From assembly GCA_003864495.1 (NCBI GenBank), contig ML133365.1:1433856-1497855 (forward strand): a stretch of DNA of 64,000 nucleotides, given 5' to 3'. A model generated the notes under the pieces. It was not told the DNA's origin. It saw nothing but the letters and a program-made list of their open reading frames with translations, and did no database searches. Below are positions 1 through 64,000 of the stretch, in pieces; positions within the stretch are counted from its first letter, which is position 1; the number at the start of each line of letters is the position of its first letter. Source of the DNA: Nemopilema nomurai. Lineage: Eukaryota > Cnidaria > Scyphozoa > Rhizostomeae > Rhizostomatidae. A program made the position numbers and the translations under genes.

Positions 1-140
1 TAGAATTGCGAATCATTTAAAACATAAATAATTTCGGAATTTACCCATTAGACTTTAAGTCCGATGATGTTGACGCCATTTCCAATTGAATACCCGTAAA
101 AATTGTCAATAAACTGGACACGAAATCCTATTGTTGTCGG

Positions 141-271
141 AGAACGATAGATCTGATTTCTATCGTTCTAGAACGATACGTGAGAACGATAACGGTAGGG
201 GAATTTCCTATGGCGCGTGCGCACTAGGCAGGAAATACCTCCTATGGTTATCGTTATGGTTATCGTTTTCC
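141..271. repeat. Imperfect palindromic cluster of AACGAT/ATCGTT motifs
   Basis: The arms agaacgatag (141-150) and ctatcgttct (160-169) form a 10 bp hairpin. A larger imperfect palindrome follows: aacgataacgg near 186 pairs with ttatcgtt copies at 246-266, around a central gcgcgtgcgcac. It could be the end of a small foldback element or MITE. No target duplication was identified, and nothing else is recognisable in bases 1-310. Confidence 0.35.
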
Positions 272-310
272 GTGCTTAAAGTGCCTAAAATAGTAGGTAC
301 CTTTTCAATA

Positions 311-960
311 TGCTAAATTTGTCCCATTGTCACCAAGGTTGCTTTAATTCCATATAAACAGACAGAATCATTTTCAAATGTCATGTGCTGTGTTGCTCCA
401 GAATCAATAATCCAACCAGAATTATTGATATGATCAATGGAGAATAGTCCTTCCTCATAAATCAATTGTTTATGAGCATCATGTTCAGCATATTGAGCAT
501 ATGCCTTACCTTTTACTGTACCTTGTTGAGCATTCTATAATTTACGCTCTGGACAGTCTCTTGCAAAATGTTCTTGCTCATGACAGTAATGACATGTTCC
601 ACGGAAAGTTTCAGTATACTGCATCTCAAGACTCAAATGTCCACTAGGGTGATGTCCTTGTTTTCCTTTTCTACTTTGTGGAATCGAATGTCTGGCAGAA
701 AAGGCATCTTCGGACTTCTTAGTATTGAAGGAATCAACATTAGAATCCACATCACTTTCATTCCTTTCATTTTCTCAATTGAAAGTTTATCTTAAGCCAC
801 AGCATTCAGAGCAGTGATTAGTGGGTTTCCAAAACAGGACAGACAGCGGTAAGAGGTCTTGGTTGAGCGCCGCCAATTCTGCCTTGGACACCTTCTCCTT
901 CTTCCAACATTGTTTCGGAACAGAACTTCCAGGATTTATCGTTCTCATCTGAACGGATTT
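311..960 (-). pseudogene. Ty1/Copia retrotransposon gag-protease remnant
   Basis: Read on the minus strand, a short gag tail leads into a CCHC zinc knuckle (CHYCHEQEHFARDC, about 555-600), which binds RNA in the Copia nucleocapsid. About 45 codons downstream in the same frame is the Copia aspartic protease signature WIIDSGATQHMT (about 379-417). A single in-frame TAG at 535-537 separates them. Upstream (750-900) the sequence still resembles Copia gag (LITALNA, KLSIE) but has a stop and a frame change. The protease frame ends near 316, and no integrase or reverse transcriptase follows. This is an old 5'-part fragment, not a working element. The identification rests on the two motifs and their order. 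Confidence 0.82.
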
Positions 961-1572
961 CACTTCATGGTATTTATTAATCTTACAGTTTTTCTACTTT
1001 CATAGAATACATTATTGTGCCTCATTTGTTATCCTTAAAGCCAACTGGTGAATTTTCATAACCAAACTCTCATTATTTATCAGTTTAAATAAAGGAAAAG
1101 ATGGCTAATTCGACTCATACTACAAGTGAAGCCAAAAGTAACCAATCGTTAGTAACCATACTGGACATTTTATGTAGGAGTCATGGAATTGATGCAAGCT
1201 AATGTGAACATTGTATACATAGACGAATTTTTTCAGCATTATTGAAATGATTTGTTATAATGTACTGTGTAGTGAAACCTGGTCAATACCTTATGTTACC
1301 TATGTACATCAGTAATTTTATTCTCTATATAGAAATTTAAAAGTAAATTCCAAGAAAAAAAATGATGTACTAATCTATTTTGCATTTATGTTCGTCTATT
1401 GGCCTAGAGTGTTGTAGCATGTATTTTAATAATTTTGAACAAATTTATGCAAAGTTCTAACTATAAGCATATTATTTTGTTGAAAACAATATTAGCCCAT
1501 GAACCATGGAACGTGTAATTTCTGTCTGCCTTCATTTATCCCTGAATCCAGTTGTTGTCCTCTTTCAGTAGG
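961..1572. other. AT-rich intergenic stretch, no gene seen
   Basis: No reading frame with recognisable motifs and no repeats of note. Confidence 0.5.
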
Positions 1573-2150
1573 CATAAAATGGTCTGGAGCCAGGAACATG
1601 ATATTCTATTGTGCCGTGAGATTGGATCTCAGGAAAGGGGCAATTTCGGGAAAAAATAAACCCATGCATTAAATCTTGCAGAGCAACCAATCTTTTCAGT
1701 CGACCAAAGGTCTGTGAGGGATAGATTTTCAAAACTTGAAAAGGACTTTAAAAAAAGACGACAGCAGAAAAAAGAGCAAGTGGCATAGCCTCTGATGAGC
1801 CCTCAGAGCTTGACAAGGCTTTGGAGGAGATTAACAGTCAACTGCTGCTGATGAAAAGGAGGGTGTAGAAGGTACAAACAAAAGAAAAAAACAACAACAA
1901 GTACCATGGAATATATAATGGAAAAGTCTGTTGCACAGAAAGAACTGAAAATGGAAGAACTGAAACTGAAGAAGTGAAAGCTGGACATGTAGGAAAAGGG
2001 CAAAGAAAGGCAATGGCCATTAAGCGCAAGAACTTAGACGCCAGGGAGAAAGAGTTGGCAGGTAATAACAAACGAGCAAATGACATTGTGCTTTTAATTG
2101 AGCAATATATGGAGCAACAGCAAACAATTCTGGTACAGATGCATCAGTAA
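1573..2150 (+). pseudogene. Harbinger Myb/SANT-like DNA-binding partner, remnant
   Basis: The frame opens KMVWSQEHDILLCREI (about 1576), the first helix region of the Myb/SANT-like domain that PIF/Harbinger elements encode next to the transposase. It continues with SVDQRSVRDRFSKLEKDF (about 1700), then ASGIASDEPSELDKALEEI after a frame change. A Lys/Glu-rich coiled segment follows, ending EQYMEQQQTILVQMHQ and a TAA at 2148-2150. Several stops (for example after NFGKK near 1655) and at least two frameshifts make it non-functional. In Harbinger elements this protein recruits the transposase to the terminal repeats. The matching transposase tail lies just downstream on the other strand at 2605-3055, so the pair is convergent. 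Confidence 0.75.
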
Positions 2151-2528
2151 AACCAAACGATTTTGTGTTTGTACCAGAAAAGCTTACAAAAAGAATAAAT
2201 CAGAGAAATTGTTAGATGGATCGGGGTTATTTAGGCTTTTTCTTACTATTCTCAAGGTACTAAATCCAGTTAAAAAAATATTTCATGGTAGCTTAAACAT
2301 ACCTTGAAACAAACATAAGTTGCAAATTCATTCCTTTTAACCTTAATTTGTCAAAAATACCTGTAATTACAGGTAGTATTCTCATATTTTCAACCTCCTT
2401 CTTGTATGCAGTATTAAAACATTTTTCTTCCAAAATTAGTTGATTACTTTCCTTATCTACATTTGAGCGGAAAAAGGTTTAAAATATAATGTGTGCTGAG
2501 AAATATAATATTTCTAGGCACTTTGGTA

Positions 2529-2597
2529 GCTTTTAAAAAAGGCTGTTTTCTAGCTTTCAAAAAAGCTGTTTTCTAGCTTTCAAAAAGCTGTTTTGCT
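2529..2597. repeat. 23-24 bp tandem repeat, about 3 copies
   Basis: The unit gctttcaaaaaagctgtttt plus ctag is repeated three times with small indels, immediately 3' of the Harbinger transposase stop. It may be subterminal sequence of that element. Confidence 0.7.
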
Positions 2598-2604
2598 TCT
2601 CTGC

Positions 2605-3055
2605 TCATTGGAAGTATTCCTCAAGCGCTGGTGGCTCAATATAAAGAAATTTTGACGTATTGTTCCCATATAAACACGTGAATGCATTTCTCAATAAGGC
2701 ACAAACGATATACATTTTCCCTACAGGACTCAAACCAATTTTCAAATTCTTCTTGAAGTGAACAAATTTGAAATAATTGACAATATCCCCAAACATCCAC
2801 TCAACGGAAATTCGCACTTGACTCATAGACTCATTAAAGGCAAGCTGATCCTGGGTTAAGCCTGGTCTTCTTGGGAAGGGACATTGAAGGTGGACCCTAT
2901 GAGAGTAGGCTGGGTCTCCATAAAGGCAAAGTGGTTTACCTTCAGGTGAGTAAGAATGTAGCTCCAACTGCTCCATGTGGCCAGACATTTGCAACATAGC
3001 ACCGTCGGTCAATGTCTCGTAATAAAAACCCAAACCTGTCGCGAAGGGCGGCTCA
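2605..3055 (-). pseudogene. PIF/Harbinger transposase, C-terminal half
   Basis: The 142-codon frame carries the second half of a DDE_Tnp_4 transposase: YGDPAYSHRVHLQ (second catalytic Asp), then SVEWMFGDIVNYFKFVHF (catalytic Glu in SVEW) and the tail VGKMYIVCALLRNAFTCLYG, ending LEEYF. The N-terminal helix-turn-helix and first catalytic Asp are absent; upstream of 3055 only stop-rich sequence follows. It is therefore truncated to roughly the last 40 % of the family length. It converges with the Myb-like remnant at 1573-2150, the usual two-gene Harbinger layout. Confidence 0.85.
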
Positions 3056-3649
3056 GACTAAAAATAAGTTGGTAATCAAACTTTTGGCCATGCCTTTTAT
3101 AAAAACTGGAAACGCCCATTTTTCTTCTGAAGAAGTATTCATATAATAATGTATGCTTTTTATTAAAGCAAACAGAACATTTACAGAATATAAATAGAAC
3201 ATATATAGAACAATATAGAACAAATATAGAACATTATGGTGCATATTGCAAGGACATTAAGATGGAATTTCTTGCAAATCTAGAATTAAACACCAAATAA
3301 AAATAGCCAGATTTACTTTGCAGAAGATAAAAATCTTTCTCCACTAAGTCCCACTCAGCATACGCAGTCTTCAGTCAGACAAAAGGGGCAACTTCCAATG
3401 TAGCTGGCAAAGTTATGTTGGATAAGGACAACACTTTGTGCACCTACAACGTTATCTATATTTCAATGTGTGATCATTTGCCTTGGGTTTAAGATTTACG
3501 TGATACTCCACCATTTACCTTCATCCAACTTTATGAGTACTTGGTTTTACGTACACTCAAATACAAACATATTTTCTTGAAGAGCACCGGTTAAAAGAAG
3601 TTAAAGTCATTTCAGTTTTTTTATGAAGGTTTCATTCGAAAATTTTCAG
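3056..3649. other. No gene seen between two transposon remnants
   Basis: AT-rich sequence with a short atatagaaca tandem motif near 3195-3235. No coding signature. It may hold a degraded end of the ISL2EU copy that follows. Confidence 0.4.
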
Positions 3650-5018
3650 TTGCAAAGGATGGAGATTTCACATTCATTGATGTGCGCATGAAAGCGTCAA
3701 TGAAAAACATTCTTTATAAAGTATTTGTCATTCTCGACTCTTCTGGCAATTTTTCTTGCGCTGACTGCACTTGCCCTGCTGGTTCTGGCTTGGATGGTGT
3801 CTTATTTGCATTGGAGGACTTTAATCGAAAAGGATACCATCAATGTACAGAACCTGTTTCATGCTCTTCCAAGCTATCTGCATGGAATGTCCCATCAAGT
3901 TATGCTTCAAATCAGTTTCTGCACTGCCAATCAATGAGATGATTCTCATAAAAATTAAGTTTGGTAAGGATAATGACAAGTCATTCAAGCCAAGAGGTGA
4001 TCATCGTTTGCCAGAAGACAAAGAAATTAATGCAAAAAATCTACAACAGCTGGCAGCAAATCTTGCAATTCATTCACCAAATAGCTGCTTTTTATGACCC
4101 CCCGGAAAGCGTTCCTTCATCTGCAGAACGTTTTTCAAGCAAAGAAGTTCCCAGGCTGAATTCTCCTTTTCAAGGTTTACAAGTTAAACTCAGAAATGAC
4201 CTTGATTCTATGCCTTTTAATGATTTTTATGATGTTTCCTTACCTGAATTTAAAGAAATGATGGATTTCCACTGTCAAAGTGACAATGTGTTGGATGAAG
4301 TTGAAATCAAAGCCATCAATAAATCAACAATTGGTCAAGCATCAAATTTTCATTGGAAGCAACAAAGGATGTACCAGATGACAGCTTCCAATTTCTACTC
4401 AGCTGCTGCCAACACAGTTGAACCCTCTTCAAAGCTAATATCCATGTACTATTCAACCTTCTCTTCTCCATCAATTGAACATGGACGATATTATGAGTCA
4501 CATGTTAGATCACTGTATATTGCATACATGGTCCAAAATGGCTTTGCAAATATTTCTGTGGAAGATGCTGGGTTATTCTTATCCAATCAATGTTCTTTTC
4601 TCGGAGCATCTTTGGATGGAGTGGTCAATTGTGATGGGAAAACCTGGGGGCTTGAAATAAAATGCCCTTACTCAAAATTCAATTCATCTCTTGATGAATC
4701 ATTACAGAATAAGACATTTTTTTGAAAAAAGAAACGAAAGTGGAGTTGAGAAGGAGTCATCCCTATTTCTACCAAGTGCAAGGCCAGATGTACTGCACTG
4801 GATTAAACAGAGTCGATTTTGTTGTCAGGTTTGGAGATAAAGAGCCATTATTTGTTTCATCGATTCACTATGATGAACAATTTTTGGAATTGATTTTACC
4901 AAAAATTAAATATTTTTATTGTAGATCAGTCCTACCAGAACAATTTACAAAACGTGTAGAGCGTGGCTTAAAGTTATATTTACATGGGGGTTGGAAGAAT
5001 TACTCAAATAACAATTAA
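3650..5018 (+). pseudogene. ISL2EU partner protein with SWIM zinc finger and YqaJ nuclease (copy 2)
   Basis: A splice-acceptor-like ttttcag precedes an exon opening VAKDGDFTFIDVRMKAS. A SWIM-type zinc finger (CADCTCPAGSG, about 3757-3790) follows; the CxH half appears lost. After frame changes the YqaJ-like PD-(D/E)xK nuclease domain is clear: WKQQRMYQMTASNF (about 4350), FLGASLDGVV (about 4597) and LEIKCPYSKF (about 4650), giving the D...ExK catalytic pattern. The tail HPYFYQVQGQMYCTG and DFVVRFG starts in another frame at 4722. It faces the THAP/DDE frame at 5305-6608, as in ISL2EU transposons, which carry both proteins. At least two frameshifts make it inactive. Its cellular role in transposition is not established. 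Confidence 0.8.
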
Positions 5019-5304
5019 TTGGTTTCCTCTTATGTTTTTGTATAGCGTTATTAGTCATCTATGCAGCTAAAACAACTAGCCAGCAAAAGGGTATCTTTAT
5101 TAGTGTAATCATCTTCCAACTGTGCAAATTTGTAAAACATATCAAAATATTATAGTTCATAGCTTACACTAGTGTTATACTGTCATGATTTATTTGAAAT
5201 AAAATAGGATCTTAAAATTGGAAAAAAACTTGAAATGCACATATTTACTCAAAATCGATTATATTGGTCCTTTATTTGAAGGTTTAACTAAAAAGGGTAA
5301 GAAA

Positions 5305-6608
5305 TTAGTTAGATAGCAGCAAACTGTAAATATCTGATTTGCAACAGAATACAAACTTAACAGCTCGCTCCACGTGTATTCTGACAGAAGCAATTTGTGC
5401 TGTTTCCTCTGTTTCTTTGGAGGTTAGTTGGTTACGGTGGCCTTTAAATGGAGGAATGTTTAAGGTCACACCAGATGGCAATATATCTTTAATGTCAAAA
5501 CCTCTATCAGCCATAACATTGTCTCCTGGTTCCAAAAGGTCAAGCACACCAGACTTTTCTGAAACCCTGCCAGACCAAAGCTTTGAAACAAATGTAATGG
5601 CACCGTTGGGTGATATACAAACAAGTACTTTCCAAGTGTGATTGTGCTTGTAGTCTGACCAGGTTTGAGCATGTGCTTTCATGGAAGAAGGCACCTCAAT
5701 AAAGATTTCGGTGCAATCAAGAATGATCCTTGTTGAAGGATACTGCTCAAATTATGATGGCATCAGCTTGTCAGTTTTTGACTTTGAAGGAAAAGAAAAC
5801 AGCAGATGTAATTCAATAAAAAGAAAATTGATCCAAGTTGTGAAAATCTTGGAAGATTGTGCCACTGAAATTCCAAATCTGTCTGCAAAGTCATTGAGAA
5901 AAAGGCCAACCTTGAGTCTCATTAAAACAAAAACAAACTCCTCTAGAAGCGAAAGCTTTCTTTTTGGACCAGGCTTGGAGGAAGAATCATTTCTGTCAAA
6001 TCCTTTGTCATGATTAACAGAGGTGGCTGAACCACGCCAGTATGTCATATGCTCAAGCTTCTGTTTAAAATAATTAAACATGTCCATGAGTGTGTAAAGC
6101 CACGGCATAAGTTGGAAAGCCAGTATAAAATCGCACTGCTGAATCATCACTCTGCAGTTTATCCAAGGAAAAGAATTTTCCTTTAATGTCAACAATTTCG
6201 TTTTTCAGGGACTTGATTTCTGACTTCAACTCTTTTACTTCCTTAAGAAGTTGGGGCTGCACTAGGAACTAGCGTCCAGCGACTAGGATTTCGCTTGATG
6301 TCCTCTTCTCTAAAATGTTCCTGACATAAGCATGTAGCAGCAGTAACACGAAATCCATGTAAGCCATCAAATTGTTTAATGAGGTTACACCAAACACGTT
6401 TTTCCGGATTCTTTTGAGGGAACTTGAAAAAATATAGGCCACTGGGCGTTCCGTCGTAGCGATAAAAGATATTTGAGCAACAAAAAGCCGCACACTCTCC
6501 CAACCGACTTTGACATTTTGTAAGTATTCGAAGTCGTTTTTTCCAGTGTTTTTGTTCGCAGAAACATCGAGTAGTTGCAAAGAAATCTAAGTCAAGCGAA
6601 AAGATCAA
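5305..6608 (-). pseudogene. ISL2EU THAP-DDE transposase (copy 2)
   Basis: Read from 6608 down, a THAP zinc finger (C..C, then VWCNLIKQFDG, CLCQEHF and the terminal LVPSAAPT) is followed in another frame by a coiled coil and DDSAVRFYTGFPTY. A third frame carries the helix-turn-helix (LRLKVGLFLNDFADRFGIS region). It reaches the DDE domain through one in-frame TAA at 5752-5754: IILDCTEIFIE (first Asp), MADRGFDI (second Asp) and VRIHVERA (Glu). The frame then diverges and stops, so the usual ~50-residue tail is missing. Two frameshifts (near 6245 and 6100), one stop and the truncation make it dead. The order matches the better-preserved copy at 10407-11974. Confidence 0.85.
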
Positions 6609-7900
6609 CCTCTTTCGACAAGTAACGATGAACTATTCCCTGGAGACATCATCGTTAGCCTCGTTTCGAAATAGAAATCTCTTTTACAGAAAGAATGTGA
6701 AAGTGGCTTATTCGACGATTCTCAGACAAGCATTGATAATTGATATTTATGAAAAATTCGGTAGGGGTATTCATGATAACACTCTAGTGACAGAGGCTGG
6801 GGAAAGAAAGAAACAGTGACCTTTGGTTCAGAGTGCAATCAATGTGAATAACAAAAAGCTTCCGTATTGATTTAGAGAATTTTTCATTTTAAACAGAAAT
6901 GTGCATCTTCTTTGTCTCGAGTATCTTCAGTAGGCCATGTTTACACATTCAAAATGCAGACATTGCAATAATATAGAAAGTTAACTACTGAATCTGTAAG
7001 TAATAGACAAGTGATAGAAATACATCTGAATAACTTAGTGAATAAAGCAATTTATTGAAAGCAAAGGCCCTTCCATCAAGTTGCCCAAGCTTCCTTCTAG
7101 CGGGGCACTATCTTTTTGAGTTTATGTTTAAGTTTAGTCTTTATGTTTAAGTTTATCTCCAAATCTCTAGTTCATAGCTATGAGTTTATGTTTTTGTATA
7201 GTCCTAGCCGCCTAGCCAAACCGCCTGTCTCAAATTACTTGATAATGGGACATTTTTGTAACACTTCCCTTTTGATTTCCTGCATTGATAAGCATTTCGT
7301 GTTTTGCTTTTGCTGCTTTTATGTATCAAATTGATCTCCTTTTTAAGAACCGAGCCGTACAGTTGCCTGTCAAACTGACAGCGAGAATCAGCAAGAACTT
7401 CAGGAGGTAATAGTTTAAATTTTATGAAGGCATGAGTCTTCTACAGGTAGAGTTGAGCTATGAAATGATTCAAGGACATGACTTTTTTGGGCAGTGTGGT
7501 AATATTAAAGCACATAGGATTTTCTTTTAAAGATGATTATTTAAAATATTAAGACATTGTGTGCTCTGTTTTAGATACAAGAGTCAACAATAGAAGACAA
7601 TACTTTGTCCATTTCTTTGTCGACTGTAAGTGTAAAGATATTCCGATTTGCATCAATTGTATGTACTGTAGGTACATTCAAAGGCAGAGAAATATCTTTC
7701 TTTATTTTGACGGTTTATATCATTATGATACAAAGTTTCCTTAGCTTCTTTAAAGTAACAAAAAATCTGGTGATTACCTTGGAAAATATACAGCAAGCAC
7801 CCCCCCTCTTCTATTAAGTATACAGTACGCATCCCACCTTAGAGTAAAACCATTAAACCACATTAGAATAATTGCTGTATTCGAAATGTTATTTCTTCTT
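6609..7900. other. Intergenic, no supported gene
   Basis: A 63-codon frame at 6628-6819 has no recognisable motif. The rest is AT-rich with only short frames. The outer end of the ISL2EU copy 2 is presumably somewhere in 6610-6900, but no inverted repeat partner was found by eye. Confidence 0.4.
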
Positions 7901-10084
7901 AAACACTTCCTATGTCAATCAATGAGCATTAATCCTTTATTTTTGCATTGCAGATACTAAGAGCAAATAGATGGGCAAAGGTTCCTCCAGAGAATGCTCA
8001 TGGAGTTACTGTTCATGCCAAATGCTGAAACAACACAGTCTCTCGCACATCAGGGGCTGTCGATTCCAGGTTTGTTGATAAGGTTGTGGGTGTGCCCTTG
8101 ACAAATGCTTATGGGGCTTGTTCCTCCGTCTAATGCTAGCTCATTCATCAACTTAAGAGTAAGTAGAGTTTAAGAGCAAATGAGAATATACCAAATATAT
8201 ATATTGATAGAAAATACACATCTGTACTCTGCATCCCTTTGCAGTATCTATCAATCTCTGTCAATGGATCCAGAAATATGCCTAAATTTATTTTTTAAGT
8301 CCTAAAATGAAGTGGAACAATTTCAGCACTCTTCTGGACTTTTGTTAAGATATTTTTGAAAAGAAACAACTCTCCGTGCAGCTTAACTTGTCAGCTGTAT
8401 TGAAAAGCTAAACAATTTACTACCTCATAACTACAACAAACTTTTGTCTTCATCATTAAACTCATATCCATAGTTTTCTAAACAAAATATTGGTAAAGGA
8501 AAATGGTATATTTTATCTGATAAATTCGCCATGAGAGATAGGCCTATGCTTTTGTTTCACTGTTTCAATGAAGAACAGAGATGTTGCGTGCAACAGGTTT
8601 TATTTATTTTTTAAATTTCCTGCAGGACTTAATGGATAACAAATTTTCTGTGACCGGGCGGTCACATTGTCCCGTGGGTTTTAATGCCGTTCATCTGCAA
8701 TACTTGATTATGCATTGCAATGTTATCAATTATCAAACATTTTTGCGGTTGTAATGTCAATTTTTTTATTCATCATCTCCAGGCAATGTACAGCTATGTT
8801 GGCAGTTTTGGGAGTCAGCCATTTTTTTTGATCTTGTCGATTTCACGGGTGAAGTGAAAGATGAGCTGGAACCAGTTATGCAGAATGCTGTGAGTCACAT
8901 TAGGGCAAGTGAGGTATTTTATTCATTTTAATCAACATCTAATCAGAGAGAATTTAAGACAGGGCACATCGGTCTGCCTAAATTTCATAGCAGTGCAACA
9001 AGCATTCATGATGCAAAAGTGTATCCACTGAGAACAATTGCTGTAGATATTTTCCTGGACCAATTATCATCTGGGGTATATAATTAGATGGATCAGTGGC
9101 GGAAATTATGGGTGTCTTGGGGGACAAACAACAAAGATATTAAGTGGAGTCTGTTGATATTCTGTTGATTATCTTACGAACGGCAGAGATATGCTCTTTA
9201 GTCCGTATGCAAGTCAAGAAAAAATGCGGAGCTAAGCCCAAAGCCTGAATACCCGCAACTTATACAAATAGGGATCTGTAGTTTTTGGATTGTATTTGTT
9301 GGGCTGTAGATTATCTTCCTCTTCTGTGAAGGTAATATTGTAGCATGGTAAAGCTTAACTGCTATTTCTACAATTGACAGATTGCTTTTGTTTATGGCCT
9401 AATGAGCAAGAGATTTGTGATGCAAGGCAGCAACATGAACTGACGGTAAGTATTCTTCAAGTTACCCTACCAGAAAAAGTTACTTTCTAACTTATGCACA
9501 AACAGGAGACTTATTGATAATAAGCTCCTATTTTTAATATAGGTCATTCATTTACAAGACCCAAGCCCAACCTAGTGAAGGGTAGTGGTAGGTAGACGAA
9601 GATAGTTCCATAGAACCATTCACATGCCATACAGTTTCTGTCACAAAGTCTATGAGAAATAACTTGAAAGTTCTGTGTGACAAAATTTTTGTTGTGATAA
9701 ATTGTACATTCATAAATTTACATTTGTACTTTATGCTCGTTGTTTTAAGAAAAAAGTGTAAACTGAATGCGAATAAAAACTGAAAGAAAGCACAAAGTAC
9801 AATTAAATATGTGTTGAATCAAGAGAAAGAAGTAAGAGAATGTTCTACAAAAGAGACATATTTTGCAATTTTCTAATTCATTAACGTAGTGACACTAGCT
9901 ATGTTATTGTGAGGACGGAATAAAATTATACTTCTGTTTTTTCCAGGAATGCCCTAATTGATGATGCCTCAAGGACCAATTTATGTCCCCGTATTGGCAA
10001 AAGAAGAACGCCTTTAGATTTTAAAAAGTTATCATTTTACAAGATTAAGATTATTCATCAGGAATTTTGTATTTCATTTTCCAG
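7901..10084 (+). other. Weak exon-like segments with splice-site consensus, unrecognised
   Basis: Several stretches have exon-intron grammar on the plus strand. An acceptor-like ttgcattgcag at about 7953 is followed by 24 open codons (ILRANRWAKVPPENAHG...). An open segment VDFTGEVKDELEPVMQ (about 8837-8884) runs into a gag/gtattt donor. A donor acg/gtaagt lies near 9446, an acceptor ttttttccag at about 9948, and another acceptor ttttccag at 10084. No protein family is recognised. They may be exons of a degraded or non-coding transcript. The last acceptor leads into the frame that the ISL2EU element interrupts. Confidence 0.25.
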
Positions 10085-10133
10085 GCTCCTCAGATCGTTT
10101 TTCAACCCCAAAATAGGTATAGGCTTAGTGAAT

Positions 10134-10386
10134 ACACCAATTCAACATCCAGGACTGCAAGACGCGCGCTGCAGCCTGGCACTAGTTATTGGGTGAAAAA
10201 TCTCGATCGGCCTTTCGCTGCTGTTTGTTTACACTGTACGACGTGCGTTCTGTGTAGCTTTGAAAGTTGATTAAAATCACTCGAATATTTTGAAAATCAT
10301 ATTTAATATCTGACTGCGTAGCTTTATATATCGGGAACAGCTTTTTTAAAAGCTCTTAGTAAGTACCTTGTTCTGGTAAGATACGC
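10134..10386. repeat. Left terminal inverted repeat of ISL2EU copy 1
   Basis: It pairs with 14361-14615. The match covers the ACACC end, cctggcactagttattgggt, tacactgtacgacgtgcgtt, the atatatcgggaacagctttt segment and gatacgc at the inner boundary. The transposase start codon at 10407 lies about 20 bp inside the repeat, so the promoter is probably within the TIR. Confidence 0.85.
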
Positions 10387-10406
10387 AAACAGTGTGTAAA
10401 GTCAGG

Positions 10407-11974
10407 ATGGTGAATGGCAACTGTGCCGTTGTTTCATGCACCAAAAGTCAGTACAAGTTGAATGTCTGGCGAAAAAAGGAATGTGAAACCCACGTTGGAA
10501 TGGTTCATAAAGATTGTGCGTGTTCAAAACCATTCCGTCTTCACTCTTTTCCAAGCGTTTTGCGGTTTGGAGATATTAGAAAGGAGTTGGTTAGAAGAAT
10601 AAACCGAAAGACGAAAAACAAGGGTCAGTGGAAACCGGGGGCGAGCGATATGGTATGTTCAGCTCATTTTGAAGGTGGAATGCCCACTGCTGAGAATCCT
10701 TATCCTACTTTAGAGCTGAGATATTCAAAGCCAGCAAAAAAGCCAAGACGGAAATTGGAAAGAAAATTTAAAGAACATTGTTGTGAGGGTGAGATGGAGA
10801 TTGATGGTGCCAGTCAGCCAGATACAGATGCTCTATTTGTGGCAAGTGATAACTGTGCAGCTATGGACAGTGTTGAAAATCAATGCCTTCTTTGCAATGA
10901 GAAAGATGAACAGATCAAATCTCTTCAGCAACAAGTGTCCTCATTGGAATTGAACAACACAGGTCTAAAAGCAAAAGCTTTGGACACAAGAATTTCAAGT
11001 TACCATCTTGAAAAATGCAAGTCTAATGGATTTTCAGTGTCAAAGATAAAAGATGACAAAGAAATGAAATTTTGACAGGTATAAAGACAATTGCAATGTT
11101 CAATGTTGTATTTGGTCTCCTTTTGTCATACTTGCCAAACATTGTATATTGGAGAGGTGGAAAATGCTTTTTGTGTTCCAAAATTAGGCAGCCCACTAGT
11201 GAAATAAAGAGGAAGCATAGAACTTCAAGGAAAAATCAGTTTCTTCTTGTTTTGATGAAATTGCGACTAGGATTGCTGAATGAAGACCTTGTAATCCGCT
11301 TCAACATTTCATCAGGATCATGCTCCATGATATTCACAGCCTGGATAAAATTTTTGAGCAAACTGCTGGGAAACCCACTTGTTTGTTGGCTACCAAATGA
11401 TACTGTCAGAAATTTTCTACCAAAAATTTTCTACCTATTTGAGGGCAAGTATAGAAAGACAAGGTGCATTATTGACAGTAGGGAGATCTATATTGAGAGG
11501 CAAAAATCTCTTGATCTACAAGCAAAGACTTGGTCAGAATACAAAAAACATAATACTGTCAAAATTTTGGTAGCAGTAGCACCCACTGGATTTATTATGT
11601 TTTTGTCTAAAGCCTGGGGAGGATGAGCATCAGATCAGTTCATCTGTCAAGAAAGTGGTTTTCACAACTTTCTAGAAAGATATGATGAGGTCATGGCAGA
11701 CAGAGGGTTCCAGATACAGGAAGACCTGTTACATTATTATTGTAAATTGACTGTGCCCCCTGGTTCACGGGTGAAATTACAAATGATTAGCTCTGAATGC
11801 GAAAAGACTAAGGAAGTTGCCAATGTCAGAATTCACGTAGAAAGAGCTATCAATCGCTTGAAAACATTCAGAATTCTCAAGAACACACTACCAATAACAC
11901 CTTTACCTCTTATTGGTGATATTATAAAAACTTGTGCTGCATTATGTATCATACAGCCACCACTAATTCGATAG
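10407..11974 (+). pseudogene. ISL2EU THAP-DDE transposase (copy 1)
   Basis: The chosen start gives MVNGNCAVVSCTKSQ, placing the THAP C2CH finger at the N-terminus: C..C, then QWKPGASDMVCSAHF and a proline-containing end. A Cys pair and coiled coil (CLLCNEKDEQIKSLQQQ) follow. A 1 nt deletion near 11072 shifts the frame at KMKF(Y)TGIKTI. The rest reads a helix-turn-helix (LMKLRLGLLNEDLVIRFNIS), then CIIDSREIYIERQ (first Asp), an in-frame TGA at 11624-11626, MADRGFQI (second Asp), VRIHVERAINRLKTFRI (Glu) and the normal C-terminus ending 11974. The family has an Arg at the stop position, so CGA to TGA is likely. Only these two lesions separate it from an intact enzyme of about 520 residues. Confidence 0.9.
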
Positions 11975-12696
11975 ACAGTTATAGTTATATATATACTTCT
12001 TTGAAATAATGTTTATAGTTATAATTGAAGTTTTTTCTTTAGGGAATGTAGGTTATTGGACTTTATTTAACATGTAGAAATTATACCTGTCTCCAGAACC
12101 TGGTCTAAACTAATTGCAGATGATTAGTAATGCATGTTTATGATAACCAATTTTCAGTGCCTTAGCTTGTCTTGAAGAATAACCCAATCTGAAGAAAAAG
12201 TGCCCTTTTCAAAATTAGCAACCAGATAAATGCATAGTTTTTATTTCTAGAGTTGAAAAACAAGGTAAGAATTTCCCCAAAAGGGGTTCATTCCTGTCAT
12301 ATCAATATATCATACCATATGCCTGCTGGGTTTTAGTTGCTTAAAATTTGTAACCTCTGCTTAAAAGAGCTGGAAAAAAGGTTATTTTCTGATAAACATT
12401 TCATGTCATTGATTTTAGGTATTAATAGTTATGTTTTGATAATTATGCTAGTAATTATGGTTGTTAAATGGGAAAGGGTCTATAATTCCAAGTCATTACA
12501 CCCACAAGAGCAGGCTCACTGCAGAAAAATGAGTAAAAATAACAATATTCAGGTTCAATGTTCAATTATCTTCTTTATTTTGAAATAAATATGGACTATA
12601 ATGATTAATGTAAAAGTCAGTAAACAAATGTCTTAGTTCATTTACCCATAGGTGGCTGTCTACCTGCAAACACTCCATAAAAGCACCACATGGTGT
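11975..12696. other. Spacer between the convergent ISL2EU genes
   Basis: AT-rich, with no motif-bearing frame; an 83-codon frame at 12337-12588 is hydrophobic and low-complexity. It presumably carries the 3' untranslated regions of both genes. Confidence 0.5.
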
Positions 12697-14301
12697 CTAT
12701 ATATATACATAGCATTGTTGGCATTTACTTGCAACCATTTGAAGTTGAACCTGTGTGTAATATTGATGGTTTCTGTTTAAACATAGTTCATTGTTATCAT
12801 TTCTCTTGAGGTAGGGTAGCTGTAGATTGACACTGGTGGGAGACATGTGCTGGATAGATGAGGGAAATTTGACCTCTAAACATGATAACCCACAGCAATC
12901 ACATTTTACCAATCTGGTAATGGCAGATCCTTCACTAAAAAAATACCACAATCCAAAATTTGTACATTCTGATTTAGCCTTTTGAATTCTGACTCAAAAT
13001 GGCTTACAGCAACAGGCTTCATTTCCCTTCCATATTTGAGAGCAGGGATATCAGGGTTTATGGTTTGCTTTCCTGAAATTTTGTCAAAAATTGACTAAAG
13101 GGAACTCCCGTTTTTAAGATAGCTAACCATCCTTGTCTTAACTTCTTGAGCCTTGGATGCACTGATGACATGCTTTCTTATTGCCCACCACAACGGATTT
13201 GTTGATTGGCCTCTAGTTCCTCTTTCTATATCTTCTATCCTTGGTGGGAAATACTCCAAATGGAGCAAAAAGTCAGTTTCACTATCGGATATCTCCAAGT
13301 AATCCTCAAAGGTTAAAAGGCCAGTTGTCTCTTGTAAACTCTTGGTCTGCTGCAACTCTTCTTCAGTTGAAAATGACTGCTGCCTTCCCACAGCGGAGAA
13401 AAGTATTGAGTCCTTCTCATCGCAGACCTCTCTCAAAGCATTGGCAATTTCACTCAAAGTTAATTCTTCCTGAGAAAATTGCACTGGCTCATACTTTTTC
13501 TTTGGAGAAGAGTTCAATTTCTTCATTTTTTTCCTTGTCTTCGAAAATCAGAGCGCGACAATTTCATGTCCTTCACTCTTTCAGGTTTAACAGGCTTACT
13601 TTTGGGCAGCCACTGACAAGCAGTAGAGGTTCATGATAGATTTGTCAATCCCATTCTATTTGCTGCTTCCAACCTGAAAAGTCCAATGTGACATTCCTGA
13701 AAAGTCCAATATTTGCAGCTACATGGTTGCATGTTTGTGACATTCCTGCCATACAAGTACAATGTGCAGTTAGGATTTTCCCAACGCTTTTATCAATGCA
13801 CAACCACAGTTTGTGGGGTACATCATTTATCTTTTGAGATGGTCTGCATGTGGTCTTTAGTAAACAGTATCTGCTGGTCTGACTTATTTCATTGAATTCA
13901 AGATTATCCAACCACCCATTTTCGTAGTAGCTATAGGCCTTAGATGTTTTGTAATCACAAAGGTCATCGTTGGCAAGCTCACTTGGGTGGAGTGACAAAA
14001 AGTTGAATATTTCTGGATATGATGTAGGAGGCCAATAACAAATACCACTTTCTTCTTTAAGCCATCCAACATCAAGAAGAAATGGATCTGGTATGCCATA
14101 ACTTTCGATCTTTGTCTTGTATTCACTAGATAGTGCTTCTTCAACTGTTTTAGCAGTTGGCAATGGCTTTACGTCGTTTTCAATTGCAACAAAAACACAT
14201 GTGACCAATACACTTTTATTACCATGCAGTTTCATCCCTCTAAGACGTAGAAATGACTTTAACTCTTCCACTTTCATCTTCGACACCATATCGTAATCCA
14301 T
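12697..14301 (-). pseudogene. ISL2EU SAP/SWIM/YqaJ nuclease (copy 1)
   Basis: Read from 14301 down, the protein starts MDYDMVSKMKVEELKSFL, a SAP-type DNA-binding helix pair. A SWIM zinc finger follows (AHCTCMAGMSQTCNHVAA, CxC...CxH intact), then, after a frame break near 13645, a linker. The YqaJ-like nuclease starts at GTRGQSTNPLWWAIRKH (about 13180) and continues through KYGREMKPVAVSHF (about 13030). The CLEVKFPSS segment (family LEVKCP; catalytic E and K present) and NHQYYTQVQLQM lie in the 12951-12697 frame. The GASPDG motif is damaged, and stops occur after KNGSSL and after PLPDW. In this family the YqaJ domain is a PD-(D/E)xK nuclease; its exact role in ISL2EU transposition is unproven. 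Confidence 0.83.
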
Positions 14302-14360
14302 TGCATAGGCCTACTCGAATGAACGACGACAGCGAGAAAAATCTGGAAATAGCGAAGATT

Positions 14361-14615
14361 GCGTATCTCACCAGAGCAAGGTACTTACTAAGAGCTTTTT
14401 AAAAAAGCTGTTCCCGATATATAAAGCTATGCAGTCAGATATTCAATATGATTTTCAAAATATTCGAATGATTTGAACCAACTTTCAAAGCTACACAGAA
14501 CGCACGTCGTACAGTGTAAACAAACAGCAGCAAAAGGCCGATCAAGATTTTTTCACCCAATAACTAGTGCCAGGCCGCGGCGCACGGCTTGCAGTCGCGG
14601 ATGTTGAATTGGTGT
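14361..14615. repeat. Right terminal inverted repeat of ISL2EU copy 1
   Basis: Inverted copy of 10134-10386. The YqaJ gene start (14301) lies about 60 bp inside it. Confidence 0.85.
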
Positions 14616-14763
14616 ATTGAATGTTAGGGGAACAAAGAGAAAGAGGATGGTAAAGGCCCTTGGAAAAGCTAAAGGTTTTGGCCACATTCTTAGGTGCCTT
14701 ATAGACGGGGTTTTAGAATACACAGGGAGGAGAAAGAGTTCAGGCCTCATTTTAAAAAAGTAG

Positions 14764-15104
14764 GATAGTGGGGTTGGAAAACACGAGCAGCTGAAAACAT
14801 GATAAATAATCAAAATAAGCGAGGGGAGGGAAACGGTAATATACTCTTGAGAGAAATAATCTTGGTACGTTTAAAACAAAATGACATAGGATACCAATAT
14901 GACACCAGTTTCCTAAAGAAAGTTTGATATGGGAAAACGGCAGCAACGACGGTAGAAGGTTTAACATTTCTAAATTGAAAAGAAATAGGTAGCAAAATAA
15001 CTATTTAAGAAACATTGAATATGAAAAATTTTCGTATATAATCCTGCTCTTGACTATTTGTCAATTGTCTGTATTGTTTGTTGATCAGAATACAGAAAGA
15101 ACTT
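14764..15104. other. No gene seen
   Basis: Purine-rich then AT-rich sequence flanking the ISL2EU insertion. Minus-strand frames here have no family signature. Confidence 0.4.
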
Positions 15105-15341
15105 CTAAAGTTGTATTTTTGTCTCCATCCTGCTACTGCTGACTGCTACATCAGCGGGGGAAGATTCCTGAAATTTACACTCAAAGTTTGGATAATCGCA
15201 TTCAAGGGCGAAACTAGTACTGATGTTTTTGTGAACGTTTGGTAGGCAAACACTAAATTGCAGGGCAAAAGTATCATTATCCTCACCAACAATTGCTATA
15301 GTTGGTGAAGGGATATGACACAACCTGGAAATAATGGTCAT
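15105..15341 (-). other. Unrecognised 78-codon frame, possible exon
   Basis: The frame reads LCHIPSPTIAIVGEDNDTFA, then LECDYPNFECKFQESSPADV, with balanced composition unlike the AT-rich noise around it. No domain is recognised and no clear splice sites were defined. It could be an exon of an unrecognised gene or a chance frame. Confidence 0.25.
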
Positions 15342-15889
15342 AAATTAAGTATGACTAAAAACTTTATTTTTTAATCACTGTCCTCTACATGGTCCTCCTG
15401 AATATAATGAAACTTTGAAATTTTGATTTAGTTTCTATTTATTCACCCAATGTAAAAAAGATTAAGATTCTATTTTACCCAAGGCATAGGAAGCATTTCA
15501 AATGTCTGGGGCACATGTATTGAGGGGCACCCTCGCTAAGTTGCCAAAGTTTCAGATTTACAAAAACGTTTTCTCCTTAATAAAATATTTCTTCATTTCA
15601 TTCACAAATTCCATTTACGCAAACAAACAAAAAACCAGATAAATGGATGTTGTATCGTGATACATAACCTATTCTTAAAGCTGGTTCAGCCTCCCAACCC
15701 AACACAAATTATTGTTTACGTTTACGCTCTGTCTTCATTAAGCTGCAAAATTTAAACTCTAGCGTAAACTGCAGTGACAGTAGAGCTCTTCGTCGTCTTG
15801 TCTTGTTTTGATAGATTTCCGGGGGTCTTTGTCATCGGATCCGGTTTCTTATAAAGCATATATTGCGCAATCTACCGTGGACGAAAAGA

Positions 15890-16005
15890 GCGCGAGACAA
15901 GCAGAAATCGCCGCGCGAAAGATTTATTTTTGCGCGAAACGAGCAAAAATTATCGCGCGGTAAGAGTCATTTTGCGCGAAACGAGCAGAAATCACCGCGC
16001 GAGTG
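15890..16005. repeat. GC-rich tandem repeat, about 42 bp x 3
   Basis: Three diverged copies of a unit built on gcgcgaaacgagcagaaatc and cgcgcg start at about 15890, 15932 and 15974. The block is CpG-rich against an AT-rich background. A second small repeat with gggcccgaaaa cores lies at 16188-16257. Apart from these, 15342-16499 has no supported gene. Confidence 0.7.
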
Positions 16006-16499
16006 TTGATAAAATTACTAGTAAAACCGGAAGTTGAATAAAAACGGGCCCGAAAAAACAGCACGCAGCAAGTGAAAGAGTACGCATCGAGAACACATAA
16101 AAAAGATCTCAGCACTTTATCATCTCGGCTTAGTGTCATGCAGTTTTGACAGGTCGGTCTTTTTGAAAATGGCACGCGTTTTTGCTCAACAGCAAGCAAA
16201 ATCGGGCTCGAAAATGAAAGTCGGGCCCGAAAATTGAAAATGGGGCCCGAAAACGGGTAAAAAGTTTTTGAACCGAATATTCTATCATAGAAAATAACAT
16301 TCTGAATATCCCCAGAGATAGAAAAGTTGTGGAACAAATGCAAGCGTTGCCATTTGTGATTGTTGCAGATGACGCCTTCTCTTTACGAAATGTTTTAATG
16401 AAGCTCTATCCTCTGCGCAATCTATCCAAAGAAAACAGAGCTTCTAACTATCGACTATATCAAGACGTGTAGTTGAGAATGCCTTCAGGATTCTTGCAA

Positions 16500-17440
16500 T
16501 TAGATTTCGAGTTCTTTTATCGCCAGATCTAGATAATCTACCAGAACATCAATGTGGTGGTCACTCCACTGGGCTTTTCGCACCATATTTTTGTTGGCTC
16601 CTTTCACCTTTTTGTTCGAAAAGAAAGCTAGAAGCTCTTCTTGATCTTCATCTGGATTCTCATTTGAATCATTATCCTGCACATCGTGCATGTGAAAGAG
16701 AAGAAAATGAGTTTTCTACCATACCACAGTAAACAATAGAAAGACCTTACATGTGAAACTTCGAGACTTTTTCTTTTCTTAGTCGTAAACACAGTTGTTG
16801 CTTGCTATATGTCCTACTTTGCTTGCTTGTTACTCAAAAGCTATACAAAATTTATGCCAATTTTCTTTCTTTGTCACTTTTTACATCTGCAAAGTCTGGC
16901 TGCCAGATATCCTTGGCAAAGAATAGCTTGCTCCTAGAATGAGGCACAGAATCAAAGATTACTGGATGCATGAGATATGATCCCGAACCCAGTGTTGCTT
17001 TGCCAGGCACCTGGCCAGAAGTGTGGAAGGTGTCTGAGCTGCCATATCACTTTTTATTTTCACATACCTATCCCTGCAAAAATAGAGTGGGCTTTAAAAA
17101 TGGACATGACAGTTACTCTGGGGCCCTGCTGTTCATCGGCTGTCTTCTTGTACTCCCGCTTTCTTCCTTTCGGTTCAGAAGTTGTTGAATTAGACCAACT
17201 AATCTCTTCGTTAGGCCTTTCCATCACCATTTCCTGGTGACAATCGATACAATGACAGACTTGCTTTCCAGCTTTCCAGTTTACATTTGGCTTATTAGTT
17301 TCTTCATTTGCACATATGTTGCAAATAGGTATTTGACATTCCATGCAACGATATTTGGTGGTTATAGTGCAAATAAAGCAAAACTTCGAGAGGCAGACTC
17401 CATCTTTGAATTTTTAATGCTCTGCACTATTTGTGCTAGA
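16500..17440 (-). pseudogene. Cys-rich zinc finger plus SANT/Myb-like protein (copy 1)
   Basis: The minus strand carries a double Cys cluster: CFICTITTKYRCMECQIPIC (about 17375-17316), then NICAN, NWKAGKQVCHCIDC (about 17280-17235) and a polar linker. Open segments follow around 16940-16870 (AKDIWQPDFADVKSDKERKL). At 16691-16500 is an acidic stretch and KAQWSDHHIDVLVDYLDLA, the start of a SANT/Myb-like helix bundle. The same architecture recurs at 24717-25580. Frames differ between segments, so introns or frameshifts intervene. Proteins of this type are frequent in cnidarian genomes, but I cannot name a function. It is divergently transcribed from the SWIM/YqaJ gene at 17964. Confidence 0.5.
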
Positions 17441-17944
17441 GCAGAAAGTTCCTAACTGCGCATGTTAAGCAGTAGAGAGAAATGGTTGATAGGAAGGAAA
17501 TTACATTGAAATAAATTATGCATTTAGTCTGTCACATGACAAGTTCAACCTTTGAAACTGAAATGTTCCAGACTCGTGTCGCACCGCCAAACCGGTCTAG
17601 GTCTAACAGGTCTAGGTCTCGGTCTTATCCTGTCCAGTTAATTTAATTACCACAAATAACAGAAAGATGTTTAAAATTTTTATTAAAATCACACATAAAA
17701 TTTCAACTTAGCTATTTTCAAGTTTTATAATAACATCCAATAAACTATAACTTTCTACTTTCTTTTTTTTAAACGGGGAAAATCTTTTTAACATAAGCAC
17801 TTACCTTGATAAGACTACTTCCATAAAATTATTTCAGGTCGAGAGAAAGAGAGAGAAACGATGTGTTGCCTGATTTATTCTGTTTTTGACTGACTCTGCC
17901 TCAACTATAAGGGTGGTTGAGTAAACAAAACAAATCGAAGTTTT

Positions 17945-17956
17945 GGCGCATGCGCA
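17945..17956. promoter_or_regulatory. NRF1-like palindrome between divergent genes
   Basis: GGCGCATGCGCA matches the animal NRF1 consensus (YGCGCAYGCGCR) except for the first base, and sits about 20 bp upstream of an in-context ATG. A half site (TGCGCATG) lies near 17457, on the side of the divergent Cys-rich gene. The interval 17441-17944 otherwise shows no frame and contains short ggtctaggtct repeats near 17595-17625. Function is inferred from the consensus and position only. Confidence 0.45.
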
Positions 17957-17963
17957 GTTGACT

Positions 17964-19578
17964 GGTGGGCAAAAGAACAACAATGGCTGCCGAATCTATA
18001 AGGAAAACAAGTCTTTTTATTACAAATCGCTCGATTCTGTTGCTAAACAGCGGTATAACGAGAGACTGACGTTTTCGGAGGGTGTGAAGAGTCAACCAGA
18101 TCCATATACATTGCTTCATGGTTGGTCTGGAAGCCCAAATGACTGGCCGGATATAACTTTTGGCGATATCTCTACACATACCTATTTTACACACCCGGAT
18201 ATTTCACCAACGAGAGTTGAAGGCTTACAAATCATTTGATGCATACAAGTAACTTGAGATTTAAATATTATGATACGTTTCCTTTTAGATGCTTTAATTC
18301 TGTGTTGTGAAGAAAACCGGAGCAATATACTGTGCTCATTGTACATCTATGGCAGGGTATGACTTACATAATAAACATCCACAAAACTCTTACAAAACTC
18401 ATTAAGAAACATCCAAAAAGATATATATATTCAAAATATGACTCAAGACCTCAAAGTTTGAAACACCTAAAAACCAAATACAAAACCTGGATTTTAATAA
18501 TAAAAGTTGTTTAATTGGATATTAAAATCAAAATTATTAAAGGCATAGTATTGGAATGCACCAGCAACTAGTATTTACCAATTGATTTGATTTGATTATA
18601 ATTGGTACTATTTACTCAACGAAGATGTGGCAGCATTTTTGTAACGTTAGGGGGCTAAGGACAAGTGAAAATTTCTATTTCGGTTTAAACATGAGGGGCT
18701 GAACACCTCAAAGTTTCTACAAATATGCCCTTGGATTACAAGAGAACATCATTTTGAATATCATTTGATCTTAGTTTTCATAGGCTGTGTATTGCATGAA
18801 TATCAACAAGTAAAAAGAAAGTGAGGGGGGATTGCAAGGGTAGTCCCTAGACAACGTTGTTTTACAGGGAGGGGCATATTTCCTACCCAATGAAATTACC
18901 TTTATTGTATTTCTAGGTGCACCCAAGTACTATTGAAGAAAATATTGAGTTGTCTAAAGATGCCCAAAAGAGCACTCGCAAGACTAATAGCCCAAGTGGA
19001 TCAGACCCTCTTCCCATTAATGACCAATCAAGAAGTCTTAAGGGAATATGTCCAGATGTTTTCCTGTTCTCCATAATTCCAAAGCTTGACAGTGACACTG
19101 ATACTGCATCCAAAGATAAGATAGATGTTGCATTTCCCCCACTGCTTGCTTCATTGTGTGAAGAGCCATTTTCTGACATACAAGATGAGGAGCTACATGG
19201 GATATTCCAGCAATGACCTGTTCTCAATCCCTGCAATCAATTATGGTGTTAACAATGAGCCAGTTTTCGAGGACTGGTATGCCAACCAGATGAGGTCACT
19301 TTACCAAAATTTCAGTTGTCGAGAAAGTGGATTTTATGTATGTCAATCAAAGTCTTATTTTGGTGCAAGTCCTGATGGTATTGTTTCTTATTCTTGTTCT
19401 GGTAGAGGGTTTTGGAGATGAAGTGGTCTTTCAAAAACAAGGAGAAAGCCATTCAAAGACCCTACTTTCTGCTGATGAAAACTCTACTTTCTGCCTTGAT
19501 AGTGCTCTGTCTTTAAAGCAAAACCATCCATACATGGCTCAAAGTCAATTTCAAATGTTTGTCCTTCAAGTACAGTAG
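17964..19578 (+). pseudogene. SWIM/YqaJ nuclease-like gene, cut off by a pogo insertion
   Basis: Exon-like segment 1 reads KSLDSVAKQRYNERLTFSEG, then SPNDWPDITFGDI and, after a frame slip near 18215, LKAYKSFDAYK followed by a GTAAC donor. Segment 2 (about 18305-18360) reads KKTGAIYCAHCTSMAGY, the first half of a SWIM zinc finger. Segment 3 (about 18917-19578) contains the YqaJ-like nuclease: PVFEDWYANQMRSLYQNF, YFGASPDGIVSYS and NHPYMAQSQFQMFVLQV. The LEIKCP motif is lost at a frameshift near 19420. The frame runs directly into the left end of the pogo element (19573), which removes the C-terminal part. It resembles ISL2EU partner proteins, but no matching transposase lies next to it, so it may be a domesticated relative or a solo remnant. 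Confidence 0.65.
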
Positions 19579-21997
19579 GGGAGGGTAGGGCATGTTGTCA
19601 GAAAAATCATTCAAACAGTCACAGGTGCTTAATGGAGCAAGTGAAATCTAAGAGCAAAAATTCTTTAAATACCTTATTTACCCCTTTACCTAAAATGCAC
19701 AACACTCTTCGGTTATTGATGCTGGGCAAAGATCTTATTTAACATTTGTGAGACCTGTCTGCTGTGACAACATGCCCTAACTTATTAGTAAAATTATGCA
19801 GAGCAATCAAAAGTTCAAAATGGTCCAAAAAGTTTACTCTATAGAGAATGAGTCTAAAGCAGGGCAATAAAAATCGTTTTTGCGGCTCTATTTGTGGCAC
19901 CAGTGGTTGGCCAGGGAATCTCAATGACAATATCTGCTACCAAATGTGAGCAGCTATCTTCGTGGACTGGGAAAGCAAAGACTCTCCTTCCGTCAGCTGA
20001 TATCTTGCTCCTCATAAGGGAGGTCTCCACTTCATCATCATCATAATTTATCTGGTTGACCCTTCCAACATAGTGACAGACTGTTTTCTTGGCAGGAAAC
20101 ATCACCAAAATATGGTCATCTACATCTAATTGCTGAATTGTTGGACAACGAATGATTTGCCTCTGTAATTCATTCATCATATCATCATCCTCATCATCAC
20201 TTGTGTCATCAACAGCATCAACATCCAGCTCATCTACACTATCATTACAGCAGGTTATATCCTCATTATTTGTTGCTGTCTGCTTTCTTTTCTTGTTCAT
20301 ATCTGCAGTTGATGCCTGACTGTCTGAAGACAAGATATTTCTTCTAGCCTGGGAAGTTTTCTTTTTTCTTGCATGCTCTTCCTCTATAGCTTGTTTAACG
20401 GGAGCGTCTCTAAAAACTTGTGACTTTCTTTTTTTTCTTTTTGCAGTATTTTCTTTTCTGGGGGACCGTTTTCCAAATGGTCTGTACTGCTCGGCACTTG
20501 ATGTTGATGCAATTGATATGTTTCTACCACTCAAAGTTGGGATGGATGCGTCTCTTGGTTGACTTGTATGTGTTACTGTATTTTCCAGCGGTTTGTCTGT
20601 TGCATACGTGGACAAAAACTGACCTGGAGAGAACACATATTTGTCAAATGGGTCAATTCCTGTGGCTTTGAACCCGGACATAATGTTGCTAGGGGTAATG
20701 GCTTTTGGAAATGCATAGGCCACTATTTTAGGAATAACATGTATTGTCATTGACTTGCCATCATTTTCCTTTTCCCGTATCCAATTATCGCTTGTTTTAT
20801 TAACATACGTTTTGAAAGGACGGAAAACTGATACATTCAGAGGCTGCAGGTTATGAGAGCAATGTGGAGGAAAGCTCATCATTCTGACGTTGTTTTACAT
20901 CAATAGAAATGGGGGAGCAGTGGTTGTCCAATAACAACAATATTGGCTGCTCCGGTGAGGGCTTTGCATATTTAACAAAATGTTTCATGTACTTTGTGAA
21001 GCCTTCTTCAGTCGTCCATCCAGATGCTTTTGGATGCCCAGTTAGATCACTGACTGGTGGTGCAGTTAACAACAAATGGTCCTGAACATTCTCTCTCGGG
21101 AATAAAAGAAAGGCAGGATGTGATTTCCCAGGGAATTTATGGCACAGCAAACTGTAACCAGAGTTCCCCTTTTCTGTGAAACAGCAGAGCACACTTGCCT
21201 AACTCCTCTTTTTGCAAGGATTTTGCATGGCCTTTGGACTGTAGTCACACCAGTTTCGTTAGCATTCCAAATTTGGTGAGCACCAAACCCACCATCTCGG
21301 CTGAGAACTTCTCCCAACTTTTCAAAAAACATTCCAACTGTTACTTCATTGAAGTTGGCCACTCTTTGAATTGATGTGCTTTCTGGAGTTCTCAAAGAAA
21401 TGTCATTGTGCCTCTCCAAAAAGCCTTTTGCCCAGTCAATGCCCGGTTTTTAATTTTTGGTCCAAGACTGAGGAATGTCTTCAACTTTGTTCGCAACAGC
21501 CAGATTATATGCCAATACTTGCAACTCATCAATTGTTATGCCATAGAATATTGAAGCTGCTTTCTTTATGTAGGTAGAAATATCGTTTTCCATTTCTTTA
21601 ATCAAGTACAACCTGGCTTTCTTGTAGCCAAGGTGAACTTTCTCCAAGGTTCCACCCTTTTCTTCCCACTTTTGTAAGTAACGGGCCAATGTACGATAGT
21701 TAATGCCATGGAAAATTGCGGCCTTGCATATGCTGAATCCTTCTTTCACCAAACGTATTGCAGCATCAAAAGTTTCTTTTGGTAGTTGCCCTCTATCTGT
21801 TTTCCTTTGTATTTTCGCACAATACTGAAGAAAATAAAATTTTATAAAATTTATGAATTTATATGTATATATTATAAATTTAGTAATATTTTCAAACAAA
21901 ATATCCAAAGTTTGATTTGTTTGGCTCAAACAAAACTTCAAACGAAGATAAAAAAACAGAAATTTCAGCCACGTGTTTGTGACAACTTGCCCCACTG
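19573..21997. mobile_element. pogo/Tigger-like DNA transposon
   Basis: The left end CAGTAGGGGAGGGTAGGGC plus atgttgtca (19573-19600) and the right end tgacaacttgccccactg (21980-21997) are imperfect inverted repeats starting CAGT, as in the pogo group. TA precedes the left end; the right flank is GA, so the expected TA duplication is not intact. A second internal tgacaacatgccc lies at 19767-19779. The element carries one DDE_1 transposase on the minus strand and interrupts the YqaJ-like gene. Confidence 0.7.
19854..21840 (-). pseudogene. pogo/Tigger-family DDE_1 transposase
   Basis: From the minus 5' side: RKTDRGQLPKETFDAAIRL and ICKAAIFHGINYRTLARYL form the psq-type helix-turn-helix. An in-frame stop lies at 21450-21452. 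Next come KGFLERHNDISLR and IWNANETGVTTVQRPCKI (first catalytic position, see below), then GTLVTVCCAINSLGN. A frameshift near 21100 precedes ASGWTTEEGFTKYMKHF and LLLLDNHCSP (second Asp). A second frameshift near 20880 precedes FPPHCSHNLQPLNVSVFRPF and GFKATGIDPFDKYVF. A long basic/acidic C-terminal region ends VGRVNQINYDDDEVE... near 19854. The family has Asp in NADETG, but here it is Asn, so the active site is also lost. One stop, two frameshifts and the D-to-N change make it dead. Confidence 0.85.
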
Positions 21998-22248
21998 GAG
22001 AGATACCAATGTTAGGCCAATTTTTTAAAGTTGTTGAAAGGAGATCTCTGAAAAATCACAGTTGTGCATGCAGTAGGCCCACACACCCAAAAGTTAAAAT
22101 AAATCTCTTAAACATATATATACCACAACAATAGACATACCTTATTCCATCAAATCAAAATTCGTCTTCAATGCATCAAATTCAAGGCATCTGTAATAAG
22201 TTTTCTGGTGATGACAGCAGGCTCTGTCAAATGGTATCAAGTGAAAGC

Positions 22249-24411
22249 TTACATAAAGTACTTCACAATACAATAACTTTTGAATTGATAAAACAGGGCT
22301 TTGGATGATTTTGTTGTTTGCACAGATATTGAAAAGCCTTCTTTCAAAGAGTTTCTTTCAATAACTGCTTCAGCAGCAACTTGGTTTTGGTTCTTCACTT
22401 CAACCACATGCTTCCTGAAATTGTCACGAAAACCATTTATACAAGGCAGAAGAATTGGCTCGTAGTGATGAATTGTGGTGTATTTGTAAGAAGAAAGCAT
22501 ATGAGAAAATGATTGTATGTGCTGGGGAAAACTGCACAATACAACCATACACACATACATATCACCAATTGTGACATATCACCAAAAAAAGTCAGTGGAA
22601 CCTACTTTTACAAGCCTGATGTCAATGATTTTGTTGTGCGTCTAATCCATAAAGGTATAAGAGCCATATTTAGCAGAGTGGCTTGGAGAATCACACCTTG
22701 CATCACCTCCCAGAATAATCTCCTTTCCTTTCAACTGTTCTATTATCTCCAAATGTTGTCGGTGATATTCATCATTGACAGCTGGGATTAGATAGATCTT
22801 CTGATGCCTGTAAAAAAAATTTGAAATGAATGGCACTCCAAGATGGTGCATCATCACTGATACCTTGGCAATACTGCTTCCATTCAAAAATACAGCTGCT
22901 GATGCAAGTAGATTACCAATGGGCAAATGTTGGTGGCATTTTTGGCTGTCCCAGGTAGTTTCATGTTCAGCTGCACAACTTACTGAAATCTTCACCATTG
23001 TCCTAATAATTGAGACAATTTTGGCAGTTGCAGATTTAAAACAACTAGGTACAAGGCATTACTGGAACAACGTGAGCAAAATGGTCTGTAGTATGAGAAA
23101 ATATCTATCCTTGTGGGCAGGCAAGGGTATTTGTGAGACATCTACTATTTCTTCATACTCAGTATCACTTTCATCACTTTCCTCTAAATCCCTCCCAAGT
23201 TCATCTGTTTCATAATCAGATTCTTCGTTTTCTTTTGTGCTCTCTGGGGTACTTTCCTGAGACAGTACATCATCATCATTATTGCAAAAACAGTGACAGT
23301 TGCATGAATCTGTTTGAACAGAGACATCAACACTTGTAACAACAGAATCTGTCATATCCACAGTAACCATAGCATCTATGCAATCAGTTGTCTCATAAAA
23401 GTTACGCTCTGTTTCAGCATTTGTACATGATTGATGTGATGCAAGTGCTGATTCAATAACCTGGTTAAAAATATTTTTACTCAATAAATTGTGAGTCAAT
23501 TTTGAATTAATATACATTTCTTGTTTATAGGTCAATAATTTACTTTCTATTTTGGTGCAGTATGATGCAGTGTAATGTAATATATGATTAAACAAAAATT
23601 TGAAATAACGCCCCCTGTCTATTAAACCCCCTTTTTCATACAAGAAATACTACAGTGTGAACTGCAATGATTTAGTCATATTTCATGGTGTATTTTGTCG
23701 TAATATTGCCAATTTCTTATTTCATGTGTTTCAGAGTCAAAATTTCTTGTCCAGTTCTGTCTTCAGCGTCTCTAGAATTTCTTGAGAATCATTGAGCGCA
23801 GTGTTTTTTTACATATGCCCCCCTCTCTAAAAGGCCCAATTTCTATTAAGCCCCCTCTCTCTAAAACCTCGAATACTAAAGAACCCGCAGGGGATGCTTA
23901 ATAGAGCTTTTACTGTAACTTAGTTATGACAAGGTATAAGAAACTTGTCTTGTACGTAGCGAGGTGTAATTTATTTATATACTGAAGACACTTCCGCACC
24001 AATGCCCCCGTTACAAAAAGGTCGTTTGCCACCCGCCCCCCTCCACGGTTTTCCCGATTGAATTAACAGTTGTAGTAAAAAATAAGACTTACTTCTGAAT
24101 GCATTCTTATTTTGCGGGCACCATATGTACGCCTTTCAACTTTGTTATATACAAATAACGCGGGGACAGCATCTGGCAAAGGTTCTGCTTTCATCGTTAC
24201 TTCCAAAGAGTTGTTCACAACAGGCGATCTCCGAAACGATTTATTTGTAAAATGAAGGGAGCAGACTCTGGAGTGTCGACTTGGTACAAAGTTTTATTTT
24301 GACCAGCCATGCTTTGACCTCTGGAAATTTATGAAATGAAATGTTCTTTCCATCGGCAGTGGTCGCAGTTCTTACTTTTGGTGTGCATCCGTAAGCAATA
24401 CAATGACACAT
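22249..24411 (-). pseudogene. THAP/Kolobok transposase, spliced, inverted copy (copy 2)
   Basis: The THAP exon runs 24411 to about 24096: MCHCIAYGCTPK, FHKFPEVKAW, a 1 nt slip near 24310, RVCSLHFTNKSFRR and LPDAVPALF, then a gaa/gtaagt donor. A second exon starts after an aaccag acceptor at about 23463 (VIESALASHQSC), followed by an Asp/Glu-rich linker. One stop at 23059-23061 then precedes the DDE domain: LPIGNLLASAAVFLNGSS, FFYRHQKIYLIPAV and IILGGDARCDSPSHSAKYGS (first catalytic Asp). After YTFMD the frame breaks and only NKIIDIRLVK-like remnants continue to 22249. The later catalytic Asp and Glu are not found. Exon boundaries match those of the copy at 60117-64000. Confidence 0.78.
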
Positions 24412-24716
24412 TCTATTACGATTTATACTTCTTTACAATAACAACCTAATGTCGAAAACAATTTGCAAAAGAATGGCCTGATAACTAACTTTGAATTCGT
24501 TTAGAAGCGTGTTGTAAACGTATACCAGTAGCAGCAATAACAATTTATCACAATCTACGTCACGGTGTTACGTGACTCATTTCCCGCCATAATTTGAAAA
24601 GGGGTTTTAAGTAGGAAAATGAAATCAGAAAGGTAAAATATTATAACAACACTCTCATACAGCATTTTCCTTTAAGTTAAAAGAAAAGAAAAGAAAAATT
24701 TGGCGCCAAAAGCGTG
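24412..24716. other. Upstream region of Kolobok copy 2
   Basis: Probable promoter and 5' end. It contains tacgtcacgg and ttacgtgact (half-CRE-like) near 24557-24575, but no convincing terminal repeat or TTAA boundary was identified. Confidence 0.3.
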
Positions 24717-25580
24717 TCACTTGTCCTTTAATGCAGATCTCTTGCATTCAGACACAAGTTTCTTGAACTTATTGCGCAATTGGACTCGGGTGAATGAAAT
24801 TTCTTCATCTCTTTTGGCTGCCCCCTTCTTCAATTCCTTCAAAATTTTAGCATACAGCTCAGAGTTTTTCTGGTTCTTTGTATTCTGAAATATCAGCCTT
24901 TTCCGAAAGTATTCACTTGACACAACAATATCAGCCATATCATTAAAGGTGCTTTCGTGCCATGCAGCTTTCCAGCCAGGTTTTTTAATTCTTTTCTTGG
25001 CCATGTTACCGAGGACCTCCTCCATCTCTTCTTGATCATCATCATGGACTTCCAGGTCAGATTCCAGTTCTATGTCATTTCCCTCTGGAAAATTTGCCCT
25101 GAAGAGAAAATGGAATACTTTGCAAGAAAAAGCTTGGATCAGGACAAAATGCTAGAATTTATTTTCCTCTAAATAAAATACTTTAGCTAAGTGAGGCAGG
25201 TTTTTTGAAGTGCTATATTATAGTATCAATAGTAGGTAAATATAGTAGTATCAATTATCATCAGGTCTTCATAATGTTTTTGATACAAACAGAACATGTA
25301 CTGCAGCACAATGGCAATGCATAATAACAATGTACCTCTCACTGTCACAACCGGAGACAACACTTGGACTTGCAGATCTTCCATTTATAGGTTTTTCCGC
25401 CAAGCCAAGGGCAGCGTCTGTGCATTCCTCACAGTAGCCAACACGCTTGGCAACAATCCACCCATGTATTTGGTTCGGCACATGACAGGCTCGACGTTTG
25501 ACCTAGGCCTTATACCAGCAGGAAGTGCAGATCCTAAGGTACCAAAGAGTGTCTCAGATTTTTCAAATTCCTCCTTCTCT
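24717..25580 (-). CDS. Cys-rich zinc finger plus SANT/Myb-like protein (copy 2)
   Basis: The C-terminal exon (about 25103-24717) follows a ttctcttcag acceptor. It reads an acidic stretch (ELESDLEVHDDDQEEMEE), then WKAAWHESTFNDMADIVV, YFRKRLIFQNTKNQKNSELY and QLRNKFKKLVSECKRSALK, a SANT/Myb-like three-helix module used for DNA binding. Upstream (25580-25300) the strand carries VMCRTKYMGG, then in another frame IVAKRVGYCEECTDAALG, resembling the second Cys pair of copy 1 at 16500-17440. The SANT exon is uninterrupted, the upstream part less so. The function is unknown; it could be a transposon partner protein or a lineage-expanded host family. Confidence 0.5.
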
Positions 25581-25599
25581 TGAAATTATACCCTCTCAA

Positions 25600-26062
25600 A
25601 AGTTGGCAAACAGTTTTTTATGGGGGCCCGAATGGTTCAAAAGTATCCCTTATTGATAGAAGTATACTTTTATTGAATATTGCAACGTTGAATTAGTAAA
25701 TGGCTTTTCAGTATTAAGTTTTGGCAATGCAATGAATTATACTTCTTTGCTTGCGAATTTAATAACCTGGCAACATTATCAGAATACACACTCTCAATTA
25801 ATTAAATATGCACCAAAACAATTATTCAAGTGTTTACTTTGATAATTTATTTAATGTGCACTTTGTTATTTAATTAAATGTTTTGCAATTAATGGAAGGT
25901 CTACTTTCAGAATTAATTAAAGGTCTACTTTCAGAGTTAATTAAATGTCTGCTCGGCGAATTAATTGTGTAGTATCCCAAGATGCAAACCAAGATTTGAG
26001 CACGGAAAAGGCCTAGCAGTGGCCTAAACATTTATCAGTACCTGACCCTTTTTTAAGCTAAA
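25600..26062. other. AT-rich spacer with 24 bp tandem repeat
   Basis: At 25886-25969 the unit aattaattaaaggtctactt plus tcag repeats about 3.5 times with drift. No gene is seen. Confidence 0.6.
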
Positions 26063-27560
26063 GTGATGCCTCGTCAAAGAAGGCACAATGGTTGCGTACT
26101 CAGGGAAAGGAACGAAAGAGGGTTGTCTGTTTTTCTTTGTATCTTGCAATCGATGTTGCGTATTTTCGTTTTGGAGGATGTTTTCTCAATCAACACAGAA
26201 GATTTGCAACAGTTGGAAGAGAATTTATTGGATTCATTTGCAACCCTCACTTTGCTGATCGAATATTTAAGCAGCAATGCTAGACCAACTTCCGGACTTC
26301 CTGTGGAAACAAGAGGAAGAGTCCTTGCACTCAAGAGAGACATTTCTGTTGTCATGGACTATATTTCGCAAATCATTCATAAAGAGCAGGCAGAGTTACA
26401 GCAACAAGAAGATGCATATCGTTCACAAAATGCAGGGGGCAGCTACAACTTTGGTAGACCATACTTGGATATAACCAGGGACCAGCTGGAACATTCAATT
26501 CACTTTACTTGGAAGCAAATTGCCAAATTACTAAATGTCAGTTATTTCACAGTCAAGCGACAAAGAAAAGAATATGGAATGGAAGAGAGCAGGTTTAGCA
26601 GCGTTATAGATGATGAATTTGATGCTATCTACGCCAATTTGACAAGCCAAGAAGGGTCAAGTTTAGAGACACCAAATCTTGGCAGGCGACCATTTATGGG
26701 TGCCTTAAGGAGTCGTGCAAAAAGGGTACAGCGTTGGCGGGTAAGCGAATGCATATGCCGAGTTAATCCGATCGGCTGTGCATTGCAGTGGCGATTGGTG
26801 ATACATCACCGCAAATACTTTGTCCCAACGCCTAATAGTCTTTGGCACATAGACTCGGCCCACAGATTAATCAGATGGAAGTTCGTTGTTCATGTAGCTA
26901 TTGATGTAGAGTGATTATTTACTGCAAATGTGAAAACAACAGCAAGGCAGAAACAGTTCTTGCATTGTTTGAGGACGGAGTTTCACGATGGGGTTTGCCA
27001 TCCTGTGTCAGAATTGATCATGGCATGGAAAACTATCTTGTGGGAATGTATATGATTGAGAGCAGGGGTACCAACAGAGGAAGCATTATCACTGGCTCAT
27101 CAGTCCATAACAGTCGTGTAGAACGTACACATCGAGATGTTTACTGTGTTGTGCTTATATTTTATGCAAGATTGTTTGAATAAATGGAGCATGATAACAT
27201 CCTTGACCCAATAAACGACAGAGAATTGCTTTCCTTTCACTGCATCTTCTTACCCCGAATCAACAAGTCACTGGAGGAATTTGTTGCAAAGATGAATAAT
27301 CGCCTATTATCAACAGAGATAAATCTGTCTCCAAGGGGAGCAAGGCATGCTGGAAAACATAAATTCAGATCATACAGCAATTGAAGATATTGAGAGCTAT
27401 GGGATTGATCCAGATGCAGCGCCAGTCTTGGAGGATATAGATTATCAAGTAAATTTAGACCCCCCAAATGCTCAAATAACAGAAGCAGGAATGCAACTTT
27501 GGCCAGATCAACTAGATGATGGTCTTTAGGGAGTAGGGTTATACAATGAATGTTTGAGGC
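26063..27560 (+). pseudogene. Integrase-core (DDE) transposase, IS3EU-like
   Basis: The start MPRQRRHNGCVL (26066) fits an N-terminal helical region (INTEDLQQLEENLLDSFATL). A helix-turn-helix follows (GRPYLDITRDQLEHSI, WKQIAKLLNVSYFTVKRQR). The integrase core has NSLWHIDSAHRLIRWKFV (first Asp). After a frameshift at about 26911 come GLPSCVRIDHGMEN (second Asp) and SSVHNSRVERTHRDVY (Glu). After a TAA at 27181-27183 the core continues ILDPINDRELLSFH and FLPRINKSLEEF. A further frameshift near 27340 leads to DSDHTAIEDIESYGIDP, then a TAG and GVGLYNECLRLL. All catalytic residues survive, but two frameshifts and two stops inactivate it. Assignment to IS3EU is from memory of the family; the retroviral-type integrase fold is the firm part. 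Confidence 0.72.
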
Positions 27561-30500
27561 TTCTACAAGAGTGAAAACTGACACCTTTCCAAGAAAGCTC
27601 ATCAGATAGACAGATTAAAATTAAGGCTAGAACGAATAAACACTGATATGAAAGATAATCCTGAATTAGACACTGGTAGGCGATTAGATTTTGATCCACC
27701 CATGATTATATACGCGCTTGAAGAATGGAGAACGTCTTACTTGAAGCCATCCATTATTCTTTAAATAAGCATTTTCCTCAAATTAAAAATGTTACTGCAC
27801 AGCAACTCGAGATTTTAAAGTCTATTCTCTTGGAAAAGAGAGATACATTTGGTCTTCTCTCCCCTTTCAAATAGCGCCATGTATCGCAGCTCAGTTGTGT
27901 TCGCAAGACGGGTTTTCCTGTCTTCAAAGGAAAGATAAAGTGATTTTTCTCCCTGTTGATTGCTATAATGAAAACACAAGCTGACTTTTTAAATAAATGT
28001 GGTATTCCAGCATGCTGTTTAAATGATTGTGACTTGGATGGAAATGGGCCTAACTCGATCAAGACACAGGTGTCAGAGGGTAACTTTCGGATTATTTATG
28101 GGACTCCTGAAGCTTGGACAAACAACGAACACTGCTAATGGCTGCGAATGAGGCACATTGTATTCCAAAATGGTACATAAATCATTATTAATTCTAAAAA
28201 CATTTGTATCATGGTATCACCTACAAACATTTACAACACAACGTTTCTCAGTTGTTATAAAAGCAGAATTTTAATATATTTCCAAAATGCATGTTTTCAG
28301 TACAAAAATACATGTTTTCTTTGCTAAGATAAATCAAATAAATCAGTTTTCAATGGCATTTCTTTGCTAATTTCATCAAATGTCCTTTGATCCATTTTGA
28401 AAAGTCTGTGATGCTAAGGCTTGATAAAAGGTTTCTATCAATGTCTTTGAACTGAGCATGCTCTCTTTCTTGCTTAATGAAAAATATTTCTTTTGTCGCA
28501 AGGTTATCCACAATTGTTTGAAAATCCTTTATTTTGTTTCTGATTTTGAGATGGCCACTTCGTATGGAAAGCAGAATGTGTTTGTCAATATTTTCCAAAC
28601 TTTTTCTATAAATGCAATTGCATGGGATTCCCTACTTGCAGTTTGTTTCATCTAAATTGACATCAACATTATATAGCATCTCTGTAGTAGGGGAATTCAG
28701 TTGCTCTAAGCGCAGATCACTGGGAATGTTTTTCCCCTTGCCACCTTTCCTATTTATTGTTCTGTTCCACACAAGTTGTTCTGCATGTGCTGGGGTAAGC
28801 AATGATGTAAATTTGGATATTAATTGAAATGCAGCGGATGCATACTTGTGGTGCCCATATGGACAGAACTATTCTTTCACCATCTCCTTCTTTCACAGCA
28901 TCTTCTAAGTTTTTTAGCAACATACCAAGGTTTAACCTTGCTACTGCATATGAATACTGATCATTTTTATATGCTACATCTCCTATTGACACATGTTGCA
29001 TTGACTGTGTACCTGCTTGAAAAATGATTCCATGGACCTTTAATTCATGGCTATCTCTAATCTTTCTGTATTTGTAGCGTTTTCTGCAACCAGAATATCT
29101 GCATTTTGTAGTGATTTCTTGATCAAAGACAGTTGTGTTGCTACAGACAGATGACAGCTGGATGCCAGGTTGAACAAGATCTTCCATCAGAATTTTTTGC
29201 ACATTCTCATCAAGCCATTTTTCTTTTTTTCTTTTGATGCAGTACATATCCCTGGACGGATTACTGCGTCTTCGATTTCATCCAAAGTCTTCAAGCCGAA
29301 GGTCTTCATTGCAAGTACAACCATCAATGCATTCGTTTCAAAGTTGAGAAACTCTTTACATGCACTGAAGTTACTCATAACATTGCCTCTTGCATTGTTA
29401 TTTTTTAGAAGATTCATGTTATATTTAATTGTACCAGGGTCTTGACCAGAATTGGGATGATAGAAGATATCGTACAGAACCTGAAAGCAAAACAGAAGCT
29501 AATATAAATATGCTGCCTAAATTTCCAAATTTTTCATTTAAGTAAATTATGCACCAGTAGGAATCAACTGTATTGTTGTTACTAGCAATAATCAATAGTC
29601 TGTTAAAACAACTATTGTTTTTTATATCAGATAACCTAAAAAATTCACACCAATAAGCAACCCATCTTCACAATCCCTTTTCATTTTAACTACTATTAAT
29701 AAAATGGTGAACAACATTCAAATGTCATTATAAGTGCTTCATATGACACAGTCAAGTAAAAGGACATATTTTATGAAACAATTCATATGAAAAGACTACC
29801 TGGTACATTTACAGAATAGCATGCAAGTCTTCATTCTTTGGAATTATTCCTCTCAAGCAAGCATAATCTGAATAACCTTCAGACAATGCACCTTGCAGAT
29901 TCCTTGCTCTTTCCTCTGTCAAATTATCTCTATCAAAAATATTTGTTGCACCACTTTCTTTTTCTTCTTGTCATCTTCATCAAAGTACTCAGTAGGGACA
30001 TACTTTTCCTGAATTTCTTCCATTATTTCTATCATCTCTGATCCAACTGACTCATTCTTCATGATCGAAATAAAGCGTACCTAGAAATAAAATTCTGAAT
30101 ATGAAATTTTGCGAGGATCCAGATCCACATGGATAGTTAGCATAAATTCAGGATTTTTCTTTATTAAATTCTTGTGGATAACTTGTAGTTTTATTTTAGA
30201 AGGACAGTGATGAAGTGATGGCAATTCTTTCGAGAATTTATGCACGTTTCCTTATTGCAAACTGAAAAAGACTGGAAAAATTGGAGATAAAACAACTGTT
30301 TCAAGCAAAATATATGAATTTGCATAGAATGTAGACAACATATAATGCACAATTACTTTCATACTCCACTTGATATCCAGTAAATATTTGTGCTGTATGT
30401 GATTTTCTACACAATTTCGGAAGTCGGCAAATGCTGGGATGTTGTCAGCAATTATTCGTGCTGCTAATGGAAGAAAGTGCATAAGTAACTTTGCATTATG

Positions 30501-31904
30501 TTCTGCTATTGGGAGAAAATCTTTAACCTGCAACTCTGAAATTGGCTTCTGCCGAAGTCATTGTCCAAGTCATGACCTGTAACTCCGTTCACCACACCCA
30601 AGTTATTGAACCAATGTATTGATCGATTTTGATTGTCTGATGCCATGTGCTACACATTGACAAAGAAATCTAGATTGTCCCCGATGATTTGGAAAGATCT
30701 TCTCAACATTTCCTTTCTTATCACATCCCTTTCCTCGATCATCTGCTCATATTTGTGAACTTATTCCAGGAATTTTTCATTGCTTAGTGTTTCACACTCT
30801 CTGTACACACTGGCAACAACCTCATCCTCATTTAACTTTTCTTTTCCACATGACTTTTCGTGAGTAATTATCCTTGTCACTGTGATATTATCAATAAATT
30901 GAATTGTTAGCCGTGATGTGGGGGAATGTGCCTGCATTTGAGGATGGGCATTATGCAGTTTCAAAGCCTGGAGATTCATCTTTGTGGTATGATTTTGTAA
31001 GTCCATAGCAAGCTGTTCGACATCAAATTTCATATCTTATATAAGCCTGTCATGATTTTCCCCTGCTTCCTCCAACTTTGCTAGGACTTGCTGGCGACTC
31101 ATTGTAATGCCAAAGATTGACAATCACTGATATGCCTGAGAAGATTATAAATTTTTCTGATAGGTTACTGTTTTCTATACATTCTTTACTCTTTTTTTAT
31201 GGACAGTCATTTTCCAATTGCGAACATTGTTTGATTTTTTAGAGGTGAAGTTAATACGCTATCAAGAAGCTTTTGTAAAAGGAACTACAAGAAAGTGAAA
31301 AAAGCTTTTAGCGATGCTTTTTGAAAGTTAGGGACTTTGAGAACAGTTCTTTTGAATGTCCCAATGTTGGAACTAACGGCAACTGCAAATAGAAAGAAGA
31401 GAAAGCATATAATAAAGTCTCTTGCTATGATAAAATACTCTCTTATCAGAGTATGTCAAAATCCTCCTTCCTGTGAAAAACGTTTCACAGTTGAGTCCGT
31501 CTTATCTTGCATGGGTTGTGGAAAGGTTAGAAAAAGAAAAGGAGCAATTTCCCAAAACGATAATTTATTGTCGAAGCATTGAAAATGTTTCAAGGGTTTT
31601 TACCTTCTTAAAAGAGGAGCTGGGAGACAATGCATATGACTCCGGATTAACAGAGAAAACAACAGATGCACTTTTGAGTGGCATGTACCATCGAAAAACA
31701 CGTGAAAAGCACAAGAGTTCTGTGTTAAAAATGCCTGTCGGAAAGCGATGGTTCTTCTAGAGTTGTTGTAGCAACAACATCTTTGGTGATGGGTGTTGTT
31801 ATAAAAGGTCTGGAATATGTTGTCCACTATGGCCCACCATTAGACATAGTCACCAGCTTGGAAAGGTTTCATCAATAATGAAAACTTATGCCAAGAGTTC
31901 TTAA

Positions 31905-34251
31905 TGTGGAAGACGACATTTATTTATCGACAGGTTGGTTCTTACATTTATTTGCTTCTAACAATTTGGTTGCCATTTGGCAACTACGGTCATTCATGGT
32001 CGAATTTGTTAAATGGGCCTAAGTATGTTTACAGTCGTGTTTCCTTGTCTTCTCGACGAATTTACAGAAACACAATGGTGATTTTTGCATTGTTGGACTG
32101 TTCCTTGATTTTTAAACTTTATATTTCAATTTCAGTTTATAAGTGATGGAGACAAGATGCAAAGTTAGATACAATCTTGAGGAAGCTTTGCAGTACGTGG
32201 TAACACCCAGGTCTGACTCAGATATTTCCGATCTAGAAGATGATGATGGTGAAGATCTAGATAAAATACAGTTAGAAAGGGAACCATGCAAAGTGTCATG
32301 TCTGATAATTGTGAAATTATCGAGGATGGAATTGAAGATGCAAGCCAAAGTGATGAGGTCAACAGCGGAATAGAAGGAAACAGTAGTGCAGCAACAAAGA
32401 AGCACTCTTATCGTTGGAGTAGCCGTAAGCCACCAGTGACAGATGCTACTTTTAGCGGCCCACAGTTTAGCTTACCTCCTGACAATTTTGATCAGCTTAC
32501 TCCACTATGGTATTTTAACCAGTTCTGGGATGATACCATGACCAATCAGCTGGTAGAGCCAACAAACTTGTATAGTGTCCAAAAGACTGGTACAAATATA
32601 CTGACCCACAAAAATGAAATTGAGCAGCTAATAGGGATTCAGTTGAAGATGGGCATAGTAAAAATGCCAAAATACAATAGTTATTGGGCAGGTGAGACAA
32701 AATACTCTCCTATTGCTGATGTTATGGCGTTAAACAGATACAGAAAGCTAAGACAGTTTCTTCATGCAAATGATAACTCTGAGAAGGACAATCCAGAGAG
32801 TAAAGGCAACAAGCTGTACAAGATTGATCCAATTCTTCAATCTTTGCGTGAAAATTGCCAAAAAATTGAGCAGGAAGAGTTCCAATCCATCGACGAGCAG
32901 ATTGTCCCTGCCAAGACAAAGTTTAGTGGGATAAGACAATACAATCCTAAAAAACCCCACAAATGGGGCTTCAAGAATTTTGTGAGAGCAGGTCAGAGTG
33001 GAATGATTTATGATTTTTCTTTTATACTGGAGCTGCTAGTGCTGGAGGTGAAAAAACCTCTGCAAAAAATGTTGTCTTAAAGCTCTGTGAGAATGTCTTG
33101 ACTGGTTGCAATTATAAAGTTTTTTTTGACAATTGGTTTGCAACGTTAGATCTTTGCCTGGTTCTCAAGGAAAGGGGCATTTTAACGACAGCCACTATCA
33201 GAAATAATCGTCTTGCTGGTTGTACTCTGAAAAGTGAAAAAGAGATGAAAAAGGATGGAAGAGGCAGCTTTGGGTTCCAAACAGACCAGAATACTGGGAT
33301 GGTTGTCTTGCGCTGGTTTGACAACAAGTGTGTTACACTTGTGTCAACATACCTCAATGTTGATGAAACAGTAAATGTTAAAAGATGGAATTCATCTAGT
33401 AAAACACATGTAGATGTTACCTGCCCAATGATTGTCAAGGCATACAACACATCAATGGGGGGTGTGGACCTGGCAGATATGCTGATAGCATTGTATAGAT
33501 GCAAGATAAAAACCAAACGATGGTATCTTGTAATCCTTTTTCATGCAGTTGACATTGCAAAAGTGAATGGCTGGTTACTCTACAGAAGATTTTGCTCTCA
33601 AATGAAAGTACCTTCAAAAAAAAATTGCCCCTTCTGACTTTCACAGCCAAAATTGCTGAAAGCTTGACAAAAGCAGGAAAGGCACTGACCAATCCATCAG
33701 TGGGCAGACCAAAAAGGAGTTCATCCCAAATGTTTGATGAACATCAACCGAAAAAGGGGAGAGCTCCAAAAACTGTCCTTCCAGATCCTGATTCAAGATA
33801 TGACCAGCTGGGTCACTGGCCTTACTATGATGAGAAGAAAAATAAATGCAGGCTTTGCAAAACGGGCTACAGTCGTGCATACTGTGAAAAATGTAAAGTG
33901 TGCTTGTGTCTCACTTCCAATAAAAACTGTTTTCGCGACTTTCACAATTTGTAATAGAGTCAATTTAGAACACTTTAGAACAGTACTATTTAGTGGATTT
34001 TAGCTCTGATTTACTGCTTTTGCATGGATGTATGATGTTTATAATGTTCTGTTGATTTTATGAAACATATCTATTTTTGTGTTTTCACCTTTGATGTCCA
34101 TAGTTGCCATACGGCAACCATTAAAAGACAATAGAATATAATAAATTTTTGAAAAAAAAATAATTTTTATTTTTAGATATGCATTTAGAGTGTAAATTAC
34201 CAGAAGAATAATTTTTTTCAAATGAATTTTGAATAATTGGACAGTAAAGGG
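31905..34251. mobile_element. piggyBac element inserted in the helicase gene
   Basis: TTAA at 31901-31904 and 34252-34255 flank the element, and removing it in thought with one TTAA restores the helicase frame (CQEFL|REALY). The right end reads ...ggacagtaaaggg|TTAA, a typical GGG end. The left end (tgtggaagacg) does not match it, so the left terminus has decayed or been rearranged. Subterminal palindromes ggttgccatttggcaact (about 31969-31986) and agttgccatacggcaacc (about 34103-34120) occur near both ends in inverted order, as in other piggyBac elements. Confidence 0.75.
32286..33954 (+). pseudogene. piggyBac (PGBD-like) transposase
   Basis: An acidic N-terminus (from 32143 or 32286) leads into DDE_Tnp_1_7: PLWYFNQFWDDTMTNQLVE, LKMGIVKMPKYNSYWAG and QSIDEQIVPAKTKFSGIRQY (first catalytic Asp). 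After a 1 nt slip near 33025 come VLTGCNYKVFFDNWFATLDL (second Asp) and YNTSMGGVDLADM (third Asp). After loss of one A in a poly-A run at about 33617 the C-terminal Cys-rich zinc ribbon follows: CRLCKTGYSRAYCEKCKVCL ending FRDFHNL. All three Asp residues and the Cys cluster are present; only two frameshifts separate it from an intact ~600-residue protein. Insertion into an already mobile gene shows it arrived later than the helicase. Confidence 0.9.
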
Positions 34252-35418
34252 TTAAGAGAAGCGCTGTACAGCAATTTTACAAAGAGTGGAATAAAACAGC
34301 CTAGTACAAAGCGTGATTGTTGCATATATTGCTATGGACAATGTAAATGTTTTGATGGTATGAACTGTGATAAACCACAGTTACCATTTAATGAAGAAGA
34401 CAACATTGAAAAAGATGCAAAATTTCAAATAATTTCGAAAAAGGAGGGGAACCTTCTAACAGCGGTTTTACAAGATCTCAAGTCAAGTGCAGAGCAAGAA
34501 TTTGCAGGATGCATTGCATTTGCTGACAATACCTGACAGGAATCTCTCAGTCAACCTTAAATGAAATCGAAGAAGTAGCAGAATACATCTCAAGTATAAG
34601 ATATATTTTGGAAAATACCTCTGTAATTTCAAAGACGCATGGATCTGACATACTTTTTATAATGAAATATTTGAGGACATTCCTGAAAATGAGATTGCCA
34701 ATGCAAGGATAATAAGTGTTGAAGAAGAAGTTCACCAAGCAATTCAGGATATTAGCTTTCTTGAGTCTGGCATGGAATTTATTTCTGATAATGAAGCTGA
34801 AACATCTTTCCATGATAATTCAGGTGTACTTAATGACTTTTTGAAGACATTGTTGAGTTTGAATTTTCTGATGCTAATGATGAAAATTAGTAATATGGAG
34901 TTTTTTGTCTAGTTGTAAATGATGATATGAGATGTTTTGATTGCAAATGATTAACTCATCATCTAAAAAGCTCTCTCTAACAATATGAAGTCAAAACCAA
35001 ATGAGTTGAACGTGATTGAGAGTCACAAACATTGGCAAAATTTACCTTCTAATCCCTAATCAGGGGCGGATCTAGGCAAAAATCTCACCGAAAATAGGGT
35101 GTGGTCTAAAGGGCGTGGTCGAATATTTTTACTTTATTTTTGCGCGTGCGCAGTGTAAATTTTAATTTTCACCGGCGCTGTTTTTAAAGCTTAAAACTAC
35201 ACAAATAAACACAAGCTCTGATGTCTATCTACAAAACTTGATTGGCTAACAAGAACCAACAAAAACTAGTGAGAAGAAGAAGCAAAATGTAACTGATATG
35301 AAGAAAATCAAAACAACAAATTTTACCTTATCAAGACCAATACTTATCAAGACCTTACCAAGCCGAAGCCCAAACAAAGAGCATTCCGAAAAACTTTGCT
35401 TCTTGTAATACTTGAGTA

Positions 35419-38030
35419 CAGTGGCGGAAATTCGGGTTTTATTTGGGGGGGGGCTCAGGCTCACGATTTTCCGACAAGTAGACAGACACAACAAAATTTC
35501 ATTGGCGTTATAAGAAAAATTACCAAACTTGAAGAGCAAACTTTTATTAACAAATGCAGCTTAAATTAAAGGAAATTCAAAATTATTTAAACCCCTTGTT
35601 GCATTGGAAACACAAGAAATTAGTAAATCAATGAATGTGGTGAACGTAAGCTAATTAATGTTACTGATTAATGTATAAATTTCAAGGGCAAAAATATAAA
35701 ACTATATTTGGAGAAGCGATCAAAGAGAAAATTTATTTCGTTGGTGCATCATTGATGCGAAGACATCTAGAGCATGGCTTAAATCAACTGCTCTCTATGG
35801 CTCAATGGAGATGTAAATTTGATGTTTTTTGCTGATTCATTGTTGTCCCTTGGTAAGATTTGATCAGCATTAATTTCGAGAAAGACCTTTCTGTCTCGGC
35901 ACTTGTGACCGGAAAAAAACTTGGTAGAGCTTGTACAAATTTGGAAAATTTTTGTACAGTTTTGAAATATACAAAAACTTGAAAACGCGCTTAACACTAG
36001 TGCACTGGTAGCTCATTTCCTTTGATTTAAACACTTTTTGAAAATGGCAATGCGCTTCTTCGTGGGTATTCAACGCCGCTGCTTTCTTTGAATTCAGCTT
36101 GGAGCAAAGAATATTCCTGGAATACTTCCTCCTTTATGTCTCCAGAGCCGTTATCAGGACCATTTTCCTGGAAAAAGGACTTCCAAACAACGCCTGTTCT
36201 CCTCGGGGGCTGATTCAGTAGACGTTCTGGCATCAAACATTGGAAAGCCCTAAGGATGTCCCTGTGGTTACTGAATCTGTCAATCATCTGCTGCTTGATC
36301 ATATCTAATGCGTAGTAGAACACATCGGTCTTAAACAATTGCTTAGGGTCTTTTGCTGTTTCGTCAGAGGAAACATCATCAAAATGTCGCTTTCTCTTTT
36401 GAGGCCTTTTCTCTTGAAAGTCGGACTTTCCCCGGCATTGGCAGCAACCTTTCTTGCACGTTCTAAAAATTCTTCCAATTTCTGTTTATTTCTCATTTCA
36501 CTGAGGTTTTTAATACTTGAATCTATAAGGTCAAGCGCTTCACCCAAATCAATGTCACTTTCCTGCAGAGCTTTATTTACGATGTTTGTTGTTTGAAGAA
36601 TTTCCTTGAAAATGATTGTCACCAATGTGAATTCAAATTTTTTACAAAAGCGTAGAAGTCCACTTGCTCTACTGACAACTTCTGTTTCAGTTTCCACGTC
36701 TACTACATCTTCTAGCATGGCAATTATTGCTGGGTAGGTATCCATCACCTTAACAACTTGACTATGAGACTTCCAATGCGTGAGTGGGTGGTACTTTAAT
36801 GTTCTGATGGTGTCGAAACCAAGCTCTTTTTAGACCTGCTGAAAGTGCTCGTTGTGCTTAGGGCTAGCCTCGATAAAGTTGTACAGCTCTTCCAGGTTTG
36901 CAAAAAAAAATTTAAACTTCACATTTCAATTTAATGCCTAAAGAAGCACAAGGTTTAAGGACATGACATGCACAATGTACACTTTTGACAAAGGGGTTGG
37001 CACTGATAATCCTTGCATTTAGCCCTTTATACTGTCCTTGCATGTTAGCGGCTCCGTCTGTTCCAATTCCTCTCAAATCTTTCAAATTTCAACCAAATGA
37101 TTCGAGCTGCCTTTTAACTTCATCAAAAAACAACTCCCTGGTTGTCGAAACAACATCTTTAAACGTGAGAAATGTCTCATAAATTTCGCCTTCGAGAGCA
37201 TACCTTAAAATAAAGGTTACTTGCTCTTTTTTCGAAGCATCTGCTGTTTCGTCTATCAGCATGGAAAATTTCTGCAGATCTAATCTCTTCCATGATCTCC
37301 CTTCGCAGCACCTCAGCAATTGAGTGGACCATTTCATTTTAGGCAGCTGAACTTGTGTAGTTGGCATATTATGGGTTCGCTTCCAGCTGCTTTGCAAGAG
37401 TCATATCATACATTGCTAAAGTTCCTTAAAGTTTGCATAAGTTCCTTAAAGTTTCATCTGTTACTAGAACATGGACCTTCATTATTACCTCTGAATGCAA
37501 TATTTTGGCGAGCAAAAAATAGTGACAGTTGTAGGAGAGAAAACATTGATTTTCTGTTTGCTGCCATCTTCTTCTTTCTTTGGATGCTTGCAATTTTGGC
37601 ACTTGTTGAGAGGCAATTCTTAATATTCTGCCCTGATATGTAGGTTGAATACTTAAATGCTGCCGTTAAGTGAATTTCAGTGTTCTTGTGTTGCCTTATT
37701 TTTGTTAGAGCTTTATTCCAATTGGTCACGCCTAGTTGTGTCCAGGTTTTATCATAATATGGCATCGTTTCTGGTATGAATAAGAGGCACCAAAAACAAA
37801 ACATGCACTTTCGCCTTCAGTAATGGAGCGCATGAAGTGTCACAAGAAACGACCCCTATTGTTAAGTAACAAACCCTAGTTTTCAAAATGTGGGACACAA
37901 AAAATGTCAGTCATCTTGGATGGGCTTTCGGCATGCTCGACGTTTGTAAAATTTCCGACGACAGCCTGAATTATCCGACGACAAGATAATTGGGCGGGGC
38001 ACCCCCAAACCCTCGTAATTTCCGCCACTG
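35419..38030. mobile_element. hAT element A, nested, with perfect 8 bp target duplication
   Basis: The ends CAGTGGCGGAAATT (35419-35432) and AATTTCCGCCACTG (38017-38030) are perfect 14 bp inverted repeats flanked by CTTGAGTA on both sides (35411-35418, 38031-38038). This is a diagnostic hAT insertion, younger than hAT element B in which it sits. Confidence 0.93.
35779..37804 (-). pseudogene. hAT transposase of element A (DUF4371/ZMYM type)
   Basis: From the minus 5' side: WTQLGVTNWNKALTKIRQH (zinc-finger/TTF-like region) and KKKMAANRKSMFSLLQL; then the DUF4371-like core with KFSMLIDETADASKKEQVTF (first catalytic Asp region) and SFG. After further frame breaks come helical segments (IKNLSEMRNKQKLEEF, YALDMIKQQMIDRFSNHRD) and a weak C-terminal dimerisation region (LYKLYQVFFRSQVP, about 35930). 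At least four frame changes occur. It belongs to the hAT group related to vertebrate ZMYM genes. The order of pieces is correct, so this is a decayed autonomous copy rather than scattered fragments. Confidence 0.72.
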
Positions 38031-38223
38031 CTTGAGTATACCTTGTCAACGAAACAGTTTCTTTTTTCTAAACTTTAAAATTCTTCACATTGCAAACTAA
38101 GGGGATTTATTCCTTTCCAATGCAAAGCAGAGACAAGACTTCTTTAACATGAAGCAAAAATATTCAAAATTGTCAGAATTAAGAGATGGAGAAAATCAAA
38201 ATTACTATGAAGCCTTTTACTAT

Positions 38224-38296
38224 GACTCGATAGCTCAGCAGAAGAGCACTTGGCGTACAAAATCAAAGGTCGTGAGTTCGATTCCCGCTTGGGTCG
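38224..38296 (+). tRNA. tRNA-like sequence, probably a tRNA-derived SINE head or tRNA pseudogene
   Basis: A 73 nt segment starts gactcga and ends ttgggtc plus G. These ends form a 7 bp acceptor stem with two G-T wobbles. The A box tagctcagcagaagagc gives a GCTC/GAGC D-arm, and the B box gagttcgattcc gives a canonical T-loop with one mismatch in the stem. The anticodon stem does not fold well, so no isotype is assigned. It lies between the ends of nested hAT elements. The sequence downstream to about 38390 may be a SINE body, which suggests an inserted SINE rather than a working tRNA gene. Confidence 0.5.
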
Positions 38297-38454
38297 GTTA
38301 TTTTTCCGCACTCTCTTTGATCCTATGTAGCCTTTTTGCAAATTGTTCAAAAGCATCTAGGAAGAATAATGGATGAATGTTTCTGTAGAACGTGAAGTTT
38401 TCAACTGCGCATCGTATTCTCGACCATAACATGATCATCAGGGTACGATAAACA

Positions 38455-38612
38455 ATTATTAAATCTGGATGCAGTTCTTCAATGCAAGGCGAGGCTGGAG
38501 GCGATAAAATGGAGGCTCACGTAAAACAATTATTAAATCTGGATTCAGTTCTTCAATGCAAGGTGAGGCTGGAGGCTCACGTAAAACAATTATTAAATCT
38601 GGATGCAGTACA
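38455..38612. repeat. About 65-75 bp direct tandem repeat, 2.4 copies
   Basis: The unit begins aacaattattaaatctggat and ends gaggctcacgtaa; copies start near 38450, 38524 and 38585. The first copy has an extra cgataaaatgg. The repeat sits just 3' of the hAT element B transposase stop and may be subterminal sequence of that element. Confidence 0.75.
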
Positions 38613-38615
38613 AAG

Positions 38616-40194
38616 TTAATAAAGTTCAGAATTTATTGCTTCATAATTTTCATCAAGATTGCTGTCTGATTTCAACAGATTAATGAGGGAAAGGCTTCTC
38701 TTGCATTTGCGAGCGAATGTTTCAATTACTTCTTTGATATTTATTTTGAGATCTTTGTGGGTGTAAAGGCTGGCGAGTCCATTTAAGCGGTCTTGAGACA
38801 TTGTGCTTCTTGTATAGGTTTTAAGAAGCCGAATAGCTAGCTGATGCAGATCTTTCTCAGCTACAGCTTGTCACAAGAAGAACAGCTAAAATTCTCAATG
38901 CAGTAGAAATATTTGGAAAGAAAATTGGGTTTGTTTCCTTCAACGTTTCTGCAATAGTTTCCGGCAGCATGTTATCCGGTACATTACATCAAAACGACTC
39001 CCAATTATCCACTTCATAGGAAAGATTTGAGACATCCGGAAGATCATCTGCATACTGGTTATAAAAATGTTCAAAATCAATTTTCAACTTCTTGTCAACG
39101 CGCTGTATTTTTACTCTTTTGTTCTCCCTGCTGCCTTGAATTTTAGAAGATATTGCCTTGATTCTCTTAAGTTGCGGTACATTTCCCCCAGCATTTAGAA
39201 TGTCAGCATCTTGAATGGATCGTTTGTGGCCAATAACAGAGCACTCTTTGTCAGATGACCTAATGATGGCCGGAACTATAGAGAGACCGTTTAAGGCGAT
39301 ACAATTTTCATGTGAAAATCTTGACAGAAACTGCTGTAGAAGATGATCCAAGAATGGAATAGAAATGTTGACCTTGTAGTGGCTGGATACGTCAGAAGAT
39401 GGAGCATTATTTTTAACTTCTGTTTACTGCAGACCCTATAGGCCATGACAGGTGCTTCAACTCTCTCTGCTAATTCACACGAATCTTGAAACCACTGTCT
39501 GTGATAGGTTTCAATTTCACTTCAGACTTTTTGCAAGGATATAATTGTTGTTTTGACCATCTAAAGCCCTTTCAAGATATCGACCTCCACATCTTGAAGT
39601 TGAACAGTAGCAGCGTGAGTATATCCAAGGCTGTTCCTTACCACAGTGAGAGTCATTAGAAAGTTGAAGTTTACCAGCAATAACCAAAAAGAAGATGCAT
39701 CAGCTGCACATGAATTCCAACTCCTGTCTCTGTTTTGGCTGATGAATAACATTGTTTCCACTATAGCTTCAAAAATTTCGAGGAATCTACCCAGACCATC
39801 GATATGCATAACCCACCTGGTACGACAAACATCCAAAAGCTTTGTATATTTACAATTTGGATTCGTCTTCTTAATATTGGCTTCCAATAGTTGAGACAAA
39901 AGAGCTATTGAGACAAATGCCAATAACGAACATTTTTTAAAAACTAGTTTAAAAACGAACATTATACCATTTTGTAAAAAAATGAGAGGGAACATCGTCG
40001 AGGGCCTTGCAAACACAGTTGGTAAAACAGTAGCTTACGAACAAAAGAATGTGAAAATTACTTCGCAAGAAAAAAATTCTTTCCTGGTTCCACATGCATT
40101 TTTCAACAGACAAAGGAGCAAGCTTCCCAAGTTTAGTAAGTTCCAATGCTGACAGGGTTCTCAAGCTCTCCAAATCTTTTCCGAGGAGATCCAT
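38616..40194 (-). pseudogene. hAT transposase of element B
   Basis: From 40194: CMWNQERIFF, then LLEANIKKTNPNCKY, LLDVCRTRWVMHIDGLGRF (the conserved CxTRW block of the hAT RNase-H domain) and EIFEAIVETMLFISQNRD. At 39351-38989 is PFLDHLLQQFLSRFSHEN, and the C-terminal dimerisation motif SQDRLNGLASLYTHKDLKIN ends the frame at 38616. It resembles the P52rIPK/ZMYM1-like hAT group. Several stops and frameshifts separate the blocks and the N-terminal BED finger is not seen. Together with the perfect terminal repeats at 35061 and 40833 this is a decayed autonomous element. Confidence 0.78.
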
Positions 40195-41604
40195 GATAAC
40201 TAAGATTTTTTTTGAATCCGCGGGAACAGAATGCTGATCAATGATACAGAATTGAAATGAGGTTCCTGATCATTTTCAAAATCACCCATCACCCTCCTAT
40301 CACTAGTATCACCCTGGTATCAGTTGCGGCACTTGTGCGGCATTTGGAGGTTCCAAATAACCATACGCTGAACGTTCCCCATATATTTCACATATACAAG
40401 AAATCTCTCATACATCTCATCGATGCCGCAAGGACAACAATATAAATGACGTAGGGTCACAAAATCGATTGTTTAAAGCTGTGCGGGCAACAAAAATTAT
40501 TATGCGAAATGCCGCAAAAATAATTTATGTCAAATCATCTCTTGCAGCGAACAGGATCATGTAATCAAAATAACAGAATCCTTTATTCGTTCAATACGAG
40601 GCAAAACAATATTGTTGCTGAAGGACCAATGGACCAATAAGGAAAATAGATACCAGCAAAGTAAAAAATCAAAGGGCGCAATACCCAATAAATGGGGTAT
40701 TCGGGAGAAGTGAGAACGTAGGCCATACGCAAAGAAATGAGAGAATGTTTTGAGAGTAGGTTTTCTTAATATCTTTCCGGCGGCAGATTACTGCCTTAAG
40801 CAAGGCATTTGCGGCACCCTAGATCCGCCCCTGTTAATAATGATAATAATCCTAAGACGACATTGTTTATGAAAAGATAATTTGTCATGTTTGGATGGCA
40901 ATATAAGATCAAAATACTTACCCTTTTCTTTGCCCCATTGTGATGTAGAATGAATGATGTTCTGTATGCAAGAGCAGACAGTTAAGGGCACCTAGTTCTC
41001 AACAATTATGCAGCTGTCAACGCAAAACCAGGAATGGTGGTATCCTTTGCTGTTCCTTCCAAGATTTTCACCTGGCGCTTTTTTGCGCAACAAAACACTT
41101 TGTAAAACTTTGTGCAAAGTTGGTGCTCTTGTTGCCAATTCCCCAATTATTGCATAATTTTTAAAATTTAGTAAGTCACGGCAGGATGTTTTTGATAAGA
41201 TGCTTCGGTATTTTCGACTTGTATTTCTTCTTGTTTCCTCTTGTTTGACTTCTTCAATAACTTTAAAAAAGTGACCCTTTAAATGTATGCATGTGGCAAT
41301 TTGCTTAATCCTATCAAAGTATTTCCCCTAAGCCAAGTATTTTATAATTGAAGCAACTTCAGCTGAGTTTATTGCTGTTACCTTTTCTCCAGATAGATAG
41401 CTGACCTCCACCTTTGGAAATTTAAAGATGTAAGTAAACAACTTTTTAAGTCCTCAGGTCTCATTCCTAAACAAAGTGAATACTGACAGCTACATTTATA
41501 AAAAAGAGTAAATGTTAACCATAAAGTAAAGAAAATAAATTAGTCAAATCATTGAGTAAATGATTTTATAAAAAAATGATAGTACGCACAACTTTGGTGC
41601 TAAA

Positions 41605-41760
41605 GCCTGGTTCCCACTTGGTCGTTTGGGTCGTTTGGGTCGTTGGAAAATACCCAAACGACTAAAAAGACACAGTGGCAACGTAACTGCCAACGACCCA
41701 AGATACCCCAAAAGACTCAAACGACAGAAAAATTCTATCTCAGCGACCCAAAATAACCAC
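41605..41760. repeat. Terminal region of Harbinger element 2 with GTCGTTTGGG repeats
   Basis: The stretch opens gcctggttcccacttggtcg and holds three direct gtcgtttggg/gtcgttgg copies, then several inverted copies (cccaaacgac, ccaacgaccc, ctcaaacgac). Such motif-dense ends are typical binding arrays for Harbinger Myb/MADF partners. The opposite end has not been found and is probably lost at the piggyBac fragment near 46850. Confidence 0.6.
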
Positions 41761-41882
41761 GCATGAATGATTTTTGCAAGTGCAGACCGACGAACGACTC
41801 AAACGATCAACGCAAAGACCCACTTTCTCTTCATGGAAACGAGATTTTCTTATTACCGTGTTTTGGCTAGAACAAAAACAAG

Positions 41883-42846
41883 ATGGCTTTATTTTCCGCG
41901 GCAACCATCATGGAAGAAGTTCAGAGATACGAGTGCCTCTACAACAAACACTCGAAAGATTTTAAAGATAGATATAAGAAAATTAATTCGTGGAAAGCCA
42001 TTGCACATAAATTTAGCGACCTAACACCTGCAGATGCGGAAAAGAAATTCAAGAACATAAGGTCATCTTACACAAGATTTCTGAAGAAGGTCAAGGCTGC
42101 GCCTTCAGGATCTGCAAGAGATTATATAAGCATCCCAAAAGATTTCGTGGGTCTTGATTGGCTCGATAATTTTATTGAACATCGGAAGACATGGAGTAAT
42201 GTTCCCAGCGAGGCCGTGACTCAAAAGAGAAACAATCCGATAACATTTAGAGAGGAGATTGAAGAACATGACGGCGAGGATCACGATTCTGATTTATCAA
42301 TTGACGTTGTAGATAGCCCTGTCATTACAGATGATACTCATGAGGCAACTTTCCCTGATAACAATTTTGAAAATTCTCAAGCAACTTTCCCTAAAGAGCA
42401 ACAGAATTCATCTTCGTCATCTGGTGCTTCTGCTTCAAGTACTGTTGCTGTTAATGCACAGGAAAAAAAGAAAAGACCTTGGTCTTTAAACGAAAAGAAG
42501 CCTAGCAAAGATGCAATTGACCATGCAATTCTTGATACTGCAAATTCTTTAAGAGAAACGCTGACAAAAGCAAGAGAACAAGTTTGTCAACACCCTGATT
42601 TTGGGGATGAGGATAGTCAGTTTGTTGCAGTTTGATTCCAAGGTTTAGAAGATTTGAGCAAAGACAAAAAGCATATCTGAGATTACAAATTGAACAGCTT
42701 TTGTTCAATGCTGAGTTTCCATTGCAAGCACCATACCAGCAAGCAGCACCTGTGCAATGTCCCTCATCTCAAGGATTTGCCACCCAAACCCATCCAGTAG
42801 CAAGTTCATATCATGCACCATCACCAAGAAATTATACACAACTTTG
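41883..42846 (+). pseudogene. MADF-domain DNA-binding partner of Harbinger element 2
   Basis: The start at 41883 gives MALFSAATIMEEVQRYECL, and the MADF domain (MADF_DNA_bdg) follows: YNKHSKDFKDRYKKINSWKA, DAEKKFKNIRSSYTRFLKKV and LDWLDNFIEHRKTWSN. A Ser-rich acidic linker precedes KKKRPWSLNEKKPSKDAIDH. A frame slip at about 42635 separates the C-terminal helix FEQRQKAYLRLQIEQLLFNA, characteristic of these partners, from the rest; the tail ends at 42846. Apart from that single slip it is intact, 250 codons plus about 70. It would bind the adjacent repeat array and recruit the transposase encoded convergently at 43377-46849. Confidence 0.82.
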
Positions 42847-42849
42847 ACT

Positions 42850-43376
42850 TTATACATTTTTATTCATACATTTTTGTTCCTGGAAAAGAAGATTGTAAAC
42901 TATTCTGATTGATAACAACCACAAAATTGTTTCTATACCCCGAGTAACCTATTATTTTGTTCAATTTGACTATTTGCTCATGTTCAATATACTTTTATAT
43001 GAATTTTTGTTGACTATCACTTATTAAGGTACATCATATTGACATGTATTAACATCTGACAGCTAATTAGCTGCTAAATTAGCACATTTTCTATTATTTC
43101 TTTCAAGGCCTCACACCATGAAAATTTCAAACATTCATTAGGTTCCTTTTTATTGAGAAAGTGCTATATACCACAGCTATAGAGGCAATTTTAAATAATG
43201 GCCAAACAATTGTGGAATTAGCCGCAAAAGTCATACATTTGAAAAAAAGAATTGCTTATGTTAGTAGATATGTAAAGAATCTATTCTTTAGTTTTATGCA
43301 GATGAAGATTTATAAGGTGTACAAACCATTTCCCTTGCATTGATAGTAAATATAAACCCAGCTTTTAGGCACAATT
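42850..43376. other. Spacer between convergent Harbinger 2 genes
   Basis: AT-rich; only a 60-codon frame with no motif. Confidence 0.5.
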
Positions 43377-44439
43377 TTAGCAGACTCTTTGTATACATTT
43401 CTTGTACATAATGTGGTAAATGGTAAAGTTAAGTGTTCTTATAAGGAAACATTGAAACTTTTGAATTTGGCAGCTAAAGTTTATGCTTCCACAGCTTCTT
43501 ACATATTCATATTGCCAGGCAACAGAGCCATCTTCACTGTTGAAATATTTTTTGAATGTGTTCCTAATTTCTGCAGCTTCGAATTTGTACCTGTTCCCTT
43601 GACTGTGCTTCAAACGATGAAGGGTATTCCCATATTTTCTACAATAGCTCTCCAATCTCCTGGGTGAATATTTCCTGTGCTGTCTTCATTATCAATGAAG
43701 CCAGCAGGGGTGTAACTAGCTGTGTCTGTCAGCCGAAGATAGTTATGAAGGCATACAACTGCTTTAATAATCGTCTCTATAGTATGAGGTCTTGCTCTTA
43801 TTGGGCGATGGAAAATTGTCCACATGCTTTAACAATCGTCTCTATAGTATGCAGTGACGGATACAGGAATTAATTTGAGCGGGTTCCAAAGGGGGGCGGG
43901 GGCGTAGCCCCGGGAATTTTTTAGAGACCACGCCCTTAAAATCGCGGGAGAAAGTGGCAACGCCCATATTCACTAGCGAAATGAGCTTGTCGAGAGAAAA
44001 GAAGATGAATGAAATGTTAAGATATAAAGCAAAGTGTAATGAAAAGATCAATGGAATAAACTCTAAAATTTTGGCTTCCTGTCCCCCAAATGGTACAATA
44101 ACAACCATTTGTATAATCTGCTTAAAGCAGGGGTCCCATGGGGTGCCACCCACTCTTTATTGCAGGATTTATTTGTTGCAGCAACAGCTCTTTTACAAGG
44201 CAATAATTGACAAGGCAAGGCAAATATCAATGATCAGCAACAGTTCTTTAAAACACTGCAATAACTGAAAAGGCAAATATCAATTTCTTGCTTTATTCCT
44301 TTATTCTTAATTCCTTTATTCTTGCTTCAGAATGACCAATTTTCTTTGCAAAGAATAAACATGGAACACAAAAACACCGATTTGAAAATTTTGAAATAGC
44401 AAGCCAAGGAAAATCATTCAGCCAACTGAGTAAGAATTT

Positions 44440-45912
44440 TCTGGATTTGCCACACTCCAGTTTAAGAGGAAATTCAAAATCTTGTGGAGGGACTCAACCT
44501 TTAGGAAATCTGCAAGCTCAGAATCTTCTAGTAGATGTATTCCAGAAAAGACAAAGTGGCCAATTGATATCAAAAGAACTAACACTTCCAGAAAAAAAGA
44601 GGAAAGTAAGGTTTCTTTTCAGGGGTTGCTGAGTCACCAATGATACAATCAAACTCTTGTATTCGCTTTGCTCCCTTGGAAATACTTTTTTCCAATCAGT
44701 TGATTATTTCTTTAGAGAGTCTTTTGGGAGGCAGATTCAACTTTGTTTGAACAAATTTAGGTGCTGATACAGAAGTATGGGATTTACATGTTTTGCCTTG
44801 AGAATCTTCACCAATAAGAAGGATTGGGACAAAGTGGTTTGGATTAAAAGTATTATGTGAAGCTGTGCTGACATAGCCACACCTTGTCCAAAGAATGTGA
44901 ACCAATTGCTGACCTGTAACAAATTGTGGCAATATTTCTCTGTTTAAAAAATGATTAGTTGCATTGTTGCCTTTAGGGTAATGGGAATAGATTTTGGTGG
45001 AAATAGCAGAATGAAGACCAAGGTGCAAGGATGGTTTGCATAAAATTCAGAATTAACAAATAATTCAATGGCTGTGAGAATTCTTAGAGATGAACTGAGA
45101 CTTTCATTTCCACATAAAGCAATAGAGCAAGATTAAAAAGACAATTCCCATCACCAGTTGTTCTAAAATGAAAAATTATCATAACACTAAAGCTTTTAGT
45201 TTGCTGTATGCATATGCCTGGTAATATGATGATGAGAAAAGACCACCAAGGATGCAGGAACTATGGAATGGAGTGCTAAAATAATTACTTCAGCTCATAC
45301 TACGGGTAAATTAATACTAATACTCATGGGGTGCCAAGGAGGAGGGCTCATCTTCCTTGACCTTGTTGAAATTCAGGGTGACTTCAGGCTGGCAGGTCAA
45401 TGAATGAATTCTGAGCTGGTAACCGTCTATTGTGTGAATGAGCAGTTTTAAATGATTTTGTATACACAACATACAATATTCAACACAAATGTAAGTAAAG
45501 AGGAAAGACAGGTGTGGCATTTAGAAGTTGCCAAAGTGTGACTTTTAGGACAGTACCCCTGCTCATAGTTATAGACCTAACCGTGCATTTTGTCAGTCTC
45601 GGGTTTTTTACAGTTTTATAAGAGAGTGTCTTCGTTAAATTTAGCAAGGCTTCATAGTCAGAAACAAAAAGTCTTAACGAACCTTGCCGCAAATACTTTG
45701 CTCTCCTTTTGAGCAAGAGAAAACATTGAATATTTCATATCCTCGTCATAAATCCTGTAGAAACCGAGTCCTCGGGAAGTTTTGAAATATCAAAGTTCTT
45801 TACTTCGATAACCTTTTAATGTGACTTTTTCATTTTGTCTAAAGTTTGGTAATCTTCACCTACAAGTGCTGCAAGCAGCTCCTCGTAGTCACGCTCTAAC
45901 GTCGCCATTATG
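44440..45912 (-). other. Coding-like sequence of unknown origin inside hAT element C
   Basis: From 45912 the minus strand opens MATLERDYEELLAALVGEDY and soon stops. It continues as KVIEVKNFDISKLPEDSV and YEALLNLTKTLSYKTVKNPR, then at 45028-44640 as LPQFVTGQQLVHILWTRCGY, SAPKFVQTKLNLPPKRLSKE and KGAKRIQEFDCIIGD. The composition is protein-like but no transposase or known domain is recognised. It may be a decayed non-transposase ORF of the element or captured host sequence. Frames change repeatedly. Confidence 0.35.
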
Positions 45913-45966
45913 ATCACGGAAGCACGCATGGTCAGCGGTCAGAACCTTGGAATGGAAACCTGAAAT

Positions 45967-46165
45967 GGGTTCCAAGAGGGTTCCTTTGTTTGTAGCTAAA
46001 ACAATCTATTACAATAAATTGCCATGGCTACGACAGGGTTCCTTTCTTTCAAAATACAATATGGTACAATGAGCTGCCATGGCTACGACAGGGTTCCTTT
46101 CTTTAGAAGAATATAATACGTTACAAAAGATCACCATAGCTACGACAGGGTTCCTTTCTTTTATA
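45967..46165. repeat. About 55 bp tandem repeat, 3-4 copies
   Basis: The unit contains gctacgacagggttcctttc and is repeated at about 46027, 46082 and 46137, with a diverged copy near 45967. The motif gacagggttcc recurs at the very end of hAT element C (46387), so these are probably subterminal repeats of that element. Confidence 0.75.
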
Positions 46166-46854
46166 ATACCATATTTAGAGACTACATAATGCCGTATAAG
46201 GAATCCATATTGCCTGAGTGCAGACTTAACTATCCGTTACGAAGGAGAGCCAATACGGAACCTAGAATCCATGTTATATTGAACCAGTAAAAGGCAATCA
46301 ACCTTTCACGACAACCTTCACAAAGGTAATCGGTGATGGAGTCTTTTTAGATAACTAATCTAAGGAATTTTTTCTTAAAAAAATCTGACAGGGTTCCGGA
46401 ACCCTTGGAACCCGGTCTGGATCCGCCACTGATAGTATGAGGTCCTGCTCTTATTGGGCAATGGAAAATTCTCCATTTGGCAGACATTATACCAAAAGTA
46501 TTTTCAATTGTTCTACGCGCTCGGCAGTGCCGATAATTGTATATTCTTTGGTCTTCGTTTAATTCTTTAGCAGGATATGCTTTCATTAGCCATGGTTTCA
46601 GAGCAAATATGTCATCTGCGATAAGTACCTGTCACCTCCTAGTTCCTCTGCATTCGGCACTGACAACAAGTTGTCCTCGAATCCTTTTGAAATTTTAGAT
46701 TCATTAAAAATAGATGTGTCTTTATCTTTGCCATAACCCCCTATGTCAATCATTGTAAAGCAATAGTTTGCATCGCACACTGCCATTAATACCATGTTGA
46801 AAAAATTCTTAAAATTGTAGAATGCAGAGCCCTGACTAGAATATATCAATCGTC

Positions 46855-47700
46855 AAAAGATTTCCCAAGTTGTTGCCAAGCTTTGTAGAGATCTGCCAAC
46901 CAACGCTGGTTTCAAAGGTTGCTTTGACAACTGGTTCTCTAATTTGGATCTTATGCATTACTCCAAGATAGATACATCTTGGCGATTGGAACAATAAGAG
47001 CAAATCGGTTACAGAAATGCCCACTTACTTCCAATAAAGATTTTGAAAAGGAAGGAAGAGGGAGTAGTGACTTGATTTGAATTCTGGTATAGTTATTGTT
47101 AAATGGGTTGATAATAGCACTGTAATACTTGTGTAAAACTATATTGGAATTCAGCCTGAAAGTGTTATTGAAAATGGGAAGGTGTTGATCTTGCTGACAT
47201 GTCGACCAGTCTGTACCACATTCAAGCCAAGATAAAGAGATGGTACATAAAAATATTTCGGCATCTGGTACATATATGTAAAGATAATGCATGGTTGCTT
47301 TACAGAAGGCACTATGAGCAAATTGGTTTTCCAGCCAGAAAAAGAAAGTATTTGATGAATTTCAGTTGTGAAATTGCTGAGGCTCTCATCTATGCCAATA
47401 AAGGCCCAGAAAAACAAACATGGGGAAGACCATCTAAGAGGGCATCTTTAGAATGTGCACCAACTGTTGGTAAAAGATTTAGCAATCCATTGCCAGTAGC
47501 AGATGTTCGCTATGACTACATAGCACATTGGCCAGCTCCAACCCATGACAAAATACGGTAAAGAGTGTGCCATGCCTACGGAAGAATGACTTGTAAAAAA
47601 AGGAAAGTGTCTCTATGTTTGTTGCCTGACAGAAATTGCTTCAAAAAGTTTCACACAGAGGCAAAATCTTTTAGAACAGTGAAATTCATTGAAATTATAT
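46855..47700 (+). pseudogene. piggyBac transposase fragment (second copy)
   Basis: The plus strand reads QVVAKLCRDLPTNAGFKG, then CFDNWFSNLDLMHYSK (second catalytic Asp). After several frame changes come LAIGTIRANRLQKCPL, GVDLADMSTSLYHIQAKIKR (third Asp), DNAWLLYRRHYEQIGFPARK and KQTWGRPSKRASLEC. The start of the Cys-rich tail is CKKRKVSLCLLPDRNCFKKF (about 47590-47650). The N-terminal half including the first Asp is absent. The fragment begins exactly where the Harbinger 2 transposase ends (46850), so one rearrangement joined the two. It is clearly a different, more decayed copy than the one at 32286-33954. Confidence 0.82.
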
Positions 47701-48024
47701 TGTTTGATCATGAAATAATGAAAAAGTTTTAATTTATATTCAGTTTTCTATTTATGTGTTTCTTGACCGGTTCTCGGCAAATTTGCATAAAAATTTAAGA
47801 TTTTTCATTTTTCATTTTAAAGTACCAGATATTAATTGCAAAAATGCAAAAAAGTATTTTTTCTATGTTACAATCATAATTTGCCAAGTAAAGGAGTAAT
47901 ATGTAAATCTGGTGCTCTTCCCTCGCTTCTAACTAGGCTTTAGAATGTATTATCGAAACTTACCGCCTTAAAGTTTTGACTTTTGGCAATAAGTTTGCAG
48001 ACTGTGTCCAGCTATTTTCAACAT

Positions 48025-48602
48025 CTAGAGATTCTCAACCCTCGGGATTGCCAGTTTTTCGCAGTTTTTCAATTTGGGAAGATACCACCCAAGACCAGCA
48101 CCAGTTTTCATCTCGTCTTTAGAAATGCTGTCCCAACCTGCACGATTGGATTTCTCTCCTTCAAGGAAATCTCGCCACCACTGCGTTCTGCTGCTGAAAA
48201 CTGTTCGTCGCAATTTCTTAATTTTTTTGCAATTGCTTCCATCGAATTTTGAGGGGCATCCGTTGCTCTTAACAGCGGTGGTGCTCCGATTGGAAAGTTG
48301 GACAAAACGTTGAAAGCCTTGCTGTTCGAGTCACAGACCCACTCTTTTTTTGATGACCAGTGATGATACCACATTTCAACTTAGCTGCCATCTTTGGAAA
48401 GCTGGATTTTGAATGCATGTGGCCTGCTGTGTTGTTTGAGTCGATTTATGCATGGAATTAACCAAGTTTTCACATCGAACATGTAATTAAGGCGTTCAGC
48501 ATTGTGCTGGTAGTCAAAGGCTTGATCAATTTGTTCCATATAGGCTGGAATTGGGGCCGCGTTATGTTTGCTCAACTTTAACGCAATTCGACTGAACAAC
48601 TT
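48025..48602 (-). pseudogene. Unrecognised conserved-looking protein fragment
   Basis: After an acceptor-like tatttaag the frame reads FSRIALKLSKHNAAPIPAYM, AFDYQHNAERLNYMFDVKTW and INRLKQHSRPHAFKIQLSK. Then, past a single in-frame TAA near 48385, it continues MWYHHWSSKKEWVCDSNSKA and FPIGAPPLLRATDAPQNSME to about 48150. Trp, Tyr, Cys and His content is protein-like and the frame survives 190 codons with one stop. The pattern recalls uncharacterised invertebrate proteins linked to transposons, but I cannot name the family or a function. Confidence 0.4.
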
Positions 48603-50090
48603 AAATAAAATACTATGTTAGTAATTTTATCTTGATTATCTAATATTTTAATTCACACGGATAACACACAATAGGAAATGGGACGAATTTCCCAAAAGCT
48701 TTGGGACTTAAGCTTTTGGTCTATGTAAAATTTGGCTACAATTACGCATCACGATTGCTACACATTTGATAGAAATCGTCCAGTTAAAAATACATGGACG
48801 ACCAAGCCAGTTTTGTCTGATGTAATCATCCACTATGAAAGAAACATTGCAGCAGTCAGAATTTAGCACTATCACCACCGCTTGAAAATAACATCATTAC
48901 ACAAGATTATACCTGATCAATATTTTCATGAGTATGAACAACCATAAAAAATGAAAACCCTATGTGAAAAGAGAAATTAATAAAGTTTCAAATTCAAACT
49001 CTGAGAATTTGGGTATAAATTCATCATCAAGAATAGAAGGAAGAGAATTTTCAAAGATCTTACAAAACAATAAGATTTCCATCATAGTTGTACGAGATTT
49101 TCATGGAGAGATTTGCCTTACCTTGTGAAATAGCCTTCTTTTTATCAAAAGGGCACATATGGCGAGAACATAGACACTTTTATTTTCCCGCCAGCAATTA
49201 TCCATCTGCAGGTATAGTATGCCAGGCAAATGTCCATCCTAACAAAGAAATTAAGTGCATTAATTTTACAGGTATTATTTGACATTCTATACAATAGTAT
49301 GTAATATTTACTTTATAGATGCAAGAAGGTATTCGCTCTCTATTATTCATCCATGTTGATTCATATTGTTTCTGTTTCAGTATTTAGGTGAACTGTCGAG
49401 CCTTTGAGTCAAATTTCTTAGCCTCTTCAGTAGTATATAATTTTTTTTAGTAATTCCAATATCTTTCAAATGAGGAGCAAAAATAAATTACTACGATTGA
49501 CAGCAATAATTATGGCATCAAGCAATATGCGAGTAAGGCCCCATCCAAATACTGCAAAAGTCATAATTTATTTAAAAATGCGAAGTAAATCAGTACTGAC
49601 TATAGATAAATATTAGAAGTTTTGATTCGTTATTCAAGATGTGTTTCTAGAAACCTTGGAGAAAGCAACCATAGATCGCAAAAGAATGTTGATGGTCATG
49701 TTTGAATCATGAGGCCATTTGTGACAATCTTTATATTGGATGGACTGTTTATCCGCATGAGAAAGAACCCATATCAACATACTATGTTCCAATTCTACTG
49801 CTTATACGTTTAATTCCAAAAAAGTTTTCCAACATATTTTTATAATAACTGTGAAGGCCAATCAAGAGTCAATAAACACATTTCTCGCACATCACAGTAA
49901 TCTCTGCCAGTGGCGTTTCTAGCTGGGGGTGGTGCAGATAAATTTCCATCAGCCTCTTCATGCCCCCCCCCCACATCTTCAAGGAAATTGGCGAGTGTTC
50001 CCCCCCCCCCCACATCTGGTTATTGGCGAGTGTTTTCGTCTATGTGCTTTATACATAGCTTTTGGTATAAATTGCTCAGGCTTTCTCTCC
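48603..50090. other. No supported gene; C-rich direct repeat at 49970-50035
   Basis: Two copies of a C11-C13 tract followed by acatct and tggcgagtgtt lie at 49970-50035. A hAT-like end CAGTGGCGTTTCTAGC is at 49908, with no convincing partner. The rest is AT-rich without motif-bearing frames. Confidence 0.45.
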
Positions 50091-50159
50091 AAGGCCAGTT
50101 TACATGATGCGTTCTTGCATGCGTCTGACTCATGTGTTAAAGTTGTGTCAGTTTTTGAC

Positions 50160-51750
50160 TCGTGAGTCCACCATTTACTGCTGAAAGAGCTTCAGCTAGA
50201 AGATTCGAGCAGTTTTCGCAATTTTTCACGAATGGACGAAAACAGTTTCCAAGAGCTTCTTGAGAAAGTGGCCCTGAAAATTCAACGGCGAAGTACTAAC
50301 ATGCGAGAGCCAATTTTACACAAAGAACGTCTGTCACTAACACTGCGCTTCTTGGCTTCAGGTAATACCACTTTCGATATGTCATGAAATAAACTGATAG
50401 GGACAGAATTTTGATAAAGTATATATAGACTATTAATTTTAGATGATATAGATTGTTATATTTCCCAAGGTCCTATTTAAGGCGTTCAAGATCTTAACAC
50501 TGTGGTGTTACGTACTCAAGGATGTTTGGGTCATAGAAATTAAATGACTGTAGGACTGGTATCTCCTTCATCCCCCCTAGTGTCTCCTTCATCCCTCCCC
50601 CCCATCCCTTCCTTACATGGACTATAGCAATACTCTATGCAATAAAAAAGTGAATGCTAAGAAAACAGACAGTCGATTGTTTTTGTAAGCATTTTTTAAT
50701 GTGAATTACAGGAAATTCTTATCAAGATATGGAATACTTGTACCGTGTGCCAAAGTGTACAATGAGTAAAATTAATCCAGAGACATGTGAAGCTATATAT
50801 GTAAGTCTGACGGACGATTACTTAAAGGTAACAGCATATTTTTTTCGGTAAATTTTAAAAGTTTTCGGATATTCTCGCACCCCTTGGCTGGCGATCCATC
50901 GTAGTCTGTTGGCAACAAGTTTGCCAAATATGTCTGCGTCATCTTCCTCTCCCATTTCGTGATCTCTTTCAATGCTATTGTAGCTGCATTTATCAGGTTA
51001 GTAACACCTCTTTTTTGCTTTTGGGTTCAATGGGGTGGCTGCTGTTCTTTTTCTGCCTACTCCAAAGGGAGTTGCACGCCACTTGCACTTGCTCCACGTT
51101 TCACACTCGGAATGCTAGCAGCAAGGAACTGGTCATTCAAATCACCACAAGTACTCTCTCCATCTGAAAAAAACTTCACATTCTTCGTCCTCCAGCGTCT
51201 CCTCTTGGTTGGGTTCAAATGATTCCTAAAAGGCAAGGAGACGATCTTTATGATATAACATTGCTACTTAAATTTTAGATGCCAGACACTGAAGAAGAAT
51301 GGAAAGAAATTGAGAAAGGATTCAGAGGGAAATGGAATTTCCCAAACGGCATTGGTGCACTTGACGGAAAGCATGTCGTTATAACCCAACCTTCAAAATC
51401 GGGATCTGCCTTTTTTAACTACAAACATACCCACAGCATTGTATTGTTAGCACTGGTTGATTCAGATTATAAATTCACGTACATTGATGTAGGGAACTAT
51501 GGTAGAATATCTGATGGAGGGGTGTTCAAAAATTCAACACTCAACATAGCAATGGAAGAAGGAAAACTGCATATACCGGCACCAAAACCTGAACCCAATA
51601 GGCACAGTGCAATACCTTATACAATTTTCGCAGACGAAGCATTGCCTTTGAAACCAGACATCATGTAACCTTTCCCTGCTCGAATGCGCACCAAAGAGAG
51701 GAGAATTTTTAATTACCAACTGTCCAGAGCACAAAGAGTTGTCAAGAATG
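50160..51750 (+). pseudogene. Harbinger element 3 transposase, three exons
   Basis: Exon 1 (about 50160-50361) reads LKELQLEDSSSFRNFSRMDE and LHKERLSLTLRFLASG, ending at a gtaata donor. Exon 2 (50712-50827) reads SYQDMEYLYRVPKCTMSKI and ETCEAIYVSLTDDYLK. Exon 3 (from 51279) reads IGALDGKHVVITQPSKSG (first Asp), DVGNYGRISDGGVFKNSTLN (second Asp) and EALPLKPDIM. A TAA at 51666-51668 interrupts, and the family tail follows as PFPARMRTKERRIFNYQLSR and RVVKNG. The catalytic Glu of the family motif ENxFG is Lys here. Splice phases agree (1 then 0). Stop, E-to-K change and lost tail make it inactive. Confidence 0.85.
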
Positions 51751-52210
51751 GCCACATTGGGTTATAAACATCTCCTGTCCCTGCTCCACTTCTGCACGTT
51801 TCTTTTATTTTTTTCAGCTCTTTAGAATAGTAGCTACGAATGTTGTGCCATCTAGCTTTCATAGCCTTCACTTGGAAAAGGAATAGAAAGTTCTCATTTT
51901 AAAGAACGTTTCCGTAATATGAAAATATTTTCGTTGAATTTAATTGAAAACTCTGAATTATGAATTCTCTTATTATTTCAATACAAATAAGGAGAAAAAA
52001 TAGCTGTCGATTTGTAGAATTTGATTGCTTATTTCCTTTGAAAATAATTGAATACATACCATCAACCCCCAATTCCTCTGCCACTCTCCTCTCAGCTGCT
52101 AGCCCTTTATCCCTATTGTGATAGATTTCTGAGTGTACATCCCACAGAATACCTTCTCCCCTTACCAGCTCTATCAGTTTCGAAGTTCCTTCTTTGCCTT
52201 GCAAATCCAT
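50880..52210 (-). CDS. MADF-domain partner of Harbinger element 3, spliced antisense
   Basis: Exon 1 (52210-52060) starts MDLQGKEGTSKLIELVRGEG and reads ILWDVHSEIYHNRDKGLAAE and EELGVD, ending at a GTATGT donor. Exon 2 (51870-51717) continues in phase VKAMKARWHNIRSYYSKELK and GAGTGDVYNPMWPFLTTLC, completing the MADF domain, with a GTAATT donor. Exon 3 starts after ttttag at about 51228 with an acidic/basic linker. The C-terminal motif ADIFGKLVANRLRWIASQG (about 50915) closes it; the frame within exon 3 is not resolved. Exon 2 overlaps the transposase tail antisense, and exon 3 lies inside the transposase intron. Exons 1 and 2 show no lesion. Confidence 0.72.
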
Positions 52211-52484
52211 GTTTCACAACTAAGACTAAACTGATTTAAACTGATTTGATTTTCAATTTTTATTATTATTCCACGAGATTTCCCACTTATGACGCAAAAC
52301 ATACGAAGCATGTGACACATTCTGGTTCATGGGTTGGTTAATAGCGTTAATCCTTCATGCGCTGTCGCAAGAAAATAGAGTATGTTCTATTTCCGTGAGT
52401 CAACGCAAGGGCAATTAAATTAATCCACAAGTTTCGTTTACACAGTGCAGTTTTGACTCATGACTCATGGTGTAAACTGGCCTT

Positions 52485-53116
52485 AAACTGCTGCATGCAT
52501 TAATTCATAACTTCTATATTGTGTTCGTACACTATTATACCAGGATTTTTATGCCGCCCCCATATTTTCTCAGGCTAAAATCGCCCTTGTTCTCAGCAGG
52601 ACAAATAAAGGTCATAATTGTAAGTTTCATTCAAGAACCAGTTATATAAAAAGGCTATTACCTTTGTATCAGTGATGGTCCGATTGGTCCATTTCATCAC
52701 TTTGCCTTGTCTCGATGGTGATAGTACACTTTAGTTACCTTATAAGTGTACTATCACCATCATAAAAATACCTTTGAAGGTCAATGTGACTCTCCTTCAG
52801 ACCTTTGATGTTGTCTCTCTTAAGAGGGGAAGAACATTCCATTTTAAGCTCCTTGATCAAAGTGCATATTTCACACAATGTGAATTTGTTTCTAGACAAG
52901 GGAAAACATGTCTGGGGAAAATATATCATGAAAGTATGGGGAAAATGTACTCCGACATCAGCTGAAAAGTGGGAAGGCTCATGTCTAAAGATTTTTCACG
53001 AAAACCCCTCTTTTTCGGTGGAACATTGATTACTTCTAATTGTAATTGCTTCCAATTCTAATTGTGAATAATGTTTCATAACCCTGAATTTAAATTTTTT
53101 TTAAAAACTCACTGGT
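52485..53116. other. No gene seen
   Basis: Contains an imperfect palindrome at 52716-52765 (gatggtgatagtacacttta against its inverted copy ataagtgtactatcaccatc). Otherwise featureless. Confidence 0.5.
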
Positions 53117-55987
53117 GCAATGGCGACATTGTGAAAACGATGCGTCCAGTTGTTGTTAAAGAAACAAGATTTGCCAACTATTTCACTTGTGTCTCCGAAA
53201 CCATCTGAATGTATTTGGGCAAGATAACTAGCGTAAATGCCTTCCTTGGTATAGCAAGCCGTCAAAAAGGTCTTATCTTCATCTGGAGCTTGGTCCCCAC
53301 CTTCATTCACGAACTTCTTAAGCCAGATCTTCGCTTGCACCACTTTTTCTATTTCGCGTCTAATCCCGTGCTTCTCGCTTCTCCCGTCACCTCTACTGTA
53401 AATTTCGAAATCCTGCTTCAAAGAATAGTACCTGAAAAAATTTGCAAAGTTTCAAGCCATCAAACTCAGACTCAAGAGTCAATGTACCCTGGGTAACAGA
53501 ACCATATAAATTCGAATGCGAGCGCTCCTCCTCCTCTCTGCTTGGCACTTTGTTTACGTGCTAGAAATTATCTGGAACCGAGAGTAGAATCAACGCAACC
53601 AGCTTTGTTAATCTAGTCTTAAATTAAACTACACATTTTGTAGGTTTCCTTTTTTATAGAAAATTGTTTGTAAACTTTAAAACTAGAAGATATTGTCCTA
53701 TCTTTACAGGAGCTTGCAAAAAGAAAACTTTCCACTCTTTCCGTTTTGGCTTCCTATTTTCTTCAACTTTTTAGGGAAAATTATTTATTTCAGGTATCAT
53801 CGTAAAATCTGGTTATTTCCTGTAACTTAAACGGATATATACAAATTGGACATGAAAATAACGCTTTTTGATTAACGCTATCTTTGTCATTGCAAAAAAC
53901 TGTAGTAGTGTCATACCTATAATTTGAAATTCCATGAATAAACTGCCAAGCTTTGCGACAAATCTTATTTGTTCCAACGAAGAAGCCCCAGTTTCCTGTC
54001 GTTAGAATTGTACTGAAGACGTGCAAAACTCTCCCGCTGCTTCTCCCCAGACAATTCTCAGAAATGTTTCCACAGGTCGTACATGGTTTTTAAGTTTATT
54101 TTTGCTAGGCATCTCTCAGTGCAGCATACAGTGTCAGATGTTGATATCTTTTGATGCCTTTGCACTAAGGAAACAATGCATGATGTTATAAATGTGATAT
54201 CAAGATAAAAAAGAATAAAAAACTTACCTTGTTGCCAATGTCAATGAATGTCGACGAATGGTCTATGTCTTTTACCTTCATTTTCTTCATACGCATCCAA
54301 GTCCACCTACATTTACAGGGGAAAAAATATAAGAAACTTTGGAACTTATACAATTGCTTGCAATTTGAAAAAAGATCTACAATGCCCAGGGGGGTTCTCA
54401 GCACATAGACATATAGACAGTAAGCCCAAGAAATTTTAAAGACTCAAAAGATATCGGCAAAAAGTTGCAAAACTTCCGAAGAATATAGTCACATGACTTC
54501 AAATGGGCAATAAAATCTTAGCTGATTGTAATACATTTGATTCAGGTAGGGAATTCTCCAAAAAAACAAAAATGTTTGCTATAATTGGTACCCTGAAGTA
54601 TCAGAATTGTATCCAGGGTTGGATCCACACCAATGCAAACTGATGCAACTGATGCGAAAATTTCAATTTCTAACAGACTCAGATAATTTTGTTCCTACAT
54701 TTTATATGGTCTCTCAGCTAGGACAAATGTACTTTCAGATTGATGCAACTCCTGGTACGATAAAAAATTAATTTTTCACGACATCCTGTCATCGCAGCTC
54801 TGCATGCTGTAAAAAGGCCAAAAAATAGTTTGCTAGCAACAGAGTTTTTATATTTCAAAAGACTTGGAATGGAAAAGGGCAAGGCGCTTGACCAAATGTA
54901 TCTAAAAGGGCGTTCCCGTGCTTTCTTAGTGGTTAAAGGGCGGAAGATTGGTCTCAGAACATTTTCTGGGGGGAAGCCCCTATATTTGCATGGGTAACTA
55001 ATATTTCTGGATTCGCCCCCTGATTGTATCTTTGGTTTTTGCAGGACCCAAAAGTATAATTTCTGACAAATATCTAACTCAAAAATGTTACTTTGGGAAA
55101 GCAATTGACCCATGAATATCGGACTGTCCCCGGATGTGTGTGTGCCCTAATTACAGGAGCGGATCTAGCCTAATTTTTGAGTGAGTTCCTTTCTTCCGTG
55201 AACATTCCCCGCCATTTTCACACAAACAGAACTGTCCGTCGGCCTCACACACAAGTCTCATGCAGACACGTTGGTCTCAGTTCCAAACATTGAAGAACCT
55301 GAAGTCCTCAGTTGTCAGCCAAGATAAAAATAAAAGTCTGAGCTCCAAACATTTAAAACAATGCTAAGGTCTTAGTCCTAAACCTTGGGCAGCAAACAAC
55401 AAAACATAGCAGGGTCTGACCTCCAGCGATTTTTTGCAGGCAGTCTAAGGCTCGTTTTGGTTTCGGCTGGTGGTGAAACTCACGAAATTTTAACCTCAGT
55501 TAGAGTGAAATTTGAATGTTGTGAGTGATGGAAAAGATTTTGGAAGTATTTTGATTATCATTATTCTATTCTCGGAGACAAATCTATGAAATTTTGACTA
55601 AGTTCTTGAACTCACGGAAATCACGTTAAATCCGCCCCTGACGTACTGTATTACTCATGCACCGCCACTGCCTGAGTCATAAAATCAAAACAGCTTTTTG
55701 ACATCCAATTTTGCGTTTAAACTGTCTATTTTCAAGAGATCCATTTGATCGAATCGATTCAAATGCATAATGTTTTTCAGTCTTAAGTTCTGATAATTAC
55801 CGATAAAAACCTTGCTAATTATACTTTAAAAAGTCTGTTGCATAATACCAGGATCTGGCAAATAATATAACTTACCTTTTTTTGAAAGCCTATTTTACTT
55901 TCGGCCAATGTTTTGTTTTCTTGCAACGAACTGTCATTTTCCTCATTCACCTCGCCACTTTCAAACGAGCTTTTCCCGCGTTTCATA
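53117..55987 (-). CDS. Unrecognised spliced gene, transposon-linked family suspected
   Basis: Exon 1 (55987-55878) opens MKRGKSSFESGEVNEENDSS and ends with a consensus GTAAGT donor. An exon candidate lies at 54309-54226 (gtag acceptor, gtaagt donor). A third, about 54075-53926, reads KPCTTCGNISENCLGR and GNWGFFVGTNKICRKAWQFI, then HGISNYR. It splices in phase (AG|G) to the exon 53437-53117: YYSLKQDFEIYSRGDGRSEK, KIWLKKFVNEGGDQAPDEDK and YTKEGIYASYLAQI, ending NNWTHRFHNVAIAPV at a GTGAGT donor. The exons show no stops. The CxxC-IC-ISxxR pattern and the W..HFHNV-like end recall DUF7869-type cnidarian proteins; this is tentative. Further exons below 53117 are not identified, and the phase of the second exon is unresolved. 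Confidence 0.5.
54614..55022. mobile_element. Non-autonomous hAT (MITE), 409 bp
   Basis: It is flanked by ATTGTATC on both sides (54606-54613, 55023-55030), a perfect 8 bp target duplication. The ends cagggttggatccac and tctggattcgccccctg are imperfect inverted repeats of the same CAGGGGCGGATC type as hAT element B. It has no coding capacity and lies in an intron of the minus-strand gene at 53117-55987. Confidence 0.85.
55154..55640. mobile_element. Probable hAT-type MITE, 487 bp
   Basis: The left end caggagcggatctagcc and right end ttaaatccgcccctg are inverted relatives of the CAGGGGCGGATCTAG ends seen at 35061/40833. No matching 8 bp flanks (cctaatta / acgtactg), so old or rearranged. Another hAT-like end (accgccactg) lies at 55661-55670. 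Confidence 0.55.
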
Positions 55988-56013
55988 TTGCCGCAAATAA
56001 TTCCAAATAATAA

Positions 56014-57021
56014 GATCGTCCATAGAGGTTGAGCAACGCAGTCGGGAGAAACCCATCACAACTCGTTTCTATAATGGTGAACACGACGTGACTTTCTCAG
56101 CCGATATGGACACGATTTTCATCCTTCGCCATGCAAGCAACCCAATGCACATCAACAGCACTCGCTCGGATCCGAATTGCCGTTCTCAAACTCCGTGCCA
56201 TGCCGACGCTGCATCTCGAAGCCTCGAAGCATCATTGCTGGTTCCTGGTCATCCAACTCATAAAACCATGGACGCAACACAACTCTGGTTCCTGGTCATC
56301 CAACTCATAAAACCATGGAATCAACACAACTCTGGTTCCTGGTCATCCAACCCACAAAACCATGGACGCAACACAACTGGTTCCTGGTCATCCAACTCAT
56401 AAAAACCATGGACACAACAAGCATCGCAGGCTCTTGGTAAACCTACTCACAAAACCTTGAATTTCAACCTGGACACCGTCGAACAACTTCGCTCTTCCTG
56501 CTTGCAAGGGAATCCCTACGTCAACGCAAGTCACGGACAAGCACACTAAAAACCAAAACGGACATTCGAACATTTAGTAATTTTATTCACATTTCTCTCT
56601 TTCTTAATTGTTAGTCGTAATACTTAATTTCATTTTCGACTCCTTCAATTCGCTTGTCTTCTAGGAGGGGAGCTCTTTTAGTGACTTCTTTGTCTACTTT
56701 CCATTGTCACACCATGTCATGCTGACACATCTTTTCTCGCTCCCCAGCCTAGATTTTTCCATCCTCATTACATCACCATTTCATCATCCTGTCTCATTCC
56801 TCGTCAGGAAATTTATTCTTAGATTTATCAGTATAAATATAATTGTAAAGTAAGCCAGAGTCAGTCAGGAACAGAGCTACAGAAAACAACAGACAACGCG
56901 TCGTCTCTCTCTCGGCCTTGCTCCGTGTTCTCTGCACATTAAATAAGACAACTTTGGCACGGATCGTCCATAGAGGTTGAGCAACGCAGTCGGTAGAAAC
57001 CCATCACAACTCGTTTCTATA
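56014..57021. repeat. LTR-like unit bounded by 60 bp direct repeats
   Basis: Copies 56014-56073 and 56962-57021 (gatcgtccatagaggttgag...tttctata) differ at one base. The intervening sequence has a TATA box (cagtataaatataattg, about 56835), a pyrimidine-rich segment and an aaataag poly-A-like signal at 56941. These resemble the U3-R-U5 order of an LTR followed by leader sequence. No gag-pol is present, so it may be a solo or tandem LTR unit. Confidence 0.5.
56238..56410. repeat. 47 bp tandem repeat, 4 copies
   Basis: The unit begins ctggttcctggtcatccaac and contains aaaccatgga; copies start at 56238, 56285, 56332 and 56377. It lies inside the LTR-like unit. Confidence 0.9.
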
Positions 57022-57095
57022 CTTAGATACAGACACGGCACACTTGGATACAGACACGGCGCACTTGGATAAAGATATGACGCACTTGGATATCA
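57022..57095. repeat. 21 bp tandem repeat, about 3.5 copies
   Basis: The unit cttggatacagacacggcgca follows directly on the second 60 bp direct repeat. Confidence 0.85.
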
Positions 57096-58741
57096 GCATC
57101 AGGAACAACAGAAGCATTTCGGGACCATGAGTCATATAGAGGGATCATGATTTGCTCGGTTTTTCCCATCTAAAATTTTATTCATTGCCATGTTTTCCAG
57201 GAAAATATTATTGATTTTTCCCAAGAAACATGTTCTTTTGCACAGCCATTTTTTCCATTGTTTTGCATATTATTTTACGTAGAAATTCTTTGGGTTTGAT
57301 TTCTTCTCTATTTAAGAATATTATTACATTAATTTGTTTTACAACAAGTCGGTTAAGCAGTCAAGTACAGTATATTGACTGTTTGATCGCCCAGTTACCA
57401 TGGGAAGGGAAAACTCGCTTGAAAGTTAGAGAGGGCAAGATGTCTATATTGCTCAGTGGTAAAATTAATGCGCACATCGTTGTAAGCAGAAAGCAAACCT
57501 TTGGGATATTTTAAGGATTACCAGAAAATATGTTTGGAATAAATGGGCGTTTCTCTTTTTAAACGGGCGTGGTCAAAATCATTTATTGTGTTTGACCTTA
57601 TGGCCCCTGTATATAGATGAAATTGAACGTTTTATGGTTGGTCGGTTATATTCTTGTATTAACATTCAATTAATCAGTACCAAAGGTATAAAGCTTTGTG
57701 GAAAGTTTAACACTAAAGGCAACCACAAATGGCGGGGGAAAAAACGGGATGCGGGGGTGGTTAATTCACCCTTTATATGCTAACGCCTGACATCTGGAAA
57801 TGCTGTCTCTACTGCTAGGCCAAGTTTCCTTTCGTTTACATATGCAAATGGAAATGCTGCCTGGGCTTTAAACAATAAGCTCTGTACTGGGATTTTCTCC
57901 AACCATAACTTTCCCTCCTTTGAAGAATCATATTTGAAGTTTTCCTTTAGCCGAAAACAGAGATGATTTTGCTGGCAAACGTCTTGAGCTTGCGCTTACT
58001 TAAATTTCTACAAGTAAGAAGTTTTAAAAAGTTGCTGCAGCATCTGAACCAATTGTAGAAAAAATGCAAGTTGCAAGTATATAGTTATGACGCTAAAGCG
58101 ACCACTTTTCAATACTATCTTTAAATGGTATTCTGTTATTCTGTTTACTCTGTGGTTCTTTGCCATTCTGTTTTTACTTACCAATTCAACAGAATGTTCC
58201 GAGACATGTTTTCCGTGAGTTGTATAGAAGGAAAAAGATCGAACAGAAAATTGTTTTCGCTGAGATAAATTTACAGATTAAAAAGACTAGTTCCCTTTGC
58301 ACCTTATCACCTTGATATCTCAGGAAGTATTGGCAACATGCTCTGTCTTTGCCCTGGATCTTGTACGACATGATATAATATGATACGCATTAACATCAAC
58401 AATTGAAACATCAATCATCAAAATTGTATCTAAGAAGATGGCTACGACATCATGCGAAGATTTTTCTTTCTCTTATTAAATTACCAGCGTAATTTAAAGA
58501 TATAATTAAGGTGACCTCCAACCTCCCCTTGTCACTACCAACGCCTTCGAACTGTACCACACAGTTCCGTAGCAGTAGTAATAACACCTTAAAACTACCT
58601 CCGCTAATAATACAACAGCAATGTACAATAACCAAATAGGTCCGCGTTCTCATGAGAACAACTAGTAATCATACACAGTAGTAAACTAGTTAAATGTACT
58701 CTGTAATACGCACAATCAAACAGAACAAACCCGTTCATTCT
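57096..58741. other. No supported gene
   Basis: Frames at 57230-57514 and 57586-57783 lack motifs. An octamer atatgcaaatgg lies near 57839, without context. Confidence 0.4.
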
Positions 58742-58841
58742 CAGTAGGCCCACAACACGGCACACGTCTTGCCAGCACAAGCACGCCTTACCTTCTGTTT
58801 GATCGAGGAGGACTGGGCCGCGCGCCTCTCATTTACCATCA

Positions 58842-59524
58842 TTCAAAGAGGCAAGATGATGGCCTCCAGGGAATCTCACAACATCTCCTCCAGCTTTACA
58901 AAGCTTCATACTTGGCACCCAGTACTCATACTGGTAACAGTACCCGCGCATCCTCGCATTCCAACTGATCTAAAATTCCATCGCAGAGGACGGGTCTCCA
59001 TCCTCCATATGAAAATCCTTTGGTGGGGACTCAGGACGGTCCTTCACCAAATTTGTTGTGCTCCCACAGCAGAAGCACGCACTTTTCTTCTTCAAAAAAG
59101 CCTTCTTCTTTCCAGGGGCAGTCCCCTTGACAGTGGATTTCATGGGGCACTGTTTCACAAGGTGACCCCCTGCACAACGATAGCAGTCCAAACTGTATAG
59201 TATACTCGGCTGTCAGCACAGCCTTCACAACCTCCCAGTTGGAGGCCTCGCCTACCCTCACACTAGGATGAACTCTGGTAGCATTGCCGGAGAGCATGAA
59301 GGTAAGGAGGTCTGTGGACGCCTCATGCTCCACCTCACACAGCCTCTCATAGGCTGCGAGCCACTCACCAATCACCACAACACCGTCACCGGGGAAGGAA
59401 GATAGTTGGTGGTGAGGTCGATCCAAAATTGGACAGCAGGCCTGGATAAGGATGCTAGCCAATACACTTTCATCTTTCCATCTTTCAAAGAGGAAAGATG
59501 GCAGCCTCCAGGGAATCTCACAAC
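58842..59524. repeat. About 42 bp direct repeats flanking a gag fragment
   Basis: The sequence ttcaaagaggaaagatggca plus gcctccagggaatctcacaac occurs at 58842-58882 and 59483-59524 with few differences, in the same orientation, on both sides of the gag-like sequence. It could be a long target duplication, a segmental duplication, or remnants of a terminal repeat. Confidence 0.6.
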
Positions 59525-59537
59525 ACTTTCGAAACAT
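58970..59537 (-). pseudogene. Retrotransposon gag fragment with two CCHC-type knuckles
   Basis: The frame 59537-59031 reads a gag-like helical domain (VIGEWLAAYERLCEVEHEAS, FMLSGNATRVHPSVRVGEAS, WEVVKAVLTAEYT). After a frame slip near 59190 it reads CYRCAGGHLVKQCP, a zinc knuckle, and CFCCGSTTNLVKDRP, a second knuckle with its last Cys changed. The layout fits an LTR retrotransposon capsid-nucleocapsid; Gypsy-type gag is most likely. No protease, reverse transcriptase or integrase follows downstream on the minus strand, so this is an isolated fragment. Confidence 0.65.
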
Positions 59538-59829
59538 CGTTTAACTCATCCAACGATTCAAGTGTGGGAGATGTGATACACAGTACACTGATCCCTAATA
59601 ACTCTGGAGTATGGGCATCTAAATCAATTTTTGATAAGAATTGTTCCATCATTCCGGCATTGGAGAGAAACCATAGTGAAGATGAATCGATCATTGAGGT
59701 GACATTTTGGGATCAAGTAGTGAATCTTAGAGATGTTTGAGAAAAAGGAACGGGAAGATTTTGATTTTAGCCAAAAGGAAATCCTCAACTTCAATCGAAT
59801 TGCAATAGAGAAATATGGGAACCTGGTAA
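59498..59829 (+). other. Candidate coding exon(s), unrecognised
   Basis: One frame from 59498 reads MAASRESHNTFETSFNSSND and continues 80 codons to a TGA. An overlapping frame from 59732 reads MFEKKEREDFDFSQKEILNF and IAIEKYGNL, then meets a consensus-like gtaagg donor at 59826. Protein-like composition and the donor suggest a first exon, with the frame change due to a lesion or splice. The first codons are also present in the direct repeat at 58842. No family is recognised. Confidence 0.3.
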
Positions 59830-59840
59830 GGCAAATTTAA

Positions 59841-60116
59841 AGTGCCTGTGACACGATTTTTTTATTGTCTCTATCAACTTTTGCTGTTACCTTTAACTCA
59901 TATTTCAACTTTTTATCGAAAAAATCTGATACTTTGACGGAAAATTTACCCGTTAAATTCGGGCCTAGGCAAGGGCGCCGCGATCAAATCGACGTAGCTG
60001 GTGACGTCACGGAATTAACTCGTTTTGAAACTCTCACTTCGAATCAGCTGATAAGGCAGTAGGTCGCGTGAAGTTTTGAATTCATTTTCAAGTCCTTCTG
60101 TGTACAATTGTTCACG
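59841..60116 (+). promoter_or_regulatory. Probable 5' end and promoter of Kolobok copy 1
   Basis: A TTAA at 59837-59840 directly precedes agtgcctgtgacacg, consistent with the TTAA target of Kolobok elements. This boundary is inferred from one side only. A perfect CRE palindrome TGACGTCA lies at 60002-60009, about 110 bp upstream of the start codon, in a locally GC-richer stretch. Confidence 0.4.
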
Positions 60117-63100
60117 ATGCCGAAAAGATGCGTGGTTGGAAAATGTGGGGCCACGAATAGTGATGGACTGTCGCTTCACAAGTTTCCTAAGGAAGAAAAA
60201 TTTCGTGTACTGTGGACGAAGTTCGTTCAGACTACCCGGTGTGACTTCACTTGTCCTTCATCGTTTAGCGTTGTCTGTAGCTTGCATTTCACGCCGGACA
60301 GTTATGAAGCAAATCCAGTTGCCGATTCTCTTGGCTTCGGAACAAGGTAATTTATCGTTTTTAGCTTTTCGGCGCTTTTCGGCATAAATATACCAATATA
60401 AATTCTTTCAGGCAAACAAAGTTGAACAGGAATGCAGTTCCTACAATTAAGAAAGGACTGGATAGAGGCTGCTCCGTGACAAAATTGCAAGATGTTTCGC
60501 CTCGCCAAGCAGCAAAAAAACTTGACCATGCCAGGGTATTTTACTTGTTCTTCCTTTATCGACAAGTAATTTATAAATGAATTTGTTTTCGATGCTTTGA
60601 ATTTTCTAACAATTAATACGTTTTCATATAATTGATGCTTTTTTACTTATCTGATCTATTTGCAGGTTATCGCAATGGCCTGTGCAGAATCAACCTGCAC
60701 AAACACAGTTGATGAACCAACGGTGGGAGTTGAAAGGAGATCCGTGAAAACCCAAGCAATAATTAAAGGGATAAGTCAAGGTAATCAATCATTACTTTTG
60801 ATGCCAGCAATTTTTTATTCTTTTGATGCTTGTAAATTTTATTACATGGCAATACAATATATAAATTCATTGCAATACAATAAATTGATTTCTTTCAGCA
60901 CAATTTTTCTCTGGAATTTAATGTATACATTGATGCTGATTTTGCACTTGTTTTGCTGATATACTTATTCACATTAGGTATCCAGATATCTCTCAAAATG
61001 ACATCCAGAGGTATCCAGTGCAACTTGTTGCAGCCATGCACATCCACACCACTGAATAGTGACAATGATAGTGACATTGAAGAGCTCCCCATGGATGAAT
61101 TGTCATACAATTCTTGGGACAGTACCATGGAAACCTCTGACGATGAGGATAGTTATATTGATGAGTATGTGTGCTAAACGTTATTCTAAACTTGATGAAA
61201 TTTAGCTCTGGTGCTTAAATCAATTTGCATCTCATACATATTAGATTTGAAATAGTTTTCACCTGCTGCTAGTTCTCACCTGCTAAAATAGTTTGGAGAT
61301 CACCAGAGGAAGTTCATTGTTTATGAGAAGAAGCTGTTAGAGCTTTTCATCTTGTGCTCTTTTTGTTTTTACTCTGGTTGTAAAACAACAACTTCATCAG
61401 TGGTTGGAGCAATGGTTATGGTAGAGCAGATGTGTCCAAAATGTGGTGAAATACGGATCTGGTCAAATGCGCCATACATTGGAACCATACCATTATGTAA
61501 TTTGATGTTGTCCTATGTTGCCCTAGCAAAATTCTCAAGTGTCTTAAATTTCTTGGTGTTGCTGCATATAGGTAATTTTTTATCTATTTGTTTTTATTTA
61601 AAAAAATTATGGGTGGATGGATTTGCAATAATGGATTTTGTTGAATCTACAGTTAAAGCCATACAGATTAGTGCTATTTTTAATGTTATTTTTGTCCTCA
61701 CTTATCACAATATTCAATCTTCCCTAGCCCAAGGACGTTCTTCAGACACCAGCAAGCCTACCTATGCCCATCAGTTACAAAGATCTGGAAAAATGAATCT
61801 GATTTCCTCAAGCAAGATATTCAGTCGAAGGGAAACAGTATTGTTGTAAGAGGTGATGCACGTTGTGATTCAATGGGTCATTTAGCAAAGTATGGTAGCT
61901 ACACATTTGTAGACCTAAACATCAACAAAGTTCTAGATCTTGAGCTTGTACAGGTAAGTCAAATATAACACCCACAGGCGCAGATCCAGACCGGTTGCAC
62001 AGGTTTAAAAAAACCTGTCAAATTCTGAGAACTATTTTTCTTGGTAAATCTTGAATTATATCTTAAATTTTAATTGCAACAATTGCTGCATCTCTCCCCG
62101 ATTGACTACAGTTTTTACCTACCAAATTGAACCCCCACACAACAGCACTCCCTTGTTGAAAAGATTCTGACAGAGCTTCCTAATTCATCTTTTATCCAAA
62201 AGTATCCGAGGAACTCAAAATCCGAGAAATCAGTCGCCACTCACAGTGATAATTTAGAGTATGCTATCTATGTGCCAATATTGAAACCGGTGGTTATTGT
62301 TTTCTGAAAACCTGTGAAAACCAGTGCCCATATGTTTCCCTTATGCGAAAAAAACCAATGACTAAAAAGCATATTCGATACCGCTTTGATACAAAATGAA
62401 ATAAAGATGCAAATGTAATTTAATGTAATTTTTTTAGGACTATGCACTAATGTAATTTTTTAAATTTTTAGTGAAATGAGGTTGCTAGTAGCTATCATAT
62501 GTAGCCTGAAGGACTCAAAAGAATCATGGCACGCATGGAAGAAAGTCAACTGGACATCTCTGCAATAGTGACTGATGGGCACAAGTCAATCAAAAAGTGG
62601 CTGAAGGACAATTGTAACAGTGTCAATCACTATTTAGATGTGTGGCATGTTGCTAAAGGTATTCTTTGAAAAATTGACACATGGTTATATATTTCTTTGT
62701 TTGAGTCTCTTTTGAACCAGTAGTAGCAGCACTAACATTAAATTTTGCAATCTTGTACCTAAAATAGTTATTTTTCACTACAGGTCTTTCCAAGAAAATG
62801 GATGCTTTGGCTAAGAGGCCTCGTTGTTCTCTTCTTGGCAAATGGATCAAGAGTATCGTCAACCATATGTATTGGTGTGCAGCTAGCTCTGATGGTGATG
62901 CGGATTTAATGCTTGCAAAATGGGACTCTGTGGTTAATCACATCTGTGATATCCATGAGGGGCACTCAGAACTTTTTCCAAAATGCAGCCACGAACCTTT
63001 AGATGATGACCCAAGGGATTGGTTTCAGCCTAGTAAGTTTATATTTTCTTCCTTCATGTTGTAAGTTCTGAGTCTTTCCAGCAGATTTTAATTAGTTGGA

Positions 63101-64000
63101 AGTCCCCATGAATAGTAGCGGGGGAAAGGGGTCTCTCCTCGATTAGTTTACCTTTTGAGAGATCTCCTACTTTAAGAATTCCCTTCATACAATTTATTTC
63201 GTATTATTTTTTTGTAATTTGGTTAAACAATTTGTTTGTACTAATAATATATAAATTGTATGCTGAGAATTTAAAATATGAAAGTGAAACTGTAAGCAAA
63301 CTCATTGAATTTATTCATTGGTATAAATATGCCTGAAATGAAGAAAATCATAATCAGTAAAAAACATTTTAGTTTCACTTCTCAGTCTTGTATATAAATT
63401 TACAGGAACAGAAGAATACGAAAGGTTGAGTGAGCTCCTGCAGAGTACCCATTTACGAGCAAGTATTAAAAAACTATCTCCATGTGGACAGACTTCTGCT
63501 GTTGAAGGTTACCATAGCTTTGTTAATCAGTTTGCCCCTAAGATGTACCACTTTTCTTTTCATAGTATGAATGCAAGGTTTGTAATGTGGTTATATGATT
63601 TCAGAACATTCTCCAGATATTATTCTCTTCAAAGAAACACTATGATTAGAAAAAGGTACCAATAAAGGACATTCTATTTTCATTGACAGACTTATGATTC
63701 CTGCTCTTCATTTCAATGAGAATGCTGGCCGTGCTCAGGCTGTTAACAAGGAGGGAAATCTTGAATACAAGATCGTGTTCCCAAAGTATAAGAAAGGTGG
63801 CACGATAGTCAGAAGGATTACAACCAATTGTACATATGGTGGGTATACCATAGTGGCACAATATACTTTTTGTTTGCTGTTTATTTGAGAATATGATGAT
63901 ATGCTTATTTTTCGCCAATATTCTAAAATATACAGGTTTTCTTTTACCCAGATTACGTTGAAAAACTGTTTGGAGAGCTGATGATGAGAGCTGAAAATGG
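60117..64000 (+). pseudogene. THAP/Kolobok transposase gene, multi-exon (copy 1)
   Basis: Exon 1 (60117-60346) holds the THAP finger MPKRCVVGKCGATN, LHKFPKEEKFRVLWTKF and VVCSLHFTPDSY. Later exons: 60410-60535, 60666-60780, 60978-61177 (acidic), 61307-61571 (FIVYEKKLLELF, MCPKCGEIRIW, IPLCNLMLSYVA, a frame slip near 61528, FLGVAAY), 61728-61953 (TFFRHQQAYLCPSVTKIW, VVRGDARCDSMGHLAKYGS, first catalytic Asp), 62472-62658 (LDISAIVTDGHKSIKKWL, second Asp), 62784-63032, 63406-63577 (TSAVEGYHSFVNQFAPKMY, Glu), 63690-63838 and 63952 to beyond the window. Most introns obey GT-AG; the acidic exon's donor is unresolved. Lesions: one slip, TGA at 62472-62474 and TAG at 62502-62504. The DDE triad is intact. 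Confidence 0.85.

Follow-up and report, generated by a model that had tools for sequence, protein, structure and literature searches.

Reciprocally nested helicase and DUF6589 genes in a probable AcademH-type transposon lineage of Nemopilema nomurai

The window analysed in this study (64,000 nucleotides of the scyphozoan Nemopilema nomurai; assembly GCA_003864495.1, contig ML133365.1, positions 1,433,856 to 1,497,855 of the forward strand) most probably holds (probability roughly 0.87) a dead copy of an AcademH-type transposon lineage in which inward-pointing RecQ-like helicase and DUF6589 genes are nested in one another, and which probably arose from a convergent ancestor. In this lineage the helicase and DUF6589 (the presumed transposase) face each other from opposite ends of the element, and the 3′ half of either gene sits in the partner's intron on the opposite strand. 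The full protein would be obtained in each case only by splicing out a long intron in which the partner has its antisense exons, its stop codon and a presumed poly(A) site. The two acceptors are arranged back to back, with about 85-107 bp between them.

Results

Organisation and decay of the window copy

Employing less damaged copies as tblastn queries, the gene blocks of the window were placed in the order helicase N-terminal, DUF6589 C-terminal, helicase C-terminal and DUF6589 N-terminal, on alternating strands (E-values HN 7.8e-8, HC 1.8e-26, D6 3.6e-23 and DN 1.1e-14; Table 1). This order and the GT/AG junctions confirm the interlocked pair of helicase (+) and DUF6589 (-) genes proposed in an earlier note on this DNA, whose inner break points (28172, 31243, 40922 and 31135) are exactly those junctions; the N-terminal DUF6589 exon, previously drawn from 41437 to 40922, holds at 40922, while its start is probably at 41411 (CCAAAG|GTGGAG) instead. 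The 3′ boundary of helicase exon 1 at 28172 reads AAAATG|GTACAT, and helicase exon 2 at 31243 and DUF6589 exon C at 31135 are directly preceded by TTTTTTAG and CTTCTCAG, respectively. The spacer between the two acceptors, 107 bp in the window, measures 85 bp in copy C45c. A PF20231 match was located in the exon C-to-stop part of DUF6589 (C1:1462409-1462723), and a Pfam search with nine broken window pieces returned a weak DUF6589 match in one piece (0.0029, below the cut-off), with only sub-threshold unrelated matches besides. The piggyBac-type gene in helicase exon 2 is a later insertion, foreign to the element. Within the DUF6589 intron, the sequence at 34.9-40.9 kb was not assigned to the transposon.

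Table 1. Features of the interlocked gene pair in the window.
Feature	Position	Strand	Remarks
RecQ-like helicase exon 1	27725..28172	+	decayed; ends PKW, donor GTACAT
Helicase intron	28173..31242	+	houses the DUF6589 3′ exons (opposite strand)
Helicase exon 2 (Helicase_C part and C-terminus)	31243..34912	+	split by piggyBac-type insertion
DUF6589 exon B (N-terminal part)	40922..41411	-	donor AAAAGG|GTAAGT at 40922; start probable
DUF6589 intron	31136..40921	-	houses helicase exon 2 (opposite strand) and further sequence unassigned to the element
DUF6589 3′ part (several exons, from exon C to the stop)	28350..31135	-	wholly within the helicase intron
Spacer with the 3′ splice sites of both genes, back to back	31136..31242	.	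107 bp
piggyBac-type transposase ORFs within helicase exon 2	32265..33951	+	DDE_Tnp_1_7

The window copy is dead, carrying stops and frameshifts: its helicase acceptor is mutated such that splicing there would now yield TGA, and DUF6589 exon C reads AYQ*LS. All interlocked copies read were damaged. In C45c the frame is broken in both genes, and in C2a neither DUF6589 exon B nor the 5′ part of helicase exon 2 was matched. The latter part is likewise unmatched in C56 and C2b, together with DUF6589 exons C to about D4; these two loci appear to show an internal deletion affecting both genes.

Interlocked and convergent layouts across the genome

All four gene blocks could be placed at 16 loci of the same genome, four of which are interlocked and 12 convergent; in the convergent copy C53 the genes stand tail to tail with their stop codons 33 bp apart. 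A three-block copy and a truncated pair, the latter in the order DUF6589 exon B, antisense helicase exon 2 and exon C, are also interlocked. Since C56/C2b and C1b/C53b are segmental duplicates, the seven interlocked loci amount to five separate insertions, a count that takes in the three-block copy and the truncated segmental-duplicate pair. Interleaving is kept at several loci, which answers the earlier note's call for a comparison with other copies. The block order of the window is no product of chance, being found again at four further loci whose sequences have diverged considerably.

In both gene trees (midpoint-rooted, with those convergent members for which sequence was at hand) interlocked and convergent copies separate, with support of 99/99 and 99/97. 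Side-by-side copies, which had been named as evidence against an interleaved element, do exist, but those included in the trees occupy the opposite branch, and the interlock is a lineage trait rather than the layout of all such elements. Across both genes, pN/pS ranged from 0.38 to 0.55 in all eight diverged pairs computed, their synonymous sites being near saturation; these ratios demonstrate coding constraint, as judged from sequence, on both the helicase and the DUF6589 gene.

Splice sites and shared introns

Both introns have splice sites that recur among diverged copies, except for the helicase acceptor: owing to the damage in the interlocked copies, it can be read in C45c and its near-copy C1b alone, apart from the window, where it is mutated. 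The DUF6589 donor is GTAAGT in all four copies inspected (C45c, C1b, C56 and the window) and the acceptor is AG|GC(C/A)TA in four of four (C45c, C1b, C2a and the window), while the helicase donor is GTAAGT in C56/C2b and GTACGT in C45c. The helicase intron of the window is in phase 2 (TG|G), at the same site and in the same phase as in C45c and the convergent copy C53; the DUF6589 intron of a convergent copy shares the phase of the interlocked one and lies within about two residues of it. Annotated relatives run uninterrupted over the junctions, namely Stylophora P0079 (PKWG) for the helicase and Porites P0195 (AKKQVY) for DUF6589; P0079 contains DEAD and Helicase_C domains and matches the Bloom helicase in the PDB (1.2e-28). 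We infer that both long introns would be spliced.

Termini, target duplications and mini-elements

Copy C45c (C45:905389-914850) is flanked by inverted repeats that are 93% identical over 128 aligned bp and by a perfect 9-bp target duplication, ATGCAACAT. As its blocks sit between these repeats and this duplication, both genes belong to one element, and this, along with the other interleaved copies, bears out the proposal that a single transposon encodes the two antisense genes. Long terminal inverted repeats were detected at five of 13 scanned loci (C45c, C53, C133, C168 and C62), only C45c being interlocked; those of the other four measure 72-76 bp. Target duplications are perfect (9/9) at C45c, C53 and C133, 8 bp at C168, and 9 bp at C62 if its end is set at TAGCCTG; the 3-4 bp predicted in the earlier note were not borne out. 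The terminal repeats it expected outside the window copy were found at C45c instead: beside the window copy, the 25 inverted pairs between 24 and 46 kb included none recognisable as such, and an end-motif search located neither C45c-type nor convergent-type ends there, its sole match in the window being a 102-bp mini-element at 53.5 kb.

The ends of interlocked and convergent elements alike begin TA(G/C/T)CCTG, while past these first bases the terminal repeat sequence differs between the two. Seven paired mini-elements of 71-244 bp carry the same ends, with target duplications that are perfect (9/9) in six and match at 7/9 in one. Short elements with these ends have transposed, and the proteins of the interlocked lineage itself may have moved them.

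Discussion

Probable assignment to AcademH

The 9-bp duplications and the RecQ-like helicase, as read from sequence, support an AcademH-type identity for the window copy and its kin, in line with the link drawn in the earlier note, while the role of DUF6589 as the transposase remains presumptive. AcademH target duplications are given as 9 or 10 bp in the available text of PMC10045372, and 9-bp duplications, a superfamily 2 RecQ-like helicase and terminal inverted repeats were all encountered here. AcademX, described in the same text with a 3-4 bp duplication and a nuclease in place of the helicase, is ruled out by the 9-bp duplications and the helicase. As portrayed by citing papers, AcademH (Academ superfamily; Kojima 2020) encodes a RecQ-like helicase together with another large gene and has terminal inverted repeats and 9-bp target duplications; in the lineage described here the genes are reciprocally nested, a point in which it may differ from described AcademH families. 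The motifs DN-D, GDNLT-ER and EGDG-R were spotted by eye in DUF6589, and the AlphaFold model (P0193, 14 sequences) was too poor to use (pLDDT 50).

Origin and significance of the interlock

A single origin seems most likely, in which a convergent element would have become interlocked when one block moved, without inversion, between two introns common to both layouts. The convergent elements of the same genome share with the interlocked ones the two genes, the helicase intron site and phase (C53) and 9-bp duplications, differing in that their genes stand tail to tail and are not interleaved. On balance we lean slightly towards regarding the interlock as a functionally neutral accident tolerated by the two introns, since a single origin fits this and the sister elements manage without it; its persistence over near-saturated synonymous divergence might be held against neutrality, yet is compatible with either view. 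It is rather doubtful that the interlock was selected as a means of control which sets a self-limiting helicase/DUF6589 ratio and has been kept across several cnidarian hosts. Were this so, polymerases would collide and pre-mRNAs would be complementary, because each 3′ half is antisense to the partner's intron; internal deletions would tend to strike both genes together, and reciprocal nesting would give an autonomous transposon its own means of regulation.

The opposite polarity, with the interlocked layout ancestral and the convergent one derived, is possible though the less likely course: each layout forms one side of one branch in trees that are midpoint-rooted only, and one block move fits either direction, but a tail-to-tail pair is the likelier starting point by prior expectation and convergent copies are more numerous (12 of the 16 four-block loci), neither point being decisive. 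It is improbable that the helicase is made as two proteins, exon 2 being an independent gene without splicing over the DUF6589 exons. Predictions for the closest relatives (P0073-P0078, P0080 and P0081) contain Helicase_C only, with 56-64% query coverage, P0073 being 97% identical to the C45c helicase query where aligned (Helicase_C 4.7e-18); gene predictions, however, easily end at a long intron, the C45c donor and acceptor keep the phase and match the C53 intron, and P0079 is continuous over the junction. That the window reflects an assembly error or secondary rearrangement, with pieces of two copies alternating by chance, is very improbable, for although this decayed copy contains an insertion and is without recognisable terminal repeats, the same order occurs at four diverged loci, splice-site sequences recur, and the C45c blocks lie inside one terminal repeat pair with a target duplication; the repeated loci and the intact ends of C45c rule out an artefactual or chimaeric assembly.

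If the reciprocally nested element is read as preferred here, two coding genes, each with one half in the other's intron, are carried by a mobile element that has spread in that form. The convergent sister lineage, with its matching introns, offers a natural before/after pair with which two questions become directly testable: what an element loses or gains by having mutually antisense, splice-dependent genes, and whether introns permit one-step reshuffling of whole gene halves with the reading frame unbroken.

Related arrangements

Nested genes are common. In their ordinary form a gene lies inside a host intron, and the likeness is that of opposite-strand gene sequence within an intron; in the present case each gene is nested in the other, and only by half of its length. 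No description of reciprocal half-nesting of two protein-coding genes was found among the open-access literature matches listed. Kolobok elements with a RecQ helicase (KolobokH) are likewise DNA transposons carrying such an enzyme, that of Kolobok-1_CCri being in the complementary strand; they belong to another superfamily, and the part of PMC9587614 that describes them does not mention reciprocal nesting. Scans of viral and genome contig sets found no DUF6589 relatives; for the helicase they returned three loci, plus the best 80 of 290 loci, all RecQ-like at 25-34% identity in viral or bacterial records, and these matches were left out of the analysis. In other hosts, DUF6589 and helicase models bear neighbouring gene numbers (Seg389.5/Seg389.3 and gene2117/gene2116), which suggests that the two genes are linked there too, while indicating nothing of their layout.

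Copies across the genome

The interleaving that the earlier note had described in the window (C1:1433856-1497855), where helicase pieces on the plus strand alternate with DUF6589 pieces on the minus strand, is repeated at further loci of the genome (212.9 Mb, 226 contigs). A PF20231 search returned 26 matches; ten loci were taken as 20 kb each and, when the window pieces were mapped onto them by tblastn, the interleaved order was found in three (C45c, C2a and C56), and the DUF6589 pieces were kept together in the remaining seven, six of which had a helicase match past the DUF6589 C-terminal end on the opposite strand. The whole genome was then searched with protein queries of both types, covering four blocks (helicase exons 1 and 2, DUF6589 exon B and exon C to stop); together with the PF20231 matches this gave 42 coordinate clusters, cluster and match counts being lower bounds. 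All four blocks are present in at least 16 clusters, 4 interlocked and 12 convergent (tail to tail); three blocks occur in one interlocked (C2:464919) and three convergent clusters, two of the latter with about 15 kb between their halves; two more clusters (C1:1118150 and C53:1928091) hold just exon B plus helicase exon 2 in antisense, and 20 are partial or other. Copies with the genes side by side, which the earlier note had named as a finding that would refute interleaving as the ancestral layout, are present, but interlocked loci recur too and trees separate the sampled copies of both types.

Since the 98.6% identity of C1:1118150 and C53:1928091 across 13.8 kb takes in some left flank, these loci (C1b and C53b) represent a single truncated insertion duplicated together with its surroundings. 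C1b, in which exon A is followed by exon B, then helicase exon 2 in antisense and finally exon C, is 97.6% identical to C45c along 5.2 kb. The C1/C53 segmental duplication (L029/L032, L030/L033) also holds ORFs that look piggyBac-like and copia-like, together with a minisatellite (period about 50 bp) whose array differs between both copies. Likewise, C56 and C2:1344477 (C2b) are segmental duplicates, 97–99% identical and with homology extending more than 5 kb beyond the last DUF6589 block; they appear to share one deletion, as both lack matches to the DUF6589 stretch from exon C to about D4 and to the 5' portion of helicase exon 2. Given these two duplicate pairs, the interlocked loci amount to five separate insertions: the window, C45c, C2a, C56/C2b and C1b/C53b. 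Among the interlocked copies read, none was undamaged. A locus on C136 whose DUF6589 exon B is 99% and whose helicase exon 1 is 95% identical to the convergent C53 type, no block being placed between the two, is probably an internal-deletion derivative.

Features of the window and selected loci
Feature	Position	Strand	Remark
RecQ-like helicase exon 1	window 27725-28172	+	tblastn match, splice-like edge
DUF6589 exon C to stop	window 31135-28350	-	between helicase exons 1 and 2
Helicase exon 2	window 31243-34912	+	tblastn matches, splice-like edge
DUF6589 exon B	window about 41411-40922	-	tblastn matches, splice-like edge
Part of DUF6589 intron	window 34.9-40.9 kb		outside the parts ascribed to the element
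Integrase-core (rva_4) transposon ORFs	window 26057-27180		few hundred bases ahead of helicase exon 1
piggyBac-type element (DDE_Tnp_1_7)	window 31960-34130		within helicase exon 2
hAT-like-looking piece (by appearance)	window 37092-37400	-	in DUF6589 intron; DUF4371 match below threshold
hAT-like-looking piece (by appearance)	window 38619-40269	-	in DUF6589 intron; no match in Pfam scan of two frames
MADF DNA-binding domain ORF	window 41871-42632		near expected place of DUF6589 exon A
102-bp mini-element	window 53485-53586		
Four-block interlocked loci	window, C45:907125, C56:311631, C2:1344477		
C53-type locus	G000:C136:2030072-2031793		

The window copy

Both genes of the window copy contain stops and frameshifts, the acceptor base in its helicase junction would yield TGA, a stop codon lies within DUF6589 exon C and a piggyBac-type gene occupies helicase exon 2; the copy is therefore dead. 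DUF6589 exon A was not found at window positions 26001-43000. The piggyBac-type element has GTTGCCA...GGCAAC arms close to both ends and TTAA on its right side. The integrase-core transposon may have replaced the helicase-side end of the element.

Introns and splice sites

In C45c (C45:905389-914850), the interlocked copy with ends, the helicase intron is predicted from sequence to span 4,597 bp (exon 1 end AAATG/GTACGT, exon 2 start CAG/GGGTGAT; W/G, phase 2) and the DUF6589 intron 1,967 bp (exon B end AAAAGA/GTAAGT, exon C start ACAG/GCCTAT; phase 0). The corresponding window junctions read AAAATG/GTACAT and TTTTTTAG/AGGTG for the helicase, and AAAAGG/GTAAGT and CTTCTCAG/GCATATC for DUF6589, the gap between both acceptors being 107 bp in the window and 85 bp in C45c. 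The DUF6589 donor is GTAAGT in all four copies inspected (C45c, C1b, C56, window); helicase donors are GTAAGT in C56 and C2b and GTATGG in C2a, and the helicase acceptor is readable in C45c, its near-copy C1b (CAG/GTGTGAT) and the window only. AATAAA or ATTAAA hexamers are common in AT-rich DNA; in C45c, candidates lie 270 bp past the DUF6589 stop and 190 bp past the helicase stop, both inside the partner gene's intron.

In the convergent copy C53, the predicted helicase intron (CAATG/GTGAGT ... CAG/GGGTGT) interrupts the same codon in the same phase, and convergent C168 and C62 have their donor at this site too (CAATG/GTATGT). The DUF6589 intron of C53 has the same phase and, judged by eye, a position within about two residues, and the two stop codons of C53 are 33 bp apart. 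The protein sequences of Stylophora P0079 (PKWG) and Porites P0195 (AKKQVY) are continuous over the helicase and the DUF6589 junction, respectively, and gene models P0193 and P0194 start shortly ahead of exon C.

Element ends and target duplications

The earlier note had advised looking for terminal inverted repeats with 3–4 bp duplications around the window pair. Inverted repeats do bound C45c (128 aligned bp, 93% identical), but with a perfect 9-bp duplication, ATGCAACAT, and neither C45c-type nor convergent-type end sequences were found beside the window copy. The C45c element occupies local positions 3690-13151 (9,462 bp), and both genes read inward, as the start codons lie 224 bp (DUF6589) and 287 bp (helicase) inside its ends. 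Long inverted repeats were found in 5 of 13 loci scanned, C45c and four convergent copies; among the latter the duplication is a perfect 9 bp in C53 and C133, 9 bp in C62 if the end is set at TAGCCTG, and 8 bp in C168. C56 carries the C45c-type end motif at its helicase side; on its other side the motif was not found.

Target duplications of AcademH are reported as 9 or 10 bp (PMC10045372), which the 9-bp duplications of C45c, C53 and C133 fit, whereas those of AcademX are reported as 3 or 4 bp. The relative P0079 has matches to helicases of the RecQ family (Bloom helicase, 1.2e-28) and to the DEAD and Helicase_C domains. Among the publications listed on AcademH, Academ, DUF6589 and interlocked genes, none was seen to describe such a layout, but an earlier description may exist.

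Relationship of the two layouts

Maximum likelihood trees were built for DUF6589 (29 rows, of which 4 are interlocked, 11 are convergent and 14 come from outside) and the helicase (31 rows: 4, 10 and 17), and in each a single branch splits interlocked from convergent copies (99/99 and 99/97, respectively). C2b was left out of both trees and C1b, which yielded no DUF6589 row, of the helicase tree; 10 of 15 convergent clusters gave rows (C1:1529k, C1:1774k, C2:208k, C45:966k and C45:1227k were left out). The eleventh convergent DUF6589 row, C45a, is called so by resemblance because its helicase was not placed at the locus, and C160 forms a long branch of the DUF6589 tree. Since proteins from other sources fall within the interlocked clade (P0002, P0004 and P0005 for DUF6589; P0074, P0075, P0077, P0078, P0080 and P0081 for the helicase), its lineage, if vertically inherited, probably predates the split of its hosts. 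The identifier of one DUF6589-exon relative, Seg389.5/GoldUCD, is that of an Aurelia gene set.

Because both introns are common to both layouts, one block move without inversion would suffice to convert either layout into the other, with breaks in an intron, the intergenic space and an intron. Over both genes, pN/pS is 0.38–0.55 (pS 0.64–0.81) in 8 of 8 pairs of diverged interlocked copies, and 0.32 and 0.55 in two near-identical pairs; these ratios indicate that both genes remained protein-coding while interlocked.

Mini-elements

Searching the genome with the end sequence of C45c gave 28 matches. Paired ends, delimiting elements of 71–244 bp, were found at 7 of 11 sites examined, the other four having a single end in the stretch examined; target duplications are perfect (9/9) in six of the pairs and 7 of 9 in one. 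Where they match, the better-scoring ends share 88–100% identity with the C45c end. The 9-bp duplications of the paired mini-elements show that elements with C45c-type ends have transposed, the simplest reading being that the interlocked lineage's own proteins moved them. In the window's mini-element, the ends resemble the terminal repeat of C45c (TACCCTGGGTAACAGA), and its target duplication matches at 7 of 9 positions (GAGTCAATG and GAATCAACG).
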